A model generated the notes under the pieces. The model was not told where the DNA came from and ran no database searches. It was given only the letters and a program-made list of their open reading frames with translations. A stretch of DNA of 64,000 nucleotides from positions 1-64,000 of the forward strand of contig JAUZOO010000007.1 of assembly GCA_030706405.1 (NCBI GenBank), read 5' to 3'. Below are positions 1 through 64,000 of this stretch, piece after piece. The stretch is from Bacteroidota bacterium (lineage in GTDB: Bacteria; Bacteroidota; Bacteroidia; Bacteroidales; JAAUTT01). A program made the position numbers and the translations under genes. Each line of letters begins with the position of its first letter. Positions within the stretch are counted from its first letter, which is position 1.

Positions 1-309
1 AACAAGGTTCGTGGAGTCTGCATTTATACGGTTACTAAGATTATTTTCAATACCTACGGCCCTGTTTTTTTCGGTAGTAATTGCCGCCGAGAGGTTTGTT
101 TGGGCAGTGACAAGGTTTGTAGAATCTGTATTGATTCGGTTACTGAGAGCATTTTCAATACCTATCGCTCTTGTTTTTTCAGTGGTAATTGCGGTGTTGA
201 TGGATGTTTCGGCAGTTCCACGATTTGCGATTTCGGCAACAAGGTTCGTGGAGTCTGCATTTATACGGTTACTAAGATTATTTTCAATACCTACGGCCCT
301 GTTTTTTTC
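1..309. repeat. Internal direct repeats in the fibre-like gene
   Basis: Positions 1-72 and 238-309 are identical over 72 bases, and the first copy is cut by the window edge so the match may be longer. A diverged third copy lies at 109-180. Each copy encodes one helical unit of the fibre-like protein. Spacings of 108 and 129 bases keep the reading frame. Confidence 0.9.
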
Positions 310-987
310 ATTGTTTATCGCCGTCTGTGTAGCTGTCGAAATAGGTTTGTTTAAATCAGACGTGTTGTCAACTTTTTCTAACCCTAAGTTTGTTTTAGCG
401 TCAACCACTGTTGAAGCTCCGGTTCCCCCGCTGGTTATCCCCAGCGGTGTTGTTAGTGTCAATCCTGCAAATGTTGGTGAGGCTCCCGGATTAATATCCT
501 GCGGGGTTGAAAGGGTAATGCTTCCCGGAGCATGGGTCACCGTTATCTGATTTGTGGTGCCGTTTACGGTTTTATATTCGTTGGTGGTGCCGTCGGCGCT
601 AATGCCAAGAATCTGATTTCCTGAACCGAGAGAACTTGTAGGCATGGTTTTCCATCCACCTTCGTAATACCAGAACGATTTGGTGTCGGTATCATAAACC
701 ATTAAACCTGCGGCTGGCGATAATATCCCGGTCCGTTGAAGTGTTGTCATTCGGGGTATGAGCAGCCCTCGCTGGGTTGACTTCAGTTCCAATATAGCCG
801 AGTTGTCGGCAGTAATGGTTGTTTCACTGATGCCCACTCCCTGTGCCAGTGAATTCTGACAATTCAATATTGATAATAAAAACGCTGTAATCCATACGAT
901 TCCCGAAAGGGCATATTTTGCTTGCTTTCTAATGTTCCATCGCTCAATGCTGGTATTGATTGAAGATGAATTTCTTATCGTGTTCAT
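1..987 (-). CDS. Secreted repeat/coiled-coil protein with tail-fibre-like motifs (partial, 3' end outside window)
   Basis: An open frame of 329 codons runs from an ATG at 987 to the window edge without a stop. Residues about 25-50 form a hydrophobic signal segment ending in NSLAQG, so the protein is probably exported. Residues about 52-120 resemble the start of Bacteroidota surface proteins (GVGISETTITADNSAILEL, then GLLIPRMT and a WYYEGGW segment). Further on, GITSGGTGAS and DNTSDLNKPISTATQ are motifs shared with phage tail fibres and bacterial fibre-like adhesins. The last ~110 residues hold three repeats of a polar helical unit (RAVGIENNLSNRINADSTNLV and variants), likely a trimeric coiled coil. 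The signal peptide argues for a cell-surface fibre rather than a prophage tail. No binding partner can be named, and the C-terminus is not visible. Confidence 0.75.
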   Translation of the reverse strand, partial: MNTIRNSSSINTSIERWNIRKQAKYALSGIVWITAFLLSILNCQNSLAQGVGISETTITADNSAILELKSTQRGLLIPRMTTLQRTGILSPAAGLMVYDTDTKSFWYYEGGWKTMPTSSLGSGNQILGISADGTTNEYKTVNGTTNQITVTHAPGSITLSTPQDINPGASPTFAGLTLTTPLGITSGGTGASTVVDAKTNLGLEKVDNTSDLNKPISTATQTAINNEKNRAVGIENNLSNRINADSTNLVAEIANRGTAETSINTAITTEKTRAIGIENALSNRINTDSTNLVTAQTNLSAAITTEKNRAVGIENNLSNRINADSTNLV

Positions 988-1912
988 GCTTTTTTATTTT
1001 GTGTTAACGTTTATTTTATTTTCGCTGTAACCATGCCCTTTGGACTTTTGTCCTGATGTTAAGGGGCTGGTTATTTATGTTTGATTTGTGGTTGGCATTG
1101 TTTGTTGAAACTATATTTTTATAGTAAAGAATACCTGATGGTTGTAAATCCAAGCGTGCAATCTTCGGTAAATAATTCGAAATCTCACATAGAATATTCA
1201 CATCCTTTTCGGCTTGTTTGCAGCAGACAGGATTATAATGAAGTTTTATGATGGGGAAAGAATTCAATGCAAATGGTTTTTCTTAACTAGAAAGTAAATT
1301 GGTTGCTTGCTCGATAATTTAATCATTTATAAGTGTTTGAATGAAGCGGCCAAGCGTACCTCCTGCTCCCGAAGCAATTTTTGATTCGGATGCAAAATGT
1401 ATTTTTTGGTCGTTTAACTTTCATTTAGCCTCTTAAATCAGCACTTTCGGGCTATTGCCCAAAAATAATAATTCTTAACAGTTTATACGAATTTAACGGG
1501 TAATTTGTTGTGTGTTTTTTATTTATAAAATATTCAACGTAACTTTTTTTACGAATATAGAGTGTGAATAATTCTGGTCGTTCCGAAATATCATCGTTCT
1601 TATTTTTACCGGTCTTCACAGTCCTAAGCTAATGTTTGATTAATATGCTGAATGGGGCAAAGCTTAGTAATAATTTATGAAAAATTAAGCTATATATTAT
1701 GTAGTAATTAAATACTATTTTGATAGATTAAAGCTATGGAAATGGTATATGAAAGGTATGTTATAGATATAATAAATTTTTCTTTTATATACGGATATGT
1801 GTAGTTTGATGAAAAATAACGTGTATCTTACCCGGTAAGATAAAGGGCTGGACTATTGTTTTTTAAATTACTGTTTTTGTTCCTAAATTGAAATAACGCT
1901 CCGTGTTGTAAC
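988..1912. other. 925-base intergenic stretch, AT-rich
   Basis: This gap lies upstream of the fibre-like gene and downstream of the LytTR regulator gene; both are on the minus strand. It should hold the promoter of the fibre-like gene. No convincing gene was found. The only small minus-strand open frame (1016-1267) has no recognisable features. A near-perfect palindrome of 9-base arms around one central base sits at 1824-1842. Confidence 0.5.
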
Positions 1913-2656
1913 TTAAAATTTCATTACACCTTTTAAAGCCTTGTATCCACTGTCGCTGATTTTTAGTTTGGTGCCGTTCGAGAGGGTTGCCAGGTAACTC
2001 GATTTTTCGTACAATTCTAATTGTTTAATGGTGTCGATGTTAACAATATACGAACGATGGGTCCGGATAAATTTTGAAGGATTGAGATGCTGTTCCAGAT
2101 ATTTCATCGTTTGTTGTTTCAGAAACTTACCCTCTGCCGTATAAATCATTACATAGTCGTCCTGCGATTCGATGTAGATAATCTGGTCAATTGGAATGAC
2201 CTTAATTTTGCTGCCGGTTTTTACCACCAGCCTGTCGATAAGATCATTATTTTCAGCGATATGCTCCGCCAGTTTTTTAAGTTCGTTGCCGGGCTTTTCC
2301 TTTGAAATTCGTTCCTTAGCTTTTTGCAGTGCCTGATCAAAGCGGTCCTGCGAATAAGGTTTTAGCAGGTAGTCTACCGCGTTTAGTTCAAAGGCGCGGA
2401 TGGCAAACTGGTCGTAAGCCGTGGAAAAGATGATGTGTGGTAAATCGTCGATAAGTTCGAGTAGTTCAAAACCGGTGAGTTTGGGCATTTGAATGTCGAG
2501 AAATACCAGTTGGGGTTTGAGTTCCTGTATAGCTTTGAGCCCTGTAAAACCGTCGGAGAATTCGCCTAACAGTTCAATATCAGCGTGTTTTGAGAGATAA
2601 TGTTTAATGAGGTTGCGGGCGGGTTGCTCGTCTTCTATAATTATCGTCTTAATCAT
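1913..2656 (-). CDS. LytTR-family response regulator
   Basis: This 247-residue regulator has an N-terminal receiver domain (about 1-120) with the acidic pair near residues 8-9, the phospho-acceptor Asp54 in LVFLDIQMPK, the Thr/Ser of FSTAYD and Lys98 of LLKPYS. A LytTR DNA-binding domain follows (about 140-245), with the typical IIYIESQDDYVMIYT and FIRTHRSYIVNI segments. The start codon overlaps the end of the upstream histidine kinase gene by 8 bases, so the two are co-translated and almost surely partners. LytTR regulators of this type control envelope or metabolic genes; the target here cannot be read from the sequence. The preceding LiaF-like gene suggests an envelope-stress role, which is inference. 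Confidence 0.93.
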   Translation of the reverse strand: MIKTIIIEDEQPARNLIKHYLSKHADIELLGEFSDGFTGLKAIQELKPQLVFLDIQMPKLTGFELLELIDDLPHIIFSTAYDQFAIRAFELNAVDYLLKPYSQDRFDQALQKAKERISKEKPGNELKKLAEHIAENNDLIDRLVVKTGSKIKVIPIDQIIYIESQDDYVMIYTAEGKFLKQQTMKYLEQHLNPSKFIRTHRSYIVNIDTIKQLELYEKSSYLATLSNGTKLKISDSGYKALKGVMKF

Positions 2657-3716
2657 TGTTGTTTAGGTTATTGTAAGGTAATAGGAGCGTCGCTTCAAAT
2701 GTGTTTTCGGTGCGGTTAATGGTTAAAAGATCGTCGTACTGATAGATCAGTTTTAACCGGTTGGTAACGTTTTTTATGCCTAAGCCGTTCCCTTTTCGAG
2801 GAGAGGATGTGGGGTCGAAATTGTTTGCGATGGATATTATAACGCCCTTAACATCAGTTTTTCCGGTAAAATTAATGGTGACTTTTTCGATCGATTCGTA
2901 AACCCCATGTTTGATGGCATTTTCGAATAAAGGCTGTAACAGCAGGTTGGGCACGGGAAAATTCAAGCATCCTTCGTCAATGTCAATTTGGTATTGGAGG
3001 CGTTCGCCAAAACGTACCTTTTCAATGTCGAGGTAAAGCATTATCTGGGCAATTTCTTCTTTAAAAGGCACCATGTCCCTTTCCTTGTGACCGATGGAAT
3101 GCCGTAAAAATTCCGAAAGTTTGATAATCATTTCCTGAGCCTTAGCCGGATTGGTAATGGTGAGCGAACTAATGGAATTTAGACTGTTGAACAAAAAGTG
3201 TGGGTTAATTTGCGCTTTTAGCATATTAAGTTCGGTTTCTTTTACCAATGTGTTTAATTGGGCTTCTTTTTCAGTCTTTTCCTGAAGATTTTCGAACGAA
3301 ACAATTAAATAATAAAACAAAATAGTGAGCAGGTAATAAAAAAGTCCGCTTGCTAATCGCCAGGGAAGTGAGTTGTCGAGGAATGTAAGGTATTGGTCGT
3401 TGTTTTTGATAAGGTTGTTAAGCACATAATAACCCGTAAAATACCATGCTGTTAAGGTTATGGTAGCTATCCCCAGATGATTTAATACAATATCCGTAAC
3501 ACGGTTTGTGGCAAAGTCGTTTTGGCGGACGGAATACCACAATCCAATGCTTAAAATACCGAAAAGTGAGTAAAAGACAAAACTGTCGGCAAAGGCGATG
3601 TCGAGCCTGAATCCGTAAAAATAGTTCAGGATGCTGGTTTGTATTGCCCCGATAGCGAACCAGACGGCGCAGTAATTGAGAATGTATTTACGTTGTCTGA
3701 ATATGGGGTGCATCAT
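2649..3716 (-). CDS. LytS/YpdA-type sensor histidine kinase
   Basis: The 355-residue protein has several hydrophobic segments over about residues 10-155 and no large periplasmic domain, so the signal is probably sensed in or at the membrane. The His_kinase domain (PF06580 type) carries the phospho-acceptor His173 in the motif INPHFLFNSLNSI. The ATPase part shows LLLQPLFENAIKHGV (N box) and KGNGLGIKNV (G box). It overlaps the LytTR regulator gene by 8 bases and lies 74 bases after the LiaF-like gene, forming a three-gene unit. Two Met codons open the frame (3716 and 3713); either could be the true start. Confidence 0.93.
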   Translation of the reverse strand: MMHPIFRQRKYILNYCAVWFAIGAIQTSILNYFYGFRLDIAFADSFVFYSLFGILSIGLWYSVRQNDFATNRVTDIVLNHLGIATITLTAWYFTGYYVLNNLIKNNDQYLTFLDNSLPWRLASGLFYYLLTILFYYLIVSFENLQEKTEKEAQLNTLVKETELNMLKAQINPHFLFNSLNSISSLTITNPAKAQEMIIKLSEFLRHSIGHKERDMVPFKEEIAQIMLYLDIEKVRFGERLQYQIDIDEGCLNFPVPNLLLQPLFENAIKHGVYESIEKVTINFTGKTDVKGVIISIANNFDPTSSPRKGNGLGIKNVTNRLKLIYQYDDLLTINRTENTFEATLLLPYNNLNNND

Positions 3717-3790
3717 GGGGCTTTAATGCGGCAGTTAACAATTCGACGTTATTTTAATGACGCTGCAAGTCCTTCGAAAGATTTAAGGGC

Positions 3791-4510
3791 TTAAAAGCTT
3801 TTGATTTCGCCGCCTCCAAAAATTACTACGCCGGTGATGTGCAGTTCTTTGTCGGAGATTTTACTTTGTTCGGCCACAATGCGGCGTTTATCGGCAAACC
3901 CGCCAAATATGGAAATAACTTCTACATGTATTTTCCAGTCGGAAGGAACGATAATTTTGGTGCCGCCAAAAATATTTACAATGTCGAGTACGTTTTTGCC
4001 ATCGTTTAATTGGCTTTCGAGCATATCGTAGGTTGAGCCGCCAAATATGGAGGTGATTTTTCCGCCTTGGAAGTTCTGTGAGGATATTTTGCGTTCGCAC
4101 CCGCCAAATATGTTCACTTCGTCGATGATGTCCGATGACGACATCTCTTTATTCGCGGTCGTGCAGAGAGGTTGTTTTTTTTTTCGGAGGATGATCAGGA
4201 TACCAACAACAACAATCATTGCCGGCCAAAACATCTGGTCAAAATGCCAAGATAAATTGAAAATTGAGGAAAGATGAAAATAAACCCCGATTGCTATGAG
4301 CGTGAAGCCAAAGCCGTTTTTCCCTTTGTGCGAAAGGCTTAGAATACCGATAAAGATAAGCAATGTCTTCCACGAAAAAATCAGATTGTGGATTGAAAAA
4401 TTTGGCCAGGTAAGCCAACCCATATTTTCGGATAACAGTAAACTTCCTGCTATAATCAGTAAAAGCCCGAGAATCGTTCTTCGGTCAATGAAGTCATTTT
4501 TCGTTTCCAT
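3791..4510 (-). CDS. LiaF-like membrane protein (four TM segments plus LiaF-type C-terminal domain)
   Basis: The 239-residue protein starts with four hydrophobic segments (about residues 10-105) ending in a basic RKKKQ stop-transfer. The C-terminal half is a predicted beta-rich domain in which IFGG occurs five times at roughly regular spacing (VNIFGG, TSIFGG, VNIFGG, ISIFGG, VVIFGG). This layout fits the DUF5668/LiaF-type cell-wall-active-antibiotic-response families. In Bacillus, LiaF inhibits the LiaS kinase. Here the gene is first in an operon with a LytS-type kinase and a LytTR regulator, so a similar modulating role is a reasonable inference. A possible -7 box (TATTTTTG on the minus strand, 4535-4542) lies 25 bases upstream. 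Confidence 0.85.
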   Translation of the reverse strand: METKNDFIDRRTILGLLLIIAGSLLLSENMGWLTWPNFSIHNLIFSWKTLLIFIGILSLSHKGKNGFGFTLIAIGVYFHLSSIFNLSWHFDQMFWPAMIVVVGILIILRKKKQPLCTTANKEMSSSDIIDEVNIFGGCERKISSQNFQGGKITSIFGGSTYDMLESQLNDGKNVLDIVNIFGGTKIIVPSDWKIHVEVISIFGGFADKRRIVAEQSKISDKELHITGVVIFGGGEIKSF

Positions 4511-4625
4511 ATGCGTATGGTTTAAAAGTTAATGCAAAAATAAATCAGGGTTGAGTTCGTGTGAATAAAAAATCGGCAAACCGGGTTAAAAAATCGGCAA
4601 ATTAACGAAAAGAACTAAAAAAGAA

Positions 4626-4657
4626 AAGCCAACATCCTAACAGTCGGATGCTGGCTT
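4626..4657 (-). terminator. Rho-independent terminator of the GT-C glycosyltransferase gene
   Basis: Two 12-base arms (4626-4637 and 4646-4657) pair with one G-U wobble around an 8-base loop. Read on the minus strand, the stem is followed by a T-rich tail (TTTTCTTTTTT). It lies about 50 bases past the stop codon. Confidence 0.85.
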
Positions 4658-4704
4658 TATCATTATATGTAAAATTCTTAATTACGTAATCTTATAATTA
4701 CTTC

Positions 4705-7700
4705 TTATTGCATTGGTCCCATAAGTCCCATGTAGTTCTGTAAAGAACCGTCAATTTGCGATTTCAATGATTTTTGACCATAAGCTTCGGCAATCTTGCC
4801 AAGTTCGTTGAGCGTGTAGAGCGCCATGCGTTTTTCTTGGTCAATGCCTTCTGCAAATTTGCCTTTTAAGCGGAAATAGTAACTTAATTCCGAACCGAGC
4901 GAAGCGAACAAATCCTGAGATATTTTAGTGGCTTTGGCATTTTCTTTAGCCTTGTAATATTGCTCGATGATTGGCAGTGCCCAGTAGTTCAGCGGAATTT
5001 GTTGTACAGGCATAATCTGGAGGCAACGGTCGAGCACTTTAACAGCCGAATCCCGTTTGTTTTCAACAAGAAGCTGTTCTGCCAGGCGGGCAAAATTGCT
5101 GCGGAAGTTCGACAACATACGCATGTTGTTTTCGTCGAGGTAAACCTTCGGATTTTGAATATTCCCCCATTTGAATTTGTTCATGAGGTTATCGTAAAGT
5201 AACTTCGAGTCAATGCTTCCGGCCTGTCCGTCGGGGCGGTTCGATTCAATAGGAACGATGCGGTAAGCCAATCCGTCGAGGCGGAGGTATTTATCGAGTC
5301 CCATGTAGTTGTCGTCCGAAACGGTGATAGCAAAGTAAATCGGACGTTTCCAGTTGTTGTGCGCAAGGATGTCCAATACCATCATGTCATTTTTGTAAAT
5401 GGCATTTTTCTTTTTGAGTTCCCATTTCATTTCAGGAACTACGTATTTCGAAAAACTCGGGGTAACCGTACCGTTGTTGCGAACCAATGTAGTATCAACC
5501 TTCATTTTGAGTTTGTTGGCCGGCAGGTATTCAATCCGGTCGGGAACATTGGGTAAACTCTTGGTTTCGGGTTTGTCGCTGGCCACAAAATCCATCACAT
5601 CTTTAATGTCGGCATAGTCGCCAACGCGGTCTACAATGTACAGGGCATCGCGGGTTCCGGTCTGGTATTTTTCTTTCGACATGGAGGTTGGTAACGCATC
5701 GGAATCATATACTTTGCGTTGCATTTGTTCGATGTACCAGTCGGCGCCGAGGTAGCTAAGGTTTACAACCCGTACATCGGTACGCACGCCTTCAACTTCC
5801 TGAATGTACCATAAGGGGAACGTGTCGTTATCGCCATTGGTAAAGAGGATAGCGTTTGGTGCACATGAGTTCAGATAGTTATAGGCAAAGTCGCGACAGG
5901 TGTAACGGTCCGAACGATCGTGGTCGTCCCAGTTTTGCTGAGCCATGATGCCCGGTACTAAAACCAGCGACAATGCAGCGATTAATCCTGCAGTCAATGC
6001 GCCTTTTGATTTCTTTCCGGCCCAGTCGATCAGCGCCATAACCCCAAGGCCAATCCAGATGGCAAAGGCATAGAACGAACCGGCATAAGCGTAGTCACGT
6101 TCGCGGGGTTGGAAAGGCGTTTGGTTAAGGTACAGCACAATGGCCAAACCGGTCATGAAAAAGAGGATCATTACAATCCAGAAATCTTTTTGATGTTTTT
6201 TGTAATGATAGAAAAGTCCGGCTAACCCCAGCAAAAGTGGAAGGAAGAAGTAGGTATTGCGGGCTTTGTTTGATTTGAATTTATAGCCTCCTATGCTGTC
6301 GGGGAGTTTGTCCTGAGGGCCAAGACGCATCTCGTCGATAAATTTGATACCCGAAATCCAGTTTCCTTTTATCGGGTCGCCATGTCCCTGGATGTCACTC
6401 TGGCGTCCTACGAAGTTCCACATGAAATAGCGGAAATACATCCAGTTCACCTGATAGTTTAAAAAGAATTTAAGGTTTTCACCAAAGGTTGGTTTGTAAA
6501 CCGTTTCAGGTTGTCCTTGTTGGTTTGTGGTCTGTATTGGGGTGCCTTTAATGTTTGCCCACGACTTATATGCCTGTACATGGCTTGGGTCGTTGCTGTA
6601 CATACGCGGGAAAAATCCGCAGAATCGTGAGTCGTAAACATATTCCGGACGGTGGGAGATAGCTACGTATTTGCCATCCTTCTGTGCGTAAATTGCTTTG
6701 CCTTCTTCTGATTTGGTTACCGGGGCGTTGTAATATTGTCCGTATAACAAGGGGCGATCGCCATATTGCTCGCGGTTAAGGTAGGAGAGAAGGTTAAACA
6801 AGTTGGCCGGGTTGTTTTCGTTAAGCGGAGTATTGGCGTTCGAACGGATAATACAGGCTGCATACGATGAGTATCCGAGCAGGATTACTGCAATGCTCAT
6901 GATAACCGTATTCCACAGAATTTTTCCTTTTTTATGCGTGTACCAGATGCCCCATATAGCCGCGGCAGAAAGAGCCACAGTATAGAAAACCCATCCGGAG
7001 TTAAACGGAAGACCGAAGTCGTTTACAAACAAAAGCTCAAACCATGATGCAAAAACAAAAACTCCCTGAACAACACCGTATAGCACCACGCCAAGAACAG
7101 CCGATGATATAAGGAATGCTGCAATGATTCCGTTACGGGTAGGAGTGTATTTACGGAAATAGTAAACCATGCCGATTGCCGGGATTGCCAACAAGTTCAG
7201 CAGGTGGACACCAATGGAAAGCCCCATGAGGTAAGCTATGAGGATGAGCCAGCGGTTGCCGAATTTCTCATCGGCTTCGTTTTCCCATTTCAGGATTGCC
7301 CAAAATACCAACGCGGTAAACAGTGACGACGAAGCATAAACTTCAGCCTCAACAGCCGAAAACCAGAAACTGTCGGTAAAGGTATAGGCAAGTGCACCAA
7401 CAGCACCGCTACCGATGATGGCAATGAGCTGTGTAATGGTATATTCTTCTTTAACACCGGTAATTTTGCGGGCCAGGTGGGTAATGCTCCAGAACAGGAA
7501 CAGGATGGTGAACCCGCTGCAAAGTGCCGAGTAGATATTTACAGTTTTAGGGATTAGGTAAACATTGCCGCCGGCAAATAACGTGGCCAAACGTCCGAGC
7601 ATGGCAAAGAGCGGGTTTCCCGGGGGGTGGCCAACTTCGAGTTTTAACGCGGTGGCAATAAACTCGCCACAATCCCAAAAGCTGGCCGTTGGCTCAATAG

Positions 7701-7776
7701 TCAGGATGTAAACCGCCGAGGCTATCAAAAAGATAATCCATCCGGCAATGTTGTTAATCGATTTAAATTTCTTCAT
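4705..7776 (-). CDS. DUF2723 / TMEM260-like GT-C membrane glycosyltransferase
   Basis: The 1023-residue protein begins with a TM helix followed by EPTASFWDCGEFIATA and HPPGNPLF, the hallmark N-terminal signature of DUF2723 (CAZy GT117, relatives of eukaryotic TMEM260). Acidic residues in this first loop are characteristic of GT-C enzymes. About ten further TM segments extend to residue ~620, and a soluble, probably periplasmic C-terminal region of ~400 residues contains FTNGDNDTFPLWYIQE. Eukaryotic TMEM260 is a protein O-mannosyltransferase. In Bacteroidota the family is widespread and likely transfers a lipid-linked sugar to exported proteins or glycans, but the acceptor is not evident here. 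It is a single-gene unit with its own terminator. Confidence 0.9.
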   Translation of the reverse strand: MKKFKSINNIAGWIIFLIASAVYILTIEPTASFWDCGEFIATALKLEVGHPPGNPLFAMLGRLATLFAGGNVYLIPKTVNIYSALCSGFTILFLFWSITHLARKITGVKEEYTITQLIAIIGSGAVGALAYTFTDSFWFSAVEAEVYASSSLFTALVFWAILKWENEADEKFGNRWLILIAYLMGLSIGVHLLNLLAIPAIGMVYYFRKYTPTRNGIIAAFLISSAVLGVVLYGVVQGVFVFASWFELLFVNDFGLPFNSGWVFYTVALSAAAIWGIWYTHKKGKILWNTVIMSIAVILLGYSSYAACIIRSNANTPLNENNPANLFNLLSYLNREQYGDRPLLYGQYYNAPVTKSEEGKAIYAQKDGKYVAISHRPEYVYDSRFCGFFPRMYSNDPSHVQAYKSWANIKGTPIQTTNQQGQPETVYKPTFGENLKFFLNYQVNWMYFRYFMWNFVGRQSDIQGHGDPIKGNWISGIKFIDEMRLGPQDKLPDSIGGYKFKSNKARNTYFFLPLLLGLAGLFYHYKKHQKDFWIVMILFFMTGLAIVLYLNQTPFQPRERDYAYAGSFYAFAIWIGLGVMALIDWAGKKSKGALTAGLIAALSLVLVPGIMAQQNWDDHDRSDRYTCRDFAYNYLNSCAPNAILFTNGDNDTFPLWYIQEVEGVRTDVRVVNLSYLGADWYIEQMQRKVYDSDALPTSMSKEKYQTGTRDALYIVDRVGDYADIKDVMDFVASDKPETKSLPNVPDRIEYLPANKLKMKVDTTLVRNNGTVTPSFSKYVVPEMKWELKKKNAIYKNDMMVLDILAHNNWKRPIYFAITVSDDNYMGLDKYLRLDGLAYRIVPIESNRPDGQAGSIDSKLLYDNLMNKFKWGNIQNPKVYLDENNMRMLSNFRSNFARLAEQLLVENKRDSAVKVLDRCLQIMPVQQIPLNYWALPIIEQYYKAKENAKATKISQDLFASLGSELSYYFRLKGKFAEGIDQEKRMALYTLNELGKIAEAYGQKSLKSQIDGSLQNYMGLMGPMQ

Positions 7777-7984
7777 GAGATATGCTTAACAAACTTAATT
7801 AGTTGTAAGGTTTTTTAAAACGAAGCAAAGAAAGATAAAATTTGTTGATTTTAAAACCAGGATGTTTGATATTTTCGCAGGGCGATTTGTTAAAAAAGTT
7901 AAAAAAAGAAGGGCTTTTTAGGACGTTTTGCCGGGGTGTTTTTTGTGATTGAACTATAAGTTAAAATACTCAATATTAATTATT

Positions 7985-9118
7985 ATGATAAAGAATTTTC
8001 GGGTTTTATTACTGGCTGTAATTTTGTTTAATGGGATTTTGTTTCTGGCAGATGGGCAACCGGTAACCCAGGCCCGCGAAGATGTTTTCTTTGCACCTGC
8101 CGACAGCCAGAAGCTGGCTTTTCATCTGAACAACAAAACCTTTTTTAAAAATAATGAATACTTTAACCCGCTAGAGGAAGGTTATACCTTACCGGGCGTG
8201 GTGCTCGAACCTTCGTTGGTGTATTATCCCGGAGCCACAACGCGCATTGAGGCCGGTGCCAGCATGCTTAAATATTCCGGTCGCGACGGGGTTTACCGTA
8301 CCGACCCGTTGTTTCGGTTTCAATATCAGCCTGTATCTTATTTTCAGATGGTTGTTGGTACTCTCTACGGCGGTAGTCTGCATGGCCTGATAGAGCCGCT
8401 TTACCGTTGGGAACGCGATTTTACCAACCCTGTCGAAAACGGTGCCCAGTTTCTTTTTAAAACCGACCGACTGAAAGCCGATGTGTGGATCGACTGGGAA
8501 AAGTTTATCCTTCAGGGCGACCCGTTTCAGGAGCAACTAACTTTTGGGACTACTTTCTCGTGGAAACTGCTGCCCGGACAGCCTAACTTCGATCTTTACC
8601 TGCCTTTTCAAACCCTGGTTGGTCATCATGGCGGCCAAATTACCTCGATTGACCTCCCGTTGCAGACCATTGCCAACATGGCTACCGGACTTCAATCGGT
8701 TTGGCGTAATCCGGGAGGTTTTATTCATCAAGTTGATTTTGATTGCTGGGTGATGACGTATAATGATTTGTCACCTCAAAAATTACAGGCTTATAAAAAC
8801 GGGTATGCTATTTATCCCAAAGTAGCACTGCATAGCGGCGGCTTTATTCTCGATGCCGGTTATTTTCGCGGCGAGCGGTTTATCTCTCCCAAAGGCGAGG
8901 CTTTGTTCCATTCGGCAACCGTGCCCTATAATGGATATGCCTATGAAGCGCAGAATGTTGTGAGCGCAAAGCTGATATATCAGAAAAAGATACAAAAGGG
9001 ACTTTGGGTTGCGGCTTATTTTGAGGGCTATAACAGCAGCAACAATTCCAAAATGGACTATGATTACGGCTTTCACCTGCTATTCGATAAGGAGTTTTTT
9101 ATTGCGCGGATTAAATAG
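7985..9118 (+). CDS. Secreted porin-like / outer-membrane beta-barrel protein, unknown function
   Basis: The frame is open from a TTG at 7949, but the ATG at 7985 gives a clean signal peptide (MIKNFRVLLLAVILFNGILF, cleavage near LADGQP) and is preferred. The 377-residue mature protein is rich in alternating hydrophobic and aromatic stretches such as RIEAGASMLKYSG, YFQMVVGTLYGG and LWVAAYFEGYN, as in outer-membrane barrels. It ends in short strand-like segments (YDYGFHLLFDKEFFIARIK). No enzyme motif is visible. It is transcribed divergently from the GT-C glycosyltransferase with a 208-base gap. I do not recognise the family; an outer-membrane location is inference. Confidence 0.75.
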   Translation: MIKNFRVLLLAVILFNGILFLADGQPVTQAREDVFFAPADSQKLAFHLNNKTFFKNNEYFNPLEEGYTLPGVVLEPSLVYYPGATTRIEAGASMLKYSGRDGVYRTDPLFRFQYQPVSYFQMVVGTLYGGSLHGLIEPLYRWERDFTNPVENGAQFLFKTDRLKADVWIDWEKFILQGDPFQEQLTFGTTFSWKLLPGQPNFDLYLPFQTLVGHHGGQITSIDLPLQTIANMATGLQSVWRNPGGFIHQVDFDCWVMTYNDLSPQKLQAYKNGYAIYPKVALHSGGFILDAGYFRGERFISPKGEALFHSATVPYNGYAYEAQNVVSAKLIYQKKIQKGLWVAAYFEGYNSSNNSKMDYDYGFHLLFDKEFFIARIK

Positions 9119-9558
9119 TCTCGGGTTGCACAGATTTTATCAAAGAGAATAAGGACGAACAAACGAAATGCTTGCGTTACAACTTCACTTATGAGCGCTA
9201 ATGAATAACATTCGCAAATTTTGCTATAGTTTATGAATATATTTTGTCTGGCAAAGCATCCGCTTTGTAGCACTATCTCAGAAATATTCGTTTTTTAAAT
9301 AGCTGTGCTATAGATGGTTTGATACTTTAACTTTTTTAGCGATCCGGCATTTCGTAAATTCATTTGCCTTACGGCAATAAGCAGCACATGCTGCTAAAGA
9401 TAGTACGACAACGCGAACTAAGCGATAGCGTTTTCTTGAGCGATAGCGAAAAATGCTTTGCCGAACGGTACTCCGTATTATTTGTTATCGATACATTCTA
9501 CGGCCATCGGGGGTAATTTCAACATAAGTTAAATTAAATATAACCCTTTGTTTAGCTT
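9119..9558. other. 440-base non-coding stretch with repeats and small hairpins
   Basis: This gap contains the first copy of an 80-base repeat (9221-9300), a short palindrome (GCAGCA-CA-TGCTGC near 9381-9394) and a doubled AGCGATAGCG motif at about 9421-9448. No gene was found. Confidence 0.6.
9221..9300 (+). repeat. 80-base direct repeat A, copy 1
   Basis: This segment matches 11141-11220 over 80 bases with about nine mismatches. Each copy contains a small hairpin (CAAAGC-ATCC-GCTTTG). The two copies flank the unknown gene at 9559-10455 in direct orientation, 1920 bases apart. Confidence 0.85.
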
Positions 9559-10455
9559 CTATTTTATAATTAATTGACGATTATCTTTTTTGGAATCCAG
9601 CATTACACCTTTTAAAAAAGAGTCCATTACTACCTTTTTGGATTCAGCGCTGCAAATCACATAATTCAAGTATGGCCTTCCTCTATGCCTAAACTTTACT
9701 ACATACACTTTATCGCCAATACGCACTTGTCCATTAAAAATTAACTGAGCGTTAATCCTCTCTATTAATATTTGTTCCAGTAACAAATATCTTGTTTCTT
9801 TCGTGCTTAATTCTTCTATTTTTCTTTTTCCCTTGATAAATATGTCTATGTAATTTTTTGATATTGAATCAGGAGATGCAACCTTACTGCTGGAACTATA
9901 TTTATTGATCCCGAAAGAATTAAAAGAAGGTCCTAATTCTATTATTGTATCTTTTTTATTGTATTCATAGGAATAATAATTAAGCTTCATAGTGTCGATA
10001 TTAAAATCGCGTATTAATATGTTTTTGGCTTTCTGCCTGAAATCTTCTGATAATAACATTCTGAATTTTTCGGGATATCCTCTTGTGTCGTAAATTTCGC
10101 TATGCAAAAAATTTGGCCAAATATATAACTCGGATGTTTTATGCCCCTCAGTGTCCTCTTCCGTATGGCTACTGGTAGAGCTATAAACAGATTCGGCTCC
10201 GGAAAAGTAATTGCGGTAATAATTATACCTTACAGAATCAGTAATTGTTTCTACAAACGAATAGCCTAAGTCCCTGTATTCACAGGCATTGGTTATATTA
10301 ATTGTTGTCCAGTTATGGATAAGGTTTTCGAAGTTTGTTTCGCAACAGCTTATCGAATCCCCTATTTCATAAATACTTTTGTTTTGTGCTTTTGCCCTCC
10401 CATAAAAACAACAGACAATAGCAATTAGTATAATCCCATTTATTAATTTGCCCAT
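9559..10455 (-). CDS. Secreted protein of unknown function
   Basis: The 298-residue frame starts with a signal peptide (MGKLINGIILIAIVCCFYG, cleavage near AKAQ). It then contains a polar region with a Cys-Cys pair and other Cys residues (SISCCETN, NACEYRD), a Ser/Tyr-rich segment, and a more ordered C-terminal part (IEELSTKETRYLLLEQILIE, VRIGDKVYVVKFRHRGRPY). No family is recognised. It is AT-rich compared with its neighbours, stands alone between gene-poor flanks, and is bracketed by direct repeats at 9221-9300 and 11141-11220. This could mean it arrived as a cassette. A real gene is likely given the length and signal peptide, but the function cannot be stated. Confidence 0.6.
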   Translation of the reverse strand: MGKLINGIILIAIVCCFYGRAKAQNKSIYEIGDSISCCETNFENLIHNWTTINITNACEYRDLGYSFVETITDSVRYNYYRNYFSGAESVYSSTSSHTEEDTEGHKTSELYIWPNFLHSEIYDTRGYPEKFRMLLSEDFRQKAKNILIRDFNIDTMKLNYYSYEYNKKDTIIELGPSFNSFGINKYSSSSKVASPDSISKNYIDIFIKGKRKIEELSTKETRYLLLEQILIERINAQLIFNGQVRIGDKVYVVKFRHRGRPYLNYVICSAESKKVVMDSFLKGVMLDSKKDNRQLIIK

Positions 10456-10516
10456 GATTAGTATATTTTTTTCTATTGACTAGAAAAACATCCCGGCTTC
10501 CCGTGGAGGTTCCCCC

Positions 10517-10560
10517 CGCTCGGCGAAGTCTAGCGAAGCATAACTTCGTCGTTATAAATG
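10517..10560 (+). repeat. 44-base repeat B, copy 1
   Basis: It matches 10804-10847 with seven mismatches in 44 bases. Both copies can fold on CGGYGAAGT and ACTTCGYCG arms, with the differences tolerated as G-U pairs. Confidence 0.75.
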
Positions 10561-10803
10561 GCGATCTCCTGACCGCAGCCATTCCACACTAAAAATATGT
10601 TTTTCAGTTTATGTTCAATAAAATAACATTTATTAAATTTTCCAATTCTGCATAATTGCTGGCCCTGGAATAGATATATTTCTCCGCCTTGCAAACCAAT
10701 CCGGCTCTTACTACATATTTTGGCGAAAGCGGACACTTTTCTGGGTTGCAATTTTATAATAAAAAGGGTAACAAATTAAAGGTCGTTTTTAATAAATTCC
10801 CTT

Positions 10804-10847
10804 CGCTCGGTGAAGTTTAATGAAGCGTAACTTCGCCGTTCTAAATG
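10804..10847 (+). repeat. 44-base repeat B, copy 2
   Basis: Second copy of the hairpin-forming repeat found at 10517-10560, in the same orientation and 287 bases away. Confidence 0.75.
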
Positions 10848-10880
10848 ATCACGTATTTGATAGCCGGTTGACATAAACGC

Positions 10881-10920
10881 AAAATACCGCTTTTACTTTA
10901 AATTGCAAAAGCGGTATTTT
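10881..10920. repeat. Perfect 14-base inverted repeat (hairpin)
   Basis: Arms at 10881-10894 and 10907-10920 are exact complements around a 12-base loop. A-rich and T-rich ends make it terminator-like in either direction, but no gene abuts it. It may be the remnant of a terminator or part of a mobile repeat. Confidence 0.7.
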
Positions 10921-11140
10921 AATTAACCGGTCAGGAGACCGGTACATAGCCCGACGAAGTCACAGACATTCGTCGAGCAGCTTCGTGGCACAATCTTCGC
11001 TCAACCGGGATTTTTTTGCTGGAACACTTTGCTAATTAGGCCTCACAGATCTTTGGTGTGGACTTAGGTGAGTTCAAAATATTAGCGGTCTTAATCTTTT
11101 GTAAATAAAAATATTGAGGTATCTATTTAAGTCCCTTAGT

Positions 11141-11220
11141 TTGCCGTAGTTTATGAATGTATTTTGTTCGGCAAAGCATCCGCTTTGTCGGACTATTTCA
11201 GAAATATTCGTTTTTAAAAT
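11141..11220 (+). repeat. 80-base direct repeat A, copy 2
   Basis: Second copy of the repeat at 9221-9300, about 89 percent identical by eye and in the same orientation. An inverted partial match of 13 bases to its core also occurs at 9453-9465. Confidence 0.85.
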
Positions 11221-11509
11221 AACATATGCTACAGGGGATAGGGCAACGTTGCAGATGCAACGCCGATCGACTTCGATTTAAAATTTTAGCAGACTACGGA
11301 TAGCAAGGCAAGTTTTGTCAAAAAACGTTTACGAAATAATTTTATTCCTTCGCTCTTCCTTCGCTCTGACCTCGACTGAAGTAGCTATACAGTTTTAAGA
11401 AATCTACTAGAACAAGAATATTGTAGAATTTTAATAGCGAATTACAAATTCAGCTTAGCAGGGCGAATAGTTTCTATTGGTAAGTTGATTTGAAATAATA
11501 GCCATATCG

Positions 11510-11956
11510 TTAAACGGTATGGCTTGCTTCGTTTTTATGGTGCAGAAAGTGACGTTTATTAAGTAATTCGTCCATCGTTAAAAGAATAAAGGCAGCAGCA
11601 AGCAGGGCTAAAACCAATGGCGAAACCGTAATGTTGTTGATGCTTTTGAACATATACAAAAGAAAAGCTTTTATATGGAGCAGGTAATTCGCGGTGTTGT
11701 TCCAATAAGAAATAAGTGGCGAACCTATATCGTAACGTAACGAAATAAGCCAGGTTGAAACAGCTACGAAAGGGATCAGAAGCAATAACCACAAGGCTAA
11801 AATCCGTGAGGGTTTTACCTCGGGTTGACTTACCTGCGCAATGGCCTGCATAACATTGTCGGTAAACGAGAACGAAGGTTCGTCCGGTTCAAGCTTCCGC
11901 AATTGTTCTTCAAGGTCGAATGCGTTGTTTTTTATGTCATTTTTCATGGTCTGCAT
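11510..11956 (-). CDS. Small membrane protein, putative anti-sigma factor of the adjacent ECF sigma
   Basis: The 148-residue protein has a charged cytoplasmic N-terminus of ~50 residues (FDLEEQLRKLEPDEPSFSF), then TM segments at about 52-70 and 108-126, and a short basic/His-rich tail (LNKRHFLHHKN). The size, the layout and the 20-base overlap with the upstream ECF sigma gene fit an anti-sigma factor that holds the sigma at the membrane. No zinc-binding ZAS motif (HxxxCxxC) is seen, so it is not the classical zinc type. An internal Met (start 11947) would shorten the overlap to 11 bases. Function is inferred from context. Confidence 0.7.
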   Translation of the reverse strand: MQTMKNDIKNNAFDLEEQLRKLEPDEPSFSFTDNVMQAIAQVSQPEVKPSRILALWLLLLIPFVAVSTWLISLRYDIGSPLISYWNNTANYLLHIKAFLLYMFKSINNITVSPLVLALLAAAFILLTMDELLNKRHFLHHKNEASHTV

Positions 11957-12518
11957 TTGTTTTATTGGTAAACACAGGGCTCAACATTTCTCCCAATTTT
12001 TTTCGTATCCGGAAAAGCTTGATTTTTACATTACTCTCGGAGTCGTCGGTAATTCCGGCGATTTCCTTTACCGAACTTTCGTTTGTGTAATACAATGTAA
12101 CCAAAGCCTTTTCCTCGGCAGCCAGTCGGTCTATCGCCGAACGAAGCATTGCATCTTGTTCTTCGCGGGTTATCTTAGACAGAATGTTGTCGCTATCGCC
12201 AATGTCAAAAGTATGAAAACGATCGTCATTAATCGAAAACGTGTTCAGTTGTTTTTTTCTTAATTTCGATACCGATAAATGGTACACAATTTTAAACAGC
12301 CAGGTTGAGAATTTACTTTCGCCTTTAAAATCGCCGAGCGACTGGTATGCTTTAACAAAGGCATCTTGGGCAACTTCTTCGGCATCTTCGGGCACCGACA
12401 CGATTTTAAGGGCAAGCGTATAAGCCATTCTTTTATGCCTGTTTACCAGAAAAGAATAAGCGTTTGTCTCGCCTTTCAACACTTTGGTGATGTAAAATAT
12501 GTCGTCCTGTGAGTTCAT
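11937..12518 (-). CDS. ECF RNA polymerase sigma factor
   Basis: The 193-residue protein has sigma region 2 (about 8-80: YSFLVNRHKRMAYTLALKIV, EDAEEVAQDAFVKAYQSL, FKGESKFSTWLFKIVYHLS) and region 4 (about 125-180: LAAEEKALVTLYYTNESS, then VKEIAGITDDSESNVKIKLF), joined by a short linker. It directs RNA polymerase to its own regulon. The gene overlaps a putative anti-sigma gene and is divergent from a small membrane protein gene. Just upstream lies a TGTAAC-N17-CGTCTA pattern that fits Bacteroidota ECF promoters, suggesting autoregulation. Confidence 0.93.
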   Translation of the reverse strand: MNSQDDIFYITKVLKGETNAYSFLVNRHKRMAYTLALKIVSVPEDAEEVAQDAFVKAYQSLGDFKGESKFSTWLFKIVYHLSVSKLRKKQLNTFSINDDRFHTFDIGDSDNILSKITREEQDAMLRSAIDRLAAEEKALVTLYYTNESSVKEIAGITDDSESNVKIKLFRIRKKLGEMLSPVFTNKTNADHEK

Positions 12519-12527
12519 ATATTATTA

Positions 12528-12556
12528 TAGACGCTATCAGGTTACTTTCCGTTACA
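12528..12556 (-). promoter_or_regulatory. Candidate ECF-type promoter of the sigma/anti-sigma operon
   Basis: On the minus strand TGTAAC (complement of 12551-12556) is followed after 17 bases by CGTCTA (complement of 12528-12533), ten bases before the sigma start codon. The spacing fits an ECF -35/-10 pair and equals that of the divergent copy at 12576-12604. Confidence 0.65.
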
Positions 12557-12575
12557 AATAAATTTTTACTTTTTT

Positions 12576-12604
12576 TGTAACCGATGGTAATCAGGTATCG
12601 TCAT
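12576..12604 (+). promoter_or_regulatory. Candidate ECF-type promoter of the divergent membrane-protein gene
   Basis: TGTAAC at 12576-12581 and CGTCAT at 12599-12604 are separated by 17 bases and lie 40 bases upstream of the ATG at 12645. The same motif and spacing occur in mirror image for the sigma operon, so one sigma factor likely drives both. Confidence 0.65.
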
Positions 12605-12644
12605 ACTAGATGAAAACAAATAATACTCATTAAAATCAATAATT

Positions 12645-12974
12645 ATGGAATCTATTCAAAATGTATTGGTGGTAGCCATCGTTTTCTCAGCAATTTATGG
12701 TGTGATAAAACTAATTATCCGGCGAAAAGAGCGTTTGTTAATGATTGAGAAAGGTACGAATTTGCCTGAATTGAAAAGCGAAGGGTTTACTTTTTCGAGC
12801 CTTAAATTTGGGGTTTTCTTTACTGGTATTGGCATTGGTATACTTGTTGCCAACATCTTATGTGTTACAACCCGGCTTCAGCCCGAAGTCGCTTATTTCT
12901 CAATGGTATTTCTTTTTGGTGGATTGTCGTTGGTAATACACCATTTAATTGAAGGTCGCAAAAAGATAGAATAA
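12645..12974 (+). CDS. Small two/three-TM membrane protein (DUF6249-like)
   Basis: The 109-residue protein has a TM helix at about 5-24, a basic stretch with RRKERLLMIEKGTNLPEL, and two more TM helices at about 50-70 and 82-100. The pattern of a first TM helix followed by RxERxxxIEKG fits the DUF6249 family common in Bacteroidota beside ECF sigma/anti-sigma pairs. Its role is unknown. The divergent arrangement and matching ECF-type promoter suggest membership of the sigma factor's regulon. A strong terminator follows. Confidence 0.8.
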   Translation: MESIQNVLVVAIVFSAIYGVIKLIIRRKERLLMIEKGTNLPELKSEGFTFSSLKFGVFFTGIGIGILVANILCVTTRLQPEVAYFSMVFLFGGLSLVIHHLIEGRKKIE

Positions 12975-13000
12975 TCCGAAGCGATGTTGAATGATTAAAA

Positions 13001-13038
13001 CAATCCAAAGGCCAAAGGCTTTTGGATTGTTTTGTTTT
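13001..13038 (+). terminator. Terminator of the DUF6249-like gene
   Basis: Arms 13001-13013 and 13017-13029 (CAATCCAAAGGCC and GGCTTTTGGATTG) pair around a three-base loop with one mismatch or wobble, followed by TTTTGTTTT. Confidence 0.85.
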
Positions 13039-13110
13039 AGGGAGGTCCGAACAAAAGTGTTTAAAAAGGATTTGAGCGATTCGAAAGCGATTTAAAGGTT
13101 ATCTTAACTT

Positions 13111-13163
13111 GTATTTTTTGTTTTCTTTCTTTTGGTGTTTAAAAAGAAAGAAAACAAAAATAC
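13111..13163. repeat. Long inverted repeat upstream of the UroD-family gene
   Basis: The arms 13111-13133 and 13142-13163 pair over 22 bases with a single bulged T, around a loop of about eight bases. The arms are AT-rich with pyrimidine on one side and purine on the other. The right arm ends directly at a TATATTTG -7-like box (13164-13171), so the structure overlaps the presumed promoter. Confidence 0.75.
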
Positions 13164-13171
13164 TATATTTG
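13164..13171 (+). promoter_or_regulatory. Candidate -7 box (TATATTTG) of the UroD-family gene
   Basis: TATATTTG fits the Bacteroidota TAnnTTTG -7 consensus. A -33 TTTG at the right distance is not clear. Transcription would begin near 13178, placing the hairpin 13191-13216 at the head of the mRNA. Confidence 0.45.
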
Positions 13172-13190
13172 AAAGCTGTTGAAAATGTAG

Positions 13191-13216
13191 AGCCAACCTC
13201 ATGGATGTTGGCTTTT
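13191..13216 (+). terminator. Terminator-like leader hairpin before the UroD-family gene
   Basis: AGCCAAC (13191-13197) pairs with GTTGGCT (13206-13212), followed by a short T run, only 32 bases before the ATG at 13248. If the -7 box at 13164 is used, this is a leader attenuator. Otherwise it ends a transcript from upstream. Confidence 0.5.
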
Positions 13217-13247
13217 AACGATCATTTTATTTTGAATAGAAAAATTT

Positions 13248-14372
13248 ATGTCCAAATTTAATAACCAATTGTCCGATTCTCAGGCAACCGAAGTAGTTCC
13301 TATTAAACCCAAGAATTTTGACCTCGATGAATATAAAGCTTATACCGAGGAACAGGATAAAAAATGCGCAACCTTCTGGAAAGCCGCTTCTGGCGTTGTA
13401 GTTTACCGTCGAATGCGGGTTGCCGAATGTTTTTCCTATGGCTGTCGCGATATGAAACTTTCGCTGGAGAATCAGCTCGGGGCTTTAAAGAAAAGCATGT
13501 TGTTTAAAGCGGATGTCCCTAATTTCCTTGAACCCTGGTATGGTATTGGAACTATTGCCAGCGCCTATGGCGACGATTATATTTGGGAACCCGGCAATGC
13601 CCCGGCTATAAAACCAAAATTTCAATCCATTGACGAGGTTTTGGAATACCAACCCGTTGAAATTGCCAAAACCAATATTGGCAGGCATACCCTTGAAATG
13701 ATTGACTATTTCATGGAGAAAACTGCTGGGAAAGTACCGGTTTCGCTTACCGATACCCAATCGCCCCTGAACATGGCGGGTCATTTGTTGCCGTTAAGCC
13801 AGTTTTTTATGGATATGATGATGGAGCCCGACAAAGTTGTAAAACTGTTGGATATTTTGGCCGATTTGTCCATCGAATTTAACAAGGAACAGGTTAAGAG
13901 AATAGGAAATGCATTGGCTTATCCGGGACATGGCTTTGCCTCGTCAACGCAATGGCGGGGACTGGGCATGAGCGATGATAATATCCTGATGATTTCGCCC
14001 GATCAATACCTGGAATATGCAGCCCCTTCGGTCGAGAAAATCTGTGCTTACCTGGGAGGTCCGGTATTTCACTCGTGTGGCGATTGGGCCGAATGGACCG
14101 ATGCTGTACTTAGCCTAAAAGGATTGTTAATGGCGGATGGTGCTTTTTCGCCTGAGACTGATCCGGGAGCCATCACCAATCTCGAAGCTTTTCATAAATT
14201 TGCCCATACAGGTAAAGTTTTAAATGCCCGGATTGTCGGAAACCTGGCAACTGTTGAACAACAGGTGAAACGTCTGTGGGTTCCGGGTATGAAACTGGTT
14301 GTTGTTACGTATTGCTCAACTCCCGAAGAACAGGAAAAGGCTTATGATATGATTCATGAAATATGTGTTTAA
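13248..14372 (+). CDS. Uroporphyrinogen decarboxylase (URO-D) family protein, MtaA/CmuA-like methyltransferase
   Basis: The 374-residue protein has the URO-D fold signature: an N-terminal region with a YRRMRVAECFSYGC segment, a central LTDTQSPLNMAGHLLPLSQF, and a C-terminal VFHSCGDWAEW. His275, Cys277 and Cys356 (VVTYCSTPEE) match the zinc-ligand pattern of corrinoid-dependent methyltransferases (MtaA, CmuA) rather than true HemE. It is therefore more likely a methyl transferase or demethylase than a haem enzyme. No corrinoid protein gene is adjacent. It lies 91 bases upstream of a hexuronate-type MFS gene, which suggests a methylated sugar acid or related small molecule as substrate; that is inference. 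A leader hairpin precedes it. Confidence 0.8.
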   Translation: MSKFNNQLSDSQATEVVPIKPKNFDLDEYKAYTEEQDKKCATFWKAASGVVVYRRMRVAECFSYGCRDMKLSLENQLGALKKSMLFKADVPNFLEPWYGIGTIASAYGDDYIWEPGNAPAIKPKFQSIDEVLEYQPVEIAKTNIGRHTLEMIDYFMEKTAGKVPVSLTDTQSPLNMAGHLLPLSQFFMDMMMEPDKVVKLLDILADLSIEFNKEQVKRIGNALAYPGHGFASSTQWRGLGMSDDNILMISPDQYLEYAAPSVEKICAYLGGPVFHSCGDWAEWTDAVLSLKGLLMADGAFSPETDPGAITNLEAFHKFAHTGKVLNARIVGNLATVEQQVKRLWVPGMKLVVVTYCSTPEEQEKAYDMIHEICV

Positions 14373-14380
14373 TTGGTTAC

Positions 14381-14419
14381 AGGTGTCAGGTGTTGGTGAT
14401 TTGCTAAATCCTGACACCT
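14381..14419. repeat. Hairpin between the URO-D-family and MFS genes
   Basis: Perfect 10-base arms (AGGTGTCAGG at 14381-14390 and CCTGACACCT at 14410-14419) without a following T run. This may be an mRNA processing or stability element rather than a terminator. Confidence 0.6.
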
Positions 14420-14463
14420 AACCCTCAATCCTCAACATTTACTACTAACTAACATTAAAAAAC

Positions 14464-15723
14464 GTGGAACTACAAATCGGAAATTACCGCTGGCGCATTC
14501 TCGTATTTTTATTTTTCGCAACTACCATTAATTATATCGACCGGCAAATCATTGGAATCTTGGCCCCAACCTTGCAGAAAAATTTTAATTGGACCGAGAA
14601 GGATTACGGGCTAATTATTATGGGCTTTCAGATTGCTTATGCCATTGGGCTATTAACAATGGGTAATCTGCTCGACAGAATCGGGACCAAATGGGGGTAT
14701 TCCATTGCCATTGCTATCTGGAGTATTGCCGGGATGTTTCATGCAGGAGCCCGAAGTGTAGTTTCGTTTGTGGCTGCCCGCTTTGTGCTGGGTATCGGGG
14801 AGTCGGCCAATTTTCCGGCGGCTATAAAAACGGTTACCGAATGGTTCCCTAAAAAGGAGAGGGCTTTGGCTACCGGTATCTTTAATTCCGGTTCAAACAT
14901 CGGAGCTATGATCACTCCGTTGGTAATTCCATTTATAGCCCTGCATTGGAATTGGAAAACAGCATTTCTTCTCACCGGTTCCTCCGGTTTTATATGGTTG
15001 TTGTTTTGGATTGCTTTTTATAAGCGACCGGAAAAGGAAACGAAACTATCTGACTCTGAACGTACCTATATCCTTCAGGATGGGAAGGAGTCCGGAGAGC
15101 CCGGAGAATGTATTCCGTTAAAAAAAGTGCTTTGGCACAAACAAACTCTTGGAATTTGTCTGGCCCGTTTTGTTACCGACCCTATTTGGTGGTTTTTCTT
15201 GTTTTGGTTGCCTAAATTTTTGGATAAGAACTATGGCATTAAACTGGATGGGTTGGGGTTACCTTTGTTTGTTGTATATACGCTTGCCATTGGAGGTTCC
15301 GTTTTTGGTGGATGGCTGTCGTCACATCTTATTGGAAATGGCTGGCAACCTGTTCGAGCTCGTAAATTAACTATCTTCTTGCTGGCATTGATGGTTGTTC
15401 CTATATTTTTTGCTTCAATGGTTTCTAATTTATGGGTTGCTGTAACACTGGTTACAATGGCAGCCTTTGCCCATCAAGGGTATGCCTCCAATATTTACAC
15501 TATTGTGTCGGATATTTATCCGAAAAAAGTGGTTGGGACGATGGTTGGCATTGCGGGTTTTGCCGGAGCTTTGGGAGGAATTCTGTTTGCTTATGCAGTG
15601 GGGGTGATTCTGGATATAACCGGCAGTTATTACCTTATTTTTGGTATTGCCAGTTCGGCATATCTGATTTGTTGGGCTGCTCTTAAACTGTTTGTGCCGG
15701 ATAACGAAAGAATTGAAGTTTAG
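14464..15723 (+). CDS. MFS transporter, hexuronate/ExuT-like (anion:cation symporter family)
   Basis: The 419-residue protein has twelve hydrophobic segments. Near the N-terminus it shows NYIDRQIIGILAP, typical of the ACS family of ExuT and related sugar-acid carriers. The loop 2-3 motif is present as GNLLDRIGTKWGY, and GIGESANFPAAIKTVTEWFP is a family hallmark. It likely imports hexuronate or another sugar acid by proton or sodium symport. The start is GTG at 14464; no in-frame ATG lies nearby. It follows the UroD-family gene and precedes an ICMT-like gene by 40 bases. Confidence 0.88.
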   Translation: MELQIGNYRWRILVFLFFATTINYIDRQIIGILAPTLQKNFNWTEKDYGLIIMGFQIAYAIGLLTMGNLLDRIGTKWGYSIAIAIWSIAGMFHAGARSVVSFVAARFVLGIGESANFPAAIKTVTEWFPKKERALATGIFNSGSNIGAMITPLVIPFIALHWNWKTAFLLTGSSGFIWLLFWIAFYKRPEKETKLSDSERTYILQDGKESGEPGECIPLKKVLWHKQTLGICLARFVTDPIWWFFLFWLPKFLDKNYGIKLDGLGLPLFVVYTLAIGGSVFGGWLSSHLIGNGWQPVRARKLTIFLLALMVVPIFFASMVSNLWVAVTLVTMAAFAHQGYASNIYTIVSDIYPKKVVGTMVGIAGFAGALGGILFAYAVGVILDITGSYYLIFGIASSAYLICWAALKLFVPDNERIEV

Positions 15724-15763
15724 AAATTTATGTTAAATTAGCCTTAGTATTTAAACTAAAGCT

Positions 15764-16312
15764 ATGGAAAAGCTAATTGTGTTTGAAGTTTTAAGTATTC
15801 CGATAGTCGTATTGTCTTGGCGATCGTTGTCGGATATACATAATCACGGATTTCCGCGTTTTTTTGCGTGGGAGTGCATCGCTTGGTTATTAGTAAGCAA
15901 TTACCGCTATTGGTATCAAAATCCGTTTGGTATTTGGCAATTGCTTTCATGGGCGTTTTTGATCTATGCTTCGTATTTGGTAATTTTCGGTATTATTCTG
16001 ATAAAACGCAAAGGAAAACCACACCCCGACCGTGACGATAAAACGCTTTTCGGTTTTGAGAAAACAACTGAACTTGTTGATACCGGCATTTATAAATACA
16101 TCCGGCATCCGCTATATGCCTCGCTAATCTTTTTAACCTGGGGGATTTTCCTGAAAAATATCACCCTTGAACTTTTTATAATTTCGCTTCTTTCCACCGT
16201 ATTACTTTATTTTACTTCACGCAGGGACGAGCAGGAATGCATTCGTTATTTTGGCGATAAATACCGAAAATATATGCAATATACTAAAATGTTTATTCCT
16301 TACTTATTTTAA
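15764..16312 (+). CDS. Isoprenylcysteine carboxyl methyltransferase (ICMT/PEMT)-like membrane protein
   Basis: The 182-residue protein has about four TM helices. Its C-terminal half carries the SAM-binding pattern of this family: a YKYIRHPLYASLIF motif and, further on, RRDEQECIRYFGDKYRKYMQ. Bacterial members methylate small or lipid substrates that are mostly unknown. The ATG at 15764 follows the MFS stop by 40 bases, and a small secreted protein gene starts 20 bases after its end. Confidence 0.83.
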   Translation: MEKLIVFEVLSIPIVVLSWRSLSDIHNHGFPRFFAWECIAWLLVSNYRYWYQNPFGIWQLLSWAFLIYASYLVIFGIILIKRKGKPHPDRDDKTLFGFEKTTELVDTGIYKYIRHPLYASLIFLTWGIFLKNITLELFIISLLSTVLLYFTSRRDEQECIRYFGDKYRKYMQYTKMFIPYLF

Positions 16313-16332
16313 ACCCTTTAAAACTTAACACG

Positions 16333-16812
16333 ATGAAACGATTGATTTACACTTTATTGATGTGTGCCGGAATATCTATTTTCCCCACAGCGTTACAGGC
16401 TCAGCAACTTTCGGCAAAACGCATTGCTATTATTGAAAAGCAGATAGATTCGATTTTTACCGATAACCTTAAAGCCGGCGAAGCGGTGGATATGGATAAA
16501 CTCGCCCAATCGGTTGACGACAGCCGCAAAACCGGCTTTATTTCAGGCGGAGCATATTACGCTGCATTCGATTCGCTTCTGGAAAAAGTGAAAGCGGGGA
16601 AAAATGGGATTGCCCGGCAGGAGTATGTCCTTGGTCAAAAGAAGATAACCGTCCTTTCCGAAAAAGATGCGCTGGTAACAGCTTCGGGAACTTCAACGCT
16701 TTTTACTACCTCAGGCAGTACTTTTTCCGTTAAGTTTGCATGGACATTTGTTTATGAGAAGATAAATAATGTCTGGAAAGTAATTCATTCGCACCAGTCG
16801 GCTGTGAGGTGA
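16333..16812 (+). CDS. Secreted SnoaL/NTF2-like (DUF4440-type) protein
   Basis: The 159-residue protein has a signal peptide (MKRLIYTLLMCAGISIF, cleavage near LQAQQ). The mature part has a helical start followed by a beta-rich region ending in SVKFAWTFVYEKINNVWKVI, the pattern of the last strands of SnoaL/NTF2 folds. Such proteins bind small ligands or act as simple isomerases or hydrolases. No catalytic residues can be assigned. It lies 20 bases after the ICMT-like gene, probably in the same transcript. Confidence 0.72.
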   Translation: MKRLIYTLLMCAGISIFPTALQAQQLSAKRIAIIEKQIDSIFTDNLKAGEAVDMDKLAQSVDDSRKTGFISGGAYYAAFDSLLEKVKAGKNGIARQEYVLGQKKITVLSEKDALVTASGTSTLFTTSGSTFSVKFAWTFVYEKINNVWKVIHSHQSAVR

Positions 16813-16880
16813 ATGCCGTGGTTTTAAATAAGAAATATTTTGTTAATTTTAAACGGTTAAATCATTAAACCTTTATTGTG

Positions 16881-17264
16881 ATGAGAAAAACAGTAGCTTT
16901 ATTGATTGTTGCAGGTATTTGTATAGTTCCGTTATTTGCACAACAGAAATCGTCGACAGTGCACGATTCCATGAGGATTGGCCAATTAACTCAAAGGTGC
17001 AATTCCATTTGTCAGCCTAAATGTGATCCTGATTTTACCAAGCTTGGAACTCCTTCGGATATTTTGGTTTTTTTTAATTCAAATGATAAAAATTGGAGAG
17101 AATTGTTTGCGGAAAAGTCGTGGAAAAGAAATGTTATTCCTAATTTATCATGTAAAAGCGATTCAAATATATACAAAATGAGGTGTTTAAAACCCGAGAA
17201 TACGCCCTATATGCCAACCTATAAACCAATGTTGAAATACAGTCTTTTGATTAAATCATTGTAA
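16881..17264 (+). CDS. Small secreted protein of unknown function
   Basis: A GTG at 16878 directly precedes the ATG at 16881; the ATG is chosen. The 127-residue product has a signal peptide (MRKTVALLIVAGICIVPLFA) and a mature region with five to six Cys residues (RCNSICQPKC, LSCKSD, MRCLKP), suggesting disulphide bonds outside the cytoplasm. I recognise no family. It ends shortly before a bidirectional terminator. Confidence 0.6.
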   Translation: MRKTVALLIVAGICIVPLFAQQKSSTVHDSMRIGQLTQRCNSICQPKCDPDFTKLGTPSDILVFFNSNDKNWRELFAEKSWKRNVIPNLSCKSDSNIYKMRCLKPENTPYMPTYKPMLKYSLLIKSL

Positions 17265-17289
17265 GTAGCTTTTGGGTTTTCCGATATTA

Positions 17290-17324
17290 AAAGAGGCGCA
17301 TATCACAATGATATGCGCCTCTTT
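17290..17324. terminator. Bidirectional terminator between convergent genes
   Basis: Perfect 15-base arms (17290-17304 and 17310-17324) around a 5-base loop, with A-rich and T-rich ends. It separates the small secreted protein gene from the GH2 gene of the PUL. Confidence 0.88.
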
Positions 17325-17347
17325 GGTGAATAAGGTTTTTCTGTAGC

Positions 17348-19195
17348 TTATTTTTTCTTTTCCTTCAGGGAATATTTTTCTTCCATCTGGTTGTAGAAGT
17401 TTTTAAGAACGAAGAAGGCTTTCTTTTTAGTGCCGTTTTCGCCGATTACACCTTTGCGGTTCCAGCCGTCCTGAACGTTGGGCAATAAACGTTTGGGAGA
17501 ACGGAAGTCGCAAAGAATCCAGGGCGTAACTCCGCGGAATTGAGGAATCTTTGAAAGCATATTCAGCGTACGTTTGTAAAGGTCTTCTTGAAATTCTTCA
17601 GTCCAGCGGGTTTGAGCATCGCCGTGCAACCCTTGTACGCATCCGCCGCCAAACTCGCTAATCATTACCGGTTTGTCGTATTTAATCTCCCAGGTTATCT
17701 GGTCGCATTTTTCCGGGAGGCCATCATACCAGCCAACGTATTGGTTAAAGTTTACAATATCGACGTAAGGCGCAAACGGGTCTTCCACAATTTTGGTTAA
17801 TGGTTTGCCCGGATTAGTGTGGGTTTCCATGGCTGCCGAAATAAGCCGGGTGTCGTCGAGCGAACGGGCGGTGGCTGCAAGGTTTTTAAGGAAGTTGGTA
17901 CGCGCTTCGCTTACCGGGGTTTCGTTGGCCATGGACCAGATGATTACCGAAGCGCGGTTTTTGTCGCGGGTGATGAGGTCGGTAAGCTGAGTCTGGGCAT
18001 TATCGAATGTTTCTTTATTATCCCATAGGATGGTCCAGTAAACGGGGTTTTCTTCCCATACTAAAATGCCCATTTCGTCGGCAAGACGGGCCATGTATTC
18101 GTTGTGCGGATAATGGGCCAGACGAACGTAGTTGCAATTCAGTTCTTTGGCCCAACCAAGCAACATGCGGGAGTCTTCCAGAGAATAAGCGCGTCCTCCG
18201 CGGATAGCGTTTTCCTCGTGTATACAGATGCCGCGAAGGAAGATGGATTGTCCGTTGAGAAGGATGTCTGACCCTTTGGTTTCGATGGTTCGGAAGCCGA
18301 TTTTTTCAACAACTTTGTCGGTTTCCGAGGAAATATTTACCTGGTAGAGCTTTGGATTGGATGGACTCCACAGATCGAGCTTTTTCAATGGAATTTCGAT
18401 TTTTACATAGCCGCTGTCGTTAGTTGTAAATTCGCTGGTGCTTTTCAGCTCGGGAATTTCAATTTTTACTTTTTGGCTCTTCTTAACACCGTTGACTTTT
18501 ACATAACCGGCGATAAGGTTTTTAGAACTCTTTTTTAGCTGGATAAAGTAGTCGCTTATGAAGGTTGAGGGAACTTCCACCACGTTAACATCGCGGGTAA
18601 TTCCACCATAGTTCCACCAGTCGGTGTTGAGAGTAGGTACCGCTTCGCGTTTGCGTTTATCGTCAACTTTTACCACCAGCGAGTTGTCGCCTTCTTTCAG
18701 GATTGATGTTATTTCGTAGGCAAACGGGGTGAACCCTCCGATGTGCTTGCCGAGCTTTTTGCCGTTAAGGTAAACGTCGGTTTCGTAGTTAGCTGCTCCA
18801 AAGTGCACAAATACGCGGTTGTCGGGATTGTTTTTACTGTATTGGAACAACCGGCGATACCAGATGGTCCCTTCGTAATAAAAGAGCTTGTCGTCCTGTG
18901 AATTCCAATCTCTGGGAACGATTAAAGTTGGGCTTTGGTTAAAATCATATTCCAGAAGCTCCGATTTGTCTGTTTGATGACGGTCGAGGAAGAATCCACC
19001 TGAAGGTTTGGGCGAGGCATCGAATGGTTTGTAACGATAGTCGTAATACCCCGTTTCATAAGGGTCGATGATGTAGTTCCATTTGCCGTTCAGCGAGAAG
19101 GTTTGTCGTCCGAGAACGTTGGTAATTAAGGTTTGTGTTTGGGCGTAAACCTGTAAAGTGAAAATGAAAAACGGAATGATTAGTAAGCGTTTCAT
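17348..19195 (-). CDS. Glycoside hydrolase family 2 (beta-glucuronidase/beta-galactosidase-like), secreted
   Basis: The frame opens upstream at 19276, but the ATG at 19195 gives a proper signal peptide (MKRLLIIPFFIFTLQVYAQ) and is chosen, for 615 residues. Domain order is GH2 sugar-binding (about 30-200, with WYRRLF and ETDVYLNGKKLGKHIGGF), immunoglobulin-like (about 205-300) and a TIM barrel (about 305-600). The acid/base is Glu425 in IIWSMANETP and the nucleophile Glu514 in VMISEFGGG. The NYVRLAHYPHNEYM motif fits the beta-glucuronidase branch of GH2, although beta-galactosidase cannot be excluded. It is the last gene of the PUL and would act on glycans or oligosaccharides in the periplasm. 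Confidence 0.9.
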   Translation of the reverse strand: MKRLLIIPFFIFTLQVYAQTQTLITNVLGRQTFSLNGKWNYIIDPYETGYYDYRYKPFDASPKPSGGFFLDRHQTDKSELLEYDFNQSPTLIVPRDWNSQDDKLFYYEGTIWYRRLFQYSKNNPDNRVFVHFGAANYETDVYLNGKKLGKHIGGFTPFAYEITSILKEGDNSLVVKVDDKRKREAVPTLNTDWWNYGGITRDVNVVEVPSTFISDYFIQLKKSSKNLIAGYVKVNGVKKSQKVKIEIPELKSTSEFTTNDSGYVKIEIPLKKLDLWSPSNPKLYQVNISSETDKVVEKIGFRTIETKGSDILLNGQSIFLRGICIHEENAIRGGRAYSLEDSRMLLGWAKELNCNYVRLAHYPHNEYMARLADEMGILVWEENPVYWTILWDNKETFDNAQTQLTDLITRDKNRASVIIWSMANETPVSEARTNFLKNLAATARSLDDTRLISAAMETHTNPGKPLTKIVEDPFAPYVDIVNFNQYVGWYDGLPEKCDQITWEIKYDKPVMISEFGGGCVQGLHGDAQTRWTEEFQEDLYKRTLNMLSKIPQFRGVTPWILCDFRSPKRLLPNVQDGWNRKGVIGENGTKKKAFFVLKNFYNQMEEKYSLKEKKK

Positions 19196-19335
19196 GTCTA
19201 ATAGATTGATTTGTATGTAAGTGTTTAAGATTCTAAGGCTTGCTAGGTTGGATATAGTTTGTTGTAGAAAGCTCAAGTGAAGCTTTCATGATTTTATAAA
19301 GTCAAATCAACTTTATTTTTAGCTGAAAAGCAAAA

Positions 19336-19380
19336 TAACAGCGAATAAATTACAACTAAGGTTGCATTTATTCGCTGTTA
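19336..19380 (-). terminator. Hairpin after the GH35 gene
   Basis: Perfect 15-base arms (19336-19350 and 19366-19380) followed on the minus strand by TTTTGCTTTT. It lies just past the GH35 stop, so read-through to GH2 would be reduced. Confidence 0.75.
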
Positions 19381-19387
19381 CAGAATA

Positions 19388-21736
19388 CTATCGTTTTGTA
19401 ATGATGTTGTTTGCGACAAAAAGTTGAAAATCCTTAATCCGACCTTCATTCGCTGCCGCTGGTACATACTGAAATCCTGAGATTTCTTCAGTTTTGCCGA
19501 GGTCAATAACAATGTAGTGAGGATAACCGGGCTGTTGGCCACTCCATTCGGAATGCCAGTAGTTAAAGGCTTGCCCGTCGATGGCATTTTCGGCACTTCC
19601 ATTTATTTTAGTCAATTCTTCACTGCTGACATAAGCAATGGTCCAGTTTTGATGACTGATGGGTTTTCCGCTGGCATTAAGAATGTCCATTTCGGCAATG
19701 GCTGCAGCGGGTTTCCCGTCGAGAGAACTGAGTGCTTCGAAACAAAAATACCGGCCTTTATATGATGTTTTAAAGTTGACGGATTGCATTTTGTCACTTG
19801 CTGCAAACTGTCCTTTATATTCAGGCTTTTGTTCGTCGATATTTAGTTTTACATCCGGACGTTTGGAACGTGTAAAATCTTTTTCCGGATGAAGCTCATT
19901 GAGAACAGGTTTGTCCACTCCTTTTAGGGTAGCCTCTTCAGGTCCGGTCAAATCGAGAACTTCAACGTTGTTTATTCCTTTGTTTAGCCACGGGGCAGGG
20001 AGGTACATGGTTTGCGTGGGACCGATGTTCCAGAACCGGCCAAGACAATGCCCGTTAACCCAAACTACGCCGATACCCCATTTGCGGACATCGAGAAAAA
20101 CGTCACCAATTTTATCAATTGTAAAATTTCCTCTCCATATTCCGGGCTTAGCTTGCGTTATTGTGCTTTTTTGAAATTTAAGGGTGTTAAGCATATTGTT
20201 ATTGTATGGAAGATTAAATATGCTCCAAGCTGCAATTTTAATAGAAGAGTTATCTTTATTAATGAATTGAATGGGGCCGATTAATCCCTTTCGGTCATGA
20301 ACCTCTGGTCCGAAATTTATTCTCCCCATGGCATGTACCAGTATATCAACGGTGGTTTCTTTATTCCTTTGAGGGATGATAACTTCGAAGTTAAGTTTAC
20401 GCCTGTCCATTACGCCCAGTTTTTGGCCGTCGATAAATACCCAGGCAAAATCATGAACGGCATCAACTTTAAGTGTGCATTCAGGACCTGCCGATAAGGT
20501 TGTTCGGTAAAGAATACTTCCCTGCGACTGGTCGTAATATTCCATGGTTTTGGGATTATCTGTAACAACCGGCTTAGGCAGATTGTCGAAAAGGGGCGCG
20601 AACTCGGTTAGTTGAATCGGAGGGAATGTAATTGTCGGGTTAGCAGCAGGAGGTTCGGGCAAAGAAGCTTCTCCTGGCATCAGATATTTTGAGATTAAGT
20701 TTCTCGTTTGCGTAAATTTATCGGTAATCCAACCGGCCTCGCTCACAGGGGCACCGTAGTCGTAGCTGGAGGCATCTGGTTTAAATGGCCGGTCTGCTCC
20801 TCCCCAAAATCCGAAGCTCGTTCCCCCGTGCGCCATATAAACGCTGAAAGAGGCTCCTTCTTTTAGCATGTGTTCCATGTCCTTCATGTCCTGATCCGTA
20901 TTTCCAAACGTGTGCGGGGTCCCCCAGGTGTCGAACCATCCGGAATAGAATTCTCCGCACATGAGCGGTCCTTCGGGAAGTACTTCTCGTAATGCTTTAA
21001 AGGCGGCTTGTGGGTTTGTCCCGAAGTTTGCCACCGGGAAAAGGTCTTTGCGGAATCCTTTCTTTAAATGATAGGTGGGATTGCATGCAAAAAGAGGAAT
21101 GTCGAATCCGGCGTCAACAATAGCATTTCTCATTAAGCCCATGTATTCGGCATCGTCGGCATAAAAGCCATATTCGTTTTCGACCTGTACCATGAGTATT
21201 GGACCGCCTTTTGTTACCTGCATTGGTGTAAGGACTCTACCTACTTCTTTTAAATAATTGTGGCAGGCATTTATATATAAAGGGTCTTTAGTACGAAGTT
21301 TAATGCTGTCATTTTTTAATAACCACCAGGGAAGGCCTCCCATTTCCCATTCGGCACAGGTATATGGCCCGGGGCGCAGTATAACCCATAAGCCCTCTTC
21401 CTGGGCAATTTTGCAAAACTCTACAATGTCGGCTTCTCCGTCCCATTTGAATATACCCGGGGTGCGTTCGTGGAAATTCCAGAATAAATAAGCGCAGACA
21501 GTATTCATTCCCAACGATTTTATCATTTGAATGCGATGTCGCCAGTATTCTTTGGGAACCCGGGCAAAGTGCATTTCGCCACAACGTATCTGAAAAGGCT
21601 TGCCATCAAGCATGAAATGCTCTTTTCCTATTTCGAATGTGTGTTTGGGAGGAGTGTCTCCGAAGGAAGGTAACGTTATAGATGAGAAGATGCAGGCTAC
21701 AATCAAAAAGATTGTTCGAAATTTATACTGGGCCAT
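19388..21736 (-). CDS. Glycoside hydrolase family 35 beta-galactosidase, secreted
   Basis: The 782-residue protein has a signal peptide (to about residue 26) and a TIM barrel with GH35 hallmarks: IRCGEMHFARVPKEYW, LRPGPYTCAEWEMGGLP, the acid/base Glu188 in VQVENEYG and the nucleophile Glu262 in CGEFYSGWFD. Beta-sandwich domains follow (about 370-620). The C-terminus resembles an F5/8 (discoidin/CBM32) domain (AIDGQAFNYWHSEWSG, PHYIVIDLGKTEEISGFQY), but it stops soon after GRIKDFQLFV, so that domain looks short. It removes terminal beta-galactose from glycans. It is preceded by a hairpin after susD and a 197-base gap, so it may have its own promoter. Confidence 0.93.
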   Translation of the reverse strand: MAQYKFRTIFLIVACIFSSITLPSFGDTPPKHTFEIGKEHFMLDGKPFQIRCGEMHFARVPKEYWRHRIQMIKSLGMNTVCAYLFWNFHERTPGIFKWDGEADIVEFCKIAQEEGLWVILRPGPYTCAEWEMGGLPWWLLKNDSIKLRTKDPLYINACHNYLKEVGRVLTPMQVTKGGPILMVQVENEYGFYADDAEYMGLMRNAIVDAGFDIPLFACNPTYHLKKGFRKDLFPVANFGTNPQAAFKALREVLPEGPLMCGEFYSGWFDTWGTPHTFGNTDQDMKDMEHMLKEGASFSVYMAHGGTSFGFWGGADRPFKPDASSYDYGAPVSEAGWITDKFTQTRNLISKYLMPGEASLPEPPAANPTITFPPIQLTEFAPLFDNLPKPVVTDNPKTMEYYDQSQGSILYRTTLSAGPECTLKVDAVHDFAWVFIDGQKLGVMDRRKLNFEVIIPQRNKETTVDILVHAMGRINFGPEVHDRKGLIGPIQFINKDNSSIKIAAWSIFNLPYNNNMLNTLKFQKSTITQAKPGIWRGNFTIDKIGDVFLDVRKWGIGVVWVNGHCLGRFWNIGPTQTMYLPAPWLNKGINNVEVLDLTGPEEATLKGVDKPVLNELHPEKDFTRSKRPDVKLNIDEQKPEYKGQFAASDKMQSVNFKTSYKGRYFCFEALSSLDGKPAAAIAEMDILNASGKPISHQNWTIAYVSSEELTKINGSAENAIDGQAFNYWHSEWSGQQPGYPHYIVIDLGKTEEISGFQYVPAAANEGRIKDFQLFVANNIITKR

Positions 21737-21871
21737 TTGGAATTTTTTGATGAGGTTTTTAAATAGGTAGATGAGTATGATCGTTAATATGGCTACTATT
21801 TGATGTCTTTGAAATGTGTTTTAATTAAGAACAGGTCTCTACAAATTTGGGGCCAGGGGCATCTAGCTTAA

Positions 21872-21902
21872 AAAGGTGGAGCCGTATCTTAGCTCCACCT
21901 TT
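21872..21902 (-). terminator. Hairpin between susD and the GH35 gene
   Basis: Arms of 11 bases (AAAGGTGGAGC at 21872-21882 and GCTCCACCTTT at 21892-21902) with a TTTTT tail on the minus strand. It likely gives partial termination, so that susC and susD are expressed above the enzymes. Confidence 0.8.
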
Positions 21903-21933
21903 AAAGTATTAATGAAATCGAAGTAGAAAGAAA

Positions 21934-23565
21934 TTAATAACCTTTGTTTTGTTCGAGCTTCGCATCCTTATTTAAGTCAATTTCGGATTGTGGAATTGGC
22001 ATCAAAACTTTATCGGTTGAAGTACTGTCTAATCCGGCAAGCGGTTTAGGACAGCCTACATCTTGATTAAGACGCAGTGCTCTTTTGGCTAACATTCCGG
22101 TACGCATCAGCGTCATTCGTCTGTTTTCCTCACCCAGAAGTTCGCGGGCTCTTTCGTCAAGAATAAAATCGAGCGAAATATCGGAGGCTGATACGAGCGG
22201 AGCTTTTGCCCGGTTGCGTAAAATATTAATAGTGGTGGCTGCATCGCCCGAACGTCCTTGTTTGAACTGGGCTTCGGCCAAAAGAAGATAAGTTTCTCCC
22301 AGACGCATAAGGATAAAGTCTTTCCACATTCCGTACCCAAAAGCATCGTTAGGATCGTATTGTCCCCATTTTGTTATGCTGGGGCAGATCTTATAAATAG
22401 TATCAGGTCCGGAATAAGGAACCAGTTTTCCGTATAAGGAAGAATAGGTCGAGCTCGGATTATTGTATGTATAGCGGCGACGGATATTAAAACGGGAACT
22501 ACGCATGTCACTAGCTGCATACAGTTTATAGAGCACCCAATTGTTGAGGCGTAAACGGGCTAAAGATCGTCCTCCTAATGAATCGCAAAGGGAGAGGCCG
22601 GCGATGTTATAATAAGCGGCCCCCCATACCCGGCGGTGTTGAGGAGACCCGGTAGATCCTCCTGCAAGGGTATTCGGGTTTTCTTGTTCCAAAACCCAGA
22701 TGGCTTCGGTATTCCCTTGTTTCCTGCGTTGATTGCCGTAGATAAACATGTCCGAAAATGGGTCTCCGGGTTGTGACGATTTTATTCCGTAACGATTAGT
22801 AATCAGGCTGAATTTACCGCTGCTGATAATGCTGTTACATTGAACTTCAGCTTTGGCCGGTTGCCCCATTCGTAAATAAGCAGTGGCCAGGAGTTGTTGA
22901 GCCATCGCTGAATTAGCTCTTCCGGTTGTTGCGAAAAGGGTAAAAACCTGGTCAATATTAGGAAGATTGGCTGCGGCAAAAACCAGGTCGTTTTTAATCA
23001 GAGAATCAACATCGCTAAGCGCGGCACGGGTGTAGTTTGTCCTTGGTGTTGTAACCGGTTCTGTTACAAGTGGAACTCCGCCAAAGCATGTTGCCAGTGT
23101 GTTATAAGCATAGGCTCTGAAGAATTTCGCTTCAGCTTCGGTTCTGAGCTTTCCGGTTGTTGATAATCCGGAAACAGAAGAAGATTTAATGGACGAAATA
23201 ATTGTATTGGCATTGTTAATCAGCTGGTAAGCCCATCTCCAGGTGTATGAGGCGGCTCCGTCCGTGGAAGTTAACAGGGCATAATTATAATATGGAACTT
23301 CCATACTGACTTGGTTTGGTGTGGAATATGCAATGTCGGTTCCTACCTGCCATACGCAAAGCCAACCCTGGTTGTCGGTATATGTCTGCCAGTAGCTGGC
23401 CTGGGTGTATAATCCTACCAAAGAAGCCTGAAAGCCTAAGGAGTCGGTAAGAGTCTCAGCAGCATAAGCCGAATAGTTTTTTTCGTCGAGGAATGACTTG
23501 CTGCATGAAACGAATGTTTGTATCATTAAGAACAAACCTACAAGGATATATATCGTTTTTTTCAT
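21934..23565 (-). CDS. SusD/RagB-family outer-membrane glycan-binding lipoprotein
   Basis: The 543-residue protein starts with a lipoprotein signal ending FVSC (Cys21), followed by SKSFLDEKNYSAYAAETLT, typical of SusD N-termini. The helical TPR-like core contains EAKFFRAYAYNTLATCFGGVPLVTEP, and the C-terminal part has MRLGETYLLLAEAQFKQGRSG and LDERARELLGEENRRMTLMR, all family hallmarks. It forms the lid on the SusC channel and captures the glycan. It lies 32 bases after susC. Its ligand cannot be read from the sequence. Confidence 0.95.
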   Translation of the reverse strand: MKKTIYILVGLFLMIQTFVSCSKSFLDEKNYSAYAAETLTDSLGFQASLVGLYTQASYWQTYTDNQGWLCVWQVGTDIAYSTPNQVSMEVPYYNYALLTSTDGAASYTWRWAYQLINNANTIISSIKSSSVSGLSTTGKLRTEAEAKFFRAYAYNTLATCFGGVPLVTEPVTTPRTNYTRAALSDVDSLIKNDLVFAAANLPNIDQVFTLFATTGRANSAMAQQLLATAYLRMGQPAKAEVQCNSIISSGKFSLITNRYGIKSSQPGDPFSDMFIYGNQRRKQGNTEAIWVLEQENPNTLAGGSTGSPQHRRVWGAAYYNIAGLSLCDSLGGRSLARLRLNNWVLYKLYAASDMRSSRFNIRRRYTYNNPSSTYSSLYGKLVPYSGPDTIYKICPSITKWGQYDPNDAFGYGMWKDFILMRLGETYLLLAEAQFKQGRSGDAATTINILRNRAKAPLVSASDISLDFILDERARELLGEENRRMTLMRTGMLAKRALRLNQDVGCPKPLAGLDSTSTDKVLMPIPQSEIDLNKDAKLEQNKGY

Positions 23566-23597
23566 ATTTAATACAGTTTAAATAAGTAAGAATGCTG

Positions 23598-26500
23598 TTA
23601 TTTAAGTGAAACATTTAACCCAAAAACAATGGTTCTTACATTAGGATAGTCGTTAGTCCAGGAACCATCGCCCGATCCCATACCTCTGTTGGTGAAACTA
23701 ACTTCAGGATCCCAGCCAATCCAATTGGTAAATGTGTACAGGTTACGTCCGCTCACATATAAAGTAAGATTCTTAATAAATGTGCGGTTCAATAATTCCG
23801 GAGAAAAATTATAGCTTAGGGTAACATCCTTAATACGGGTGTAACTGTTGTCGCGCGGATAGCCATAGCCCCAGGTATTGTCGTAAACAAGCGAAGGATA
23901 TTCGTTACTTGCATTCGTTGAGGTCCAATAGTGATAAGCCGCAGGTCCATTCATACGTCCCTGAATTTCATATCCGCTTATGTTCGGATTGTTTCTTTTG
24001 GATCCCTGGGAGGTTTGGATGAAAACGCTCAGGGTTAAGTTTTCGTATGAAAATGTGTTTGTTATACCTCCACGCCATTTAGGAGCAGTTTGCCCCTGTA
24101 GTACCTGGTCATTGGAATCGTATTTTCCATCACCATTTACATCCTGAAATTTCAGGTAACCTGGTTTACAGCTATATTTTGCGGCATCGGTAGCTTCGCT
24201 GGTTTGCCATACGCCAGTCATTTTGTAATCGTAAATTACACCAATAGGCTGACCAATAAACCATCTGTTTCCAACATCGCTTTTTTTATCTCCATACAAA
24301 TCACGAATTTCATTTTTATCGGTACTAAAATTAAGGCTTGTTGACCAGGTAAATTTTTTGGTTTTTACATTAACCGTGTTTAATGTAACTTCGAGTCCCT
24401 TAGTAGCAACCAATCCTATATTATCCCATGTAGTTGAGTATCCTCCAATTTGAGGAAGGCTGCGCTTCAACAAGAGATCGGAGGTGTGAGAACTATAAGC
24501 TTCAACGGTACCTCTGATCCGGGCATTCAACAACGAGAAATCAAGAGCAACGTTAAATCCAACCGTAGACTCCCAATGAAGGTTTTTATTTCCTAAAGCA
24601 CTACTGGCCAAAACACCTGTCATAATTGAACTTGCAAAAGGTTCTTTTACGGCAGATTCAGATGAAGATGTTTGGTTGACTCCAACTGCGTTCATACCCG
24701 ATTTTCCATAGGATGCCCTGAGCTTTAACTGATCAAGCACATTGCTGAAACTCTTCATGAAATTTTCGTTGGAAATGTTCCATCCAAGGGCAATTGATGG
24801 GAATACTCCGTATTTGTCAGTATTTGAGCCAAAGGCCGAATAACCGTCCCGACGAACTGTAGCGGTTAATAAGTAACGGCTGTCATACGAATAGTTAAGA
24901 CGTCCCATTTGTGAAACCATAGTATAAGACGAGGACCACGAACTTACCGTTTGTGTAGTTCCGGCAGAAAGATTATTGTAGGTCAAAAGGTCATTGATAA
25001 ATCCTGTTGATGAAGCATTTGAAGTAAAGTAGGTTTGCTTCTGCGAGCTATATAAACCAGTAAAATCGAAGTGATGCTTTTTAATATCTTTACTATAACT
25101 AAGGATATTTTCGACTACCCAAAGGTTTGTTTTGGTATCGGTAATTGAGGCCGATCCTATTGTGTTGCCTCCATCGCGCCCGGTATAGGTTGCTGAATGG
25201 TTTGGGTTATAATTAATAGAGGCATTTAATCTATATTTTAAACCCTTAATAAAGCTCGGAGATATTTCAGTGAAGAAATTGGTGTTAATATTATTTCTTT
25301 TGTCTTCATTGTTTGAATAAAGACCGAGCATAGGATTGGTATAGAGCAACTCCGGATACATCGGGTAAATTTGGTATTTCCCGGTTATGTTATTGTTAAC
25401 CTGTCCATAAGGGCTCATTGCTGCAGCTAATAATAAATTGGCTTTACCTCCCCCATAATCATTATTTACCAAGAACATGCCCAAACCGGCAGTCATGAAA
25501 TCGGTTACTTTTGCTTCCAAATTGGTGCGGATACCGGCCCTTTGATATTCATATCCTTTAACAACCCCTTTATCTTTCGAGTAATTGCCCGAAATGTAAT
25601 ATTTCAGACTTTCTGTGCCTCCCGAAACTGATAGGTTATGGTCTTGCATTACACCGGTCTGTGTTGCCAAATCAACCCAGTTAGTTGTAATTCCTGCATT
25701 ATAATTCTGAATTTCATATAAATTTGGAAGTACCGCTGTTTGTGTCTGATTTGACTGTGCCATATAGTCGGCATATTTTTGTACATATTGGGCGGGACTC
25801 ATAGGGTCCAGAACGTGTGCTATTTTTTCAACCCCGGCGAATGAAGAATACTGAATGGTTGGTTTGCCAGTAGCTCCTTTCTTTGTATTGATAAGGATAA
25901 CGCCATTCGCTCCGCGAGAACCGTAAATAGCTACGGCAGAAGCATCTTTCAATATTTCCATAGAGGCTATATCGTTAGAATTGATATAGTTGATATTGCC
26001 TTCGTATGGAATTCCATCGAGAATGTAAAGAGGGTCGGTGTTGGCATTAATGGAATGCCGACTACGCACAAGAACTGATGGGGAACTTCCCGGAGTTGCA
26101 TAGGATTGGGTTACATTTACCCCAGGCACAGCTCCTTCAAGAGCATTCATGACGTTTGTTACAGGAATTTTTGACAAACGATCTTTCGATACCGATGTTA
26201 CAGAACCGGTAATGTCGCTTTTTTTCTGGGTACCATAACCAACAACAACTACTTCCTGAAGTTTTTTAACATCTTCGCTTAGTTTGATATTTATAACTTT
26301 TTGTGTTCCAACTTTTATTTCCTGGGTATTATAACCCAATAATGAAAATACCAACACGTCGTCGCCGTTGTTAACGTCTATGGTATATTTACCGTCGACA
26401 CCAACAGGTAAAGCTCGGGTTGTCCCTTTTATGGCTACAGTAACCCCTGGCAACGATTCTCCTTTTTCGTCGGAAATAACCCCTGTTACCGTCATTCCTT

Positions 26501-26870
26501 GTTGCTGATTTTTAGGAGTAAATACCACAATTTTGTTCATCATGGTGTACGATACGTTTTCATTGGCCAGTACGTCTTTTAGAATATCCGAAACGGATTT
26601 ATCGTTGGCCACTACCGTAATTTTACGGGTCAGATCAATTTGGTTATCCTTGTAAAAAAGAGAATAGCTACTTTGCTTTTCTATTTCTTTAAAAAGTGAT
26701 GCCAGTGTCCCGTTTTTTATGTTCAGGGTTAACTTAGCTTCTTGGGAGAAGGTCGTTGCCGAGAGCTGTAATGTAGAGATTAGTACAAGTACAGTAGTTA
26801 ATTTCATGGTAAGGAGAATTTTGGCATGGTATTTTCGGGAGAAAATACCGAGGATTGGATTTTTTCTCAT
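23598..26870 (-). CDS. SusC/RagA-family TonB-dependent receptor with STN domain
   Basis: The frame opens at 26909; the ATG at 26870 (MRKNPILGIFSRK) is chosen for a 1090-residue protein. A signal segment ends near LSATTFSQ. An STN domain (about 40-110) then leads into a carboxypeptidase-regulatory-like domain (TVTGVISDEKGESLPGVTVAIKGT) and a TonB box/plug (VVVGYGTQKKSDITGSV, then SPSVLVRSRHSINANTDPLYILDG). A beta barrel fills the rest. The STN domain normally relays ligand occupancy to a FecR anti-sigma, and FecR and sigma genes lie directly upstream. It imports glycans in a TonB-dependent manner together with the adjacent SusD. Confidence 0.95.
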   Translation of the reverse strand: MRKNPILGIFSRKYHAKILLTMKLTTVLVLISTLQLSATTFSQEAKLTLNIKNGTLASLFKEIEKQSSYSLFYKDNQIDLTRKITVVANDKSVSDILKDVLANENVSYTMMNKIVVFTPKNQQQGMTVTGVISDEKGESLPGVTVAIKGTTRALPVGVDGKYTIDVNNGDDVLVFSLLGYNTQEIKVGTQKVINIKLSEDVKKLQEVVVVGYGTQKKSDITGSVTSVSKDRLSKIPVTNVMNALEGAVPGVNVTQSYATPGSSPSVLVRSRHSINANTDPLYILDGIPYEGNINYINSNDIASMEILKDASAVAIYGSRGANGVILINTKKGATGKPTIQYSSFAGVEKIAHVLDPMSPAQYVQKYADYMAQSNQTQTAVLPNLYEIQNYNAGITTNWVDLATQTGVMQDHNLSVSGGTESLKYYISGNYSKDKGVVKGYEYQRAGIRTNLEAKVTDFMTAGLGMFLVNNDYGGGKANLLLAAAMSPYGQVNNNITGKYQIYPMYPELLYTNPMLGLYSNNEDKRNNINTNFFTEISPSFIKGLKYRLNASINYNPNHSATYTGRDGGNTIGSASITDTKTNLWVVENILSYSKDIKKHHFDFTGLYSSQKQTYFTSNASSTGFINDLLTYNNLSAGTTQTVSSWSSSYTMVSQMGRLNYSYDSRYLLTATVRRDGYSAFGSNTDKYGVFPSIALGWNISNENFMKSFSNVLDQLKLRASYGKSGMNAVGVNQTSSSESAVKEPFASSIMTGVLASSALGNKNLHWESTVGFNVALDFSLLNARIRGTVEAYSSHTSDLLLKRSLPQIGGYSTTWDNIGLVATKGLEVTLNTVNVKTKKFTWSTSLNFSTDKNEIRDLYGDKKSDVGNRWFIGQPIGVIYDYKMTGVWQTSEATDAAKYSCKPGYLKFQDVNGDGKYDSNDQVLQGQTAPKWRGGITNTFSYENLTLSVFIQTSQGSKRNNPNISGYEIQGRMNGPAAYHYWTSTNASNEYPSLVYDNTWGYGYPRDNSYTRIKDVTLSYNFSPELLNRTFIKNLTLYVSGRNLYTFTNWIGWDPEVSFTNRGMGSGDGSWTNDYPNVRTIVFGLNVSLK

Positions 26871-27049
26871 ACTTTTGTTGTTGAAAGTTAAATGAATGCT
26901 GGTTACCAACGTCCAAATCGGAGCCAGCGTTTATGATACTCATGTCGGGAGATGTTCGAGCATTTCCCGATTTTTTTAGTTAATAGGTAGTGATTTTTAG
27001 TTTTTTATCATAGGCGATAAGCTATTAGTTAGTTAGTTAGTGTTTTGTG

Positions 27050-28156
27050 CTATGGCTTAGTTTTAATGTAAATCTCTCGTTCTTTTATTGAATACTGGAT
27101 TGGGGAGGTTTTCTCCAGTACATTCAGCACTTCAAAAATGGTTTCGTTATTTTGAAAGGTGCCGGTATAGGTGTCGTTGTTTAAGTTGTTGTCTACCAAG
27201 TGAATTTTGAAGCCGTACCAACGTTCGAGTTTGTTTACAATGCCATCGAATGTTTCGTGATCAAAAGCCAGGTGTTGGTCTTTCCACGATACAATAGTTT
27301 CGATGTGCGGGGTAGATTCAAATGCTGCTTTGTTTTCAATAATTTGTGGGGCAGAGTTTAGCACAATCTCGTTTTTGGATTTGTTCAGGATAACGATATT
27401 GCGAAGCTTCTTATCAAATTTAGCAATCTCGTTTGGCTTTAAAGAATATTCGTTTTTCTGGCCGGATTCGTTATCCTCTATAAGTTTTACGGCCCCTTCA
27501 ACCAAGGCTGTTTCTATAAATTTATCTTCTTTATAACATTTTACGTTAAACGCGGTTCCTACGGCCCTAACAGTAAATCCTTCGGGGGTTTTTACCAAAA
27601 ATGGTTTGGATCGGTTTTTGGCTACTTCAAAGTAGGCTTCACCATCAAGATGAATTTCGCGGTTGTGTTTGTTGTAGTCATTGTCGTAAGAAATTTTACT
27701 GCCCGAATTTAGCCACACGATGGAACTGTCGGGCAAGACTAATTTCGATTTAGAGCCATTAGCTACCGACATTTGGGTAAAGCCTTTTTTCCCTGCGGGT
27801 TGTTTAGGAAATAATTGATATGCTAATATACCGAGGTTGACAATTATTAATATGATGGCTGCAACTCTTAAAAAGAATCCCCAGAGATGATTGTTTCCAG
27901 ATGCATTAAGCTTTGGTTGAGAGTGATCTTTTAAGATGTCTATTTGGTTGAGATATTTTTGAAGCTCGGTTTCAATGTCAACTGCCTGAAGATGGATTCC
28001 GGCTTTTAAACTTGCGTCCCATATCTTTTTGTATTGGTCGAATAATTTTTGGTTGTCTGGAGAGCTTTTAATCCACAGTTCAACTTCTCCGGTTACCTGT
28101 TCCGAGCATTCCTCCTGAAGGAATCTTACAATAATATTTAAATCTATCGTGTCCAT
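27050..28156 (-). CDS. FecR-family anti-sigma factor
   Basis: The 368-residue protein has a cytoplasmic sigma-binding N-terminus (about 1-90), one TM helix at about 92-112 and a periplasmic FecR domain (about 130-290). Family hallmarks include SKLVLPDSSIVWLNSGSKI, HLDGEAYFEVAKN and FTVRAVGTAFNVKCY. The C-terminal DUF4974-type segment (FDGIVNKLERWYGFKIHLVD) contacts the STN domain of the receptor. It should restrain or activate the adjacent ECF sigma depending on the state of the SusC receptor. It lies 55 bases after the sigma gene. Confidence 0.94.
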   Translation of the reverse strand: MDTIDLNIIVRFLQEECSEQVTGEVELWIKSSPDNQKLFDQYKKIWDASLKAGIHLQAVDIETELQKYLNQIDILKDHSQPKLNASGNNHLWGFFLRVAAIILIIVNLGILAYQLFPKQPAGKKGFTQMSVANGSKSKLVLPDSSIVWLNSGSKISYDNDYNKHNREIHLDGEAYFEVAKNRSKPFLVKTPEGFTVRAVGTAFNVKCYKEDKFIETALVEGAVKLIEDNESGQKNEYSLKPNEIAKFDKKLRNIVILNKSKNEIVLNSAPQIIENKAAFESTPHIETIVSWKDQHLAFDHETFDGIVNKLERWYGFKIHLVDNNLNNDTYTGTFQNNETIFEVLNVLEKTSPIQYSIKEREIYIKTKP

Positions 28157-28211
28157 TCTATATATAATACGATTAATGTATTCGTCCCCCCTAAAGAGAT
28201 GCGAATTATTT

Positions 28212-28781
28212 TTAGAAAAAGTTTGTTATGAATAATAGGCTAATAATAAGGTAATCTATAAGGCTTTTGCGTAACTTTTCCAATGCAATGGTCATTTGGT
28301 TTTCGACTGTTTTTATCGAGATATTTAATTTTTCGGCAATTTCGACATTTTTCAATCCTTCATAGCGGCTCATCTCGAAGATGGTTTTGCATTTAGGAGG
28401 TAACAGAGATACTGACTCGATGATTTTGTATTCAAGTTCGTTGGAAATTAATTGCTCCTCCAGGGAGTACTTGTCGGTTGCAGATATAGTTTCGGAAAGA
28501 GTTTGAGTGTTGAGCTTCTTTCGTTTAATACTATCCAGACAATTATTCTTGTGTATTGTCAGGAGGTAAGGCTTTAGAGGCTTGTCTTCCTGCAGATGTT
28601 CACGGTTTTCCCAGAGTTTGACAAATGAGGATTGTACAAGATCTTTGGCTTCGTCAGGATTGCCGAGGTATTTTATGGCTATATAAAACAACTCTTTATA
28701 GTAGGTGCGAAAAATGAATTCGTTTGCTTGTCTGTCGTTGTTTTTAAAGTTAAGAATCAGGTAATAGTCGGGTAAGTTCAT
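28212..28781 (-). CDS. ECF sigma factor of the PUL (Bacteroides expansion type)
   Basis: The 189-residue protein has region 2 (about 15-85: EFIFRTYYKELFYIAIKYLG, DEAKDLVQSSFVKLWENREH) and region 4 (about 125-175: LLPPKCKTIFEMSRYEGLKN, VEIAEKLNISIKTVENQMT). The order sigma, FecR, SusC(STN), SusD is the known trans-envelope signalling set of Bacteroidota PULs. A TATATTTG -7 box on the minus strand (28813-28820) lies 32 bases upstream, so its own expression probably uses the housekeeping sigma. Confidence 0.95.
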   Translation of the reverse strand: MNLPDYYLILNFKNNDRQANEFIFRTYYKELFYIAIKYLGNPDEAKDLVQSSFVKLWENREHLQEDKPLKPYLLTIHKNNCLDSIKRKKLNTQTLSETISATDKYSLEEQLISNELEYKIIESVSLLPPKCKTIFEMSRYEGLKNVEIAEKLNISIKTVENQMTIALEKLRKSLIDYLIISLLFITNFF

Positions 28782-28812
28782 TAGCTGGTTTAACTTGGTT
28801 TAGTGGTTATTG

Positions 28813-28820
28813 CAAATATA
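28813..28820 (-). promoter_or_regulatory. Candidate -7 box (TATATTTG) of the PUL sigma gene
   Basis: TATATTTG followed by CA fits the Bacteroidota TAnnTTTG consensus at a suitable distance from the ATG. The -33 element is weak. Confidence 0.5.
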
Positions 28821-29163
28821 CGATTATTGTCAGGATTTGTAAGAGCGGGGAAAAATAGTGCGTTTTCTGCTCATTGAAGGTTGAGGATGAATAGTTGTTA
28901 GCGATTAGTGAGGCTTTAAAAATGTCAAAAATACATTTTTAAAGGAAAAACTGTGCCTTTAATATATATTGGTATAATTTTAATACTGATTTTTAAATGA
29001 ACAAACCTTTTACTCTTCCATTTTGGGTTCTAAGTTTAGCTCTTTTAATCTGTAAAACACAAAACTTCCTTAAATGCTATTGATTTGATCCGGGCTATAT
29101 TTCTGTTTAATACCGATTTTTATGTATTTTAGCTCCGTTTTTTAAGGTAATTGCTTAATTAGT
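28821..29163. other. Intergenic region between the PUL sigma gene and ruvA
   Basis: About 340 AT-rich bases between divergent genes. Apart from the promoter box of the sigma gene next to it, I see no gene, RNA or clear repeat. The ruvA promoter must lie here. Confidence 0.5.
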
Positions 29164-29763
29164 ATGTACGAATTCATCCAAGGAAAAGTGTCCGGGCTCA
29201 CTCCAGCTTATGCTGTTATCCAAACAGGCGGTTTCGGATATTTTATTCATATTTCATTAAATTCATATTCTCAGATAACTAATTCTCAGAAGGAAAATTC
29301 TTCTGCCGATATAAAGCTTTTTCTGCATCAGGTAGTACGGGAAGATGCTCATTTGTTGTTTGGTTTCTTTACCGAGCGCGAACGTGAAATTTTTCGCCAT
29401 CTTATTTCTGTATCGGGCATTGGAGCCAATACTGCCCGGATGATGCTTTCGTCGCTCAACCCTCTGGAATTGCAAAAGGCTATTGCAGGAGGCGAGGTTA
29501 ACGTGCTCAAAGGCGTAAAAGGAATTGGTCTGAAAACTGCCCAGCGCATCATTATCGACCTTAAGGATAAGATTGGCTTGGATAGCTCGGTTGATGAAAA
29601 TTTTATGCTGGCAAACAATACTATTAAAGAAGAAGCGTTATCTGCATTGGTTACCCTTGGTTTCTCGAAATCGGTGGTGGAAAAACTGGTTGACAAATTG
29701 CTCGCCATAAAACCCGATATGGCAGTTGAAGAGCTTATCAAACAGACGCTTAAAAATATTTAA
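29164..29763 (+). CDS. ruvA: Holliday junction branch migration protein RuvA
   Basis: The 199-residue protein has the three RuvA domains: an N-terminal OB fold (MYEFIQGKVSGLTPAYAVIQ), a central helix-hairpin-helix domain (LISVSGIGANTARMMLSSL and LKGVKGIGLKTAQRIIIDLK), and a C-terminal RuvB-contacting domain (about 150-199: EALSALVTLGFSKSVVEKLV). It binds four-way junctions as a tetramer and loads the RuvB motor. Its place directly upstream of sprA is a common arrangement in Bacteroidota. The length is normal. Confidence 0.97.
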   Translation: MYEFIQGKVSGLTPAYAVIQTGGFGYFIHISLNSYSQITNSQKENSSADIKLFLHQVVREDAHLLFGFFTEREREIFRHLISVSGIGANTARMMLSSLNPLELQKAIAGGEVNVLKGVKGIGLKTAQRIIIDLKDKIGLDSSVDENFMLANNTIKEEALSALVTLGFSKSVVEKLVDKLLAIKPDMAVEELIKQTLKNI

Positions 29764-29810
29764 ATGAAAAATCTCCCTAAAGGAGTTAACCATAAACCTG
29801 TTTTATAGCA

Positions 29811-32800
29811 TTGAAGAGTCTTATCTCCAGATATATATATATTGTTGTAAGTTTCCTGGCATTTTGTTTCCTGATTCCCGGGGTTCAGGCGCAGAGTGTA
29901 TCAAGGGCAGCGTTAAGGGATTCGCTTCAAAAGTCGCGTTTTAACCTTTCCGACGATCGTTCCCCGTTTCAAACAACCGAAAATCCCGGCGGACTTAATA
30001 CCAAACTTCCCTCAAATCTTACCAAAACCGTTGAATACGATCCATCTACCAATGAGTATGTATTCAAGGAAAAAATTGGGAATACCGATTATCGTCTACC
30101 ATATTCATTGTCGCCTAAGGAATACCGGGCGTACGACCTTAAAAAATCGACTAAATTATATTGGAATGAGAAACGGCAAAGTGATAAAACCGATGGCCGT
30201 TCCAGTTCGCTTTTGCCTAAATTAAATTTGGGAGGAGAGGCCTTTGATAAAGTTTTTGGAGCCAATGCTATCAGTATTGTTCCGCAAGGGTCGGCCGAGC
30301 TTATTTTTGCCCTTAATACACAGGAAATCAACAATCCAAATATTAGTGAGCGGTTAAGAAAAACCACTACGTTTGATTTTCAGGAAAAAATTCAGATGAA
30401 CGTTACCGGAAATATTGGCGACAAGATGAAAGTGGGCGTGAACTATAACACCGAAGCTACTTTCGACTTTGAAAATAAGACTAAACTCGAATATACCGGT
30501 AAGGAAGACGAAATTATAAAGAAGATAGAGGCGGGAAACGTTAGCCTGCCCTTATCGGGATCGCTGATTACCGGTAGCCAGAGCTTGTTTGGACTCAAAA
30601 CAGAGCTTCAGTTTGGGAAACTGAACATTACCACGGTGCTTTCGCAGCAAAAAGGCGAATCGTCGGTGATTGAGCTAAAGGGTGGGGCGCAGGTAAGTAC
30701 GTTCAGCATCACCAGCGATAGTTACGAAGCTAACAAGCACTTTTTTCTTTCGCAGTTTTTTAAGGACCGTTACGAAAGCGCTTTGAAAACCATGCCGATA
30801 ATTAATTCGGGGGTTACCATTACTAAAATCGAGGTCTGGATAACTAACAAAAACAGTACATACCAAGATAGCCGTAATATTGTTGCTTTTATGGACCTTG
30901 GTGAAGCCAGCCCTTGGAATAAAGTTCCGATGTTTGGGGCAGTTTCGTCGCAGAAAATGCCATATAACACTATCAATGGATTGTATAACGGCGTTATAAA
31001 TACTTATGGAGTTCGCACCATCAAAAATGTTTCTGCAAACCTGACACCATTGATATCCTATGGGTTTAATGTAGGTCAGGATTATGAAAAAGTAGAGAGC
31101 GCCCGCAGATTGTCGAGCTCTGAATTTACCTATCACCCCAACCTTGGGTACATTTCGTTGAGTTCGGGCCTTAATTCGGACGAGGTTTTGGCTGTTGCTT
31201 ATGAATATACTTATAACGGGCGTACTTATCAGGTTGGGGAACTATCCTCGTCGGGAGTGGCAGCCCCACAGGCATTGGTGTTAAAATTGCTTAAAGGAAC
31301 GTCATTTATCCCCAAGCTTCCTACCTGGCAGCGGATGATGAAAAATATTTATTCCATCAATGCTTATCAGGTTAATAAGGATAATTTTAAGTTGAATGTT
31401 TTGTATCAAAGCGACAAGACGGGAACCGCGTTAAATTATATTCCTGAGGATAAGACCAATGGAGACATTCTATTGACTGTGGAAGATCTCGACCGTTTAA
31501 ATTCGAATAACGATGTAGTTACTGGTGGCGATGGAGTTTTCGACTTTGTGGAAGGCGCAACCATCAATGCTTCAAATGGGCGGATTATTTTTCCTACGCT
31601 GGAGCCATTTAATGCTACGCTCGAAACTTATTTGAAGGCGAAAGGTCTGCCTGAATCTACCATCCAAAAATATCTGTACCCACAGTTGTACGACTCTACC
31701 CAAACCGTGGCCCGTCAGATTACCGAAAAAAATAAATTTTTATTAAAAGGGACTTATCAGGGTTCGTCGAGTTCCGAAATATCCCTTAATGCCACCAATG
31801 TTGCACAAGGATCGGTAGTAGTAACTGCAGGAGGCCGTCAACTTACCGAAAATGTCGATTATACGGTCGATTACACCCTTGGTCGCGTAAAAATTATAAA
31901 TCAGGGATTGCTCGAATCTGGTACTGCAATTAAAATATCGCTCGAAAGCAATTCGTTATATAATTTTAAGACGAAAACACTGATAGGAACGCACCTCAAT
32001 TATAAGTTTTCAGATAACTTTAATCTGGGTGCAACCGTTATGAACCTTACCGAGCGCCCGTTAACCTCGAAGGTCAATATTGGCGACGAACCTATATCAA
32101 ATACCATCTGGGGACTGAACGGAACATACACAACCAAGTCGCAGTTTCTGACCTCGATGCTCGACAAACTTCCGTTCCTGAACGTTAAAGAGCCGTCGAC
32201 CATTACTGTCGACGGGGAGTTTGCCCAGTTAATCCCTGGTCATTCCAGCGCCATCAATAACAGTGCATTTATCGACGATTTCGAAGGTAGCGAAAGTGCT
32301 ATCGACCTGAGGTCTTTTCAGTCGTGGTCGTTGGCAAGTACCCCGCTGGATACGAAGCTTTTTCCCGAAGCGAGTCGCTCTAACGATTTATCATATGGTT
32401 ACAACCGTGCTAAAATTGCTTGGTACGTTATCGATCCGTTATTCCTTCAAAATACATCATCAACTCCTTCGTATATTCGAAAAAATGCCAATTTACGTTC
32501 AAGCCATTTTGTGAGGGAGGTTTATGAGGAAAATATCTTTAAAAATGTAAGTGTCGCTACCGGAATACCTACCAATATATCGGTGCTTAACGTGGCCTAT
32601 TATCCGAAGGAACGTGGGCCTTATAACTACGATGTCAATGTTGATGCGGACGGTTCGCTGAAGAATCCAAAAGCTCGTTGGGGCGGTATTCAGCGTGAAG
32701 TTCCCACCAGCGATTTCGAGAATGCCAATGTTTCGTATATCGAATTTTGGATGATGGACCCGTTTGTGGAAGATTCGCTTAAAACGAATAAAGGGGGACA

Positions 32801-35800
32801 ATTGTATTTCGATTTGGGAAATGTGTCGGAAGATGTTCTTAAAGATTCGCGTAAATCGTATGAAAATGGCCTGCCCAAGAATGCTACGGTAACTGATGTG
32901 GATACGACCGTTTGGGGGCGCGTGGCTGCATCCACTTCGCTGGTCAACGCTTTTGATAATGATGCAAATTCCCGGAAATATCAGGATATAGGTCTGGACG
33001 GACTTAACGATGATGACGAAAAAAGTTTTTTTGGCAATTACCTTAATGCTTTAAAAAGCAAGAGCCAGGTGGCTTATGAAAAAGCCCTTGAAGACCCATC
33101 TTCAGACGACTTTCATTATTACCGTGGCAGCGATTATGATGTTCAACAATTAGGTATCCTCGAACGTTACAAAAAATACAACGGGCTCGAAGGTAATTCT
33201 CCGGCATTATCGGCCACGGGCGAGGCTTATTCCGGTTCGAGTACGCCTAATACAGAGGATATTAATCATGATAACACCCTGAGTGAAAACGAAAGTTTTT
33301 TTCAATATAAGGTTGATATTACTCGCGAAAAATTGAAAATCGGTTCCAATTTTATCGTTGACAGCGTTGTGTATGACGCTAAATTTCCCAATGGAACTCA
33401 TTCGCCTGAAAGCTGGTATCAGTTTCGTATTCCGGTTTCGGCATACGATAAAACCGTAGGTTCTATATCCGACTTTAAATCCATACGTTTTATGCGGATG
33501 TTCCTCAACGGGTTTGAAGATTCAGTAATCCTGAGGTTTGCACGCCTGCAGCTAATCCGTGGGGAATGGCGTAAATATAACCTGAGCTTCCGTTCGGGCA
33601 GCGAAGCAATTTCTATCCCGGAGGAAAAGGATGCCACCTTTGAAATATCAGCCGTAAATATTGAACAAAATTCAGGAAAGAAACCGATCAATTATGTATT
33701 GCCTCCCGGGGTAAGCCGTCAAACCGACCCGCAAAATACACAGGTAACCGAACTCAACGAACAAGCTATGGCGCTTAAGGTATATGATTTGCCTAATGGC
33801 GATGCCCGTGCTGCTTATAAAACTTTAAACCTCGATGTCCGCAAATACAAACGCCTGAAAATGGACGTTCATGCCGAACAGATTGAGGGTACAACGCTAA
33901 AGGATGATGACCTGACGCTTTTTGTAAGGATAGGCTCTGATTATACCAATAACTTTTATGAGTATGAGGTCCCGTTGAAATTGACTCCGTATGGGACTTA
34001 TAATAATAACAGCGAGGCTCAGCGGGCTATTGTATGGCCCGAAGATAACCGCATCGATATAGCTCTTGATGATCTTCAGGCAGTTAAACAGGCCCGGAAC
34101 CTGTCTATGGTTAAAAATGCGGCAGTAACCTCTACCACGGTTTTTCCTTATGTACTCGATGGTGTAAAAGGTACTTTTTATGTGTGTGGATATCCTAACC
34201 TGAGTAACCTTAAAACAATCATGATTGGGATTCGGCATCCTTATAGAGCATCTCAACAAGGACAAGTGCGGTCTGCCGAAGTTTGGGTTAATGAGTTGCG
34301 ATTGAGTGAGTTTGATGAACGGAAGGGCTGGGCTGCTAACTTACGACTAAACAGTCGGTTGTCCGATTTTGGCTCGGTGTCCATGTCCGGGTCTGTAGTA
34401 TCCAACGGTTTCGGAAGTATTGACAGCAATTCCGCGACCCGTAGCAACGAGGATGTTCAACAATACAGTATAGCCACGAACCTCGACCTGGGTAGGTTTT
34501 TCCCAAAGAAGACTGGGATTCAGATTCCGATGTATTTTGGCTATTCGCGCACATTGAAAACGCCTTATTATAACCCGTACGACCCGGATATGACGATGTC
34601 GGCCACACTCAAAGGATATGAGACCCAGGCACAGCGCGACTCGTTTAAACGTCTGGTGCAGGATCTGTCCATTACGCGGAGTATTAATTTTACTAATGTT
34701 CGCATTAACAGCAATAATCCGAAAAAACATTTTTTTGATCTTTCAAACTGGTCGTTGAATTATGCGTTCAGTGAGACTTATTTTCGGAATTACACCACCG
34801 AACGCGATGTTCAGAAGAATTATGCCGGAGGTTTGATGTATACCTATGCCTTTAAAACAAAGAGCATTTCGCCATTTCAAAAGATAGGTTTTCTGCGCGG
34901 AAGTCCCTTTAAACTTATCCGCGACTTTAATTTTCAACTTCTGCCTAACAGTTTCTCGTTTCGAACCGAAATGACCCGAAATTACAACGAAATTAAACTC
35001 CGGGATGTGGATAATTCGGGCTACCTACTTAAAACTACGGTTAGTAAGGATTTTCTGTGGAACCGATATTATGATTTAAGTTATGATATTACCAAGTCGT
35101 TGAAACTTGATTTTTCGGCCACCAACGTCGCCCGTATCGACGAACCTGCCGGAGTAGTTGACAAAGGCTTTATGGATCAATATCAGCATTGGAAAGATTC
35201 TGTGATGCACAATATTTTACGTGGTGGACGTACGTTGCATTATAAGCATGACATTAACCTTAATTATACCATTCCTGTAAATAAGTTGCCCCTGCTCGAC
35301 TGGACTAATGCAACGGCCCGTTATAATGCTACCTACGACTGGAGTGCGGCGAGCATCGATACGCTGAAGCTTGGAAATACCATTAATAACTCCAATACAT
35401 TTCGGATTGACGGAGGGCTTGCCTTTAATTCGTTATATAATAAAATTCCGTACTTCCGGAGTGTCACTCAACCGCGAGCGATTAACCGGCCCAAGGTCTA
35501 TAAAAAAGTTATTTTTGAGCGCGATCGCAGTTATTTGAGGGCGAATATGGTAAAGCCGATATTCCATAAATTGGGAACATCAGATGTTACCCTGAAAGTT
35601 TACGACTCCAAAGGCCAGGAAATTAAAGGTAAGGTTGCTGTTGTTAATGATAATAAGGTCAATTTTACTGCCGATAAGGATTATTCGGATGTGAAATTTG
35701 TGGTGGAAGGGAAGGTAGAGCAGAAGGCCAGCCCTATCAATTTTGTGGTGGATAATGCTACCCGGTTATTATTGAGCCTGAAAAATGTGACCGTGTCGTG

Positions 35801-37172
35801 GTCGCGTACAGAGGGTACTACATTGCCCGGGTTTATGCCGGGAACTTCGTTGTTGGGGATGTCCACCGGCGATAATCTTCATGCTCCGGGTTTGCCTTTT
35901 GTACTGGGTTTTCAGGATAATGACTTTGTTAAGAAAGCAATAAGTCACAATTGGTTATCAACCAGCACTTACCTGAATTCGCCGGTAATTATGACGTATA
36001 ACGAAAGTATTCTGCTCCGGGCTCAGTTGGAGCCTATTACTGATTTCAAGATTACGCTTACGGCATCCCGTTCTTATACGCGTAACAACAGTGCTTATTA
36101 TACTGCCGGGCGCGATGGCCTTTTCCCCGATAGTACCCGTAATGCCCAGCAAAACGGTAACTTTAGTATTTCGTTTATTGCTATCGGAAGTGCCTTTGAA
36201 AAATTACGTTCGTCAAATAATTATAACTCTCCAGTATTTAATAAGTTTAAAAGCAATCGATTAGTAATAGCCCAACGGTTGGGGGCTTTGCGGAAACAAG
36301 ACTTGGGTGCTAATTATAATCCGAATGTTGACCCGCTTACCAATAAACAAATCGAAGACGGCAGTACGAATGGTTATGGGCTCACTTCGCAAAGCGTGCT
36401 TGTTCCGGCATTTATGTCTGCCTATGGAGGAACCGATCCCAATACGGTTACGTTGAGCAAGTTTCCGTCTTTTTTGAAGATGATGCCCAACTGGGCGGTT
36501 AATTACGAGGGCCTGTCGAAACTTCCATTCTTGAAAAATAAGGTACGTTCCATTAACCTTACCCATTCATATAAGGCAACTTATAATATTGGAAGTTTTA
36601 TTTCTAATTCGGTGTATGATCTGGAAGAATTTCTCGATGAAAAACGGGATTTGCAGAATAACTTTATTCCGCAGCTCGATGTTTCTTCGGTTTCGATTAC
36701 CGAGCAGTTTGGCCCGTTGGTAGGTATAGATGTGAAATTTAAGAATAACCTTTCCACGAAGTTCGAAAAACGTAAAAACCGGAATATTCTGTTGAGCCTG
36801 GTGAACAGCCAGCTTACCGAAACAGTTTCCGACGAGCTTATTATTGGTGCAGGCTATAAATTTAACAATATCACGTTCCTTATTAAGTCGGGAAGTGCCA
36901 AAAACCCCTATAAGAGCGATCTTAACCTTACTGCCGATTTATCTATCCGCGATAATAAAACTATTATACGGAGGTTGTCAGGCGAGTCAGACGAGCCTGC
37001 GCAGGGGCAAAAGGTGGTTACCATTAAAGTCGCAGCTGATTATGCACTCAGCGAAAAGTTTAACATCCGGCTGTTCTACGACAGGATTGTCAATACGCCT
37101 TTTGTTGAAACCTCTTATCCTACAGCTACAACCAATGTTGGATTTAGTGTAAGGTTTAGCCTTACACAGTAA
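29811..37172 (+). CDS. sprA: SprA, cell-surface translocon of the type IX secretion system
   Basis: The 2453-residue protein has a signal peptide (about 1-28, ending VQAQS) and then long beta-rich stretches such as SIVPQGSAELIFALNTQEIN, MKVGVNYNTEATFDFENKTK and INNSAFIDDFEGSESAIDLR. The ~2400-residue size and these conserved segments match SprA/Sov, the 36-strand outer-membrane pore of the T9SS. It exports proteins with T9SS C-terminal signals, including gliding adhesins and surface enzymes. The start is TTG at 29811, since an upstream ATG (29764) meets a stop at once. It lies 47 bases after ruvA and is followed by gcvH, a conserved order. Confidence 0.95.
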   Translation: MKSLISRYIYIVVSFLAFCFLIPGVQAQSVSRAALRDSLQKSRFNLSDDRSPFQTTENPGGLNTKLPSNLTKTVEYDPSTNEYVFKEKIGNTDYRLPYSLSPKEYRAYDLKKSTKLYWNEKRQSDKTDGRSSSLLPKLNLGGEAFDKVFGANAISIVPQGSAELIFALNTQEINNPNISERLRKTTTFDFQEKIQMNVTGNIGDKMKVGVNYNTEATFDFENKTKLEYTGKEDEIIKKIEAGNVSLPLSGSLITGSQSLFGLKTELQFGKLNITTVLSQQKGESSVIELKGGAQVSTFSITSDSYEANKHFFLSQFFKDRYESALKTMPIINSGVTITKIEVWITNKNSTYQDSRNIVAFMDLGEASPWNKVPMFGAVSSQKMPYNTINGLYNGVINTYGVRTIKNVSANLTPLISYGFNVGQDYEKVESARRLSSSEFTYHPNLGYISLSSGLNSDEVLAVAYEYTYNGRTYQVGELSSSGVAAPQALVLKLLKGTSFIPKLPTWQRMMKNIYSINAYQVNKDNFKLNVLYQSDKTGTALNYIPEDKTNGDILLTVEDLDRLNSNNDVVTGGDGVFDFVEGATINASNGRIIFPTLEPFNATLETYLKAKGLPESTIQKYLYPQLYDSTQTVARQITEKNKFLLKGTYQGSSSSEISLNATNVAQGSVVVTAGGRQLTENVDYTVDYTLGRVKIINQGLLESGTAIKISLESNSLYNFKTKTLIGTHLNYKFSDNFNLGATVMNLTERPLTSKVNIGDEPISNTIWGLNGTYTTKSQFLTSMLDKLPFLNVKEPSTITVDGEFAQLIPGHSSAINNSAFIDDFEGSESAIDLRSFQSWSLASTPLDTKLFPEASRSNDLSYGYNRAKIAWYVIDPLFLQNTSSTPSYIRKNANLRSSHFVREVYEENIFKNVSVATGIPTNISVLNVAYYPKERGPYNYDVNVDADGSLKNPKARWGGIQREVPTSDFENANVSYIEFWMMDPFVEDSLKTNKGGQLYFDLGNVSEDVLKDSRKSYENGLPKNATVTDVDTTVWGRVAASTSLVNAFDNDANSRKYQDIGLDGLNDDDEKSFFGNYLNALKSKSQVAYEKALEDPSSDDFHYYRGSDYDVQQLGILERYKKYNGLEGNSPALSATGEAYSGSSTPNTEDINHDNTLSENESFFQYKVDITREKLKIGSNFIVDSVVYDAKFPNGTHSPESWYQFRIPVSAYDKTVGSISDFKSIRFMRMFLNGFEDSVILRFARLQLIRGEWRKYNLSFRSGSEAISIPEEKDATFEISAVNIEQNSGKKPINYVLPPGVSRQTDPQNTQVTELNEQAMALKVYDLPNGDARAAYKTLNLDVRKYKRLKMDVHAEQIEGTTLKDDDLTLFVRIGSDYTNNFYEYEVPLKLTPYGTYNNNSEAQRAIVWPEDNRIDIALDDLQAVKQARNLSMVKNAAVTSTTVFPYVLDGVKGTFYVCGYPNLSNLKTIMIGIRHPYRASQQGQVRSAEVWVNELRLSEFDERKGWAANLRLNSRLSDFGSVSMSGSVVSNGFGSIDSNSATRSNEDVQQYSIATNLDLGRFFPKKTGIQIPMYFGYSRTLKTPYYNPYDPDMTMSATLKGYETQAQRDSFKRLVQDLSITRSINFTNVRINSNNPKKHFFDLSNWSLNYAFSETYFRNYTTERDVQKNYAGGLMYTYAFKTKSISPFQKIGFLRGSPFKLIRDFNFQLLPNSFSFRTEMTRNYNEIKLRDVDNSGYLLKTTVSKDFLWNRYYDLSYDITKSLKLDFSATNVARIDEPAGVVDKGFMDQYQHWKDSVMHNILRGGRTLHYKHDINLNYTIPVNKLPLLDWTNATARYNATYDWSAASIDTLKLGNTINNSNTFRIDGGLAFNSLYNKIPYFRSVTQPRAINRPKVYKKVIFERDRSYLRANMVKPIFHKLGTSDVTLKVYDSKGQEIKGKVAVVNDNKVNFTADKDYSDVKFVVEGKVEQKASPINFVVDNATRLLLSLKNVTVSWSRTEGTTLPGFMPGTSLLGMSTGDNLHAPGLPFVLGFQDNDFVKKAISHNWLSTSTYLNSPVIMTYNESILLRAQLEPITDFKITLTASRSYTRNNSAYYTAGRDGLFPDSTRNAQQNGNFSISFIAIGSAFEKLRSSNNYNSPVFNKFKSNRLVIAQRLGALRKQDLGANYNPNVDPLTNKQIEDGSTNGYGLTSQSVLVPAFMSAYGGTDPNTVTLSKFPSFLKMMPNWAVNYEGLSKLPFLKNKVRSINLTHSYKATYNIGSFISNSVYDLEEFLDEKRDLQNNFIPQLDVSSVSITEQFGPLVGIDVKFKNNLSTKFEKRKNRNILLSLVNSQLTETVSDELIIGAGYKFNNITFLIKSGSAKNPYKSDLNLTADLSIRDNKTIIRRLSGESDEPAQGQKVVTIKVAADYALSEKFNIRLFYDRIVNTPFVETSYPTATTNVGFSVRFSLTQ

Positions 37173-37240
37173 ATTATTTGTTAAAATGTATTACATTTGA
37201 GTTGTTTAAGAAATGTCAAACACTTAAAATATAATTGATT

Positions 37241-37621
37241 ATGAATATCCCTGAAAATTTAAAGTACACCAAGGATCACGAATGGATTAAGGTGGAAGGC
37301 AATCGCGGCATCATTGGAATTACCGATTATGCACAAGGTGAACTTGGAGATATTGTATTTATTGAAATTGAGACTGTCGGTGAGTCGTTGGCAAAGGAAG
37401 AAGTTTTTGGTACCGTAGAAGCGGTGAAAACAGTTTCCGATCTGTTCATGCCCGTTAGCGGTAAAGTGTCGAAAGTTAATACTAAGCTTGAAGAAGCCCC
37501 GGAACTTGTAAACACTGATCCTTATGGCGATGGTTGGATGATCGAACTGGAAATAGCCGATGTTGCTGAATTAGATGGACTTCTTTCCGCTGCTCAATAC
37601 AAAGAATTGATTAATGCCTGA
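37241..37621 (+). CDS. gcvH: Glycine cleavage system H protein
   Basis: The ATG at 37241 is preferred to a TTG six bases upstream and gives 126 residues, the usual GcvH size. The sequence begins with YTKDHEWIKVEGNRGIIGIT and carries the lipoyl-acceptor Lys63 in FGTVEAVKTVSDLF. GcvH shuttles the aminomethyl group between the P, T and L proteins of glycine cleavage. The other gcv genes are not in the window; gcvH sits alone after sprA, as in many Bacteroidota. A TACATTTG -7-like box lies at 37192-37199. Confidence 0.96.
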   Translation: MNIPENLKYTKDHEWIKVEGNRGIIGITDYAQGELGDIVFIEIETVGESLAKEEVFGTVEAVKTVSDLFMPVSGKVSKVNTKLEEAPELVNTDPYGDGWMIELEIADVAELDGLLSAAQYKELINA

Positions 37622-37762
37622 TAATCAGTGTTGCTGATAGGTAGATTAAGATATATTTGAGAAAAGGCGGGTCAATCCCGCTTTTTGTATATAAAGGTTA
37701 CTTTAACACTTAAAAATTTTTATCTTTCGCTTTTGTTCACAATTACTAATAACGATTATTTT

Positions 37763-38875
37763 ATGAATATGAAAATCAGACTTTCAGCATTGTTGGTTGC
37801 GGCTCTCGTGATGTTTTCGTGTCAGCCCAAATCAAAGTTTTCTATTTCCAAACAGGCCTGGGGAAAGGCAGATGGAAAAAATGTTTCGCTTTATACCCTG
37901 ACAAATCCTAATGGTATGGAAGTGAAAATCTCCAATTTTGGAGGAACAATTACCAGTATTATGGTGCCTGATAAAAACGGGAAGTTCGATAACGTAATAT
38001 TGGGAATGGATAGCTTGTCGGGCTACCAAAAAGGCGTGCCTTATTTCGGAGCATTAATTGGCCGGTATGGTAATCGTATCGCTAAAGGGAAATTTACGCT
38101 TAACGGTCAGGAATATACCTTGCGTACCAACGATGGGCCTAACCATCTACATGGCGGTCCAAAAGGTTTTGATAAAGTGGTTTGGGATGCAACCGAAATC
38201 AGTGGCCCTGATTCCGTTGGGCTCGTTCTTACCTATCTGAGTCAGGATATGGAAGAGGGCTATCCCGGAAATCTTACTTCTAAAGTAACTTACGTACTTA
38301 CTAAAGACAATTCAATTAAGATTTATTATCAGGCAGCTACCGATAAGCCAACGGTAATAAACCTTACCAATCATGCTTATTTCAACCTTACTGGTGCAAA
38401 AGAAAACGTACTTGGGCATGAACTTACTTTGTTTGCCGATTCTATTACCCCGGTTGATTCAACCCTTATCCCTACCGGTTTGATTGCTCCTGTGGCTGGA
38501 ACAGCTTTTGATTTTACCAAACCTCATACGATTGGCGAACGGATCGCTAGCGTAAAAGGTGGTTATGACCATAACTTTAAGCTTAACCGTACCGGCGAAG
38601 GTTTAATGCTTGCTGTTGAGCTTTTGGAACCAACCTCCGGACGTTTGCTTCAGGCATATACAACCGAGCCTGGTATACAATTCTATTCTGGCAATTTCCT
38701 CGATGGAAAAATTACCGGCAAGGGAAATGTTAAGTACGAAAAGTATTTTGGATTATGCCTCGAAGCTCAGCACTTCCCTGATTCTCCAAACAAAGCTAAT
38801 TTTCCTTCGGTAGTGCTTAATCCCGGACAGAAATATACCCAGTTGACGGTTTACAAGTTCTCGGTTAAGAAATAA
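37763..38875 (+). CDS. galM: Aldose 1-epimerase (galactose mutarotase), lipoprotein
   Basis: The frame opens at 37685; the ATG at 37763 yields a lipoprotein signal (MNMKIRLSALLVAALVMFSC, Cys20) and is chosen, for 370 residues. GalM hallmarks are SNFGGTITSIMVPDKNG, GRYGNRIAKGKF, PNHLHGGPKGFDKVVW, the His-bearing INLTNHAYFNLTG and the C-terminal Glu in LCLEAQHFPDSPN. It interconverts alpha and beta anomers of aldoses, here outside the cytoplasm because of the lipid anchor. It could serve galactose or glucose released by the glycosidases of this region; that is inference. A strong terminator follows. Confidence 0.93.
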   Translation: MNMKIRLSALLVAALVMFSCQPKSKFSISKQAWGKADGKNVSLYTLTNPNGMEVKISNFGGTITSIMVPDKNGKFDNVILGMDSLSGYQKGVPYFGALIGRYGNRIAKGKFTLNGQEYTLRTNDGPNHLHGGPKGFDKVVWDATEISGPDSVGLVLTYLSQDMEEGYPGNLTSKVTYVLTKDNSIKIYYQAATDKPTVINLTNHAYFNLTGAKENVLGHELTLFADSITPVDSTLIPTGLIAPVAGTAFDFTKPHTIGERIASVKGGYDHNFKLNRTGEGLMLAVELLEPTSGRLLQAYTTEPGIQFYSGNFLDGKITGKGNVKYEKYFGLCLEAQHFPDSPNKANFPSVVLNPGQKYTQLTVYKFSVKK

Positions 38876-38896
38876 TAGAAGATTTTATTTTGAGCT

Positions 38897-38936
38897 AAGG
38901 CTTTACCAAAATTAATGTTTTGGTAAAGCCTTTTTT
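38897..38936 (+). terminator. Terminator of the aldose epimerase gene
   Basis: Perfect 15-base arms (38897-38911 and 38918-38932) around a 6-base loop, running into a T tract to 38936. Confidence 0.92.
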
Positions 38937-39030
38937 GTAGAGAGTTACTTAGTGAGGATTTAGACTACTTGATAATTAAACTTAAATTGTCTCTGTGTGT
39001 CGATAGAAATATACCGGTTTTGTTTAAATG

Positions 39031-39075
39031 AAAAATGGCGCAAAGTAGAATTTTACTTCACTTTGCACCATTTTT
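39031..39075. terminator. Second terminator-like hairpin, probably for the minus-strand operon
   Basis: Arms 39031-39046 and 39060-39075 pair with one mismatch. They have A-rich and T-rich ends, so the hairpin works in both directions. It lies 30 bases past the stop of the minus-strand gene at 39105. Confidence 0.8.
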
Positions 39076-39104
39076 CACTATTGTGTCGTGAACCTATAGG
39101 GATA

Positions 39105-39554
39105 TTAAAGTCGTTTTACATACGAAAGAATGACAATTGCTTTCCCTGCCTTTCCGTCTACAAACTGAACAAAAAAGTGGTAAGCATCTGCTTTCTGACA
39201 GTCAAACTCAAAGCTTTTATATTCTTTACCGGTTTGAGGGTTATAAGAGCTACCAAGCATTTTTTCTTTGTCAAAAAGTTGTACGTAGCCACGTCCCGGA
39301 GAATCATCGTCGGTACAGATGGTTATGCGGTAACGTGTGCTTTTTTGGAGCAATAATGAGAATTTGTACGATTGGGTTTTCTCGTTACTCTTAGTTGCTG
39401 GCAAATCGGCAGTGAAGTCTTTTAGATAACTGGCATCTTTACCTGCCATCTTTGAGCAAAGCTCTACTTTTTGAGCCTCAGTCTGCGCTTGTAACTTAAC
39501 AGAATAGCTTGCAGAGAGGAATAATACGGCAAGGATTAATACTATATTTTTCAT
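39105..39554 (-). CDS. Small secreted protein, unknown function
   Basis: The 149-residue protein has a signal peptide (MKNIVLILAVLFLSASYSV, cleavage near LQAQ). The mature part contains CSKMAGKDASYLKDFTADLP, then beta-strand-like segments (SYKFSLLLQKSTRYRITICT, GYVQLFDKE, YHFFVQFVDGKAGKAIVIL). The shape is that of a small beta-sandwich resembling pre-peptidase C-terminal or lectin-like folds, without an assignable active site. It follows the lipoprotein gene by 11 bases and is the last gene of the signalling run, so it may be a periplasmic or extracellular component of the system. I recognise no named family. Confidence 0.72.
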   Translation of the reverse strand: MKNIVLILAVLFLSASYSVKLQAQTEAQKVELCSKMAGKDASYLKDFTADLPATKSNEKTQSYKFSLLLQKSTRYRITICTDDDSPGRGYVQLFDKEKMLGSSYNPQTGKEYKSFEFDCQKADAYHFFVQFVDGKAGKAIVILSYVKRL

Positions 39555-39565
39555 TTCCGTAATTT

Positions 39566-40465
39566 TTACTTAATTAACTTGTTACGAACAATTTCGGTTT
39601 GGGCGATAATACTTTTAAGCTGTTCATCGGTAATTGTAATGATGCTCTTGGTATTTTGCTCAATATACAACATGCCGTTTCTCTCTACCGATTTAGGTTC
39701 GCCTTTTTCGATGGTAATTTTAACAGGTTCCAGTACCTTTTTAATGGTTTCCATTTCGGTAATAAGTTGGGCAAAATAGGGGTCTTTCTGATAGTTTTTG
39801 AGAATCAGCATCAACTCGTTTAATATGGTTTTTTGCCCACCGATATAATCGTTAATATCTTTGTTGGGATGTTCCTTGGCTACCTGTGTGATTATATATA
39901 ATCCTTCGATATAACCTCCGGCAACCATCAGCGTGCTTAGGTTCCCACGTTTATGTTTGCGCATGTAATCGTCCATCACGTTAAAACTGTGGATGGAGAT
40001 GTACATCAGCGAGTCGATGTTTTCGTTGTTGGTGGCCAGACGTTTAAGTGTGGTGAAATCGAAGAACTGCCCGATGCTAATGCCGTCAGCAAGACTTTTA
40101 ATGGAGGTAATGTATTGCAGTACGAGTGAAGTCTTGCTATAAATGTTGAGATATCCCAAGTCGGTGGCCATAATCCCAAGGTTAAAGGCTTTGGAATTGG
40201 CCGTATTGAAATTGTCGATTTTGGTTGGAGCAAGGTATTTCTGGGAGAATGGAACGCCAATGCTTTTGATTAATGAAGCAATTTCAACCGGAGAAGAAAT
40301 GTTCTGAACCAGGTTTTCCATGGCTTCTTTTGATACCGGAAGGGCACTGTCGCCTGACAGTGAGTCGTTTTCTCCGAATTCGCCGCCACTTTTTTGGGAA
40401 CCTCCGGAATGGCAGGATGCCATTAAGGCTATGGTTACAATCAGGTAAATGAACTTTTTAATCAT
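39566..40465 (-). CDS. Putative lipoprotein of unknown function
   Basis: The 299-residue protein has a lipoprotein signal with Cys18 (LMASC), then a Gly/Ser/acidic linker (GGSQKSGGEFGENDSLSGD). The remainder is mostly helical with no Cys, for example NLGIMATDLGYLNIYSKTS and LSTLMVAGGYIEGLYIITQV. The spacing of helices suggests an all-alpha bundle. No enzyme motif is visible. It lies 117 bases after the ABC transporter gene and 11 bases before the small secreted protein gene, so all three may share a transcript. The transporter could act on or through this lipoprotein; that is inference. Confidence 0.75.
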   Translation of the reverse strand: MIKKFIYLIVTIALMASCHSGGSQKSGGEFGENDSLSGDSALPVSKEAMENLVQNISSPVEIASLIKSIGVPFSQKYLAPTKIDNFNTANSKAFNLGIMATDLGYLNIYSKTSLVLQYITSIKSLADGISIGQFFDFTTLKRLATNNENIDSLMYISIHSFNVMDDYMRKHKRGNLSTLMVAGGYIEGLYIITQVAKEHPNKDINDYIGGQKTILNELMLILKNYQKDPYFAQLITEMETIKKVLEPVKITIEKGEPKSVERNGMLYIEQNTKSIITITDEQLKSIIAQTEIVRNKLIK

Positions 40466-40582
40466 GAGCTGAATTTTAAATTAAGAGCCAGTTACAAAAT
40501 TAGAAATTTATAGGCAAACTGAGCCTATAAATACAAAAAGCATTCCAAATTCCTTGTTGTATATAACTGGTTGATTTTTTAG

Positions 40583-43500
40583 TTATTCTTTAGTTTGTTT
40601 TTTAAAAGAGATTTTGCCAAAAAGATCCAGTAGCTTTTTTAAAGCATCATAATACAATGTAATGTACAGGGTCAGGGTGAACAGCCAAACCACAATAACA
40701 TTGTACCAATAAGTATCGTAAAGTTTGCCCAAAAACGGTTTACGAGGGGCAAAGAAATGCGAACGCCAGCTTAAAACACTTTTTGTTGTCGGATCCATGT
40801 AGATGGGATGATACTGTTGCACTAACTCGTGGTTAAATTCGAGTATCTTGTTTTTTTCAAGTACCTTTTTAACCATATCCGACAGGTTATCATTCTGATA
40901 TGTGTCTTTATAGAAATTATAACGTTTTTCGTTCTTTTTTAGTTCGTTGTTAATTTTACCCTGAAGCTCCTGCTCTGCCGCAGTAAATTCGGCCGAATGG
41001 TAAGCCAACATCTTGTCGATAAACGATTGCAGGGCGGTTTCCATTTTAGCTCCGTATTTTTCAGCCGAAATACCATCGGCATTCTTAAACGGAAGTTTGT
41101 GGTTTACCTTTAGTTCTTTGGCTATTTCATTTTTAAGAAGTTCGAGCTGGGCGCTTGTCTTTGTGATCTTGCCATTTTGAGCAAAGTCGGCTTTGCATGC
41201 ATCCAAGCGTTTTTGGAGTTCGGGGATAACAAAGGCCTGCTTGAAGTCTGCATTGCTTTTGCGTTTTTCTACATCGTAAAAGTGACGTTCAAACTTATTG
41301 TCCTTAAATTGGTGTACCATCAACGCTTCGTAGGACCATTTGGTGACCATAAATTCGGCCAGAAGAGGAACTTTATCCACGCTGCCAACGTTACGGTTGA
41401 GTTTATCAAAACTAAACATGGCACCGCTTAAAATCATCATTGGGATCATCACCAGCGGTATGAGGATGTAAATCGTAACAGCCGAATTGAACGAGGCCGA
41501 AATGTTAAGTCCAAGCATGTTAGCAAAAGCTGCTGTGGTAAAAAGTGCCAGCCAGTAGCTAAAATACATATCGTGGATACCTAAGATTGAGTTTGCAATC
41601 AGAACGAAGGTGATACTTTGTATTGCACTGATTGTAAATAGTATGAAAATTTTAGAAATCAGATAACCCGATTTGCTGAGGTTCAGGAATTTTTCGCGTT
41701 TTAGGATTTTGCGGTCGCGGAATATTTCCTCGGCACTGACGGTGAGTCCCAGGAATAACGCCACGATTAAACTCATGAAAATATAGATCGGAATATTTTC
41801 GTTTTCGCGGAAGATGTACACGTCTGAAGCCGGATCGGCAATGTACCGGATGATATACGATAGTATGAACCCGAGTATTGGGGCTTCAAGCAGGTTAAGG
41901 GCAATGTACTGAGTGTTGCTGATTTTTGAAAAAAAATCGCGCAGGGTATATATTTTTGTCTGGTTAAACCAGTTAGGTATGTTCAGTGTTTTGGGTGGCG
42001 CTTCGTTTATCGTTTGAAGCTTGTCTGCCACATGGTTTTCCTGGTAGTATTCTTCCCATTTAGTGGGCTGAACTTTGCGTTTATCGGTATAACGTCCGAA
42101 TTCGTCAACCACTTTGGCTTCAATGATGTTGAAGATGAGCTCGGGATTAACGTTCCCGCAAACCGGACATTCGCCCACGTCGCTGTTAATTTGGGCATCG
42201 ATGCGTTTGAAGTACATAACGGCCTCAACCGGGTTTCCGTAATAAATCATGTAACCGCCGGTGTCGAGGATAATCATCCGGTCGAACATCTTGTAGATCT
42301 CCGATGATGGCTGGTGGATAACCACAAAGATAAGCTTTCCTTTAAGGGCAAGTTCTCGCAGGAGGTCCATCACGTTTTCCGAGTCGCGTGAGGAGAGCCC
42401 GGAGGTTGGTTCGTCCACAAATAGGATGGACGGTTCGCGTATAAGTTCGAGTGCGATGTTAAGACGTTTACGTTGGCCTCCGCTGATGGTTTTGTTTAGC
42501 GGAGAGCCAACTTTTAAATCTTTGCGTTCGAGAAGCCCGAGACTTGATAGTGTTTTAATGACCAAACCATTGATTTCCTCATCGGTTTTGTCTTTAAAAC
42601 AAAGCTTGGCGCTGTAAAACAGGTTTTCGTAAACGGTAAGTTCTTCAATCAGCAGGTCGTCCTGTGGAATAAGCCCGATAACACCTTCAAGTTTTTCTTT
42701 TTCGGTATGCAGGTTATACCCGTTAATGATGACTTCGCCTTTCGACGGCGCTTCGGTTCCACAGAGTACGTTAAGCAGGGTTGTTTTTCCTGCACCGCTG
42801 GCTCCCATGATGCCGATAAGTTTGCCGTGCCCTTCGGCAAAGCTGATATTTTGCAAACCGAGGTTTCCATTGGCAAAGCGGAATTCGAGGTCGTTGACTT
42901 CGAACGAGATTTTGCTTGAGGTAATATCGGCCAGGAAGTGCGATACAACGTCGCTATAATAAACCGGTTTGCCTTTGGGCATTTTTACAGCGCTTCCGCT
43001 GGCAAACAGGTATATGCGTCGATTGCTGATTACCAGGCCGTTAAGGAATAGATCCTCGGCGCCGGTATATTTTAGAAAATATAGTTCAACGCTCGAAACC
43101 CGGAGGATGAAAATGTCCCCGTCGAGTTTCTCGGTTGGAATGAATTTACTTTGCTGGTTCGGTAAAGTTTTATCGGAAATTACCAGGATGTCGGGCTGGT
43201 CAAGTTCTTCCGGATGGTTGTTGATAACAAAGGTTTCGATGCTTTTGAATTCTTCTTTGGAGAATTTAAAAACTTCAGCCACTGTATTAATGATAGCCAT
43301 CCGTTGTTCCGAAAACTTGCGGTCGGTATTTACCAGCTCAAACAAGCGTACCAACGCCACAACTTTTTGTTCCTGGGTAAGGGTTTTGTTGATTTTTTTG
43401 CAAATACCCAGTATTCTTACCGAATCTTTTACCGAAGTTAATTTCTTTTTGGATTCTTCGCCATTTTCCGCCGGAGCCTTGTTAATATCGGCAAAATTGT

Positions 43501-43654
43501 CGAATAAAGCCAGATATTCCTGTACGGCTTCGTCGTTCAATTGCTGGGTGAGGAATGTTTTAACAAATTCTCTTTCACTATGTTCTACTCCTTCGTCCTG
43601 TTTGGCAATAATGGCAAACAGTTGCATTAACGCTTTTAGAATTTCTTCGCTCAT
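40583..43654 (-). CDS. ABCG-type ABC transporter fused to an N-terminal TerB-like domain
   Basis: The 1023-residue protein opens with an acidic all-helical TerB-like region (about 1-135: LMQLFAIIAKQDEGVEHSER). A linker domain (about 150-250) leads to an ATPase domain with Walker A GASGAGKTT (Lys290), signature TISGGQRKRLNIALE and Walker B SILFVDEPTSG. A CPVCG zinc-knuckle-like motif sits near residue 480. The membrane half (about 575-1010) has ABC2-type TM segments interrupted by a soluble, Lys/Glu-rich helical insert. The nucleotide domain followed by the membrane domain is the ABCG half-transporter order, usually used for export. The TerB fusion is unusual and suggests control of transport by a stress or signalling input. 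It lies 43 bases after the siaC-like gene. Confidence 0.88.
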   Translation of the reverse strand: MSEEILKALMQLFAIIAKQDEGVEHSEREFVKTFLTQQLNDEAVQEYLALFDNFADINKAPAENGEESKKKLTSVKDSVRILGICKKINKTLTQEQKVVALVRLFELVNTDRKFSEQRMAIINTVAEVFKFSKEEFKSIETFVINNHPEELDQPDILVISDKTLPNQQSKFIPTEKLDGDIFILRVSSVELYFLKYTGAEDLFLNGLVISNRRIYLFASGSAVKMPKGKPVYYSDVVSHFLADITSSKISFEVNDLEFRFANGNLGLQNISFAEGHGKLIGIMGASGAGKTTLLNVLCGTEAPSKGEVIINGYNLHTEKEKLEGVIGLIPQDDLLIEELTVYENLFYSAKLCFKDKTDEEINGLVIKTLSSLGLLERKDLKVGSPLNKTISGGQRKRLNIALELIREPSILFVDEPTSGLSSRDSENVMDLLRELALKGKLIFVVIHQPSSEIYKMFDRMIILDTGGYMIYYGNPVEAVMYFKRIDAQINSDVGECPVCGNVNPELIFNIIEAKVVDEFGRYTDKRKVQPTKWEEYYQENHVADKLQTINEAPPKTLNIPNWFNQTKIYTLRDFFSKISNTQYIALNLLEAPILGFILSYIIRYIADPASDVYIFRENENIPIYIFMSLIVALFLGLTVSAEEIFRDRKILKREKFLNLSKSGYLISKIFILFTISAIQSITFVLIANSILGIHDMYFSYWLALFTTAAFANMLGLNISASFNSAVTIYILIPLVMIPMMILSGAMFSFDKLNRNVGSVDKVPLLAEFMVTKWSYEALMVHQFKDNKFERHFYDVEKRKSNADFKQAFVIPELQKRLDACKADFAQNGKITKTSAQLELLKNEIAKELKVNHKLPFKNADGISAEKYGAKMETALQSFIDKMLAYHSAEFTAAEQELQGKINNELKKNEKRYNFYKDTYQNDNLSDMVKKVLEKNKILEFNHELVQQYHPIYMDPTTKSVLSWRSHFFAPRKPFLGKLYDTYWYNVIVVWLFTLTLYITLYYDALKKLLDLFGKISFKKQTKE

Positions 43655-43697
43655 ACTTTAAATTGATAATGACGAAAACCCAAGGCTTTACGGCTGA

Positions 43698-44075
43698 TTA
43701 TTGAATGGCTATTTGCTCAAATGTAACATCGACAATGTCGGCATATTCTTCACCGGCTTCTTTCATATCTTCGTCGTCTTCATCATAATACCATTTGGCA
43801 AGAACTTCATGGCCATTATTTTGGAGGTCCTCAAGTTTCATTAAGATATCGAGAATCATTTTGGACGAAGCGGTATTGAAATAGGCCAGTTTGAAGTCGA
43901 ATATGGTTTTTGCATTGGGCGACTGACTATAAGCTTCGAGCCAGTCGATGAGTGGGTTGTAAAATGCAGCCACGTCTTCAGGTAATGAGCGTCCCGAAAT
44001 TTCGAAGATGCCGTTTGCAGCGTCGAGGGTTACGGTTGGGGTATCATCGGTACCCTTAATTTTGATGACTTCCAT
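43698..44075 (-). CDS. siaC: SiaC-like regulatory phosphoprotein (DUF1987)
   Basis: The 125-residue protein matches the DUF1987/SiaC family: TPTVTLDAANGIFEISGRSLPEDVAAFY at the N-terminus (given here in abbreviated meaning: TPTVTLDA then GIFEISGRSLPED), WLEAYSQSPNAKTIFDFKL, and the phospho-site loop YFNTASSKMILDILM. The Thr of that loop is residue 68, the same position reported as phosphorylated in Pseudomonas SiaC. The fold is that of STAS-like anti-anti-sigma proteins. In Pseudomonas the unphosphorylated form activates the cyclase SiaD. No cyclase is present here, so the target differs. It lies 21 bases after the siaB-like gene. Confidence 0.9.
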   Translation of the reverse strand: MEVIKIKGTDDTPTVTLDAANGIFEISGRSLPEDVAAFYNPLIDWLEAYSQSPNAKTIFDFKLAYFNTASSKMILDILMKLEDLQNNGHEVLAKWYYDEDDEDMKEAGEEYADIVDVTFEQIAIQ

Positions 44076-44096
44076 AGCTAATATTTTATCTAAAAG

Positions 44097-44681
44097 TTAA
44101 ACTGTTCTTGAAATGGTTGAGGTTAAAAGGAAAAAAGAGGTCTGACTATTAATGGGCAAAAAATGGTATTCGAGGTTTTTGCCGGTTTTGCGTTTAATGT
44201 CGATAAAACCTAAGCCGGCGCCGCCTTTATCAGATAACCGGCCTTCTTTGATTTGTTTTTTGTAAAGCTCGGTAAGACCTTCTTTGTCAAGACTGTTTAT
44301 CTGTTCGAGAAGACTTTTAAGGTCGGCGATGCGGCTGTTGTCAACGGCATTTCCGGTGGTTACCGAATAGTCATCTTTCCCTTTGGCTACCAGAAATATA
44401 CCTCTTCCGGAGAACATGGTTTCATTTTGCGCAAAATCGTCGGCATGTTTGCTGATGTTTTGGAGGCATTCTACCATGACATGGAAAACCTTCTTCTGAA
44501 CGGAATTAGACTCTTCTTCTTTAGCCATATTCGATTCGGTAAGGGAGGTAAAGGCCTTGGTAAGCTGATGGGTGATTTCGCCTTCGTAAACAAGGGTAAT
44601 CTCGTGTTCTTTCATTGATTTGTAGAACTGGTAAACAAATTCGAGAAAACCTTTTGCATCTTTGGTTTCAGTTGTTTCCAT
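44097..44681 (-). CDS. siaB: SiaB-like protein kinase (DUF6272, HATPase fold)
   Basis: The 194-residue protein has the GHKL-type ATP-binding pattern: an N box in VFHVMVECLQNISKHAD and a G box in GGAGLGFIDIKRKTGK. The N-terminal part (FLEFVYQFYKSMKEHEITLV) fits the SiaB family. SiaB phosphorylates SiaC on Thr68. The genes for its substrate (21 bases downstream) and for the opposing phosphatase (32 bases upstream) are adjacent, completing a partner-switch module. Confidence 0.88.
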   Translation of the reverse strand: METTETKDAKGFLEFVYQFYKSMKEHEITLVYEGEITHQLTKAFTSLTESNMAKEEESNSVQKKVFHVMVECLQNISKHADDFAQNETMFSGRGIFLVAKGKDDYSVTTGNAVDNSRIADLKSLLEQINSLDKEGLTELYKKQIKEGRLSDKGGAGLGFIDIKRKTGKNLEYHFLPINSQTSFFLLTSTISRTV

Positions 44682-44713
44682 AGATATTTATTTGTGATTT
44701 TTGGTGAGTAAAA

Positions 44714-47326
44714 TTAAAATTCTATTCCAATTAATAAAACATCGTCTATTTGCTTTTGGTCGCCCTGCCATTCCGAGAATGTTCGTTCGAAGAGGGAGTT
44801 GTATTCTTCCATCGAGAAATCAGGGTTTGAGCTGATTAATTCACGTACCCTGCCCGGTGAGAATTTTTTGATTATCGGGCCTCCGAGCTGATCTGTCAGC
44901 CCGTCGGAGAAGAAGAATATTTTGTCGCCCTGTTGGGTTGGGATAACGTAGTCGGTAAAGTTTTTTTCAGGTCTGTTCGGAAGCGGAATACCCCCTATGG
45001 CTTTGCGGTCGCCCTTGTACTCGATTAGTTCGCCGTTTCGCAACATGTATAGTGGACGGTGAGCACCGGCAAAGTGAATTTCGTTTTTGCGAGGGTCTAT
45101 TTTTACCAGAGCGAGATCCATGCCATCGCGGCCGTCGGCATCATCACTATTCTGACGGAGGGTGTGGCGGACGCCATTGTGTAACAAGTCGCATACTTCA
45201 CCTGCGGAATATTCGCGTTCGTGGTCAACGATGTTGTTGAGAATGAAATACCCGATGAACGAAAGCAATGCCCCTGGTACTCCGTGTCCGGTACAGTCTA
45301 CTGCCGCAATGTAAAGTACCCCCTCGCGTTTGAAGAACCATGGAAAGTCGCCGCTAACTACGTCGCGTGGTTTATAGAAGATGAACGATTTGGGCAGCGA
45401 TTCGCGTAAGAGTTTATTGTCCGGAAGAATGGCCGACTGGATGCGTTGCGCGTAGTTAATGGAATCTTCTAGCTTGCGGTTTTTATCGGCAATTTCCAGT
45501 TCAATGCGTTTGGCTTCGGTAATGTCGTGAGCTACAAAGAGTACCGTTTCCAGTTCATTTTCGTTAAACTCGGGAATGGCATCGATACTCATAATTCGTT
45601 TCAGGGTTTTAACCCCAATTTTGATATCGATGGTGATTTGGTTGTTGCGTTTGCTGGGAGAGGCTTTTATGCTCGAAAGTGTCGATTTAAAATATTCACG
45701 CAGATTTTCAGGAAGCTCAATGTCGCCGATGGTTTTGTTCATCAGGTCAACGCTACGCACGCCAATATAATCTTCAACAACCGGGTTGGCATAGAAGAAC
45801 ATGCCATGGATGTTGAGACGCAGGATCATATCGAGCGAATTTTCCGAGAGTGCCTGCATCTTACTTTTCATGCGTTCCTCTTTCTCTGCCCGTTTACGTT
45901 CGGTAATATCCTGCGAATTCAGGATGATGCCTTTAATGGCAGGGTCGGGGAGAAGGTTTCGTCCGGTGGTTTCCAGGAAGATTTTTTGTCCGTCTTTTTT
46001 AAGATATGTATATTGAATGGTGATAGGTTCCGACGGATCTTCCAGCAGTTCTTTAAACATATTGCGGATTTCGGTTTCGCCTTTACGTGTCAGGCGGTCA
46101 AAATCTTTGCCTTTCATCATTTCATCGGGAGTATACCCCAATATGGTTGTAACCGAAGGACTGATATAGGTCAGTTCCTGATTTTCGTCGTAAATAGAGA
46201 TGACCTCTGATGCATTTTCCAGTAAGGAGTGAAGCCGCTTCTGAGCATTCTCTACTTTGTCAATCTGGGTTTCGAGGTTTTCGTTGGAGCGTTGAAGCTC
46301 TTCCTGAGTGGCGCGCATCTCTTCGGCGCTCTGGCGTAGCTCTTCTTCGTTTTCCTGAAGTTCTACGGTCATTTCGCGCGATTCTTCGAGCAGCCGTTCA
46401 GTCTGTTCGCTTACCCGCAGATTAAAGATGGTGCGGGCAATGATTTCGCCCAACTCTTTCATGAAATGGAGGGTGAGCTCCGGAAGTTCGTCGAGCAGGA
46501 ACGCAAATTCGATGACACCCTGCAGTTTTTCGTCCGAAACCAGCGGGACGATAAGAATACTTTTAGGTTTTTTATCGCCTAAAATACCTGAAGAAATGGT
46601 TGCATAGTCGTCGGGGATTTCGGTGCGATAAACGATGTCCATTTCGTAGGCGCATTGCCCAATAAGCCCTTGTCCGACGCGAAATTCCTGGCTTATATAT
46701 TTCTTGCGGTTGTAGGCATACGTAGAAATGTTGGTAAGTACTTCGCGGTCTTCGTCGAAAAGATAGAAAGCACCCTGAACTGCGTTGATGTATTTGGTAA
46801 GGGAGATTAGCGTTTCGTAAGCCAGTATGTCTATCTTGTTGTGAATTCTCAGGATGTTTGATATCTGGTCTTTCCCGGCAGCTATCCAGCTAAGCTCGGC
46901 TTCTTTGCGGGTGGTGAGTAAAAGATTTTCACGCATTAAAAGCAGCGATCGGCCAAGCTCATCGGCTTCCCCATTGGTCTCAAAATGACTTGTATAGTCT
47001 CCTTGTCCAATTTTTTTAGCGAAATCGGCATTTTTTTGGATGAGTTCGTTACGTTTTTGGATTTCGGTATTGTAACGAATATGCTCTTTTTCGCGGAAAG
47101 AGAACAAAAAATGCAGGCCGAAGCCGGTAATTATCGGAATTAAGTCGATAAGGAAAAGTCCCGGGTGTTCTGCATGGATTTTAAACAGCGTTTCGATCGA
47201 CACCGGAAGTTGTCCGGCGATAAGATCGAGCATCCATGCGCAAACCGGGAAAATAAGGCTTACGACCACCCCAATCAATATAAATTGGTTTTTAGGTTTA
47301 TCTATATGTGCCAGTTTTGCCGACAT
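44714..47326 (-). CDS. siaA: SiaA-like membrane PP2C (SpoIIE) phosphatase with HAMP, GAF and two PAS domains
   Basis: The 870-residue protein has two TM segments (about 15-40 and 55-75) with a short external loop, a HAMP-like stretch, a GAF domain (about 160-300) and a Glu-rich coiled coil (about 305-365). Two PAS domains (about 366-480 and 490-605) and a C-terminal PP2C_SIG domain (about 635-870) follow. The phosphatase metal and active-site motifs are VVSGDFPWFF, VDCTGHGVPGA, DGMDLALVKI and FFFSDGLTDQ. It should dephosphorylate SiaC in response to ligands sensed by GAF or PAS. Unlike Pseudomonas SiaA, which uses a large periplasmic sensor, this one is built for intracellular or membrane-proximal sensing. 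Its GAF is paralogous to those in two other genes of the run. Confidence 0.88.
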   Translation of the reverse strand: MSAKLAHIDKPKNQFILIGVVVSLIFPVCAWMLDLIAGQLPVSIETLFKIHAEHPGLFLIDLIPIITGFGLHFLFSFREKEHIRYNTEIQKRNELIQKNADFAKKIGQGDYTSHFETNGEADELGRSLLLMRENLLLTTRKEAELSWIAAGKDQISNILRIHNKIDILAYETLISLTKYINAVQGAFYLFDEDREVLTNISTYAYNRKKYISQEFRVGQGLIGQCAYEMDIVYRTEIPDDYATISSGILGDKKPKSILIVPLVSDEKLQGVIEFAFLLDELPELTLHFMKELGEIIARTIFNLRVSEQTERLLEESREMTVELQENEEELRQSAEEMRATQEELQRSNENLETQIDKVENAQKRLHSLLENASEVISIYDENQELTYISPSVTTILGYTPDEMMKGKDFDRLTRKGETEIRNMFKELLEDPSEPITIQYTYLKKDGQKIFLETTGRNLLPDPAIKGIILNSQDITERKRAEKEERMKSKMQALSENSLDMILRLNIHGMFFYANPVVEDYIGVRSVDLMNKTIGDIELPENLREYFKSTLSSIKASPSKRNNQITIDIKIGVKTLKRIMSIDAIPEFNENELETVLFVAHDITEAKRIELEIADKNRKLEDSINYAQRIQSAILPDNKLLRESLPKSFIFYKPRDVVSGDFPWFFKREGVLYIAAVDCTGHGVPGALLSFIGYFILNNIVDHEREYSAGEVCDLLHNGVRHTLRQNSDDADGRDGMDLALVKIDPRKNEIHFAGAHRPLYMLRNGELIEYKGDRKAIGGIPLPNRPEKNFTDYVIPTQQGDKIFFFSDGLTDQLGGPIIKKFSPGRVRELISSNPDFSMEEYNSLFERTFSEWQGDQKQIDDVLLIGIEF

Positions 47327-47337
47327 AAGCTAAGTTA

Positions 47338-48072
47338 CTATTTATTCAGGTTTATAATAATACCGGCAACGTGCGCCGACAGTTCCTCAAGAGCATTGCG
47401 GTTTTCGTCAGAAAGTTTGCCAAACGTCGCATATTCAATAAGCCCTACAATATCACTATTATGAATTAGAGGAACAAAAACCAACGATTTCGGAGCACCT
47501 TGCCCGAGTCCGGAGGCGATGGTCATGTAATTGTCGGGAATATTGTTGATTGAAACAATATTTTTGTTTTTTACAGCTTGTCCGGGTAATGTTTCGCCGG
47601 TTGTAAATTCAGCTGGTTTTGTCTCCGAAAAATAGGCATATTGGGCGTAACAATGAAAGATGTCGGAAGTTGCACCCTTGCTGTAAAACAGAGCCTGAAC
47701 AATATTGAACTCGTTTGCCATATTTTTAAGCAATTGTTCTCCAAAATGTTCAATGTCAGTTGCTGATGAAGGTATTATATCCGGAATGTTGATTGCTGAG
47801 GCGTTGTTGTCTTTTTTCTCCTCAATTATGGAGCTGTTTTTTTGCGTATTGGATTCAGCTGCTGTTATACTTCTTTCAAGAACTGTTGATGTGGCGTAAT
47901 TGCTCATGGCAAGGGCAAATAGGGCCGTACCGATCAGTATCAGGATGAAAATTTCAACATAGCTGCTCGTATTTCCTGCCGTGGTGTTAATTACTGCGGC
48001 AAATAACAGAAAAACTGTTATCAGAAATAAGAAGTAAAGTGCAAAATATGTGAGTTTTATGTGTTTCTTCAT
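47338..48072 (-). CDS. Membrane-anchored GAF-domain protein
   Basis: The 244-residue protein has two TM helices (about 8-27 and 35-55), a polar linker and a C-terminal GAF domain (about 95-244). The GAF contains GETLPGQAVKNKNIVSINNI, DNYMTIASGLGQGAPKSLVF and GLIEYATFGKLSD, closely resembling the GAF domains of the neighbouring PP2C and sensor proteins. There is no output domain, so it may sequester ligand, form heterodimers with the other GAF proteins or serve as an adaptor. It lies 5 bases after cheB and 11 before the PP2C gene. Confidence 0.82.
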   Translation of the reverse strand: MKKHIKLTYFALYFLFLITVFLLFAAVINTTAGNTSSYVEIFILILIGTALFALAMSNYATSTVLERSITAAESNTQKNSSIIEEKKDNNASAINIPDIIPSSATDIEHFGEQLLKNMANEFNIVQALFYSKGATSDIFHCYAQYAYFSETKPAEFTTGETLPGQAVKNKNIVSINNIPDNYMTIASGLGQGAPKSLVFVPLIHNSDIVGLIEYATFGKLSDENRNALEELSAHVAGIIINLNK

Positions 48073-48077
48073 GTACT

Positions 48078-48635
48078 TTATTTTAGTTTTAGAAGAAAGT
48101 TGATAATTTGGTCTGTTGTATATACATGATCAACCTGGGTTAGTTTCATGGCTGCTTCGGACATAGTACGAACCTGGCATTCCCTGGGGTCTTGAACAAT
48201 GGTGAGCCCGTTGTATTCCTTTACTTTTTGTAATCCGTAACTTCCGTCGCTGTTGGCTCCGGAGAGAATTATTCCTATTAGCTTGTCACGATAAGCCTGA
48301 GCTGCGGTAACGAATGACAGATCGATGGACGGACGTGAATGGTTTACCGGTTCTTCAGTCGATAACGCAATGCGGTTGCCCAGTTCGATGTACATGTGGT
48401 AATTGGCTGGAGCAAGATAAGCTCTTCCTGGTTTTATTTGTTCCTTGTCGTCGGGTTCAATAATAGGGATGTTGGATTTGAGCATCAGGGCTTCGAGAAA
48501 GCCTGAGCGCACATGTTTTAACCGGTGTAGGCTCAACAATACAGGGACGTTAAGGTCTTTAGGCAAAGCACTTAAAATCTTTGTCACTACCTGAAAACTC
48601 CCGGCAGATCCTCCAATGACTATCGCTTTATACAT
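48078..48635 (-). CDS. CheB-type methylesterase domain protein, no receiver domain
   Basis: The 185-residue protein is a stand-alone CheB catalytic domain with the full triad: Ser10 in VIGGSAGS, His37 in LSLHRLKH and Asp130 in ILSGANSDGSYG. The substrate-pocket motifs GRAYLAPANYHMYIE and AMKLTQVDHV are present. Classical CheB removes methyl groups from, or deamidates, glutamyl residues of chemoreceptors and has a regulatory receiver; that receiver is missing. No chemoreceptor, CheA or CheW gene is nearby, so the Glu-rich coiled coils of the GAF/PAS proteins are possible substrates (inference). Its start overlaps the upstream CheR stop as TAATG. Confidence 0.9.
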   Translation of the reverse strand: MYKAIVIGGSAGSFQVVTKILSALPKDLNVPVLLSLHRLKHVRSGFLEALMLKSNIPIIEPDDKEQIKPGRAYLAPANYHMYIELGNRIALSTEEPVNHSRPSIDLSFVTAAQAYRDKLIGIILSGANSDGSYGLQKVKEYNGLTIVQDPRECQVRTMSEAAMKLTQVDHVYTTDQIINFLLKLK

Positions 48636-49456
48636 TATTTGCGTTTATAAATACTTTCAGTTTTGCTGATACGTATAAAATTGTTATTTCCGTACAAGGT
48701 GCTTATAGATTCCTTGGTGCCTATGGCAAGGATTCCATTGGGAACCATAGTATTATATATAGTCTTTAATATCCTGTTTTGCAGGGTGGTATTAAAGTAA
48801 ATCATTTTATTGCGGAATAGTACCAGTTTAATATTTTGAGGCACTGGTTCTGTTTCAATGTTCTGTTTTGTAAAACGGACGTTCTTGATGAGCGAAATGT
48901 CTCGGGTGATGCGTCCGTCCGTTAGTGTATAGTATTTTGGAAGAGCCAATTTACCATTTGCCCGTACGTAATTGTCGCAGCTGATTTCTTCTTTGCTATT
49001 AAGCATGATGCCCGATTTCATGGTTTCGATACTGGTTTCGCTAAGGGCCGATACCAGTATGCTGGCTTTATCCAGCAAGTTCATTTCATGGAGCATAATA
49101 GCCAGAGAGAAAAGTTCATCGCCTGATACCGAAAACGGAAGCCATATTTTTAAGTCTTTGCCTGTTTCGTTTTGCAGGGTCGGCAGTATTTCTTCGCGTA
49201 GAAGTCTCCATAGCGAAGGATCGCGGAACATTTCGGTGGAGCCTGTGGTTAGCTGGTCGATGAACGGATGAATAAATTGAGGCTCGTCGGTTAATCGGTT
49301 AATGAGAATGTCGGGATATTTCAGGTTATTCTGTTCTATAATTTTTTCTATCCGGCGTTTTAGCGACGTTAAAGCATAGTCGGAGAAATCGTAATTATAT
49401 TTTTGGTTAATTACGTTAATTATGTTTCGGGTTTCGACTATTCCAATTTCAGGCAT
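48635..49456 (-). CDS. CheR-family methyltransferase with degenerate SAM-binding motif
   Basis: The 273-residue protein has the CheR N-terminal helical domain (YNYDFSDYALTSLKRRIEKI, TGSTEMFRDPSLWRLLREEI) and the Rossmann-like C-terminal domain. The usual SAM motif (GCSxGEE) is replaced by WLPFSVSGDELFSLA, losing the key Gly and Cys. The usual ICRNVLIYF motif reads LVLFRNKMIYF. SAM binding is therefore doubtful, and the protein may be a non-catalytic receptor-binding or regulatory CheR. A second, intact CheR is encoded 2.8 kb upstream. The stop overlaps the cheB start by one base. Confidence 0.85.
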   Translation of the reverse strand: MPEIGIVETRNIINVINQKYNYDFSDYALTSLKRRIEKIIEQNNLKYPDILINRLTDEPQFIHPFIDQLTTGSTEMFRDPSLWRLLREEILPTLQNETGKDLKIWLPFSVSGDELFSLAIMLHEMNLLDKASILVSALSETSIETMKSGIMLNSKEEISCDNYVRANGKLALPKYYTLTDGRITRDISLIKNVRFTKQNIETEPVPQNIKLVLFRNKMIYFNTTLQNRILKTIYNTMVPNGILAIGTKESISTLYGNNNFIRISKTESIYKRK

Positions 49457-49477
49457 ACTAAAGATATTTTACAGACA

Positions 49478-52165
49478 TCAGGCTTTGCCCTGAATGTTTT
49501 TAAGACGTTCGATTTCTTTGTTGGCATCTTCCAGAACCTGGTATTTCAGTTTCTTTTCGGTAATGTCCTGAGCTAATATGTATATTCCGGTGATATTGCC
49601 GAGAGAATCTTTTAACGGTATAAAACTTGCAATAAGCCAACTTTCTTCTTTGGTAGGCTTGGTTCGTTTGATTACACCTTTATAGGTCTTGTCCTTGAGT
49701 ACTTCGGAGAGAATTATTTCGAACTGGTCGAGTTCGTCGGGACGAAGAAATTTCCGGTAATCTTTTCCGATGAGTTCTTCGGGGTTATAACCGGTTATAT
49801 CGGTATAATTGTTGTTTATTTCGCAAATAGTACAGTCGGGCGAGATTTCACATTGAATAAACCCTTGTTTTATTAAACTCTTAAAATCGTTGAAAGAGAA
49901 ATCGAGCTCTGAAATTTGTTTTTCTTTTTTTGCTACGGTTTGTTCGAGCTTGCGGTGCCCGGTGACATCGGTAGCGATACCCAACACTTTGTATGGACGA
50001 CCGTCGTGGTCTACAATCGGGGAGTAGTTTATTTCAAGGAAAATTCCGGAATCAACGTCAGGAATTACCTCTTCGGTACGGTTAATGATTCGTCCTTGTT
50101 TAAGATCCTGAAGAAGTTTGTAAAATTCATCTTTCTCATGATCGAAAACGAAAACACCTTTGAGGTAACGGCCAATTAGCTCGTCACGTCTCATTTTTAC
50201 AACGGTGGCAAACTTCCGATTAGCTTCGATGACTCGGCCCTCCATGTCGACTTGTACCACAAGTGCAGAAGAATCGACGGCAAAGGCCAGGCTGTTGATC
50301 TCGGCTTCGCGACGTGCTGATTCTTCCTGGGTTGCCTGAAGTTCTTCAAGGCTTTGACGCATTTCTTCCTCCTGCTGGGCCATTTCTTCGGCTTGCCGTT
50401 TTGATTGTTCAAGCAGGTGAGTAGTGTTGATGTTAATTTTTACAGAAGCAAAGGTAGAGGCTATACTTTGCGCCAATTTTTCAACAAATTCAATTTCATA
50501 AGTCTCAAAAATGGAGAAAGATGCGATTTCGAGTATCCCGAATATTTGCTTTTCGGTTTTGAGCGGAACAATTAACAAACTTCGAGGAGGGGCTTCGCCA
50601 AGTCCGGAGGTTATTTCAAAGTAATTTTCGGGAATATCGGTAATAAATATTGTTTGTTTTTCCTGGGCACAGGTACCTACCAGTCCTTCGCCAATTTCGA
50701 TACGTTTTTTCAGATGTTTTTTACGATCAAAAGCAAACGCAGAAATGAGTTCGAGATGGAGATCGTGCTCATTGTCGTCGTTGTACGAAAAAATGCCTCC
50801 TTGGTTGGCTTTGAGATATTTAACAAGGTTAGAGATGATTTTGTCCGAAAGCGACGACAGGTTGTCGGTTTGGATGCGCAGTATCTCACTGAATTTCGCC
50901 AGTCCTTCGTTTGCCCAGGCCCGTTTTTGTTCGGCGGCTTTATATTTCTGATCTTCTTCGGCAGCTTTTTTAAGGCTCTTTTCCATGTCGAGAAGGGCGT
51001 TGGCTAAGGTATCTTCTTTGCTGAGCGGAAGGAGTTTTTCACTGGTATCCCCGGCCTCGAGGCGCGAAGCAAACCGGATTTTATCACGAAGGCTGTCGAG
51101 AAAGTTCGAAAAAAGTTGCGAAATCACCGATAATTCAGCGATAGCCTCCATTTTAGGAACGGCTGGAAGTTTGCCCTGTACCAGATCAGATGCAAATATT
51201 TTAATTTGGTCAATAGTTTTTCTTACCAGCCTGGAATATGCTGACAGAAACCAAAGATAAACGGCCGTAAGAATTATGATTAAAAGCGATTTTACAAGAA
51301 ACGAAATGAAAATTTTGTGTTCGATGTCTGCATTAATACTGGCTTGGAGCTGGGCTGATTTTTGAGCAACAACATCCAGAAGTAATTCAACTTCGCCAAC
51401 AGCGCCCTCTTTGCCAATTAAACCGGTTTCGGCATCGGCTTTTTGGAGGGATTGGGCGAGTGCGGAAAACGACTCGAGTTCTTTCAGGAATTTAAGCTTG
51501 TTATCTACGGAAAGTCCTTTGATTCCAGTTCTCCTTGGAGAGTTTAATGCAATTTTAAGGGCATTGGCTTGATCGAGTATTTGTTGAATTTTTTCGCTTG
51601 TTTTGTTTCGCTGATACTCTGTAATAGCCTTGCCTAATAATGACACCCGTGTTATAAGCGAAGGATTATTGTATGATGCCGCCAGTTCTTCGAGAAAGTT
51701 TCCAAAGCGGGTAAATTCGCCCGAGCGCCCGGTAGTGTAAAGCCCCCTGTCGAGAATTTTTTGTTTTAAGACGATGTATTTGTCCGAAAGATTTTTGCAA
51801 TCGGTTTTGAGCGATTCGGCTTTCGCAATTGTACGTTTGTTTAACGAAAGAAATGGCGCATGGGTTATCGAATCGAGCGTATTCTGGTATTGGGCGAGGA
51901 GGTGTTGTACACTATCGAACGTAACGCTTTTTTCGGAAGCGTAGAATTGGTTGTCTGCAAAGTCGTTTTGCTTTAACCATTCGTGAAGCACTTTGAGTTT
52001 ACCCGGAACAAGTAGTGTTTTGTTTACCTGGTTTTGATAGGAAATGGTTTGACGGGTAAAGAAGTAGTTGTTGTACTGAAATATGAAGAAAATGATAAAT
52101 AACAGCACAATTGTGCCTGTAAAACATACCAGTCGGGTTTTAAGAGTGCTATATTTTCCTGTCAT
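49478..52165 (-). CDS. Membrane sensor with GAF and two PAS domains but no output domain
   Basis: The 895-residue protein has a TM helix at about 11-30, a large periplasmic helical domain (about 35-285), a second TM at about 288-310, a HAMP-like stretch and a GAF domain (about 415-575). A Gln/Glu-rich coiled coil (about 585-620) and two PAS domains (about 620-740 and 760-885) follow. It ends in a short coiled tail after DITEKKLKYQ, without a kinase, GGDEF, EAL or phosphatase domain. The periplasmic helical bundle is like those of chemoreceptors or CHASE-type sensors, and the Glu-rich coiled coil could be a CheR/CheB target. It lies between the two cheR genes. Confidence 0.85.
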   Translation of the reverse strand: MTGKYSTLKTRLVCFTGTIVLLFIIFFIFQYNNYFFTRQTISYQNQVNKTLLVPGKLKVLHEWLKQNDFADNQFYASEKSVTFDSVQHLLAQYQNTLDSITHAPFLSLNKRTIAKAESLKTDCKNLSDKYIVLKQKILDRGLYTTGRSGEFTRFGNFLEELAASYNNPSLITRVSLLGKAITEYQRNKTSEKIQQILDQANALKIALNSPRRTGIKGLSVDNKLKFLKELESFSALAQSLQKADAETGLIGKEGAVGEVELLLDVVAQKSAQLQASINADIEHKIFISFLVKSLLIIILTAVYLWFLSAYSRLVRKTIDQIKIFASDLVQGKLPAVPKMEAIAELSVISQLFSNFLDSLRDKIRFASRLEAGDTSEKLLPLSKEDTLANALLDMEKSLKKAAEEDQKYKAAEQKRAWANEGLAKFSEILRIQTDNLSSLSDKIISNLVKYLKANQGGIFSYNDDNEHDLHLELISAFAFDRKKHLKKRIEIGEGLVGTCAQEKQTIFITDIPENYFEITSGLGEAPPRSLLIVPLKTEKQIFGILEIASFSIFETYEIEFVEKLAQSIASTFASVKININTTHLLEQSKRQAEEMAQQEEEMRQSLEELQATQEESARREAEINSLAFAVDSSALVVQVDMEGRVIEANRKFATVVKMRRDELIGRYLKGVFVFDHEKDEFYKLLQDLKQGRIINRTEEVIPDVDSGIFLEINYSPIVDHDGRPYKVLGIATDVTGHRKLEQTVAKKEKQISELDFSFNDFKSLIKQGFIQCEISPDCTICEINNNYTDITGYNPEELIGKDYRKFLRPDELDQFEIILSEVLKDKTYKGVIKRTKPTKEESWLIASFIPLKDSLGNITGIYILAQDITEKKLKYQVLEDANKEIERLKNIQGKA

Positions 52166-52297
52166 TTCTTTATTTCGTATTTCGAAAAATTCTTAGTATT
52201 TGTCCCTGCCCCTTTGGGCATGGCCATATTTTTCCAAATATAATCTGTTAAACGTTATTAAAAAAAAGATTAGTGCCCAAAAGCGTTAAATGACGGA

Positions 52298-53158
52298 TTA
52301 TATCGAAAAAACCACTTCTTTTTTATGGTAAAACTGGTTGTTTTTTTCAAATTTTCCGGCAAAAGGTCCCATGATGGATTCATGCATTCCAAGCCACAGA
52401 ATTCCGTTGTTGTACAGGTTGTTGTAAAACAGATCAAAAATTTTGTTTTGCAGGGCGTAGTTGAAATAAATGATAACGTTGCGGCAAATGATAATATCGA
52501 ATTTGACGTAAAAAATGTTTCCGTCCCTTACTAAGTCATGTTTTTTAAAGATTGGCTTTTCGGCGAGAAACGAGTTCATCTTTATGATGTCTTTGGTCTT
52601 GTCTATTTCAAAATATTTTGAATAGGGAACGTCGCGGAAGTCGTCGTAGTTTAAGGGGTTTTCCTTTAATACTTTGTCGAAATTATCGAGGTATGATGCG
52701 TTGAAGCGGTATTTGTAGATGCCTTTTTGGGCGGCATCCAACACATCGGTGTTCAGGTCGGAAGCGTATATGCGGGCTTTTTCGAGTAGGTTCAGTTCGT
52801 TTAATACCATCAGCATCGAATATACTTCCTGTCCGGTTGAACATCCTGCATGCCAGATATTTATTGTTGATTGGTGAGCTAGTTTCGGAAGGACGGAATG
52901 CTTTAGTAGTTGCCAAATATTAGGATCGCGAAAGAGTTCGGTAGTATTTACCGTTACGTCTTTTACCACCTTTTCTACCTGTTGTTTGTCGTTTTTTATT
53001 TGAGCGATAAGCCCCGGCAGATCCATTTTATAGTCTGTCAGTATTTTAGCCACCCTTCTTTTTAGCGATTTGTCGGAATATTCGCTAAAATCGTAGCCCG
53101 AATGGCTTTTTACAGCCGTTATAAATTGTTGTAATTCGATACTGCTTATTGCTATCAT
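52298..53158 (-). CDS. CheR-family protein methyltransferase (intact motif)
   Basis: The 286-residue protein has the helical CheR N domain (SGYDFSEYSDKSLKRRVAKI, VNTTELFRDPNIWQLLKHSV) and a SAM-binding domain with WHAGCSTGQEVYSMLMVL, ARIYASDLNTDVLDAAQKG and IIICRNVIIYFNYALQNKIF. All expected motifs are present. It transfers a methyl group from SAM to glutamyl side chains, classically of chemoreceptors. No receptor is encoded nearby; the GAF/PAS sensor gene directly follows with a 132-base gap. A TAGCTTTG -7-like box lies on the minus strand at 53199-53206, making this the likely first gene of the signalling operon. Confidence 0.92.
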   Translation of the reverse strand: MIAISSIELQQFITAVKSHSGYDFSEYSDKSLKRRVAKILTDYKMDLPGLIAQIKNDKQQVEKVVKDVTVNTTELFRDPNIWQLLKHSVLPKLAHQSTINIWHAGCSTGQEVYSMLMVLNELNLLEKARIYASDLNTDVLDAAQKGIYKYRFNASYLDNFDKVLKENPLNYDDFRDVPYSKYFEIDKTKDIIKMNSFLAEKPIFKKHDLVRDGNIFYVKFDIIICRNVIIYFNYALQNKIFDLFYNNLYNNGILWLGMHESIMGPFAGKFEKNNQFYHKKEVVFSI

Positions 53159-53198
53159 CTATGAAAAATCAAATGACTATTGATCTAGCTTTACGGTT

Positions 53199-53206
53199 CA
53201 AAGCTA
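53199..53206 (-). promoter_or_regulatory. Candidate -7 box (TAGCTTTG) for the CheR/Sia operon
   Basis: The box fits TAnnTTTG and lies 41 bases upstream of the first cheR start codon. The -33 element is not clear. Confidence 0.4.
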
Positions 53207-53382
53207 TAAAATGTTTTAAATTTCTGTATTGCTGTTACAAGATTCGTGAGATAACTTCAATATAGGTTTTGTTTATGAGTGATATATTCCTATTATTACC
53301 CTATAATTCTAAAAGGAATGCTTCTGTTTGATTGTGAGGTGTTTATATATTGAAGATGTAAATTGCTTTTGATATTTTAGGT

Positions 53383-54798
53383 ATGAACCGTTCGGAATTT
53401 TTTAAAATGATTGGCGGGAGCCTGGCTTTTTGGTATATGAACCCTTCGTTTGTCAGGGCAATGGCCAATCCGGAATTTACAAAGGCTCTGTTTGGCGAAG
53501 ATTTTCATTGGGGAGTAACCACCTCGGCCTATCAAATTGAGGGTGCCTGGAATGTTGATGGTAAGGGAGAGTCTATCTGGGATAGGTTTTCAAACCACGA
53601 AGGACATATCAAGGACAAAGCCACCGGCAATATTGCTTGCGATTTTTACCACCGTTATCACGACGACTTAAAACTTCTTAAAAATCTTAATTTTAAAGAT
53701 TTTCGTTTTTCTCTGGCATGGAGTCGCCTGTTGCCCGAAGGTTCAGGTAAGGTTAATCCCAAGGGTATCGACTTTTATAACCGGGTCATCGACGATTGTC
53801 TTGCTTTGGGCATTGAACCCTGGGTTACGCTGTTTCATTGGGATTTACCCCAGGCCCTTGAAGATAAGGGCGGCTGGACTTCTCGCGATATTCTTGGCTG
53901 GTTTTCGGAATATGCCGAGTTGTGTACCCGCAGCTTCGGCGACCGTGTAAAGCATTGGATGGTGTTGAATGAACCTACTGCTTTTACTACCTTGGGCTAT
54001 TTGGCAGGAATACATGCTCCGGGCCATCGCGGACTTAATAAATTTTTAGCCGCGGTTCATCACGCCTCCATGTGTCAGGCCGAAGGCGGACGGATAATTC
54101 GGAGTAATGTGCCCGAAGCCCATATAGGAACATCTTTTTCCTGTTCTTTAATTGAGCCACATAAGGCAAAACCGAGTCATCAAAAGGCTGCGAAACGTAT
54201 TGATGTGATGATGAACCGGTTGTTTATTGAGCCTTCATTGGGTATGGGGTATCCGGTGGCCGACCTTCCTTTTCTTAAAAAGCTGGATAAGTTTATGCAG
54301 CCGGGCGATATGGAAAAGTTGAAGTTCGATTTTGATTTTATCGGGTTGCAGAATTATTTTAGGGTTGAAGCCAAGCCCGGGATTATTCCATTTATATGGG
54401 CCAACCGGGTTAAACCGGACAGGGGAAAGGTTGAACTTACCGAAATGGGCTGGGAAGTTTTGCCAGAAGGAATTTATAAGATTATTAAACAGTTTAGTCG
54501 TTATCCGGTAAAGGAAATTGTTATCAGCGAAAATGGCGCGGCTTTTAATGATGTAGTTGCCGAAGGTCGCGTTCACGACTCCCAGCGTGAACATTATTTT
54601 GAGCAATATCTTAAACAGGTTTTGCGTGCAAAGAATGAAGGAGTCAATATTACCGGCTATTTTGCCTGGACATTTGTTGATAATTTTGAGTGGGCTGAAG
54701 GATTTTACCCTCGTTTTGGAATTGTATATAACGATTTTGAAAGCCAACAACGGTTGGTAAAGGATTCGGGCTTTTGGTTTCGAGATTTTTTAAAATAA
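53383..54798 (+). CDS. Glycoside hydrolase family 1 beta-glucosidase, probably exported
   Basis: The 471-residue protein has an N-terminal segment (FFKMIGGSLAFWYMNPSFVRAMA) that looks like an export signal. GH1 hallmarks follow: FHWGVTTSAYQIEGAWNVDG, GKGESIWDRFSN, LFHWDLPQALEDKGGW, the acid/base Glu197 in MVLNEPTAFT, the nucleophile Glu383 in IVISENGAAF and the aglycone-site DNFEWAEGF. It cleaves beta-glucosides or related beta-glycosides from the non-reducing end. It stands alone, divergent from the signalling operon, with no transporter adjacent. Function is secure at family level; the preferred sugar is not known. Confidence 0.93.
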   Translation: MNRSEFFKMIGGSLAFWYMNPSFVRAMANPEFTKALFGEDFHWGVTTSAYQIEGAWNVDGKGESIWDRFSNHEGHIKDKATGNIACDFYHRYHDDLKLLKNLNFKDFRFSLAWSRLLPEGSGKVNPKGIDFYNRVIDDCLALGIEPWVTLFHWDLPQALEDKGGWTSRDILGWFSEYAELCTRSFGDRVKHWMVLNEPTAFTTLGYLAGIHAPGHRGLNKFLAAVHHASMCQAEGGRIIRSNVPEAHIGTSFSCSLIEPHKAKPSHQKAAKRIDVMMNRLFIEPSLGMGYPVADLPFLKKLDKFMQPGDMEKLKFDFDFIGLQNYFRVEAKPGIIPFIWANRVKPDRGKVELTEMGWEVLPEGIYKIIKQFSRYPVKEIVISENGAAFNDVVAEGRVHDSQREHYFEQYLKQVLRAKNEGVNITGYFAWTFVDNFEWAEGFYPRFGIVYNDFESQQRLVKDSGFWFRDFLK

Positions 54799-54952
54799 AG
54801 GAAGAAAATGCCTGTTTTTAATTAGATGCAATTGTTTTGTCTAATTTTTTTAAACAAACGTGTTGTACTGTAAGCTTTTTTTATAATTTTAGACCGCTTT
54901 AAAAAGTATTACAACGAATATTCTTTATCTCAATATTTTTTACAATTGCTAA

Positions 54953-55648
54953 CTATACTACAAGCCCTGAAAGCCGGGACGGTTCCGGGGCATTTTTCGA
55001 CGCAGGTTTTCGTCGGTATAAGAAGTGCTGTTCATGGTAAAAAATCTCTATAACATCAAGGTAAATCAGGTTTGCAAGAATGTTCTCAGCCATATTTTTT
55101 GAAATCATTGTTATTTTGCAGAATTTGGAAAGGGAAACCTCGTCATTATTTTCGAGATAGCGTAATAAGTTTTTTTCTATTTCCGAGAACTCGATAAATA
55201 CTCCTTTCGGGTGATGTTGCCGTTTCCATACTTTAATCAATACGTTGTTGGCCAGAATGTTTTCGTCGGCAATGCGTATGTAGGCCGAAAGTTTTTTAGG
55301 TTCTGCCTCTGCAAAATGAGGGGCTTCGGTACTTTTTTCGACTAATACTTCAAGAACAGCTTTGCCTTCAACTGTCCACTTTTTTGTTGAAAAGTTTACG
55401 CGTGGTTTGCAGTACATTGTGGCAGCAGCCTCAACCATGTAGTATTCTTCGTCGCTTCGTATACCCGCAATATTTCCATTGTCTTTAACGCCAATGAGCA
55501 GAGTGCCGCCGTCGGTATTGGCAAAAGCCACGAGGGTCTTGGCTATTTTTCGTGAATCAGTTATGGCAAATTTGAAGTCGAGCTGTTGGTGTTCTCCTTC
55601 AGCGATTAATCTTTTTATATAATGGGCTGCTGATGTTATCTTTTGCAT
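54953..55648 (-). CDS. AlbA_2 (Schlafen-type) putative DNA-binding protein
   Basis: The frame opens at 55765, but the first 39 codons overlap the terminator of the upstream gene. The ATG at 55648 is chosen, for 231 residues. The N-terminal domain carries the AlbA_2 signature: GEHQQLDFKFAITDSRKIAK, then TLVAFANTDGGTLLIGVKDN. The C-terminal region (about 150-215) looks like a winged-helix module (FSEIEKNLLRYLENNDEVSL, SLSKFCKITMISKNMAENI). Such proteins are often transcriptional regulators or nucleic-acid enzymes of unknown target. No neighbour suggests a partner. Confidence 0.82.
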   Translation of the reverse strand: MQKITSAAHYIKRLIAEGEHQQLDFKFAITDSRKIAKTLVAFANTDGGTLLIGVKDNGNIAGIRSDEEYYMVEAAATMYCKPRVNFSTKKWTVEGKAVLEVLVEKSTEAPHFAEAEPKKLSAYIRIADENILANNVLIKVWKRQHHPKGVFIEFSEIEKNLLRYLENNDEVSLSKFCKITMISKNMAENILANLIYLDVIEIFYHEQHFLYRRKPASKNAPEPSRLSGLVV

Positions 55649-55693
55649 TGTTGACAGATGTTTCAAAATGCAAAATTGAGAAATTTTTAAAAG

Positions 55694-55720
55694 AAAAACC
55701 CCTCGTTTGTGAGGGGGTTT
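55694..55720 (-). terminator. Terminator of the DUF3857/transglutaminase operon
   Basis: CCCCTC (55699-55704) pairs with GAGGGG (from 55711) around a 6-base loop, extended by A/T pairs. A TTTTTCTTTT tail follows on the minus strand. Confidence 0.85.
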
Positions 55721-55725
55721 AGTAA

Positions 55726-57651
55726 TCAAGTTCCGGTTATTAGTTTTGGAGAAATAAGTGAGCATTGTATGCCGTCGGCAGTATTGACTTTTTCAAAAAA
55801 ATCGATGAAATCAGAGTATGCTGTGGGCGGGTACTTGCCTTTGTTTATCTGTAAAGTGCGAATATACATAAGTTGGGTTCCTTTAAGTTCGGAACGTGCA
55901 TTATATGCTCCAAGCTGAGATTCTACCTTTACCGGAAGAGGTATACGTTCTACTTTTAGGTTGTCGGGAAATTCGTAAATGACGGTGTCGACTTCGAGCG
56001 ACGGACGTTTGATAAATACGTCAGTTTTTCGATTGCGGACCCGTTCGGGAATATACCTGAAACGGTTAATGAAGTTAAGCGTAAAGGTTAAACGGGAGTT
56101 TTGTTGGGTAGCATAATTATTCAGGTTAAGCTTTAGCGTTTCTTCTATGGAAGGAATAATCGCTTTATTCTCCTTAAAGGCTGAACTTTGCAGTTCGAAG
56201 CTGGGAAGATCTAAACGATTAGAAATTATTCGTTTTTTATCTACATCGTTTGAATGCATTGTAGCTAAAGCTTCTTCATAAGTGAGCCCCCGATAATTGG
56301 TTGTAATAGTGGCATTGCCATTGCCGGTAGCGTCGAGCTTTACCTGCGAAGTACATGTTTTTTGGTTTTCGTTTATGCCGTAGATTCTAGTGTGAACCAG
56401 CTTGCTCGCATTTTTGTCTATAATAAGGACATCCCGGTCATCGGTAAAATCTCCAGTATAGCCACACGGAAGCCGTTGGTTAGTGCATTCTAACCAAAGC
56501 GTATCGTTTTTGAGAGGAATACATAAAAAAGCGTGGTTAAAATAAACGTAGGGAAATTCTTTAATTATATTGGGCTCATTATTCCCTGCATTAACCCATG
56601 TTGCATACGATTTAATTCCTGCCACATCCAACATCGATTTCATATAATTGGTAAGCGCTTTGCAATCGCCGTACGATAGCCTGTCTACAGTTGCTGCATC
56701 TATTGTTTGAAGTCCTCCAATTCCAATCTGGATACTTACGTACCGAGTTTTGGATTGCATATATTCATAAATCTTTTGGATTTTATCAATATCGCTATTG
56801 GCGTTTTCGATTAGCTGTTTAATCGTTTTTTTTGTTGTTTCCGGGAGGTTATTTCTGTTCTCTTCCAGCGAGTAGCACCAGTTTCCAAAGTTTTGCCAAG
56901 AGGTAAGGTCACATTTGTAATGATCCAATTCAAAGCTGTTTGCAGCCGTGGTTACAGATGGCTCATATTCTCTCGAATAATAGCTGTATGGTTCTTTTAT
57001 AAGAGCCTTCAGATTTAATACTTCCCAGTAGTAGCTGTCATTTTTGACATCTGACGATATCTTTACTTTATTAGTTAGATTTTTTTCGAGATATCTGAAT
57101 TGAAAACCTTTGGGAGTTATTACTTTAAATGAAGACTTTTCGATGGCGATATTATAATCTTTATAAGGAACCCATGCCGGAAAATAATACAGACTGTTAT
57201 AAGAAATCTCATAAGAATACTCTACGGTAAAGGGTATTGTGCGTGTTTTGGGGTCGATGTATTTAACCCGTCTGTCTTCATATAGAGAATATCCCGAAAT
57301 TGCACTATGATCTATTATGTCCTCCGATTTGATGCGTTTAATCTGTTCTCCGTTCTCATCGAAAACTCGTCCTTTGATATCCGAAATGTGAGAGTATTTA
57401 TTGTAATTTTCAGCAAATTCCGCATCTTCTAACCCGTTTTTATTGAGTACAGTGATTGCGCATTTAACTTTAAGCGTTGCACTGTTTTCAGAATTTACTT
57501 CAAAAACCATTTCTTCGCTACGAACCACTGAGCGGGCATTTTCTTTAAGGTCTTTAGGTAGATCTGAAATTTTATAAAGAATGTCTTTGGCGAAAAGGTT
57601 GCTAAATGTGCTTGATAAGATGCATATAATCAGTATTATGTTTTTTTTCAT
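55726..57651 (-). CDS. Secreted DUF3857/transglutaminase-fold protein with intact Cys-His
   Basis: The 641-residue protein has a signal peptide (MKKNIILIICILSSTFSNLF), an N-terminal DUF3857 beta domain (about 40-200), a transglutaminase-like core (about 270-400) and a C-terminal DUF3858-like beta domain. The core carries Cys330 in LSYGDCKALTNYM and His373 in VYFNHAFLC, and Glu388 in LWLECTNQ takes the place of the usual Asp. The fold is used by cysteine peptidases and transglutaminases outside the cytoplasm; the reaction is not known for this family. It follows its paralogue by 6 bases and is thus co-expressed with it. Confidence 0.85.
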   Translation of the reverse strand: MKKNIILIICILSSTFSNLFAKDILYKISDLPKDLKENARSVVRSEEMVFEVNSENSATLKVKCAITVLNKNGLEDAEFAENYNKYSHISDIKGRVFDENGEQIKRIKSEDIIDHSAISGYSLYEDRRVKYIDPKTRTIPFTVEYSYEISYNSLYYFPAWVPYKDYNIAIEKSSFKVITPKGFQFRYLEKNLTNKVKISSDVKNDSYYWEVLNLKALIKEPYSYYSREYEPSVTTAANSFELDHYKCDLTSWQNFGNWCYSLEENRNNLPETTKKTIKQLIENANSDIDKIQKIYEYMQSKTRYVSIQIGIGGLQTIDAATVDRLSYGDCKALTNYMKSMLDVAGIKSYATWVNAGNNEPNIIKEFPYVYFNHAFLCIPLKNDTLWLECTNQRLPCGYTGDFTDDRDVLIIDKNASKLVHTRIYGINENQKTCTSQVKLDATGNGNATITTNYRGLTYEEALATMHSNDVDKKRIISNRLDLPSFELQSSAFKENKAIIPSIEETLKLNLNNYATQQNSRLTFTLNFINRFRYIPERVRNRKTDVFIKRPSLEVDTVIYEFPDNLKVERIPLPVKVESQLGAYNARSELKGTQLMYIRTLQINKGKYPPTAYSDFIDFFEKVNTADGIQCSLISPKLITGT

Positions 57652-57657
57652 GGAATG

Positions 57658-59538
57658 TTATATTTTTTTTAAAACAATAGATTCGCTTTCTTTTTTAACC
57701 ACTTCCGAGTAAAAGGAGCGAAGGTTGGCATAATCGGCTTCGGTGAATATCGTTTTGTTAATCTGTAGTTTGCAAGTAAGGTTAACGCTGTTGCCATTGG
57801 TAGAAAGTTGGTAGGTTAGGCTTGCTCCATTGTCTGGTAATCTCATGATAACAGATTTGGGAAGTTCAGACACTTCATACCCTTCCGGTAGGCTAAGTTT
57901 AAACATATGAGTGGACTCTGTGCGGTAAGTGAAATCTACCGGATATTTTCGGTCTTCAAGTTTAAACGGATTTTCCGTAATTCGTTCATAAGCCATAGGG
58001 TTTATGTATAGTAAGTTGTCTGATTTCGATACGTAGTTTTTAATTTTTACATCGTAATTTTCATAGAGCGGCAGGTAGATGCTGTCGGCATTTGATAGCT
58101 TGCAACTTTGAACCTGAAGGCCGGTGTGTGTTTTTTCAAAATCTTTCAAATATTCGTCTTGCCCGTTAAATTTTTCATATTTTTTTCTGAAGTTGAAGGC
58201 CGAGTAATCATATCTGACTGCTGATATTTTCCCGGTTAGAATATTTTCGGGCTCCAGTTTTAGTTCGTATTGGGTTATTTTCTTTTGTTTTTTGTCGGTG
58301 ATCAGATCAACCCATTCAGATTTATTACTGTTGATGATTCTTCCTCGCCAGTTGACACATCTTTCCGGTATTAATCCGGCAGGCATAAGATCTTCGGTTG
58401 CATCCAACAGATATGGCTGTTCTCCTATTTTAGTATAGGCAATAACATAATTGAGTTTATTGTAGCTTGGAAATACAGGTGAAAGAATGCCATTTTCGCG
58501 AGTGCTTAGTGCTACCGGATAGGCGTCTAAGTCAAGCTTTTTTAATAGCTGAACTAATATCAGGTTGATGTCAGCAGAGTTTCCTATTTTTTTATTGAAT
58601 GCGGTATTAAGGAGGTTATTTGTTGTGAAGATTTGTTTTTCTTCGTTCCATTTAACTTTTTTAACGGCTTCAAATGCGGCTTTCATTTTTTCAATTGGAG
58701 AGGTGTACTTCTTTTCAATTTCTTTGGCTGTGCTGTTAAGAAACATTGTTCCGGAGAGTGTTTTCCCAAAATATTCATGATTAAGTAAGAGCTCGTTCAC
58801 TGCCTCCCACGATGTGGTGTATGATTTATAATATCCGGGAATATTAATATCCAGAATGTCGATTTCAAATTTGGTAATGTAGTTCTCGATCGAGTTCATA
58901 TAGGGTTCCTTTTTAAAGGCTGGCATGTTCTTGGCAACCCAACGCATATCCGAGTTCTCGGAAAGTGATTCATATCCGAAAAAGTTTTTTCGAAAAGAGA
59001 TATACTGATTGGGCTCGATTACCAGTTCGCTCCATTTGACGGGAATCTCATTCTGAAATTTCCATTCCGAAGGTAATCCCGGGAAATAGAACATTAAATC
59101 GATTATTGAGCCTTCTTTTACATTGGGCATAGCCACTCTTATTCGGTAATAATCATCGTTTACCCGTTCTTTAAAGATGGATTCGGATTTTAGCTTGTCC
59201 GTCACAATTTCATTGTTGACAAGATTATAGGTTATCCCCTTAATATTAGCCTTGGATGAGGTCGGGAATATTTGGTCTCCCCAATGCTCGCCTTCTTTTT
59301 TTAAGATTTTGATACGCAAAGTACGGGTAAACTGTAATTGATTGGCATCAAAATAGCCATAGTCGCATAATACTACGGCCTCGGCGCTGGTATCTGCCGG
59401 ATAGACTTTCATTAACAGATCTTCCTTGTCTATTTTCCCAAATTTTACAGGGGCCTTTTGAGCAAAGGTTGCATTAAACAAGAAATTAAGGAAGACAATA
59501 AACAAAACAGGCTTTAAAGTAATTTGTTTAAGTAACAT
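57658..59538 (-). CDS. Secreted DUF3857/transglutaminase-fold protein lacking catalytic Cys and His
   Basis: The 626-residue protein has a signal peptide ending near NATFAQK, a DUF3857 domain (about 45-210), a transglutaminase-like region (about 260-410) and a C-terminal beta domain. At the place of the catalytic Cys stands Ser321 (KIGNSADINLILVQLL). The usual FNH segment reads KLNYVIAY, so the His is also missing, while the Asp is kept (YLLDATED). It is therefore probably a non-enzymatic paralogue that binds the same kind of ligand or partner. The catalytic paralogue follows by 6 bases. Confidence 0.83.
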   Translation of the reverse strand: MLLKQITLKPVLFIVFLNFLFNATFAQKAPVKFGKIDKEDLLMKVYPADTSAEAVVLCDYGYFDANQLQFTRTLRIKILKKEGEHWGDQIFPTSSKANIKGITYNLVNNEIVTDKLKSESIFKERVNDDYYRIRVAMPNVKEGSIIDLMFYFPGLPSEWKFQNEIPVKWSELVIEPNQYISFRKNFFGYESLSENSDMRWVAKNMPAFKKEPYMNSIENYITKFEIDILDINIPGYYKSYTTSWEAVNELLLNHEYFGKTLSGTMFLNSTAKEIEKKYTSPIEKMKAAFEAVKKVKWNEEKQIFTTNNLLNTAFNKKIGNSADINLILVQLLKKLDLDAYPVALSTRENGILSPVFPSYNKLNYVIAYTKIGEQPYLLDATEDLMPAGLIPERCVNWRGRIINSNKSEWVDLITDKKQKKITQYELKLEPENILTGKISAVRYDYSAFNFRKKYEKFNGQDEYLKDFEKTHTGLQVQSCKLSNADSIYLPLYENYDVKIKNYVSKSDNLLYINPMAYERITENPFKLEDRKYPVDFTYRTESTHMFKLSLPEGYEVSELPKSVIMRLPDNGASLTYQLSTNGNSVNLTCKLQINKTIFTEADYANLRSFYSEVVKKESESIVLKKI

Positions 59539-59727
59539 GAGAATATTGGTTTGAAGGTTAAGTGGTTTGTGTTTAAATGTTTGTAATGGATGTTTAAGAG
59601 GATGTGTTTACTGATAACTTAAGCATCGTTTAAAATTAAAAGTAGTTAATTTGACTAAAAAACAAATAAAAATTTATCACATTTCTTTTACAATTGAGAT
59701 ATTTGTGGCCATTTAAATAAAGATAAT

Positions 59728-60291
59728 ATGCAGGACGATATAGAAAAAGCGCTGACAGTGTTGAAAAATGGAGGAATTATCCTTTATCCTACCGATACCG
59801 TTTGGGGTATTGGATGTGATGCTTCCAATGCTGAAGCAGTAAAGAAGATTTATGAGCTCAAACAACGTGAGGAAACTAAAAGCATGCTCGTGTTGGTGGA
59901 CAATCCTGACAGGATACTTCGTCATGTTAAGGAAGTGCCGGAAATGGCCTGGCAGCTTATCGAGCTTAACGATAAACCAATGACCATTATTTATCCGGGT
60001 GCGGTAAATCTTGCCAAAAATCTCGTCAGCCCAGATGGAACCATTGGTATTCGTGTTGCTAATGACGAGTTTTGCCAAAAACTTATTTCGCGGTTAAACA
60101 GGCCATTGGTTTCAACTTCTGCCAATATTAGCGGAAAGCCTTCTCCTGGTATCTTTCACGAAATTGCTGAAGAAATTAAAGACGGTGTCGATTATGTTGT
60201 TAGCTGGCGGCAGGATGATCTGGCAACGGCTTCACCTTCTTCAATTATTAAGCTGGGACTGAATGGGGAGATTGAAATAATAAGAAAATGA
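59728..60291 (+). CDS. tsaC: L-threonylcarbamoyladenylate synthase (YrdC/Sua5 domain)
   Basis: The 187-residue protein is a single YrdC domain. Hallmarks are GGIILYPTDTVWGIGCDASN, KIYELKQREETKSMLVLVD, the PMTIIYPG segment, GTIGIRVANDEFCQKLI and RPLVSTSANISGKPSPG. It makes threonylcarbamoyl-AMP from threonine, bicarbonate and ATP for the t6A37 modification of ANN-decoding tRNAs. Length is that of the short TsaC form. It stands alone and converges on the DUF2807 lipoprotein gene. Confidence 0.95.
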   Translation: MQDDIEKALTVLKNGGIILYPTDTVWGIGCDASNAEAVKKIYELKQREETKSMLVLVDNPDRILRHVKEVPEMAWQLIELNDKPMTIIYPGAVNLAKNLVSPDGTIGIRVANDEFCQKLISRLNRPLVSTSANISGKPSPGIFHEIAEEIKDGVDYVVSWRQDDLATASPSSIIKLGLNGEIEIIRK

Positions 60292-60304
60292 AAGCTTCGA
60301 TTTG

Positions 60305-60348
60305 AAAGGCACATTTGCCAGGTTTATAAACCTAGCAAATGTGCCTTT
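60305..60348. terminator. Bidirectional terminator between tsaC and the DUF2807 gene
   Basis: Perfect 14-base arms (60305-60318 and 60335-60348) enclose a second perfect palindrome (60320-60333), and the ends are A-rich and T-rich. It serves two convergent genes. Confidence 0.88.
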
Positions 60349-60351
60349 GTT

Positions 60352-61071
60352 TTATAATGATTTCAGTTTCCCAGAACCTGCAGTTGAAGAGTTAATTGCA
60401 GGGCGACCTTTATAGTAAACGTCTCCGCTTCCGGCAATCTGAACATCTAATTTTTCGGTTACGTAAACTTTGCACGAGCCTGAGCCCGCAATCTCAATTT
60501 TAGCGTTCTTCGTGGATAAATTTTCAGTTAAAATATCGCCAGAACCTGCAATTTCGATGTTGAGCGATTCAATGCTTTCTTTCCCGGAAAGATGGATAGA
60601 TCCACTCCCTGCAATTTCTGATTTAACCCCTGAAGCTTTAAGTTCAGCAATTTTTATAGATCCGCTTCCGGCAATGTTTAGTTTTAAGTCGGAAGTTTCT
60701 ATCGAACTTTCGGCATTAATGGAACCCGAGCCGGATATTTCCAGATTTTTGACTTCTTCCATAGAAATATAGATTGTGATCTTGCCAATATGCCATGTGC
60801 CGGGTCTGGTCTTGATAATCAGTTTGGACCCATTCAGCTTAGTGATAATTTTTTCGAGGTCAGATGCTGCTCCTTCCAGTGTGAGCTTTTGTTCTCCCTG
60901 GGTTAGTCTGACGTCGGCAGATACGCCAAGGTCAATGCCATCAAATGTGTTTAACGAACGTTCTTCTTTTTTTAGATTTTTATCGGTTGAAGATGAGCTT
61001 ATGCTGCAATTGCTACAAGATGTAACGATTAGCAATGAAACGGAGAGAAGAAAACCGGATAATTTTTTCAT
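60352..61071 (-). CDS. DUF2807 (head-GIN type) lipoprotein with repeated GSG beta-helix turns
   Basis: The 239-residue protein has a lipoprotein signal (Cys19 in IVTSC). The body starts with RSLNTFDGIDLGVSADVRLT, the family hallmark, and contains seven regularly spaced [SA]GSG turns (ISGSGSI, IAGSGSI, IAGSGDI, IAGSGDV and others), which predict a right-handed beta helix. Members sit on the Bacteroidota envelope; the ligand is unknown. A bidirectional terminator lies at its end. Confidence 0.88.
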   Translation of the reverse strand: MKKLSGFLLSVSLLIVTSCSNCSISSSSTDKNLKKEERSLNTFDGIDLGVSADVRLTQGEQKLTLEGAASDLEKIITKLNGSKLIIKTRPGTWHIGKITIYISMEEVKNLEISGSGSINAESSIETSDLKLNIAGSGSIKIAELKASGVKSEIAGSGSIHLSGKESIESLNIEIAGSGDILTENLSTKNAKIEIAGSGSCKVYVTEKLDVQIAGSGDVYYKGRPAINSSTAGSGKLKSL

Positions 61072-61184
61072 GACGTTTAATTTAAACTGATAATTACAGG
61101 GTATTTACTTTTTGTTAAAGTAAATGTATTAAAATTTTATCAGATGTAGAACGTCTATGTAACTTTTTAGAGGTCAGTTGAATT

Positions 61185-61709
61185 CTAAAGGTATAGGTCG
61201 AGCAATCCTTCAGGAGCGTTAATCAGAATTTCTTTTTTACGATGATTGACCTTAACGATAATTTCGTTGGATACGGGAATGAGAATTTCACGTTCGCCGC
61301 TAACCACGCTGAATAAGAGGTTTTGGTTGTAGTCCAGCAGCTGATCAATAGTGCCTAACGCTCCGGTTTTCTTGTCCGTTACTTTATAGCCGGTAAGCAT
61401 GTTGGGCGAAATGTCATCTTCCTGACCGTCGCCTGCTTTGGATTTTAGTTGATAAACTTTGGATGTGACAAATTCCTTTGCTTTTTCGGAGGTATTTACA
61501 TCTTCAAAGCCGATAATAGCAGAGGTGTCGGAGGAAATGTTCAGGGAGGAAATGAAAAAAGGAACCAGTAATCCGTCGATGTCGAGGAGTACCGATTCCC
61601 AATTATTTATTTCTTCGCTAAGAAAAGATTCCGCTACCAATATATATTCGCCTTTGTACCCGTGAAGTTTGGCGAGTGTACCTATAAGCTGGCAGTCGGA
61701 CTTGTCCAT
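61185..61709 (-). CDS. rimM: Ribosome maturation factor RimM
   Basis: The 174-residue protein has the RimM N-terminal barrel (IGTLAKLHGYKGEYILVAES, SEKAKEFVTSKVYQLKS) and a C-terminal PRC barrel (LTGYKVTDKKTGALGTIDQL, ILIPVSNEIIVKVNHRKKEI). It assists assembly of the 30S head by binding S19. It lies 11 bases after rpsP, the usual gene pair, and is expected to be co-transcribed with it. The GYKGE loop replaces the more common GLKGE, which is within family variation. Confidence 0.95.
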   Translation of the reverse strand: MDKSDCQLIGTLAKLHGYKGEYILVAESFLSEEINNWESVLLDIDGLLVPFFISSLNISSDTSAIIGFEDVNTSEKAKEFVTSKVYQLKSKAGDGQEDDISPNMLTGYKVTDKKTGALGTIDQLLDYNQNLLFSVVSGEREILIPVSNEIIVKVNHRKKEILINAPEGLLDLYL

Positions 61710-61720
61710 TAGCCTTAAAA

Positions 61721-62245
61721 TTATTCAGCAGCAGGAGCTTCTGTACTTTCGCCGGCTTCTTCAGCAGGTTTTGCAGCAGCAGCTTTTTCAGCTAATTTCT
61801 GAGCAATAGCAGCAGCTTTGGCTTCTTTTACTTTAGCTTCAGCTTCGAGACGTTCTTTCTTCGCAGCTTCTTTGCTCTTGTTGTCTTGTTCTTTAGCAGC
61901 TAATAACAGGTTTTCTTTGTTTTTCAACCAAGCCTGAAATTTTTCTTCAGCTACTTCTAAGGTAAAGGCACCTTTTTTAGCACCTTCAAGAAGGTGCTTT
62001 TTCATGAGTACACCGCTTTTCGAAAGAAGAGTGCGGGTAGTATCAGTAGGTTGAGCGCCTTTCTGTAGCCAATCCAAAGCCTTGTCGAAATCGAATTCAA
62101 CGGTGGCAGGATTTGTGTTTGGGTTGTAAACGCCCAAACGTTCAATGTATCGGCCATCACGTGGCGCCCGGCTATCAGCTACTACAATGTGATAAAAAGG
62201 ATAACCTTTTTTTCCATGACGTGTTAATCTGATTTTTACGGACAT
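61721..62245 (-). CDS. rpsP: 30S ribosomal protein S16 with long charged C-terminal extension
   Basis: Residues 1-80 are canonical S16 ([40 protein letters not shown]). The protein then continues for about 95 residues of Ala/Lys/Glu-rich helix ([20 protein letters not shown] and beyond), to 174 residues in total. Long S16 tails of this kind are common in Bacteroidota; their role is not known. It is followed by rimM after 11 bases. A TATCTTTG -7 box precedes it. Confidence 0.97.
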
Positions 62246-62292
62246 ACGTTACGTTTTAATGATTAAATTATTATTTTTTAAAATTGTGGCTG

Positions 62293-62322
62293 CAAAGATA
62301 TGGATTTATTCATGGATAGAAA
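62293..62322 (-). promoter_or_regulatory. Candidate rpsP-rimM promoter
   Basis: On the minus strand a TATCTTTG -7 box (62293-62300) follows a TTTC (-33-like, 62319-62322) by 18 bases, about 48 bases before the start codon. Two direct copies of AATGCCGGATT (plus-strand reading; 62327-62337 and 62344-62354) lie just upstream. Confidence 0.55.
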
Positions 62323-62457
62323 GAAAAATGCCGGATTTTTTAAAATGCCGGATTCGTTATTTCTCCTTAACTTGCATTGATATGACTATTGGACCTCAGA
62401 AAATCGTTTAAAGTACTAATAAGCCTTTCGAAGTTTTAACCCTTAACGTTTTTAATT

Positions 62458-62838
62458 ATGGAACAGATATCGAATGTAGTAAACTGGTTTGAGATACCAG
62501 TAACCGATTTCGAACGTGCCCGTAAATTTTACGCAGCCATCTACGAAAAGGAACTGCAAGAAATGGAGATGGGCCCTTTACGTATGGGCTTTTTGCCTAT
62601 GGATACCCGCACAGGCATTGGTGGAGCAATTTGTCGTGGTGAGGGGTATGTACCTTCGCAAAATGGAACGTTAGTATACCTTAATGCCGGTACCGACCTT
62701 ACCAATATGCTAAATCGTATTGAACCTGCCGGAGGACTGGTTGTCCTTCCCAAAACATTGATTACCGAAGAGATTGGCTATTATGCAATTTTTGTCGATT
62801 CGGAAGGGAATAAAGTGGCATTGCACTCGCCAAAGTAA
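62458..62838 (+). CDS. VOC (glyoxalase/bleomycin-resistance fold) family protein
   Basis: The 126-residue protein has the VOC beta-alpha-beta-beta-beta pattern: VVNWFEIPVTDFERARKFYA at the start and GYYAIFVDSEGNKVALHSPK at the end. It is a PhnB/YdeN-like single module, likely forming a dimer with a metal or small-molecule site. The substrate is unknown. A terminator follows directly. Confidence 0.88.
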   Translation: MEQISNVVNWFEIPVTDFERARKFYAAIYEKELQEMEMGPLRMGFLPMDTRTGIGGAICRGEGYVPSQNGTLVYLNAGTDLTNMLNRIEPAGGLVVLPKTLITEEIGYYAIFVDSEGNKVALHSPK

Positions 62839-62863
62839 AGTGTTTGTTGTAATTGTAACGAAG

Positions 62864-62898
62864 GCTCACAGATGGACTAATTCTCTGTGAGCTTTTTT
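62864..62898 (+). terminator. Terminator of the VOC gene
   Basis: GCTCACAGA (62864-62872) pairs with TCTGTGAGC (62884-62892) and is followed by six T. Confidence 0.88.
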
Positions 62899-62995
62899 AT
62901 TGTTAGGATAACCCGGATTAGTGTGCTATTCTTTATTTTGAGAAATACCCTTTTTTGTTGGTGTTATCTTGCTAGAGAATATTTATGTTTGTGAC

Positions 62996-64000
62996 ATGAG
63001 ACTATATACTATTGCTTTACTACTGTTACTATCTGTTACTTCTGTATTTACGCAACCTTTGTGCGAAATTAATCAGTATTCGTTGGATGAAGGATTCCTT
63101 CAAAGCGAGGTGACTGATATTCTTCAAGATAAGAAGGGCCTGATTTGGATTAGTACACGAAACGGCTTGTCTCAGTTTGATGGTTATACATTCCGGAATT
63201 ATAAGTCTTTTCCGGGGGATGGGAGTCCTGTGTTAGACAATCGAATAAATGCGATTGTTGAAAATGCAGAGGGTGATATATGGTGTAGGAGCCAGAGTCG
63301 CAGGGCATATTTATTTGACGTTAGGACAAAAATATTTATTGATGTTTTAAATCCAATAGAGCAGAAAACAAAGCAGGTTCATAGTGTGGAACGGGTATAT
63401 TCACTAAAAAAGGGAGTTGCCTGGATCTGCTGTCACGATGCTTGTTGTTTCAGAGTGGAAGATGCTTTATGTAAAACGGGCAGGGGTATAACTACTAATG
63501 GGGCTAGTGTCAATAAGATAAAGGGAAAAGCTATTTACGATGTAAATCAGGATGAGGAAGGAGATGAATGGGTGTTGACCGATAACGGTGTTTCTATTAT
63601 AGGTCGAAAGCATTTCAAAAATAATACCCCATTTTCTTATTTTACTGAGACGAGAAAATATATATGGCTGGCCAGTAAAGGTGGTTCTTTGGTAAAATAC
63701 AATCCTAAGACAGAAAAAATCGATTTCATACCGCTGCCTTCTGATGTGCGAACGATATATATGTTGGATACATTGAATAACGAAACATTAGCTGTCGGAA
63801 CTGATGCCGGTTTAATCCTGATTAATACAGGAACACTCAAGTTTAGTCAGATTAATGTGAAAACATCTCCTTCTTCTTTAAACGAAGTGTTTTCGGTTTT
63901 TGAGGATCATATTGGGGATTTGTGGATGTCTAACCGACAAGCAGGGATTTTGCATTATCGGAAAAGTGATGGGAAAGTTTTGTTTCTACAGTCTCCAGAA
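62996..64000 (+). CDS. Two-component propeller sensor (HTCS-like), N-terminal part only
   Basis: An open frame of 335 codons runs from the ATG at 62996 to the window edge. A signal peptide (MRLYTIALLLLLSVTSVF) precedes INQYSLDEGFLQSEVTDILQ and DKKGLIWISTRNGLSQFDGY, the hallmark of the Reg_prop beta-propeller repeats of hybrid two-component systems or propeller-GGDEF/SpoIIE sensors. Further repeats are visible (NAEGDIWCRS, DEEGDEWVLTDNGVSIIG, FEDHIGDLWMSNRQAGILHY). The output domain lies outside the window. A TATGTTTG box ends only four bases before the ATG, so the mRNA leader could be extremely short if that box is used. Confidence 0.85.
   Translation, partial: MRLYTIALLLLLSVTSVFTQPLCEINQYSLDEGFLQSEVTDILQDKKGLIWISTRNGLSQFDGYTFRNYKSFPGDGSPVLDNRINAIVENAEGDIWCRSQSRRAYLFDVRTKIFIDVLNPIEQKTKQVHSVERVYSLKKGVAWICCHDACCFRVEDALCKTGRGITTNGASVNKIKGKAIYDVNQDEEGDEWVLTDNGVSIIGRKHFKNNTPFSYFTETRKYIWLASKGGSLVKYNPKTEKIDFIPLPSDVRTIYMLDTLNNETLAVGTDAGLILINTGTLKFSQINVKTSPSSLNEVFSVFEDHIGDLWMSNRQAGILHYRKSDGKVLFLQSPE

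Follow-up and report, generated by a model that had tools for sequence, protein, structure and literature searches.

Among the closest described relatives of the locus considered here is the SiaABCD system of Pseudomonas aeruginosa. In the reports on this system (PMC7647112, PMC8457831), the PP2C-type phosphatase SiaA, the kinase SiaB and the phosphoprotein SiaC, whose phosphorylation site is Thr68 (PMC7647112), are accompanied by an adjacent target gene, that of the diguanylate cyclase SiaD. Proteins of the DUF1987 family, to which SiaC belongs, are suggested to modulate adjacent proteins (PMC8457831). A second point of comparison is Rv1747/PknF of Mycobacterium tuberculosis, for which an FHA-bearing ABC exporter is described that is modulated by a Ser/Thr kinase encoded in the same operon (PMC5549992, PMC3908365). 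The only target of SiaC/DUF1987 proteins found in the open-licence literature is the cyclase SiaD, and among the titles listed there for CheR/CheB combined with SpoIIE, for SiaC and DUF6272 families, for CheB-CheR fusions and for TerB or FHA transporters, no match deals with a CheR/CheB-SiaABC-transporter arrangement; a description of such a use of a CheR/CheB unit and a phospho-switch, which here seem to be joined to an exporter, was not found.

The locus lies in a window of 64,000 nucleotides (positions 1-64,000 of contig JAUZOO010000007.1, Bacteroidota bacterium, GCA_030706405.1), to which all coordinates refer, and consists of eleven minus-strand ORFs (39105-53158) in the transcription order CheR1, sensor, CheR2, CheB, GAF, SiaA, SiaB, SiaC, transporter, lipoprotein and secreted protein (Table 1). 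Eight of the ten intergenic gaps measure -1 to 43 bases, the longer ones being those between CheR1 and the sensor (132 bases) and between the transporter and the lipoprotein gene (117 bases). The initial annotation had proposed eleven same-strand genes in this order with mostly short gaps, which agrees with the ORFs, and its domain assignments are upheld by Pfam and NCBIfam profile searches, in which the last two genes match no family above cut-off. The eleven-gene block is real and conserved, and its arrangement is not due to chance, the gene order being repeated at tens of loci that have diverged from one another. The block resembles SiaABCD in its PP2C phosphatase, its kinase, the Thr68 of SiaC and the adjacent target gene, but it lacks the SiaD cyclase, the conserved neighbour proposed as its target is an ABC exporter, its SiaA has GAF and PAS input, and CheR and CheB are present. 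It shares with Rv1747/PknF an ABC exporter with FHA and a kinase gene in the same operon, but differs in combining TerB with one FHA, in the SiaB type of the kinase and in having an intermediate phosphoprotein, SiaC. We read the block as a stand-alone, methylation-tuned partner switch controlling an exporter, and give this reading a probability of roughly 0.5.

Table 1. Features of the block, with window coordinates, strand and basis of assignment
Feature	Coordinates	Strand	Basis
CheR1, 286 aa, protein glutamate methyltransferase of the CheR type	52298..53158	-	Pfam CheR 125.6 bits, CheR_N 32.9
Sensor (SENS), 895 aa: two TM-like stretches, GAF, two PAS	49478..52165	-	domain profiles
GAF-PAS linker of SENS, aa 591-619, proposed methylation helix	50309..50395	-	sequence
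CheR2, diverged CheR, 273 aa	48635..49456	-	Pfam CheR 83.4 bits
CheB methylesterase domain alone, 185 aa	48078..48635	-	Pfam CheB_methylest 163.9 bits over 5-180
Small GAF protein, 244 aa, two TM-like stretches	47338..48072	-	Pfam GAF_2 44.5 bits
SiaA-like phosphatase, 870 aa: TM-like stretches, GAF, PAS, PP2C/SpoIIE	44714..47326	-	Pfam SpoIIE 59.5
GAF-PAS linker of SiaA, aa 322-349	46280..46363	-	sequence
SiaB-family kinase (DUF6272), 194 aa	44097..44681	-	NCBIfam NF038262 168.5 bits, cut-off 85
SiaC-family phosphoprotein (DUF1987), 125 aa	43698..44075	-	Pfam SiaC 147.7 bits
SiaC Thr68 codon, predicted phosphorylation site (NTASSK)	43872..43874	-	alignment
TerB-FHA-ABCG half-transporter, 1023 aa, proposed output	40583..43654	-	Pfam ABC_tran 107.2, ABC2_membrane 72.7, TerB 37.1
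TerB-like helical domain, aa 1-151, N-terminus MSEEILKALMQL	43202..43654	-	model and fold matches
FHA-fold domain, aa 152-246	42917..43201	-	AlphaFold model, mean pLDDT 87.6
Putative lipoprotein, Cys18, mostly helical	39566..40465	-	conservation, sequence
Small secreted-looking protein, 149 aa	39105..39554	-	conservation

All three switch proteins fall below the narrow family models, SiaA with 166.6 bits against the equivalog cut-off of 700 of the NCBIfam SiaA model, SiaB with 78.6 against 225 (NF038264) and SiaC with 93.3 against 150 (NF038265). Their key positions are kept: the PP2C catalytic residues of SiaA (D660, D677, G680, D808, G809, D861 and D862) are at least 93% conserved among 88 relatives, E71, N75 and the glycine box of SiaB are conserved, and T68 of SiaC is present in at least 93% of an alignment with 90 SiaC proteins from the loci. 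Judged by these residues, the view that the SiaA/SiaB/SiaC switch is intact is supported.

The transporter has an ABCG-type arrangement of NBD and TMD, with ABC_tran and ABC2_membrane above cut-off and TIGR00955 at 260.9 bits under its cut-off of 736. Its N-terminus models as a TerB and an FHA fold ahead of the NBD. In comparisons made with the model of aa 1-250, the TerB-like domain matches the structures 2h5n and 2ou3, and nearly all Foldseek rows of the FHA domain, among the matches listed, contain FHA; the top rows have a probability near 1.00 with E values of 0.03 or worse and none at or below 0.001, and the structural Z scores are 6-7, up to 7.2, in a range (Z below 8) that may reflect a common arrangement. 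The invariant residues N205, G206 and G220 look structural, and the usual phosphothreonine contacts are not apparent in the domain, a further difference from Rv1747. A simple reading in which the FHA domain recognises phospho-SiaC is therefore weak. Downstream of the transporter, the lipoprotein and the secreted protein are each present in 66 of the 69 loci with enough downstream sequence; a function for the lipoprotein was sought from its fold and none could be assigned, as comparison with the PDB gave no convincing match.

On the preferred reading, the GAF, PAS and TM inputs of the sensor, the small GAF protein and SiaA would sense a cellular or membrane cue. Glutamate pairs in the linkers would be methylated by CheR1 and CheR2 and demethylated by CheB, which would set the gain of the SiaA phosphatase in the way that methylation sets that of chemoreceptors. 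SiaC would be phosphorylated at Thr68 by SiaB and dephosphorylated by SiaA, and in one of its two states, probably the unphosphorylated one if SiaC-SiaD is a guide, it would bind the cytoplasmic TerB-FHA part of the transporter and so gate export. The lipoprotein and the small secreted protein may act on behalf of the export product once it has reached the periplasm or outer membrane. That methylation is coupled to the phospho-switch and that SiaC acts on the transporter are both inferences. A fuller and more tentative version is that chemoreceptor-type adaptation operates here without a chemoreceptor, CheR and CheB reversibly methylating glutamate-pair helices in the sensor and directly in the PP2C phosphatase, a 'methyl-accepting phosphatase' that, through SiaB and SiaC, sets the activity of the exporter by protein-protein contact at TerB-FHA.

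The conserved co-occurrence that the initial annotation had put forward as a check is found in tens of divergent loci. Among 62 loci from named genomes, fetched by their transporter and having at least 9 kb of upstream sequence, SiaB is present in 61, SiaC in 60, SiaA in 54, GAF in 50, CheB in 49 and CheR1 and CheR2 in 48 each, presence being scored anywhere in the stretch and on either strand. A survey of the order gave SiaA, SiaB and SiaC in all 36 loci and CheB in 24; the two sets have organisms in common, and the sensor is recognised in only 33/62 and 21/36 loci, respectively. Outside the order, three loci from another family of the class carry the block without CheR1, and in a fourth genome from it (G224) the transporter search gives no match at the cut-off used for that family. 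Of the genes lying upstream of the transporter, SiaB and SiaC are the ones kept most constantly beside it.

In the adjacency analysis (150 SiaC and 137 transporter rows among the matches listed), SiaC lies directly upstream of 38 of 43 transporters of the window type, with gaps of 22-372, and a more distant transporter type stands tail-to-tail with SiaC in 23 of the 94 other rows, against a roughly estimated chance of about 0.016 per gene. One partial match of 64% (G044) is counted among these 94 and is treated as window-type, among 44, elsewhere. The SiaC-transporter link therefore holds in two arrangements, tandem and convergent, and this, together with Carboxylicivirga-type loci in which the 9 kb stretch lacks CheR, CheB and SiaA and keeps only SiaB, SiaC, transporter, lipoprotein and secreted protein, speaks against the idea that SiaC acts on a GAF/PAS protein, a transcription factor or a distant target and neighbours the transporter because both serve the envelope. 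We regard that idea as unlikely, although it is the best of the alternatives and draws on several observations. SiaC genes outnumber SiaB genes (five versus two in this genome, while the SiaC matches of a single genome of the order reach 21), and three of the genome's own SiaC genes lie apart from both SiaB and the transporter. SiaB adjoins the transporter with SiaC not found in two loci (L106 and L187), and other transporter types mostly have no SiaC nearby (70 of the 94 rows within 1 kb, among the matches listed, a figure that overstates absence). In a further genome (G077) neither SiaB nor SiaC lies within 5.3 kb of the transporter. These exceptions, like the lack of CheR, CheB and SiaA in the Carboxylicivirga-type stretches and the patchy recognition of the sensor, also weigh against the preferred reading.

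Profile searches find no GGDEF domain in the block or in the whole 4.93 Mb genome, as the initial annotation had claimed for the block, and a SiaD encoded elsewhere in the genome was rejected on this ground. The survey of the order covered 149 genomes, and SiaC/DUF1987 proteins are common there, occurring in 63 of them; since GGDEF is absent from 62 of these 63 as well as from this genome, an output of the SiaD type can be excluded for the block. The adjacent protein of SiaC is instead a conserved exporter, in an order nearly devoid of GGDEF (5/149 genomes); if the preferred reading is true, the outputs of SiaC extend beyond cyclases to a second class, and CheR and CheB gain a class of non-chemoreceptor substrate with defined residues to mutate.

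The absence of a chemotaxis apparatus, also claimed initially, stands for the operon, in which profile searches find no MCP, CheA or CheW, and fails for the genome, which has 17 MCP-signal matches outside the block, six CheW-domain matches (three in ORFs of about 680 aa, of which the one inspected is CheA), three CheA/CheW-type sets and a separate canonical cluster, C12, of CheA, CheW, CheR, CheD and CheB. The wider interpretation as a signalling system is partly supported, by the conserved neighbourhood, the switch residues and the lack of GGDEF, and is corrected as to the genome's chemotaxis genes, which could have refuted it but for the MCP-less genomes described below. The chemotaxis sets would favour the view that CheR and CheB of the block serve the cell's chemoreceptors in trans, with SiaABC and the transporter merely co-transcribed, but we consider this improbable, less credible even than another partner for SiaC. 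The C12 cluster has its own CheR, CheD and a receiver-bearing CheB of 358 aa, and chemoreceptors are likely the CheR/CheB substrate for that cluster, whereas the block CheB matches only the methylesterase domain in the profile search, with no receiver. Moreover, CheR2 and CheB are retained in the block of seven of the eight transporter-bearing genomes that lack MCPs, as scored on MCP matches alone, which means that the substrate may be something other than MCPs, and CheB does not track the presence of MCPs (20/31 MCP+ versus 7/8 MCP-, p=0.39); chemoreceptors as a necessary substrate for this block are thereby rejected. The likeness to bacterial chemosensory pathways lies in the CheR/CheB pair and in glutamate pairs at seven-residue spacing, and the differences in the missing MCP, CheA, CheW and receiver and in the occurrence in MCP-less genomes.

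The CheR and CheB proteins of the block keep conserved motifs. CheR1 has the SAM motif WHAGCSTGQE, kept across 74 aligned rows including the window, and in CheR2 the (S/T)G(D/E)E core is retained as SGDE; because this core is present in most aligned rows, the suspicion that CheR2 is a dead enzyme, raised by a motif without the Gly of CheR1, was dropped. In CheB, S10, H37 and D130, which we take to be the catalytic triad, are conserved.

The GAF-PAS linkers of the sensor and SiaA are candidate methylation helices on account of their sequence, with EE pairs in seven-residue register at 593, 600, 607 and 614 in the sensor and at 328, 335 and 342 in SiaA; as runs of Glu/Gln pairs they measure five and three, respectively. 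A run of three or more such pairs is found in none of 350 unclassified ORFs of at least 300 aa from the same loci, and when 56-aa linkers are shuffled, a mean of 1.5% (38 sensors) reach a run as long as the one observed. With CheB called above 60 bits (above 200 bits in the locus counts), the sensor or SiaA has a run in 22/26 CheB+ versus 4/12 CheB- blocks (p=0.003, phylogeny ignored), four CheB+ blocks having fewer than three pairs and the CheB- blocks with at least three having them in the sensor (three) or SiaA (one). All three blocks from outside the order have fewer than three pairs. Five loci with short upstream sequence are left out of this comparison; one of these, L195, has four pairs in its SiaA and no CheB within 7.8 kb. 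The association is mostly due to one clade, and on the transporter tree, with the same traits minus L175, it is not significant, with only three independent pairs, on average 1.4 in the same direction and 0 opposite. The measure is not a sensitive one for methylation helices, since only two of six inspected MCP ORFs of this genome reach three pairs (counts include 2, 3, 2 and 4).

The least probable alternative has methylation in the operon confined to the small GAF protein or the sensor and feeding a target other than SiaA. Marinilabiliaceae-type loci speak for it (three pairs kept in the sensor, fewer than three in SiaA), and against it stand the three to five pairs in 56 of 81 SiaA-class ORFs of CheB+ loci, the window SiaA with three, and a sensor with no kinase or output domain match in the profile search. 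A parallel to the coupling of CheR and CheB to glutamate-pair heptads ahead of PAS is offered by a CheB-CheR fusion with PAS encoded in the same genome (G000:C15), which differs from the block in being a single polypeptide without a partner switch and whose stretch from CheR to PAS contains six such pairs.

The eleven genes predicted by the initial annotation were recovered on a single strand in the order claimed: a CheR-type methyltransferase (CheR1), a sensor (TM-GAF-PAS-PAS), a second methyltransferase (CheR2), a CheB domain, a GAF protein, the PP2C phosphatase SiaA, the kinase SiaB, the DUF1987 phosphoprotein SiaC, a TerB-ABCG transporter, a lipoprotein and a small secreted protein. Eight of the ten intergenic gaps measure -1 to 43 bases and the other two 132 and 117.

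Coordinates of the gene block and of further features in the window and in related loci
Feature	Sequence	Positions	Strand	Remark
Eleven-gene block	64-kb window	39105-53158	minus	
Very long secreted protein	window	29811-37172		presumably resembles the T9SS component SprA
Next gene	window	37235-37621		taken to be GcvH-like
Second SiaB-SiaC pair	locus L169	1536-3040		directly upstream of CheR1-led block; genome without MCP match
Two tandem SiaB genes, then SiaC	locus L203	9380-10559		
CheB-CheR fusion	locus L057 (contig C15, window's genome)	5179-8112		

The SiaA/SiaB/SiaC switch looks intact from its residues. Residue 68 of SiaC is a threonine within NTASSK; aligned with 90 SiaC proteins of the fetched loci, it shows conservation of at least 93%. 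In alignments of relatives, E71, N75 and the glycine box are retained in SiaB, as are the PP2C aspartates in SiaA. In P. aeruginosa, SiaA and SiaB set the phosphorylation balance at Thr68 of SiaC (PMC7647112), and unphosphorylated SiaC binds and activates the diguanylate cyclase SiaD (PMC8457831). The claim that no GGDEF protein is encoded was borne out and extended by a genome-wide search, which gave 0 matches in the window's genome (99.7% complete); therefore the target of SiaC here must be another partner and not a GGDEF cyclase. Among 149 genomes drawn from the Bacteroidales SiaC is present in 63 and GGDEF in five, with a single genome (G066) carrying both.

The named loci, which include Alkaliflexus imshenetskii, Natronoflexus, Labilibacter, Geofilum, Plebeiobacterium and Carboxylicivirga, are the best 80 of more than 80 matches to an alignment built from 18 transporters including that of the window, so the constancy of the transporter itself is built in by design. 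The informative point is the constancy of SiaB and SiaC, its most constant upstream neighbours. With genes counted anywhere in the stretch on either strand, the 62 of these 80 loci that extend 9 kb or more upstream contain CheR1 in 48, sensor in 33, CheR2 in 48, CheB in 49, GAF in 50, SiaA in 54, SiaB in 61 and SiaC in 60, and lipoprotein and secreted protein are each found in 66 of the 69 with enough downstream sequence. The order survey, which shares organisms with this set so that the counts are not additive as independent, gave CheR1 25, sensor 21, CheR2 24, CheB 24, GAF 26 and SiaA, SiaB and SiaC 36 each among 36 loci, with lipoprotein and secreted protein each in 37/40. CheR1, CheR2 and CheB form a nearly all-or-none set: of the 98 loci in the two collections, 67 carry the full trio, 20 lack it entirely and 11 have part of it. 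At phylum scale, a transporter match with E no higher than 1e-100 was obtained in 7/296 genomes, the window's own among them. Three of these belong to a single family that lies within the class but outside the order; their transporters are 52-53% identical and follow CheR2-CheB-GAF-SiaA-SiaB-SiaC and precede the lipoprotein and secreted protein. G224, a fourth member of this family, gives no match at this threshold. The neighbourhood, whose conservation the initial annotation proposed to survey, is kept in many of the named and order-survey loci and, without CheR1, in three loci outside the order.

Among the matches listed, SiaC lies directly upstream of the window-type transporter (a TerB-FHA-ABCG half-transporter) in 38/43 rows. 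Two of the remaining five (G047, G007) have SiaC by profile, one (G090) has SiaB without SiaC, one (G077) lacks both over 5.3 kb and one (G070) stops at a contig edge. The 94 more distant transporter rows, again among the matches listed, are tail-to-tail with SiaC in 23 and in tandem in one, with no listed SiaC within 1 kb in 70. The window's genome has a tail-to-tail arrangement at contig C21, and a third transporter there is immediately preceded by a lipoprotein homologue, with SiaC absent from the fetched stretch. Carboxylicivirga-type loci retain just SiaB-SiaC-transporter-lipoprotein-secreted protein in the sequence seen, and in loci L106 and L187, where SiaB directly precedes the transporter, neither profile nor motif search of the stretch detected SiaC. 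SiaC reaches 21 matches per genome in the order survey (G042, G047 and G070 are examples of high copy number), far beyond the need of one switch. Contig 152 of G057 carries three consecutive SiaC genes; the window's genome has three more without adjacent SiaB or transporter (C17, C12 and C15; L219, L220 and L221), and the one on C17 has an MCP gene at a distance of about 3 kb.

Residues 1-250 of the transporter were modelled (mean pLDDT 87.6) as a helical part resembling TerB plus a beta domain. Listed Foldseek rows for the latter are nearly all FHA-containing, none at E 0.001 or better; structure comparison gave Z 8.5 for TerB-like 2h5n and Z ~6-7 for many FHA chains, where values below 8 can reflect a common arrangement. 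Because the residues that the sequence alignment shows as invariant in the FHA part seem to be structural ones, and the usual phosphothreonine contacts seem to be missing, contact with unphosphorylated SiaC, by analogy with SiaD, is favoured over phospho-reading by FHA. Beyond the sequence evidence, we infer every step of the proposed mechanism: methylation of linker helices in the sensor and SiaA would set the gain of SiaA, SiaA and SiaB would set SiaC phosphorylation, SiaC would gate the exporter, and the lipoprotein and secreted protein would work together with the exported product. Mycobacterial Rv1747/PknF (PMC5549992, PMC3908365) is the nearest precedent for a kinase-controlled FHA-bearing exporter. 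No description of this operon was found in the open-licence literature on DUF1987, DUF6272 and the SiaB/SiaC families or on CheR + CheB + SpoIIE.

The initial annotation's absence of a chemotaxis apparatus does not hold genome-wide, as searches of the window's genome gave 17 matches to MCPs and six to the CheW domain, the latter in three CheA/CheW-type sets, and also showed a separate cluster with CheA, CheW, CheR, CheD and receiver-bearing CheB, and one CheB-CheR fusion. Among the matches listed, 44 genomes carry the window-type transporter; eight of these lack an MCP match, and in seven of the eight (completeness 90-99%) CheR2 and CheB are still part of the block. The presence of CheB there does not track that of MCPs (20/31 evaluable genomes with MCPs vs 7/8 without, p=0.39).

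A candidate CheR/CheB substrate is suggested by EE pairs in seven-residue register in the GAF-PAS linkers of the sensor (593, 600, 607, 614) and SiaA (328, 335, 342). Of 350 unclassified ORFs of 300 aa or longer in these loci, none has a run of at least three Glu/Gln pairs with this spacing, and the observed run is reached by 1.5% of shuffled linkers, averaged over 38 sensors. Such runs occur in 2/6 MCP ORFs seen in the window's genome, and SiaA of the three outside-order blocks has two pairs. Where a sensor or SiaA is in view, at least three pairs accompany CheB in 22/26 loci vs 4/12 without CheB (p=0.003); on the transporter tree the link reduces to three independent pairs, on average 1.4 for and 0 against, and is not significant. 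Between its CheR and PAS parts, the CheB-CheR fusion carries NEEL repeats with six Glu/Gln pairs spaced in the same seven-residue register, possibly a self-methylating helix.
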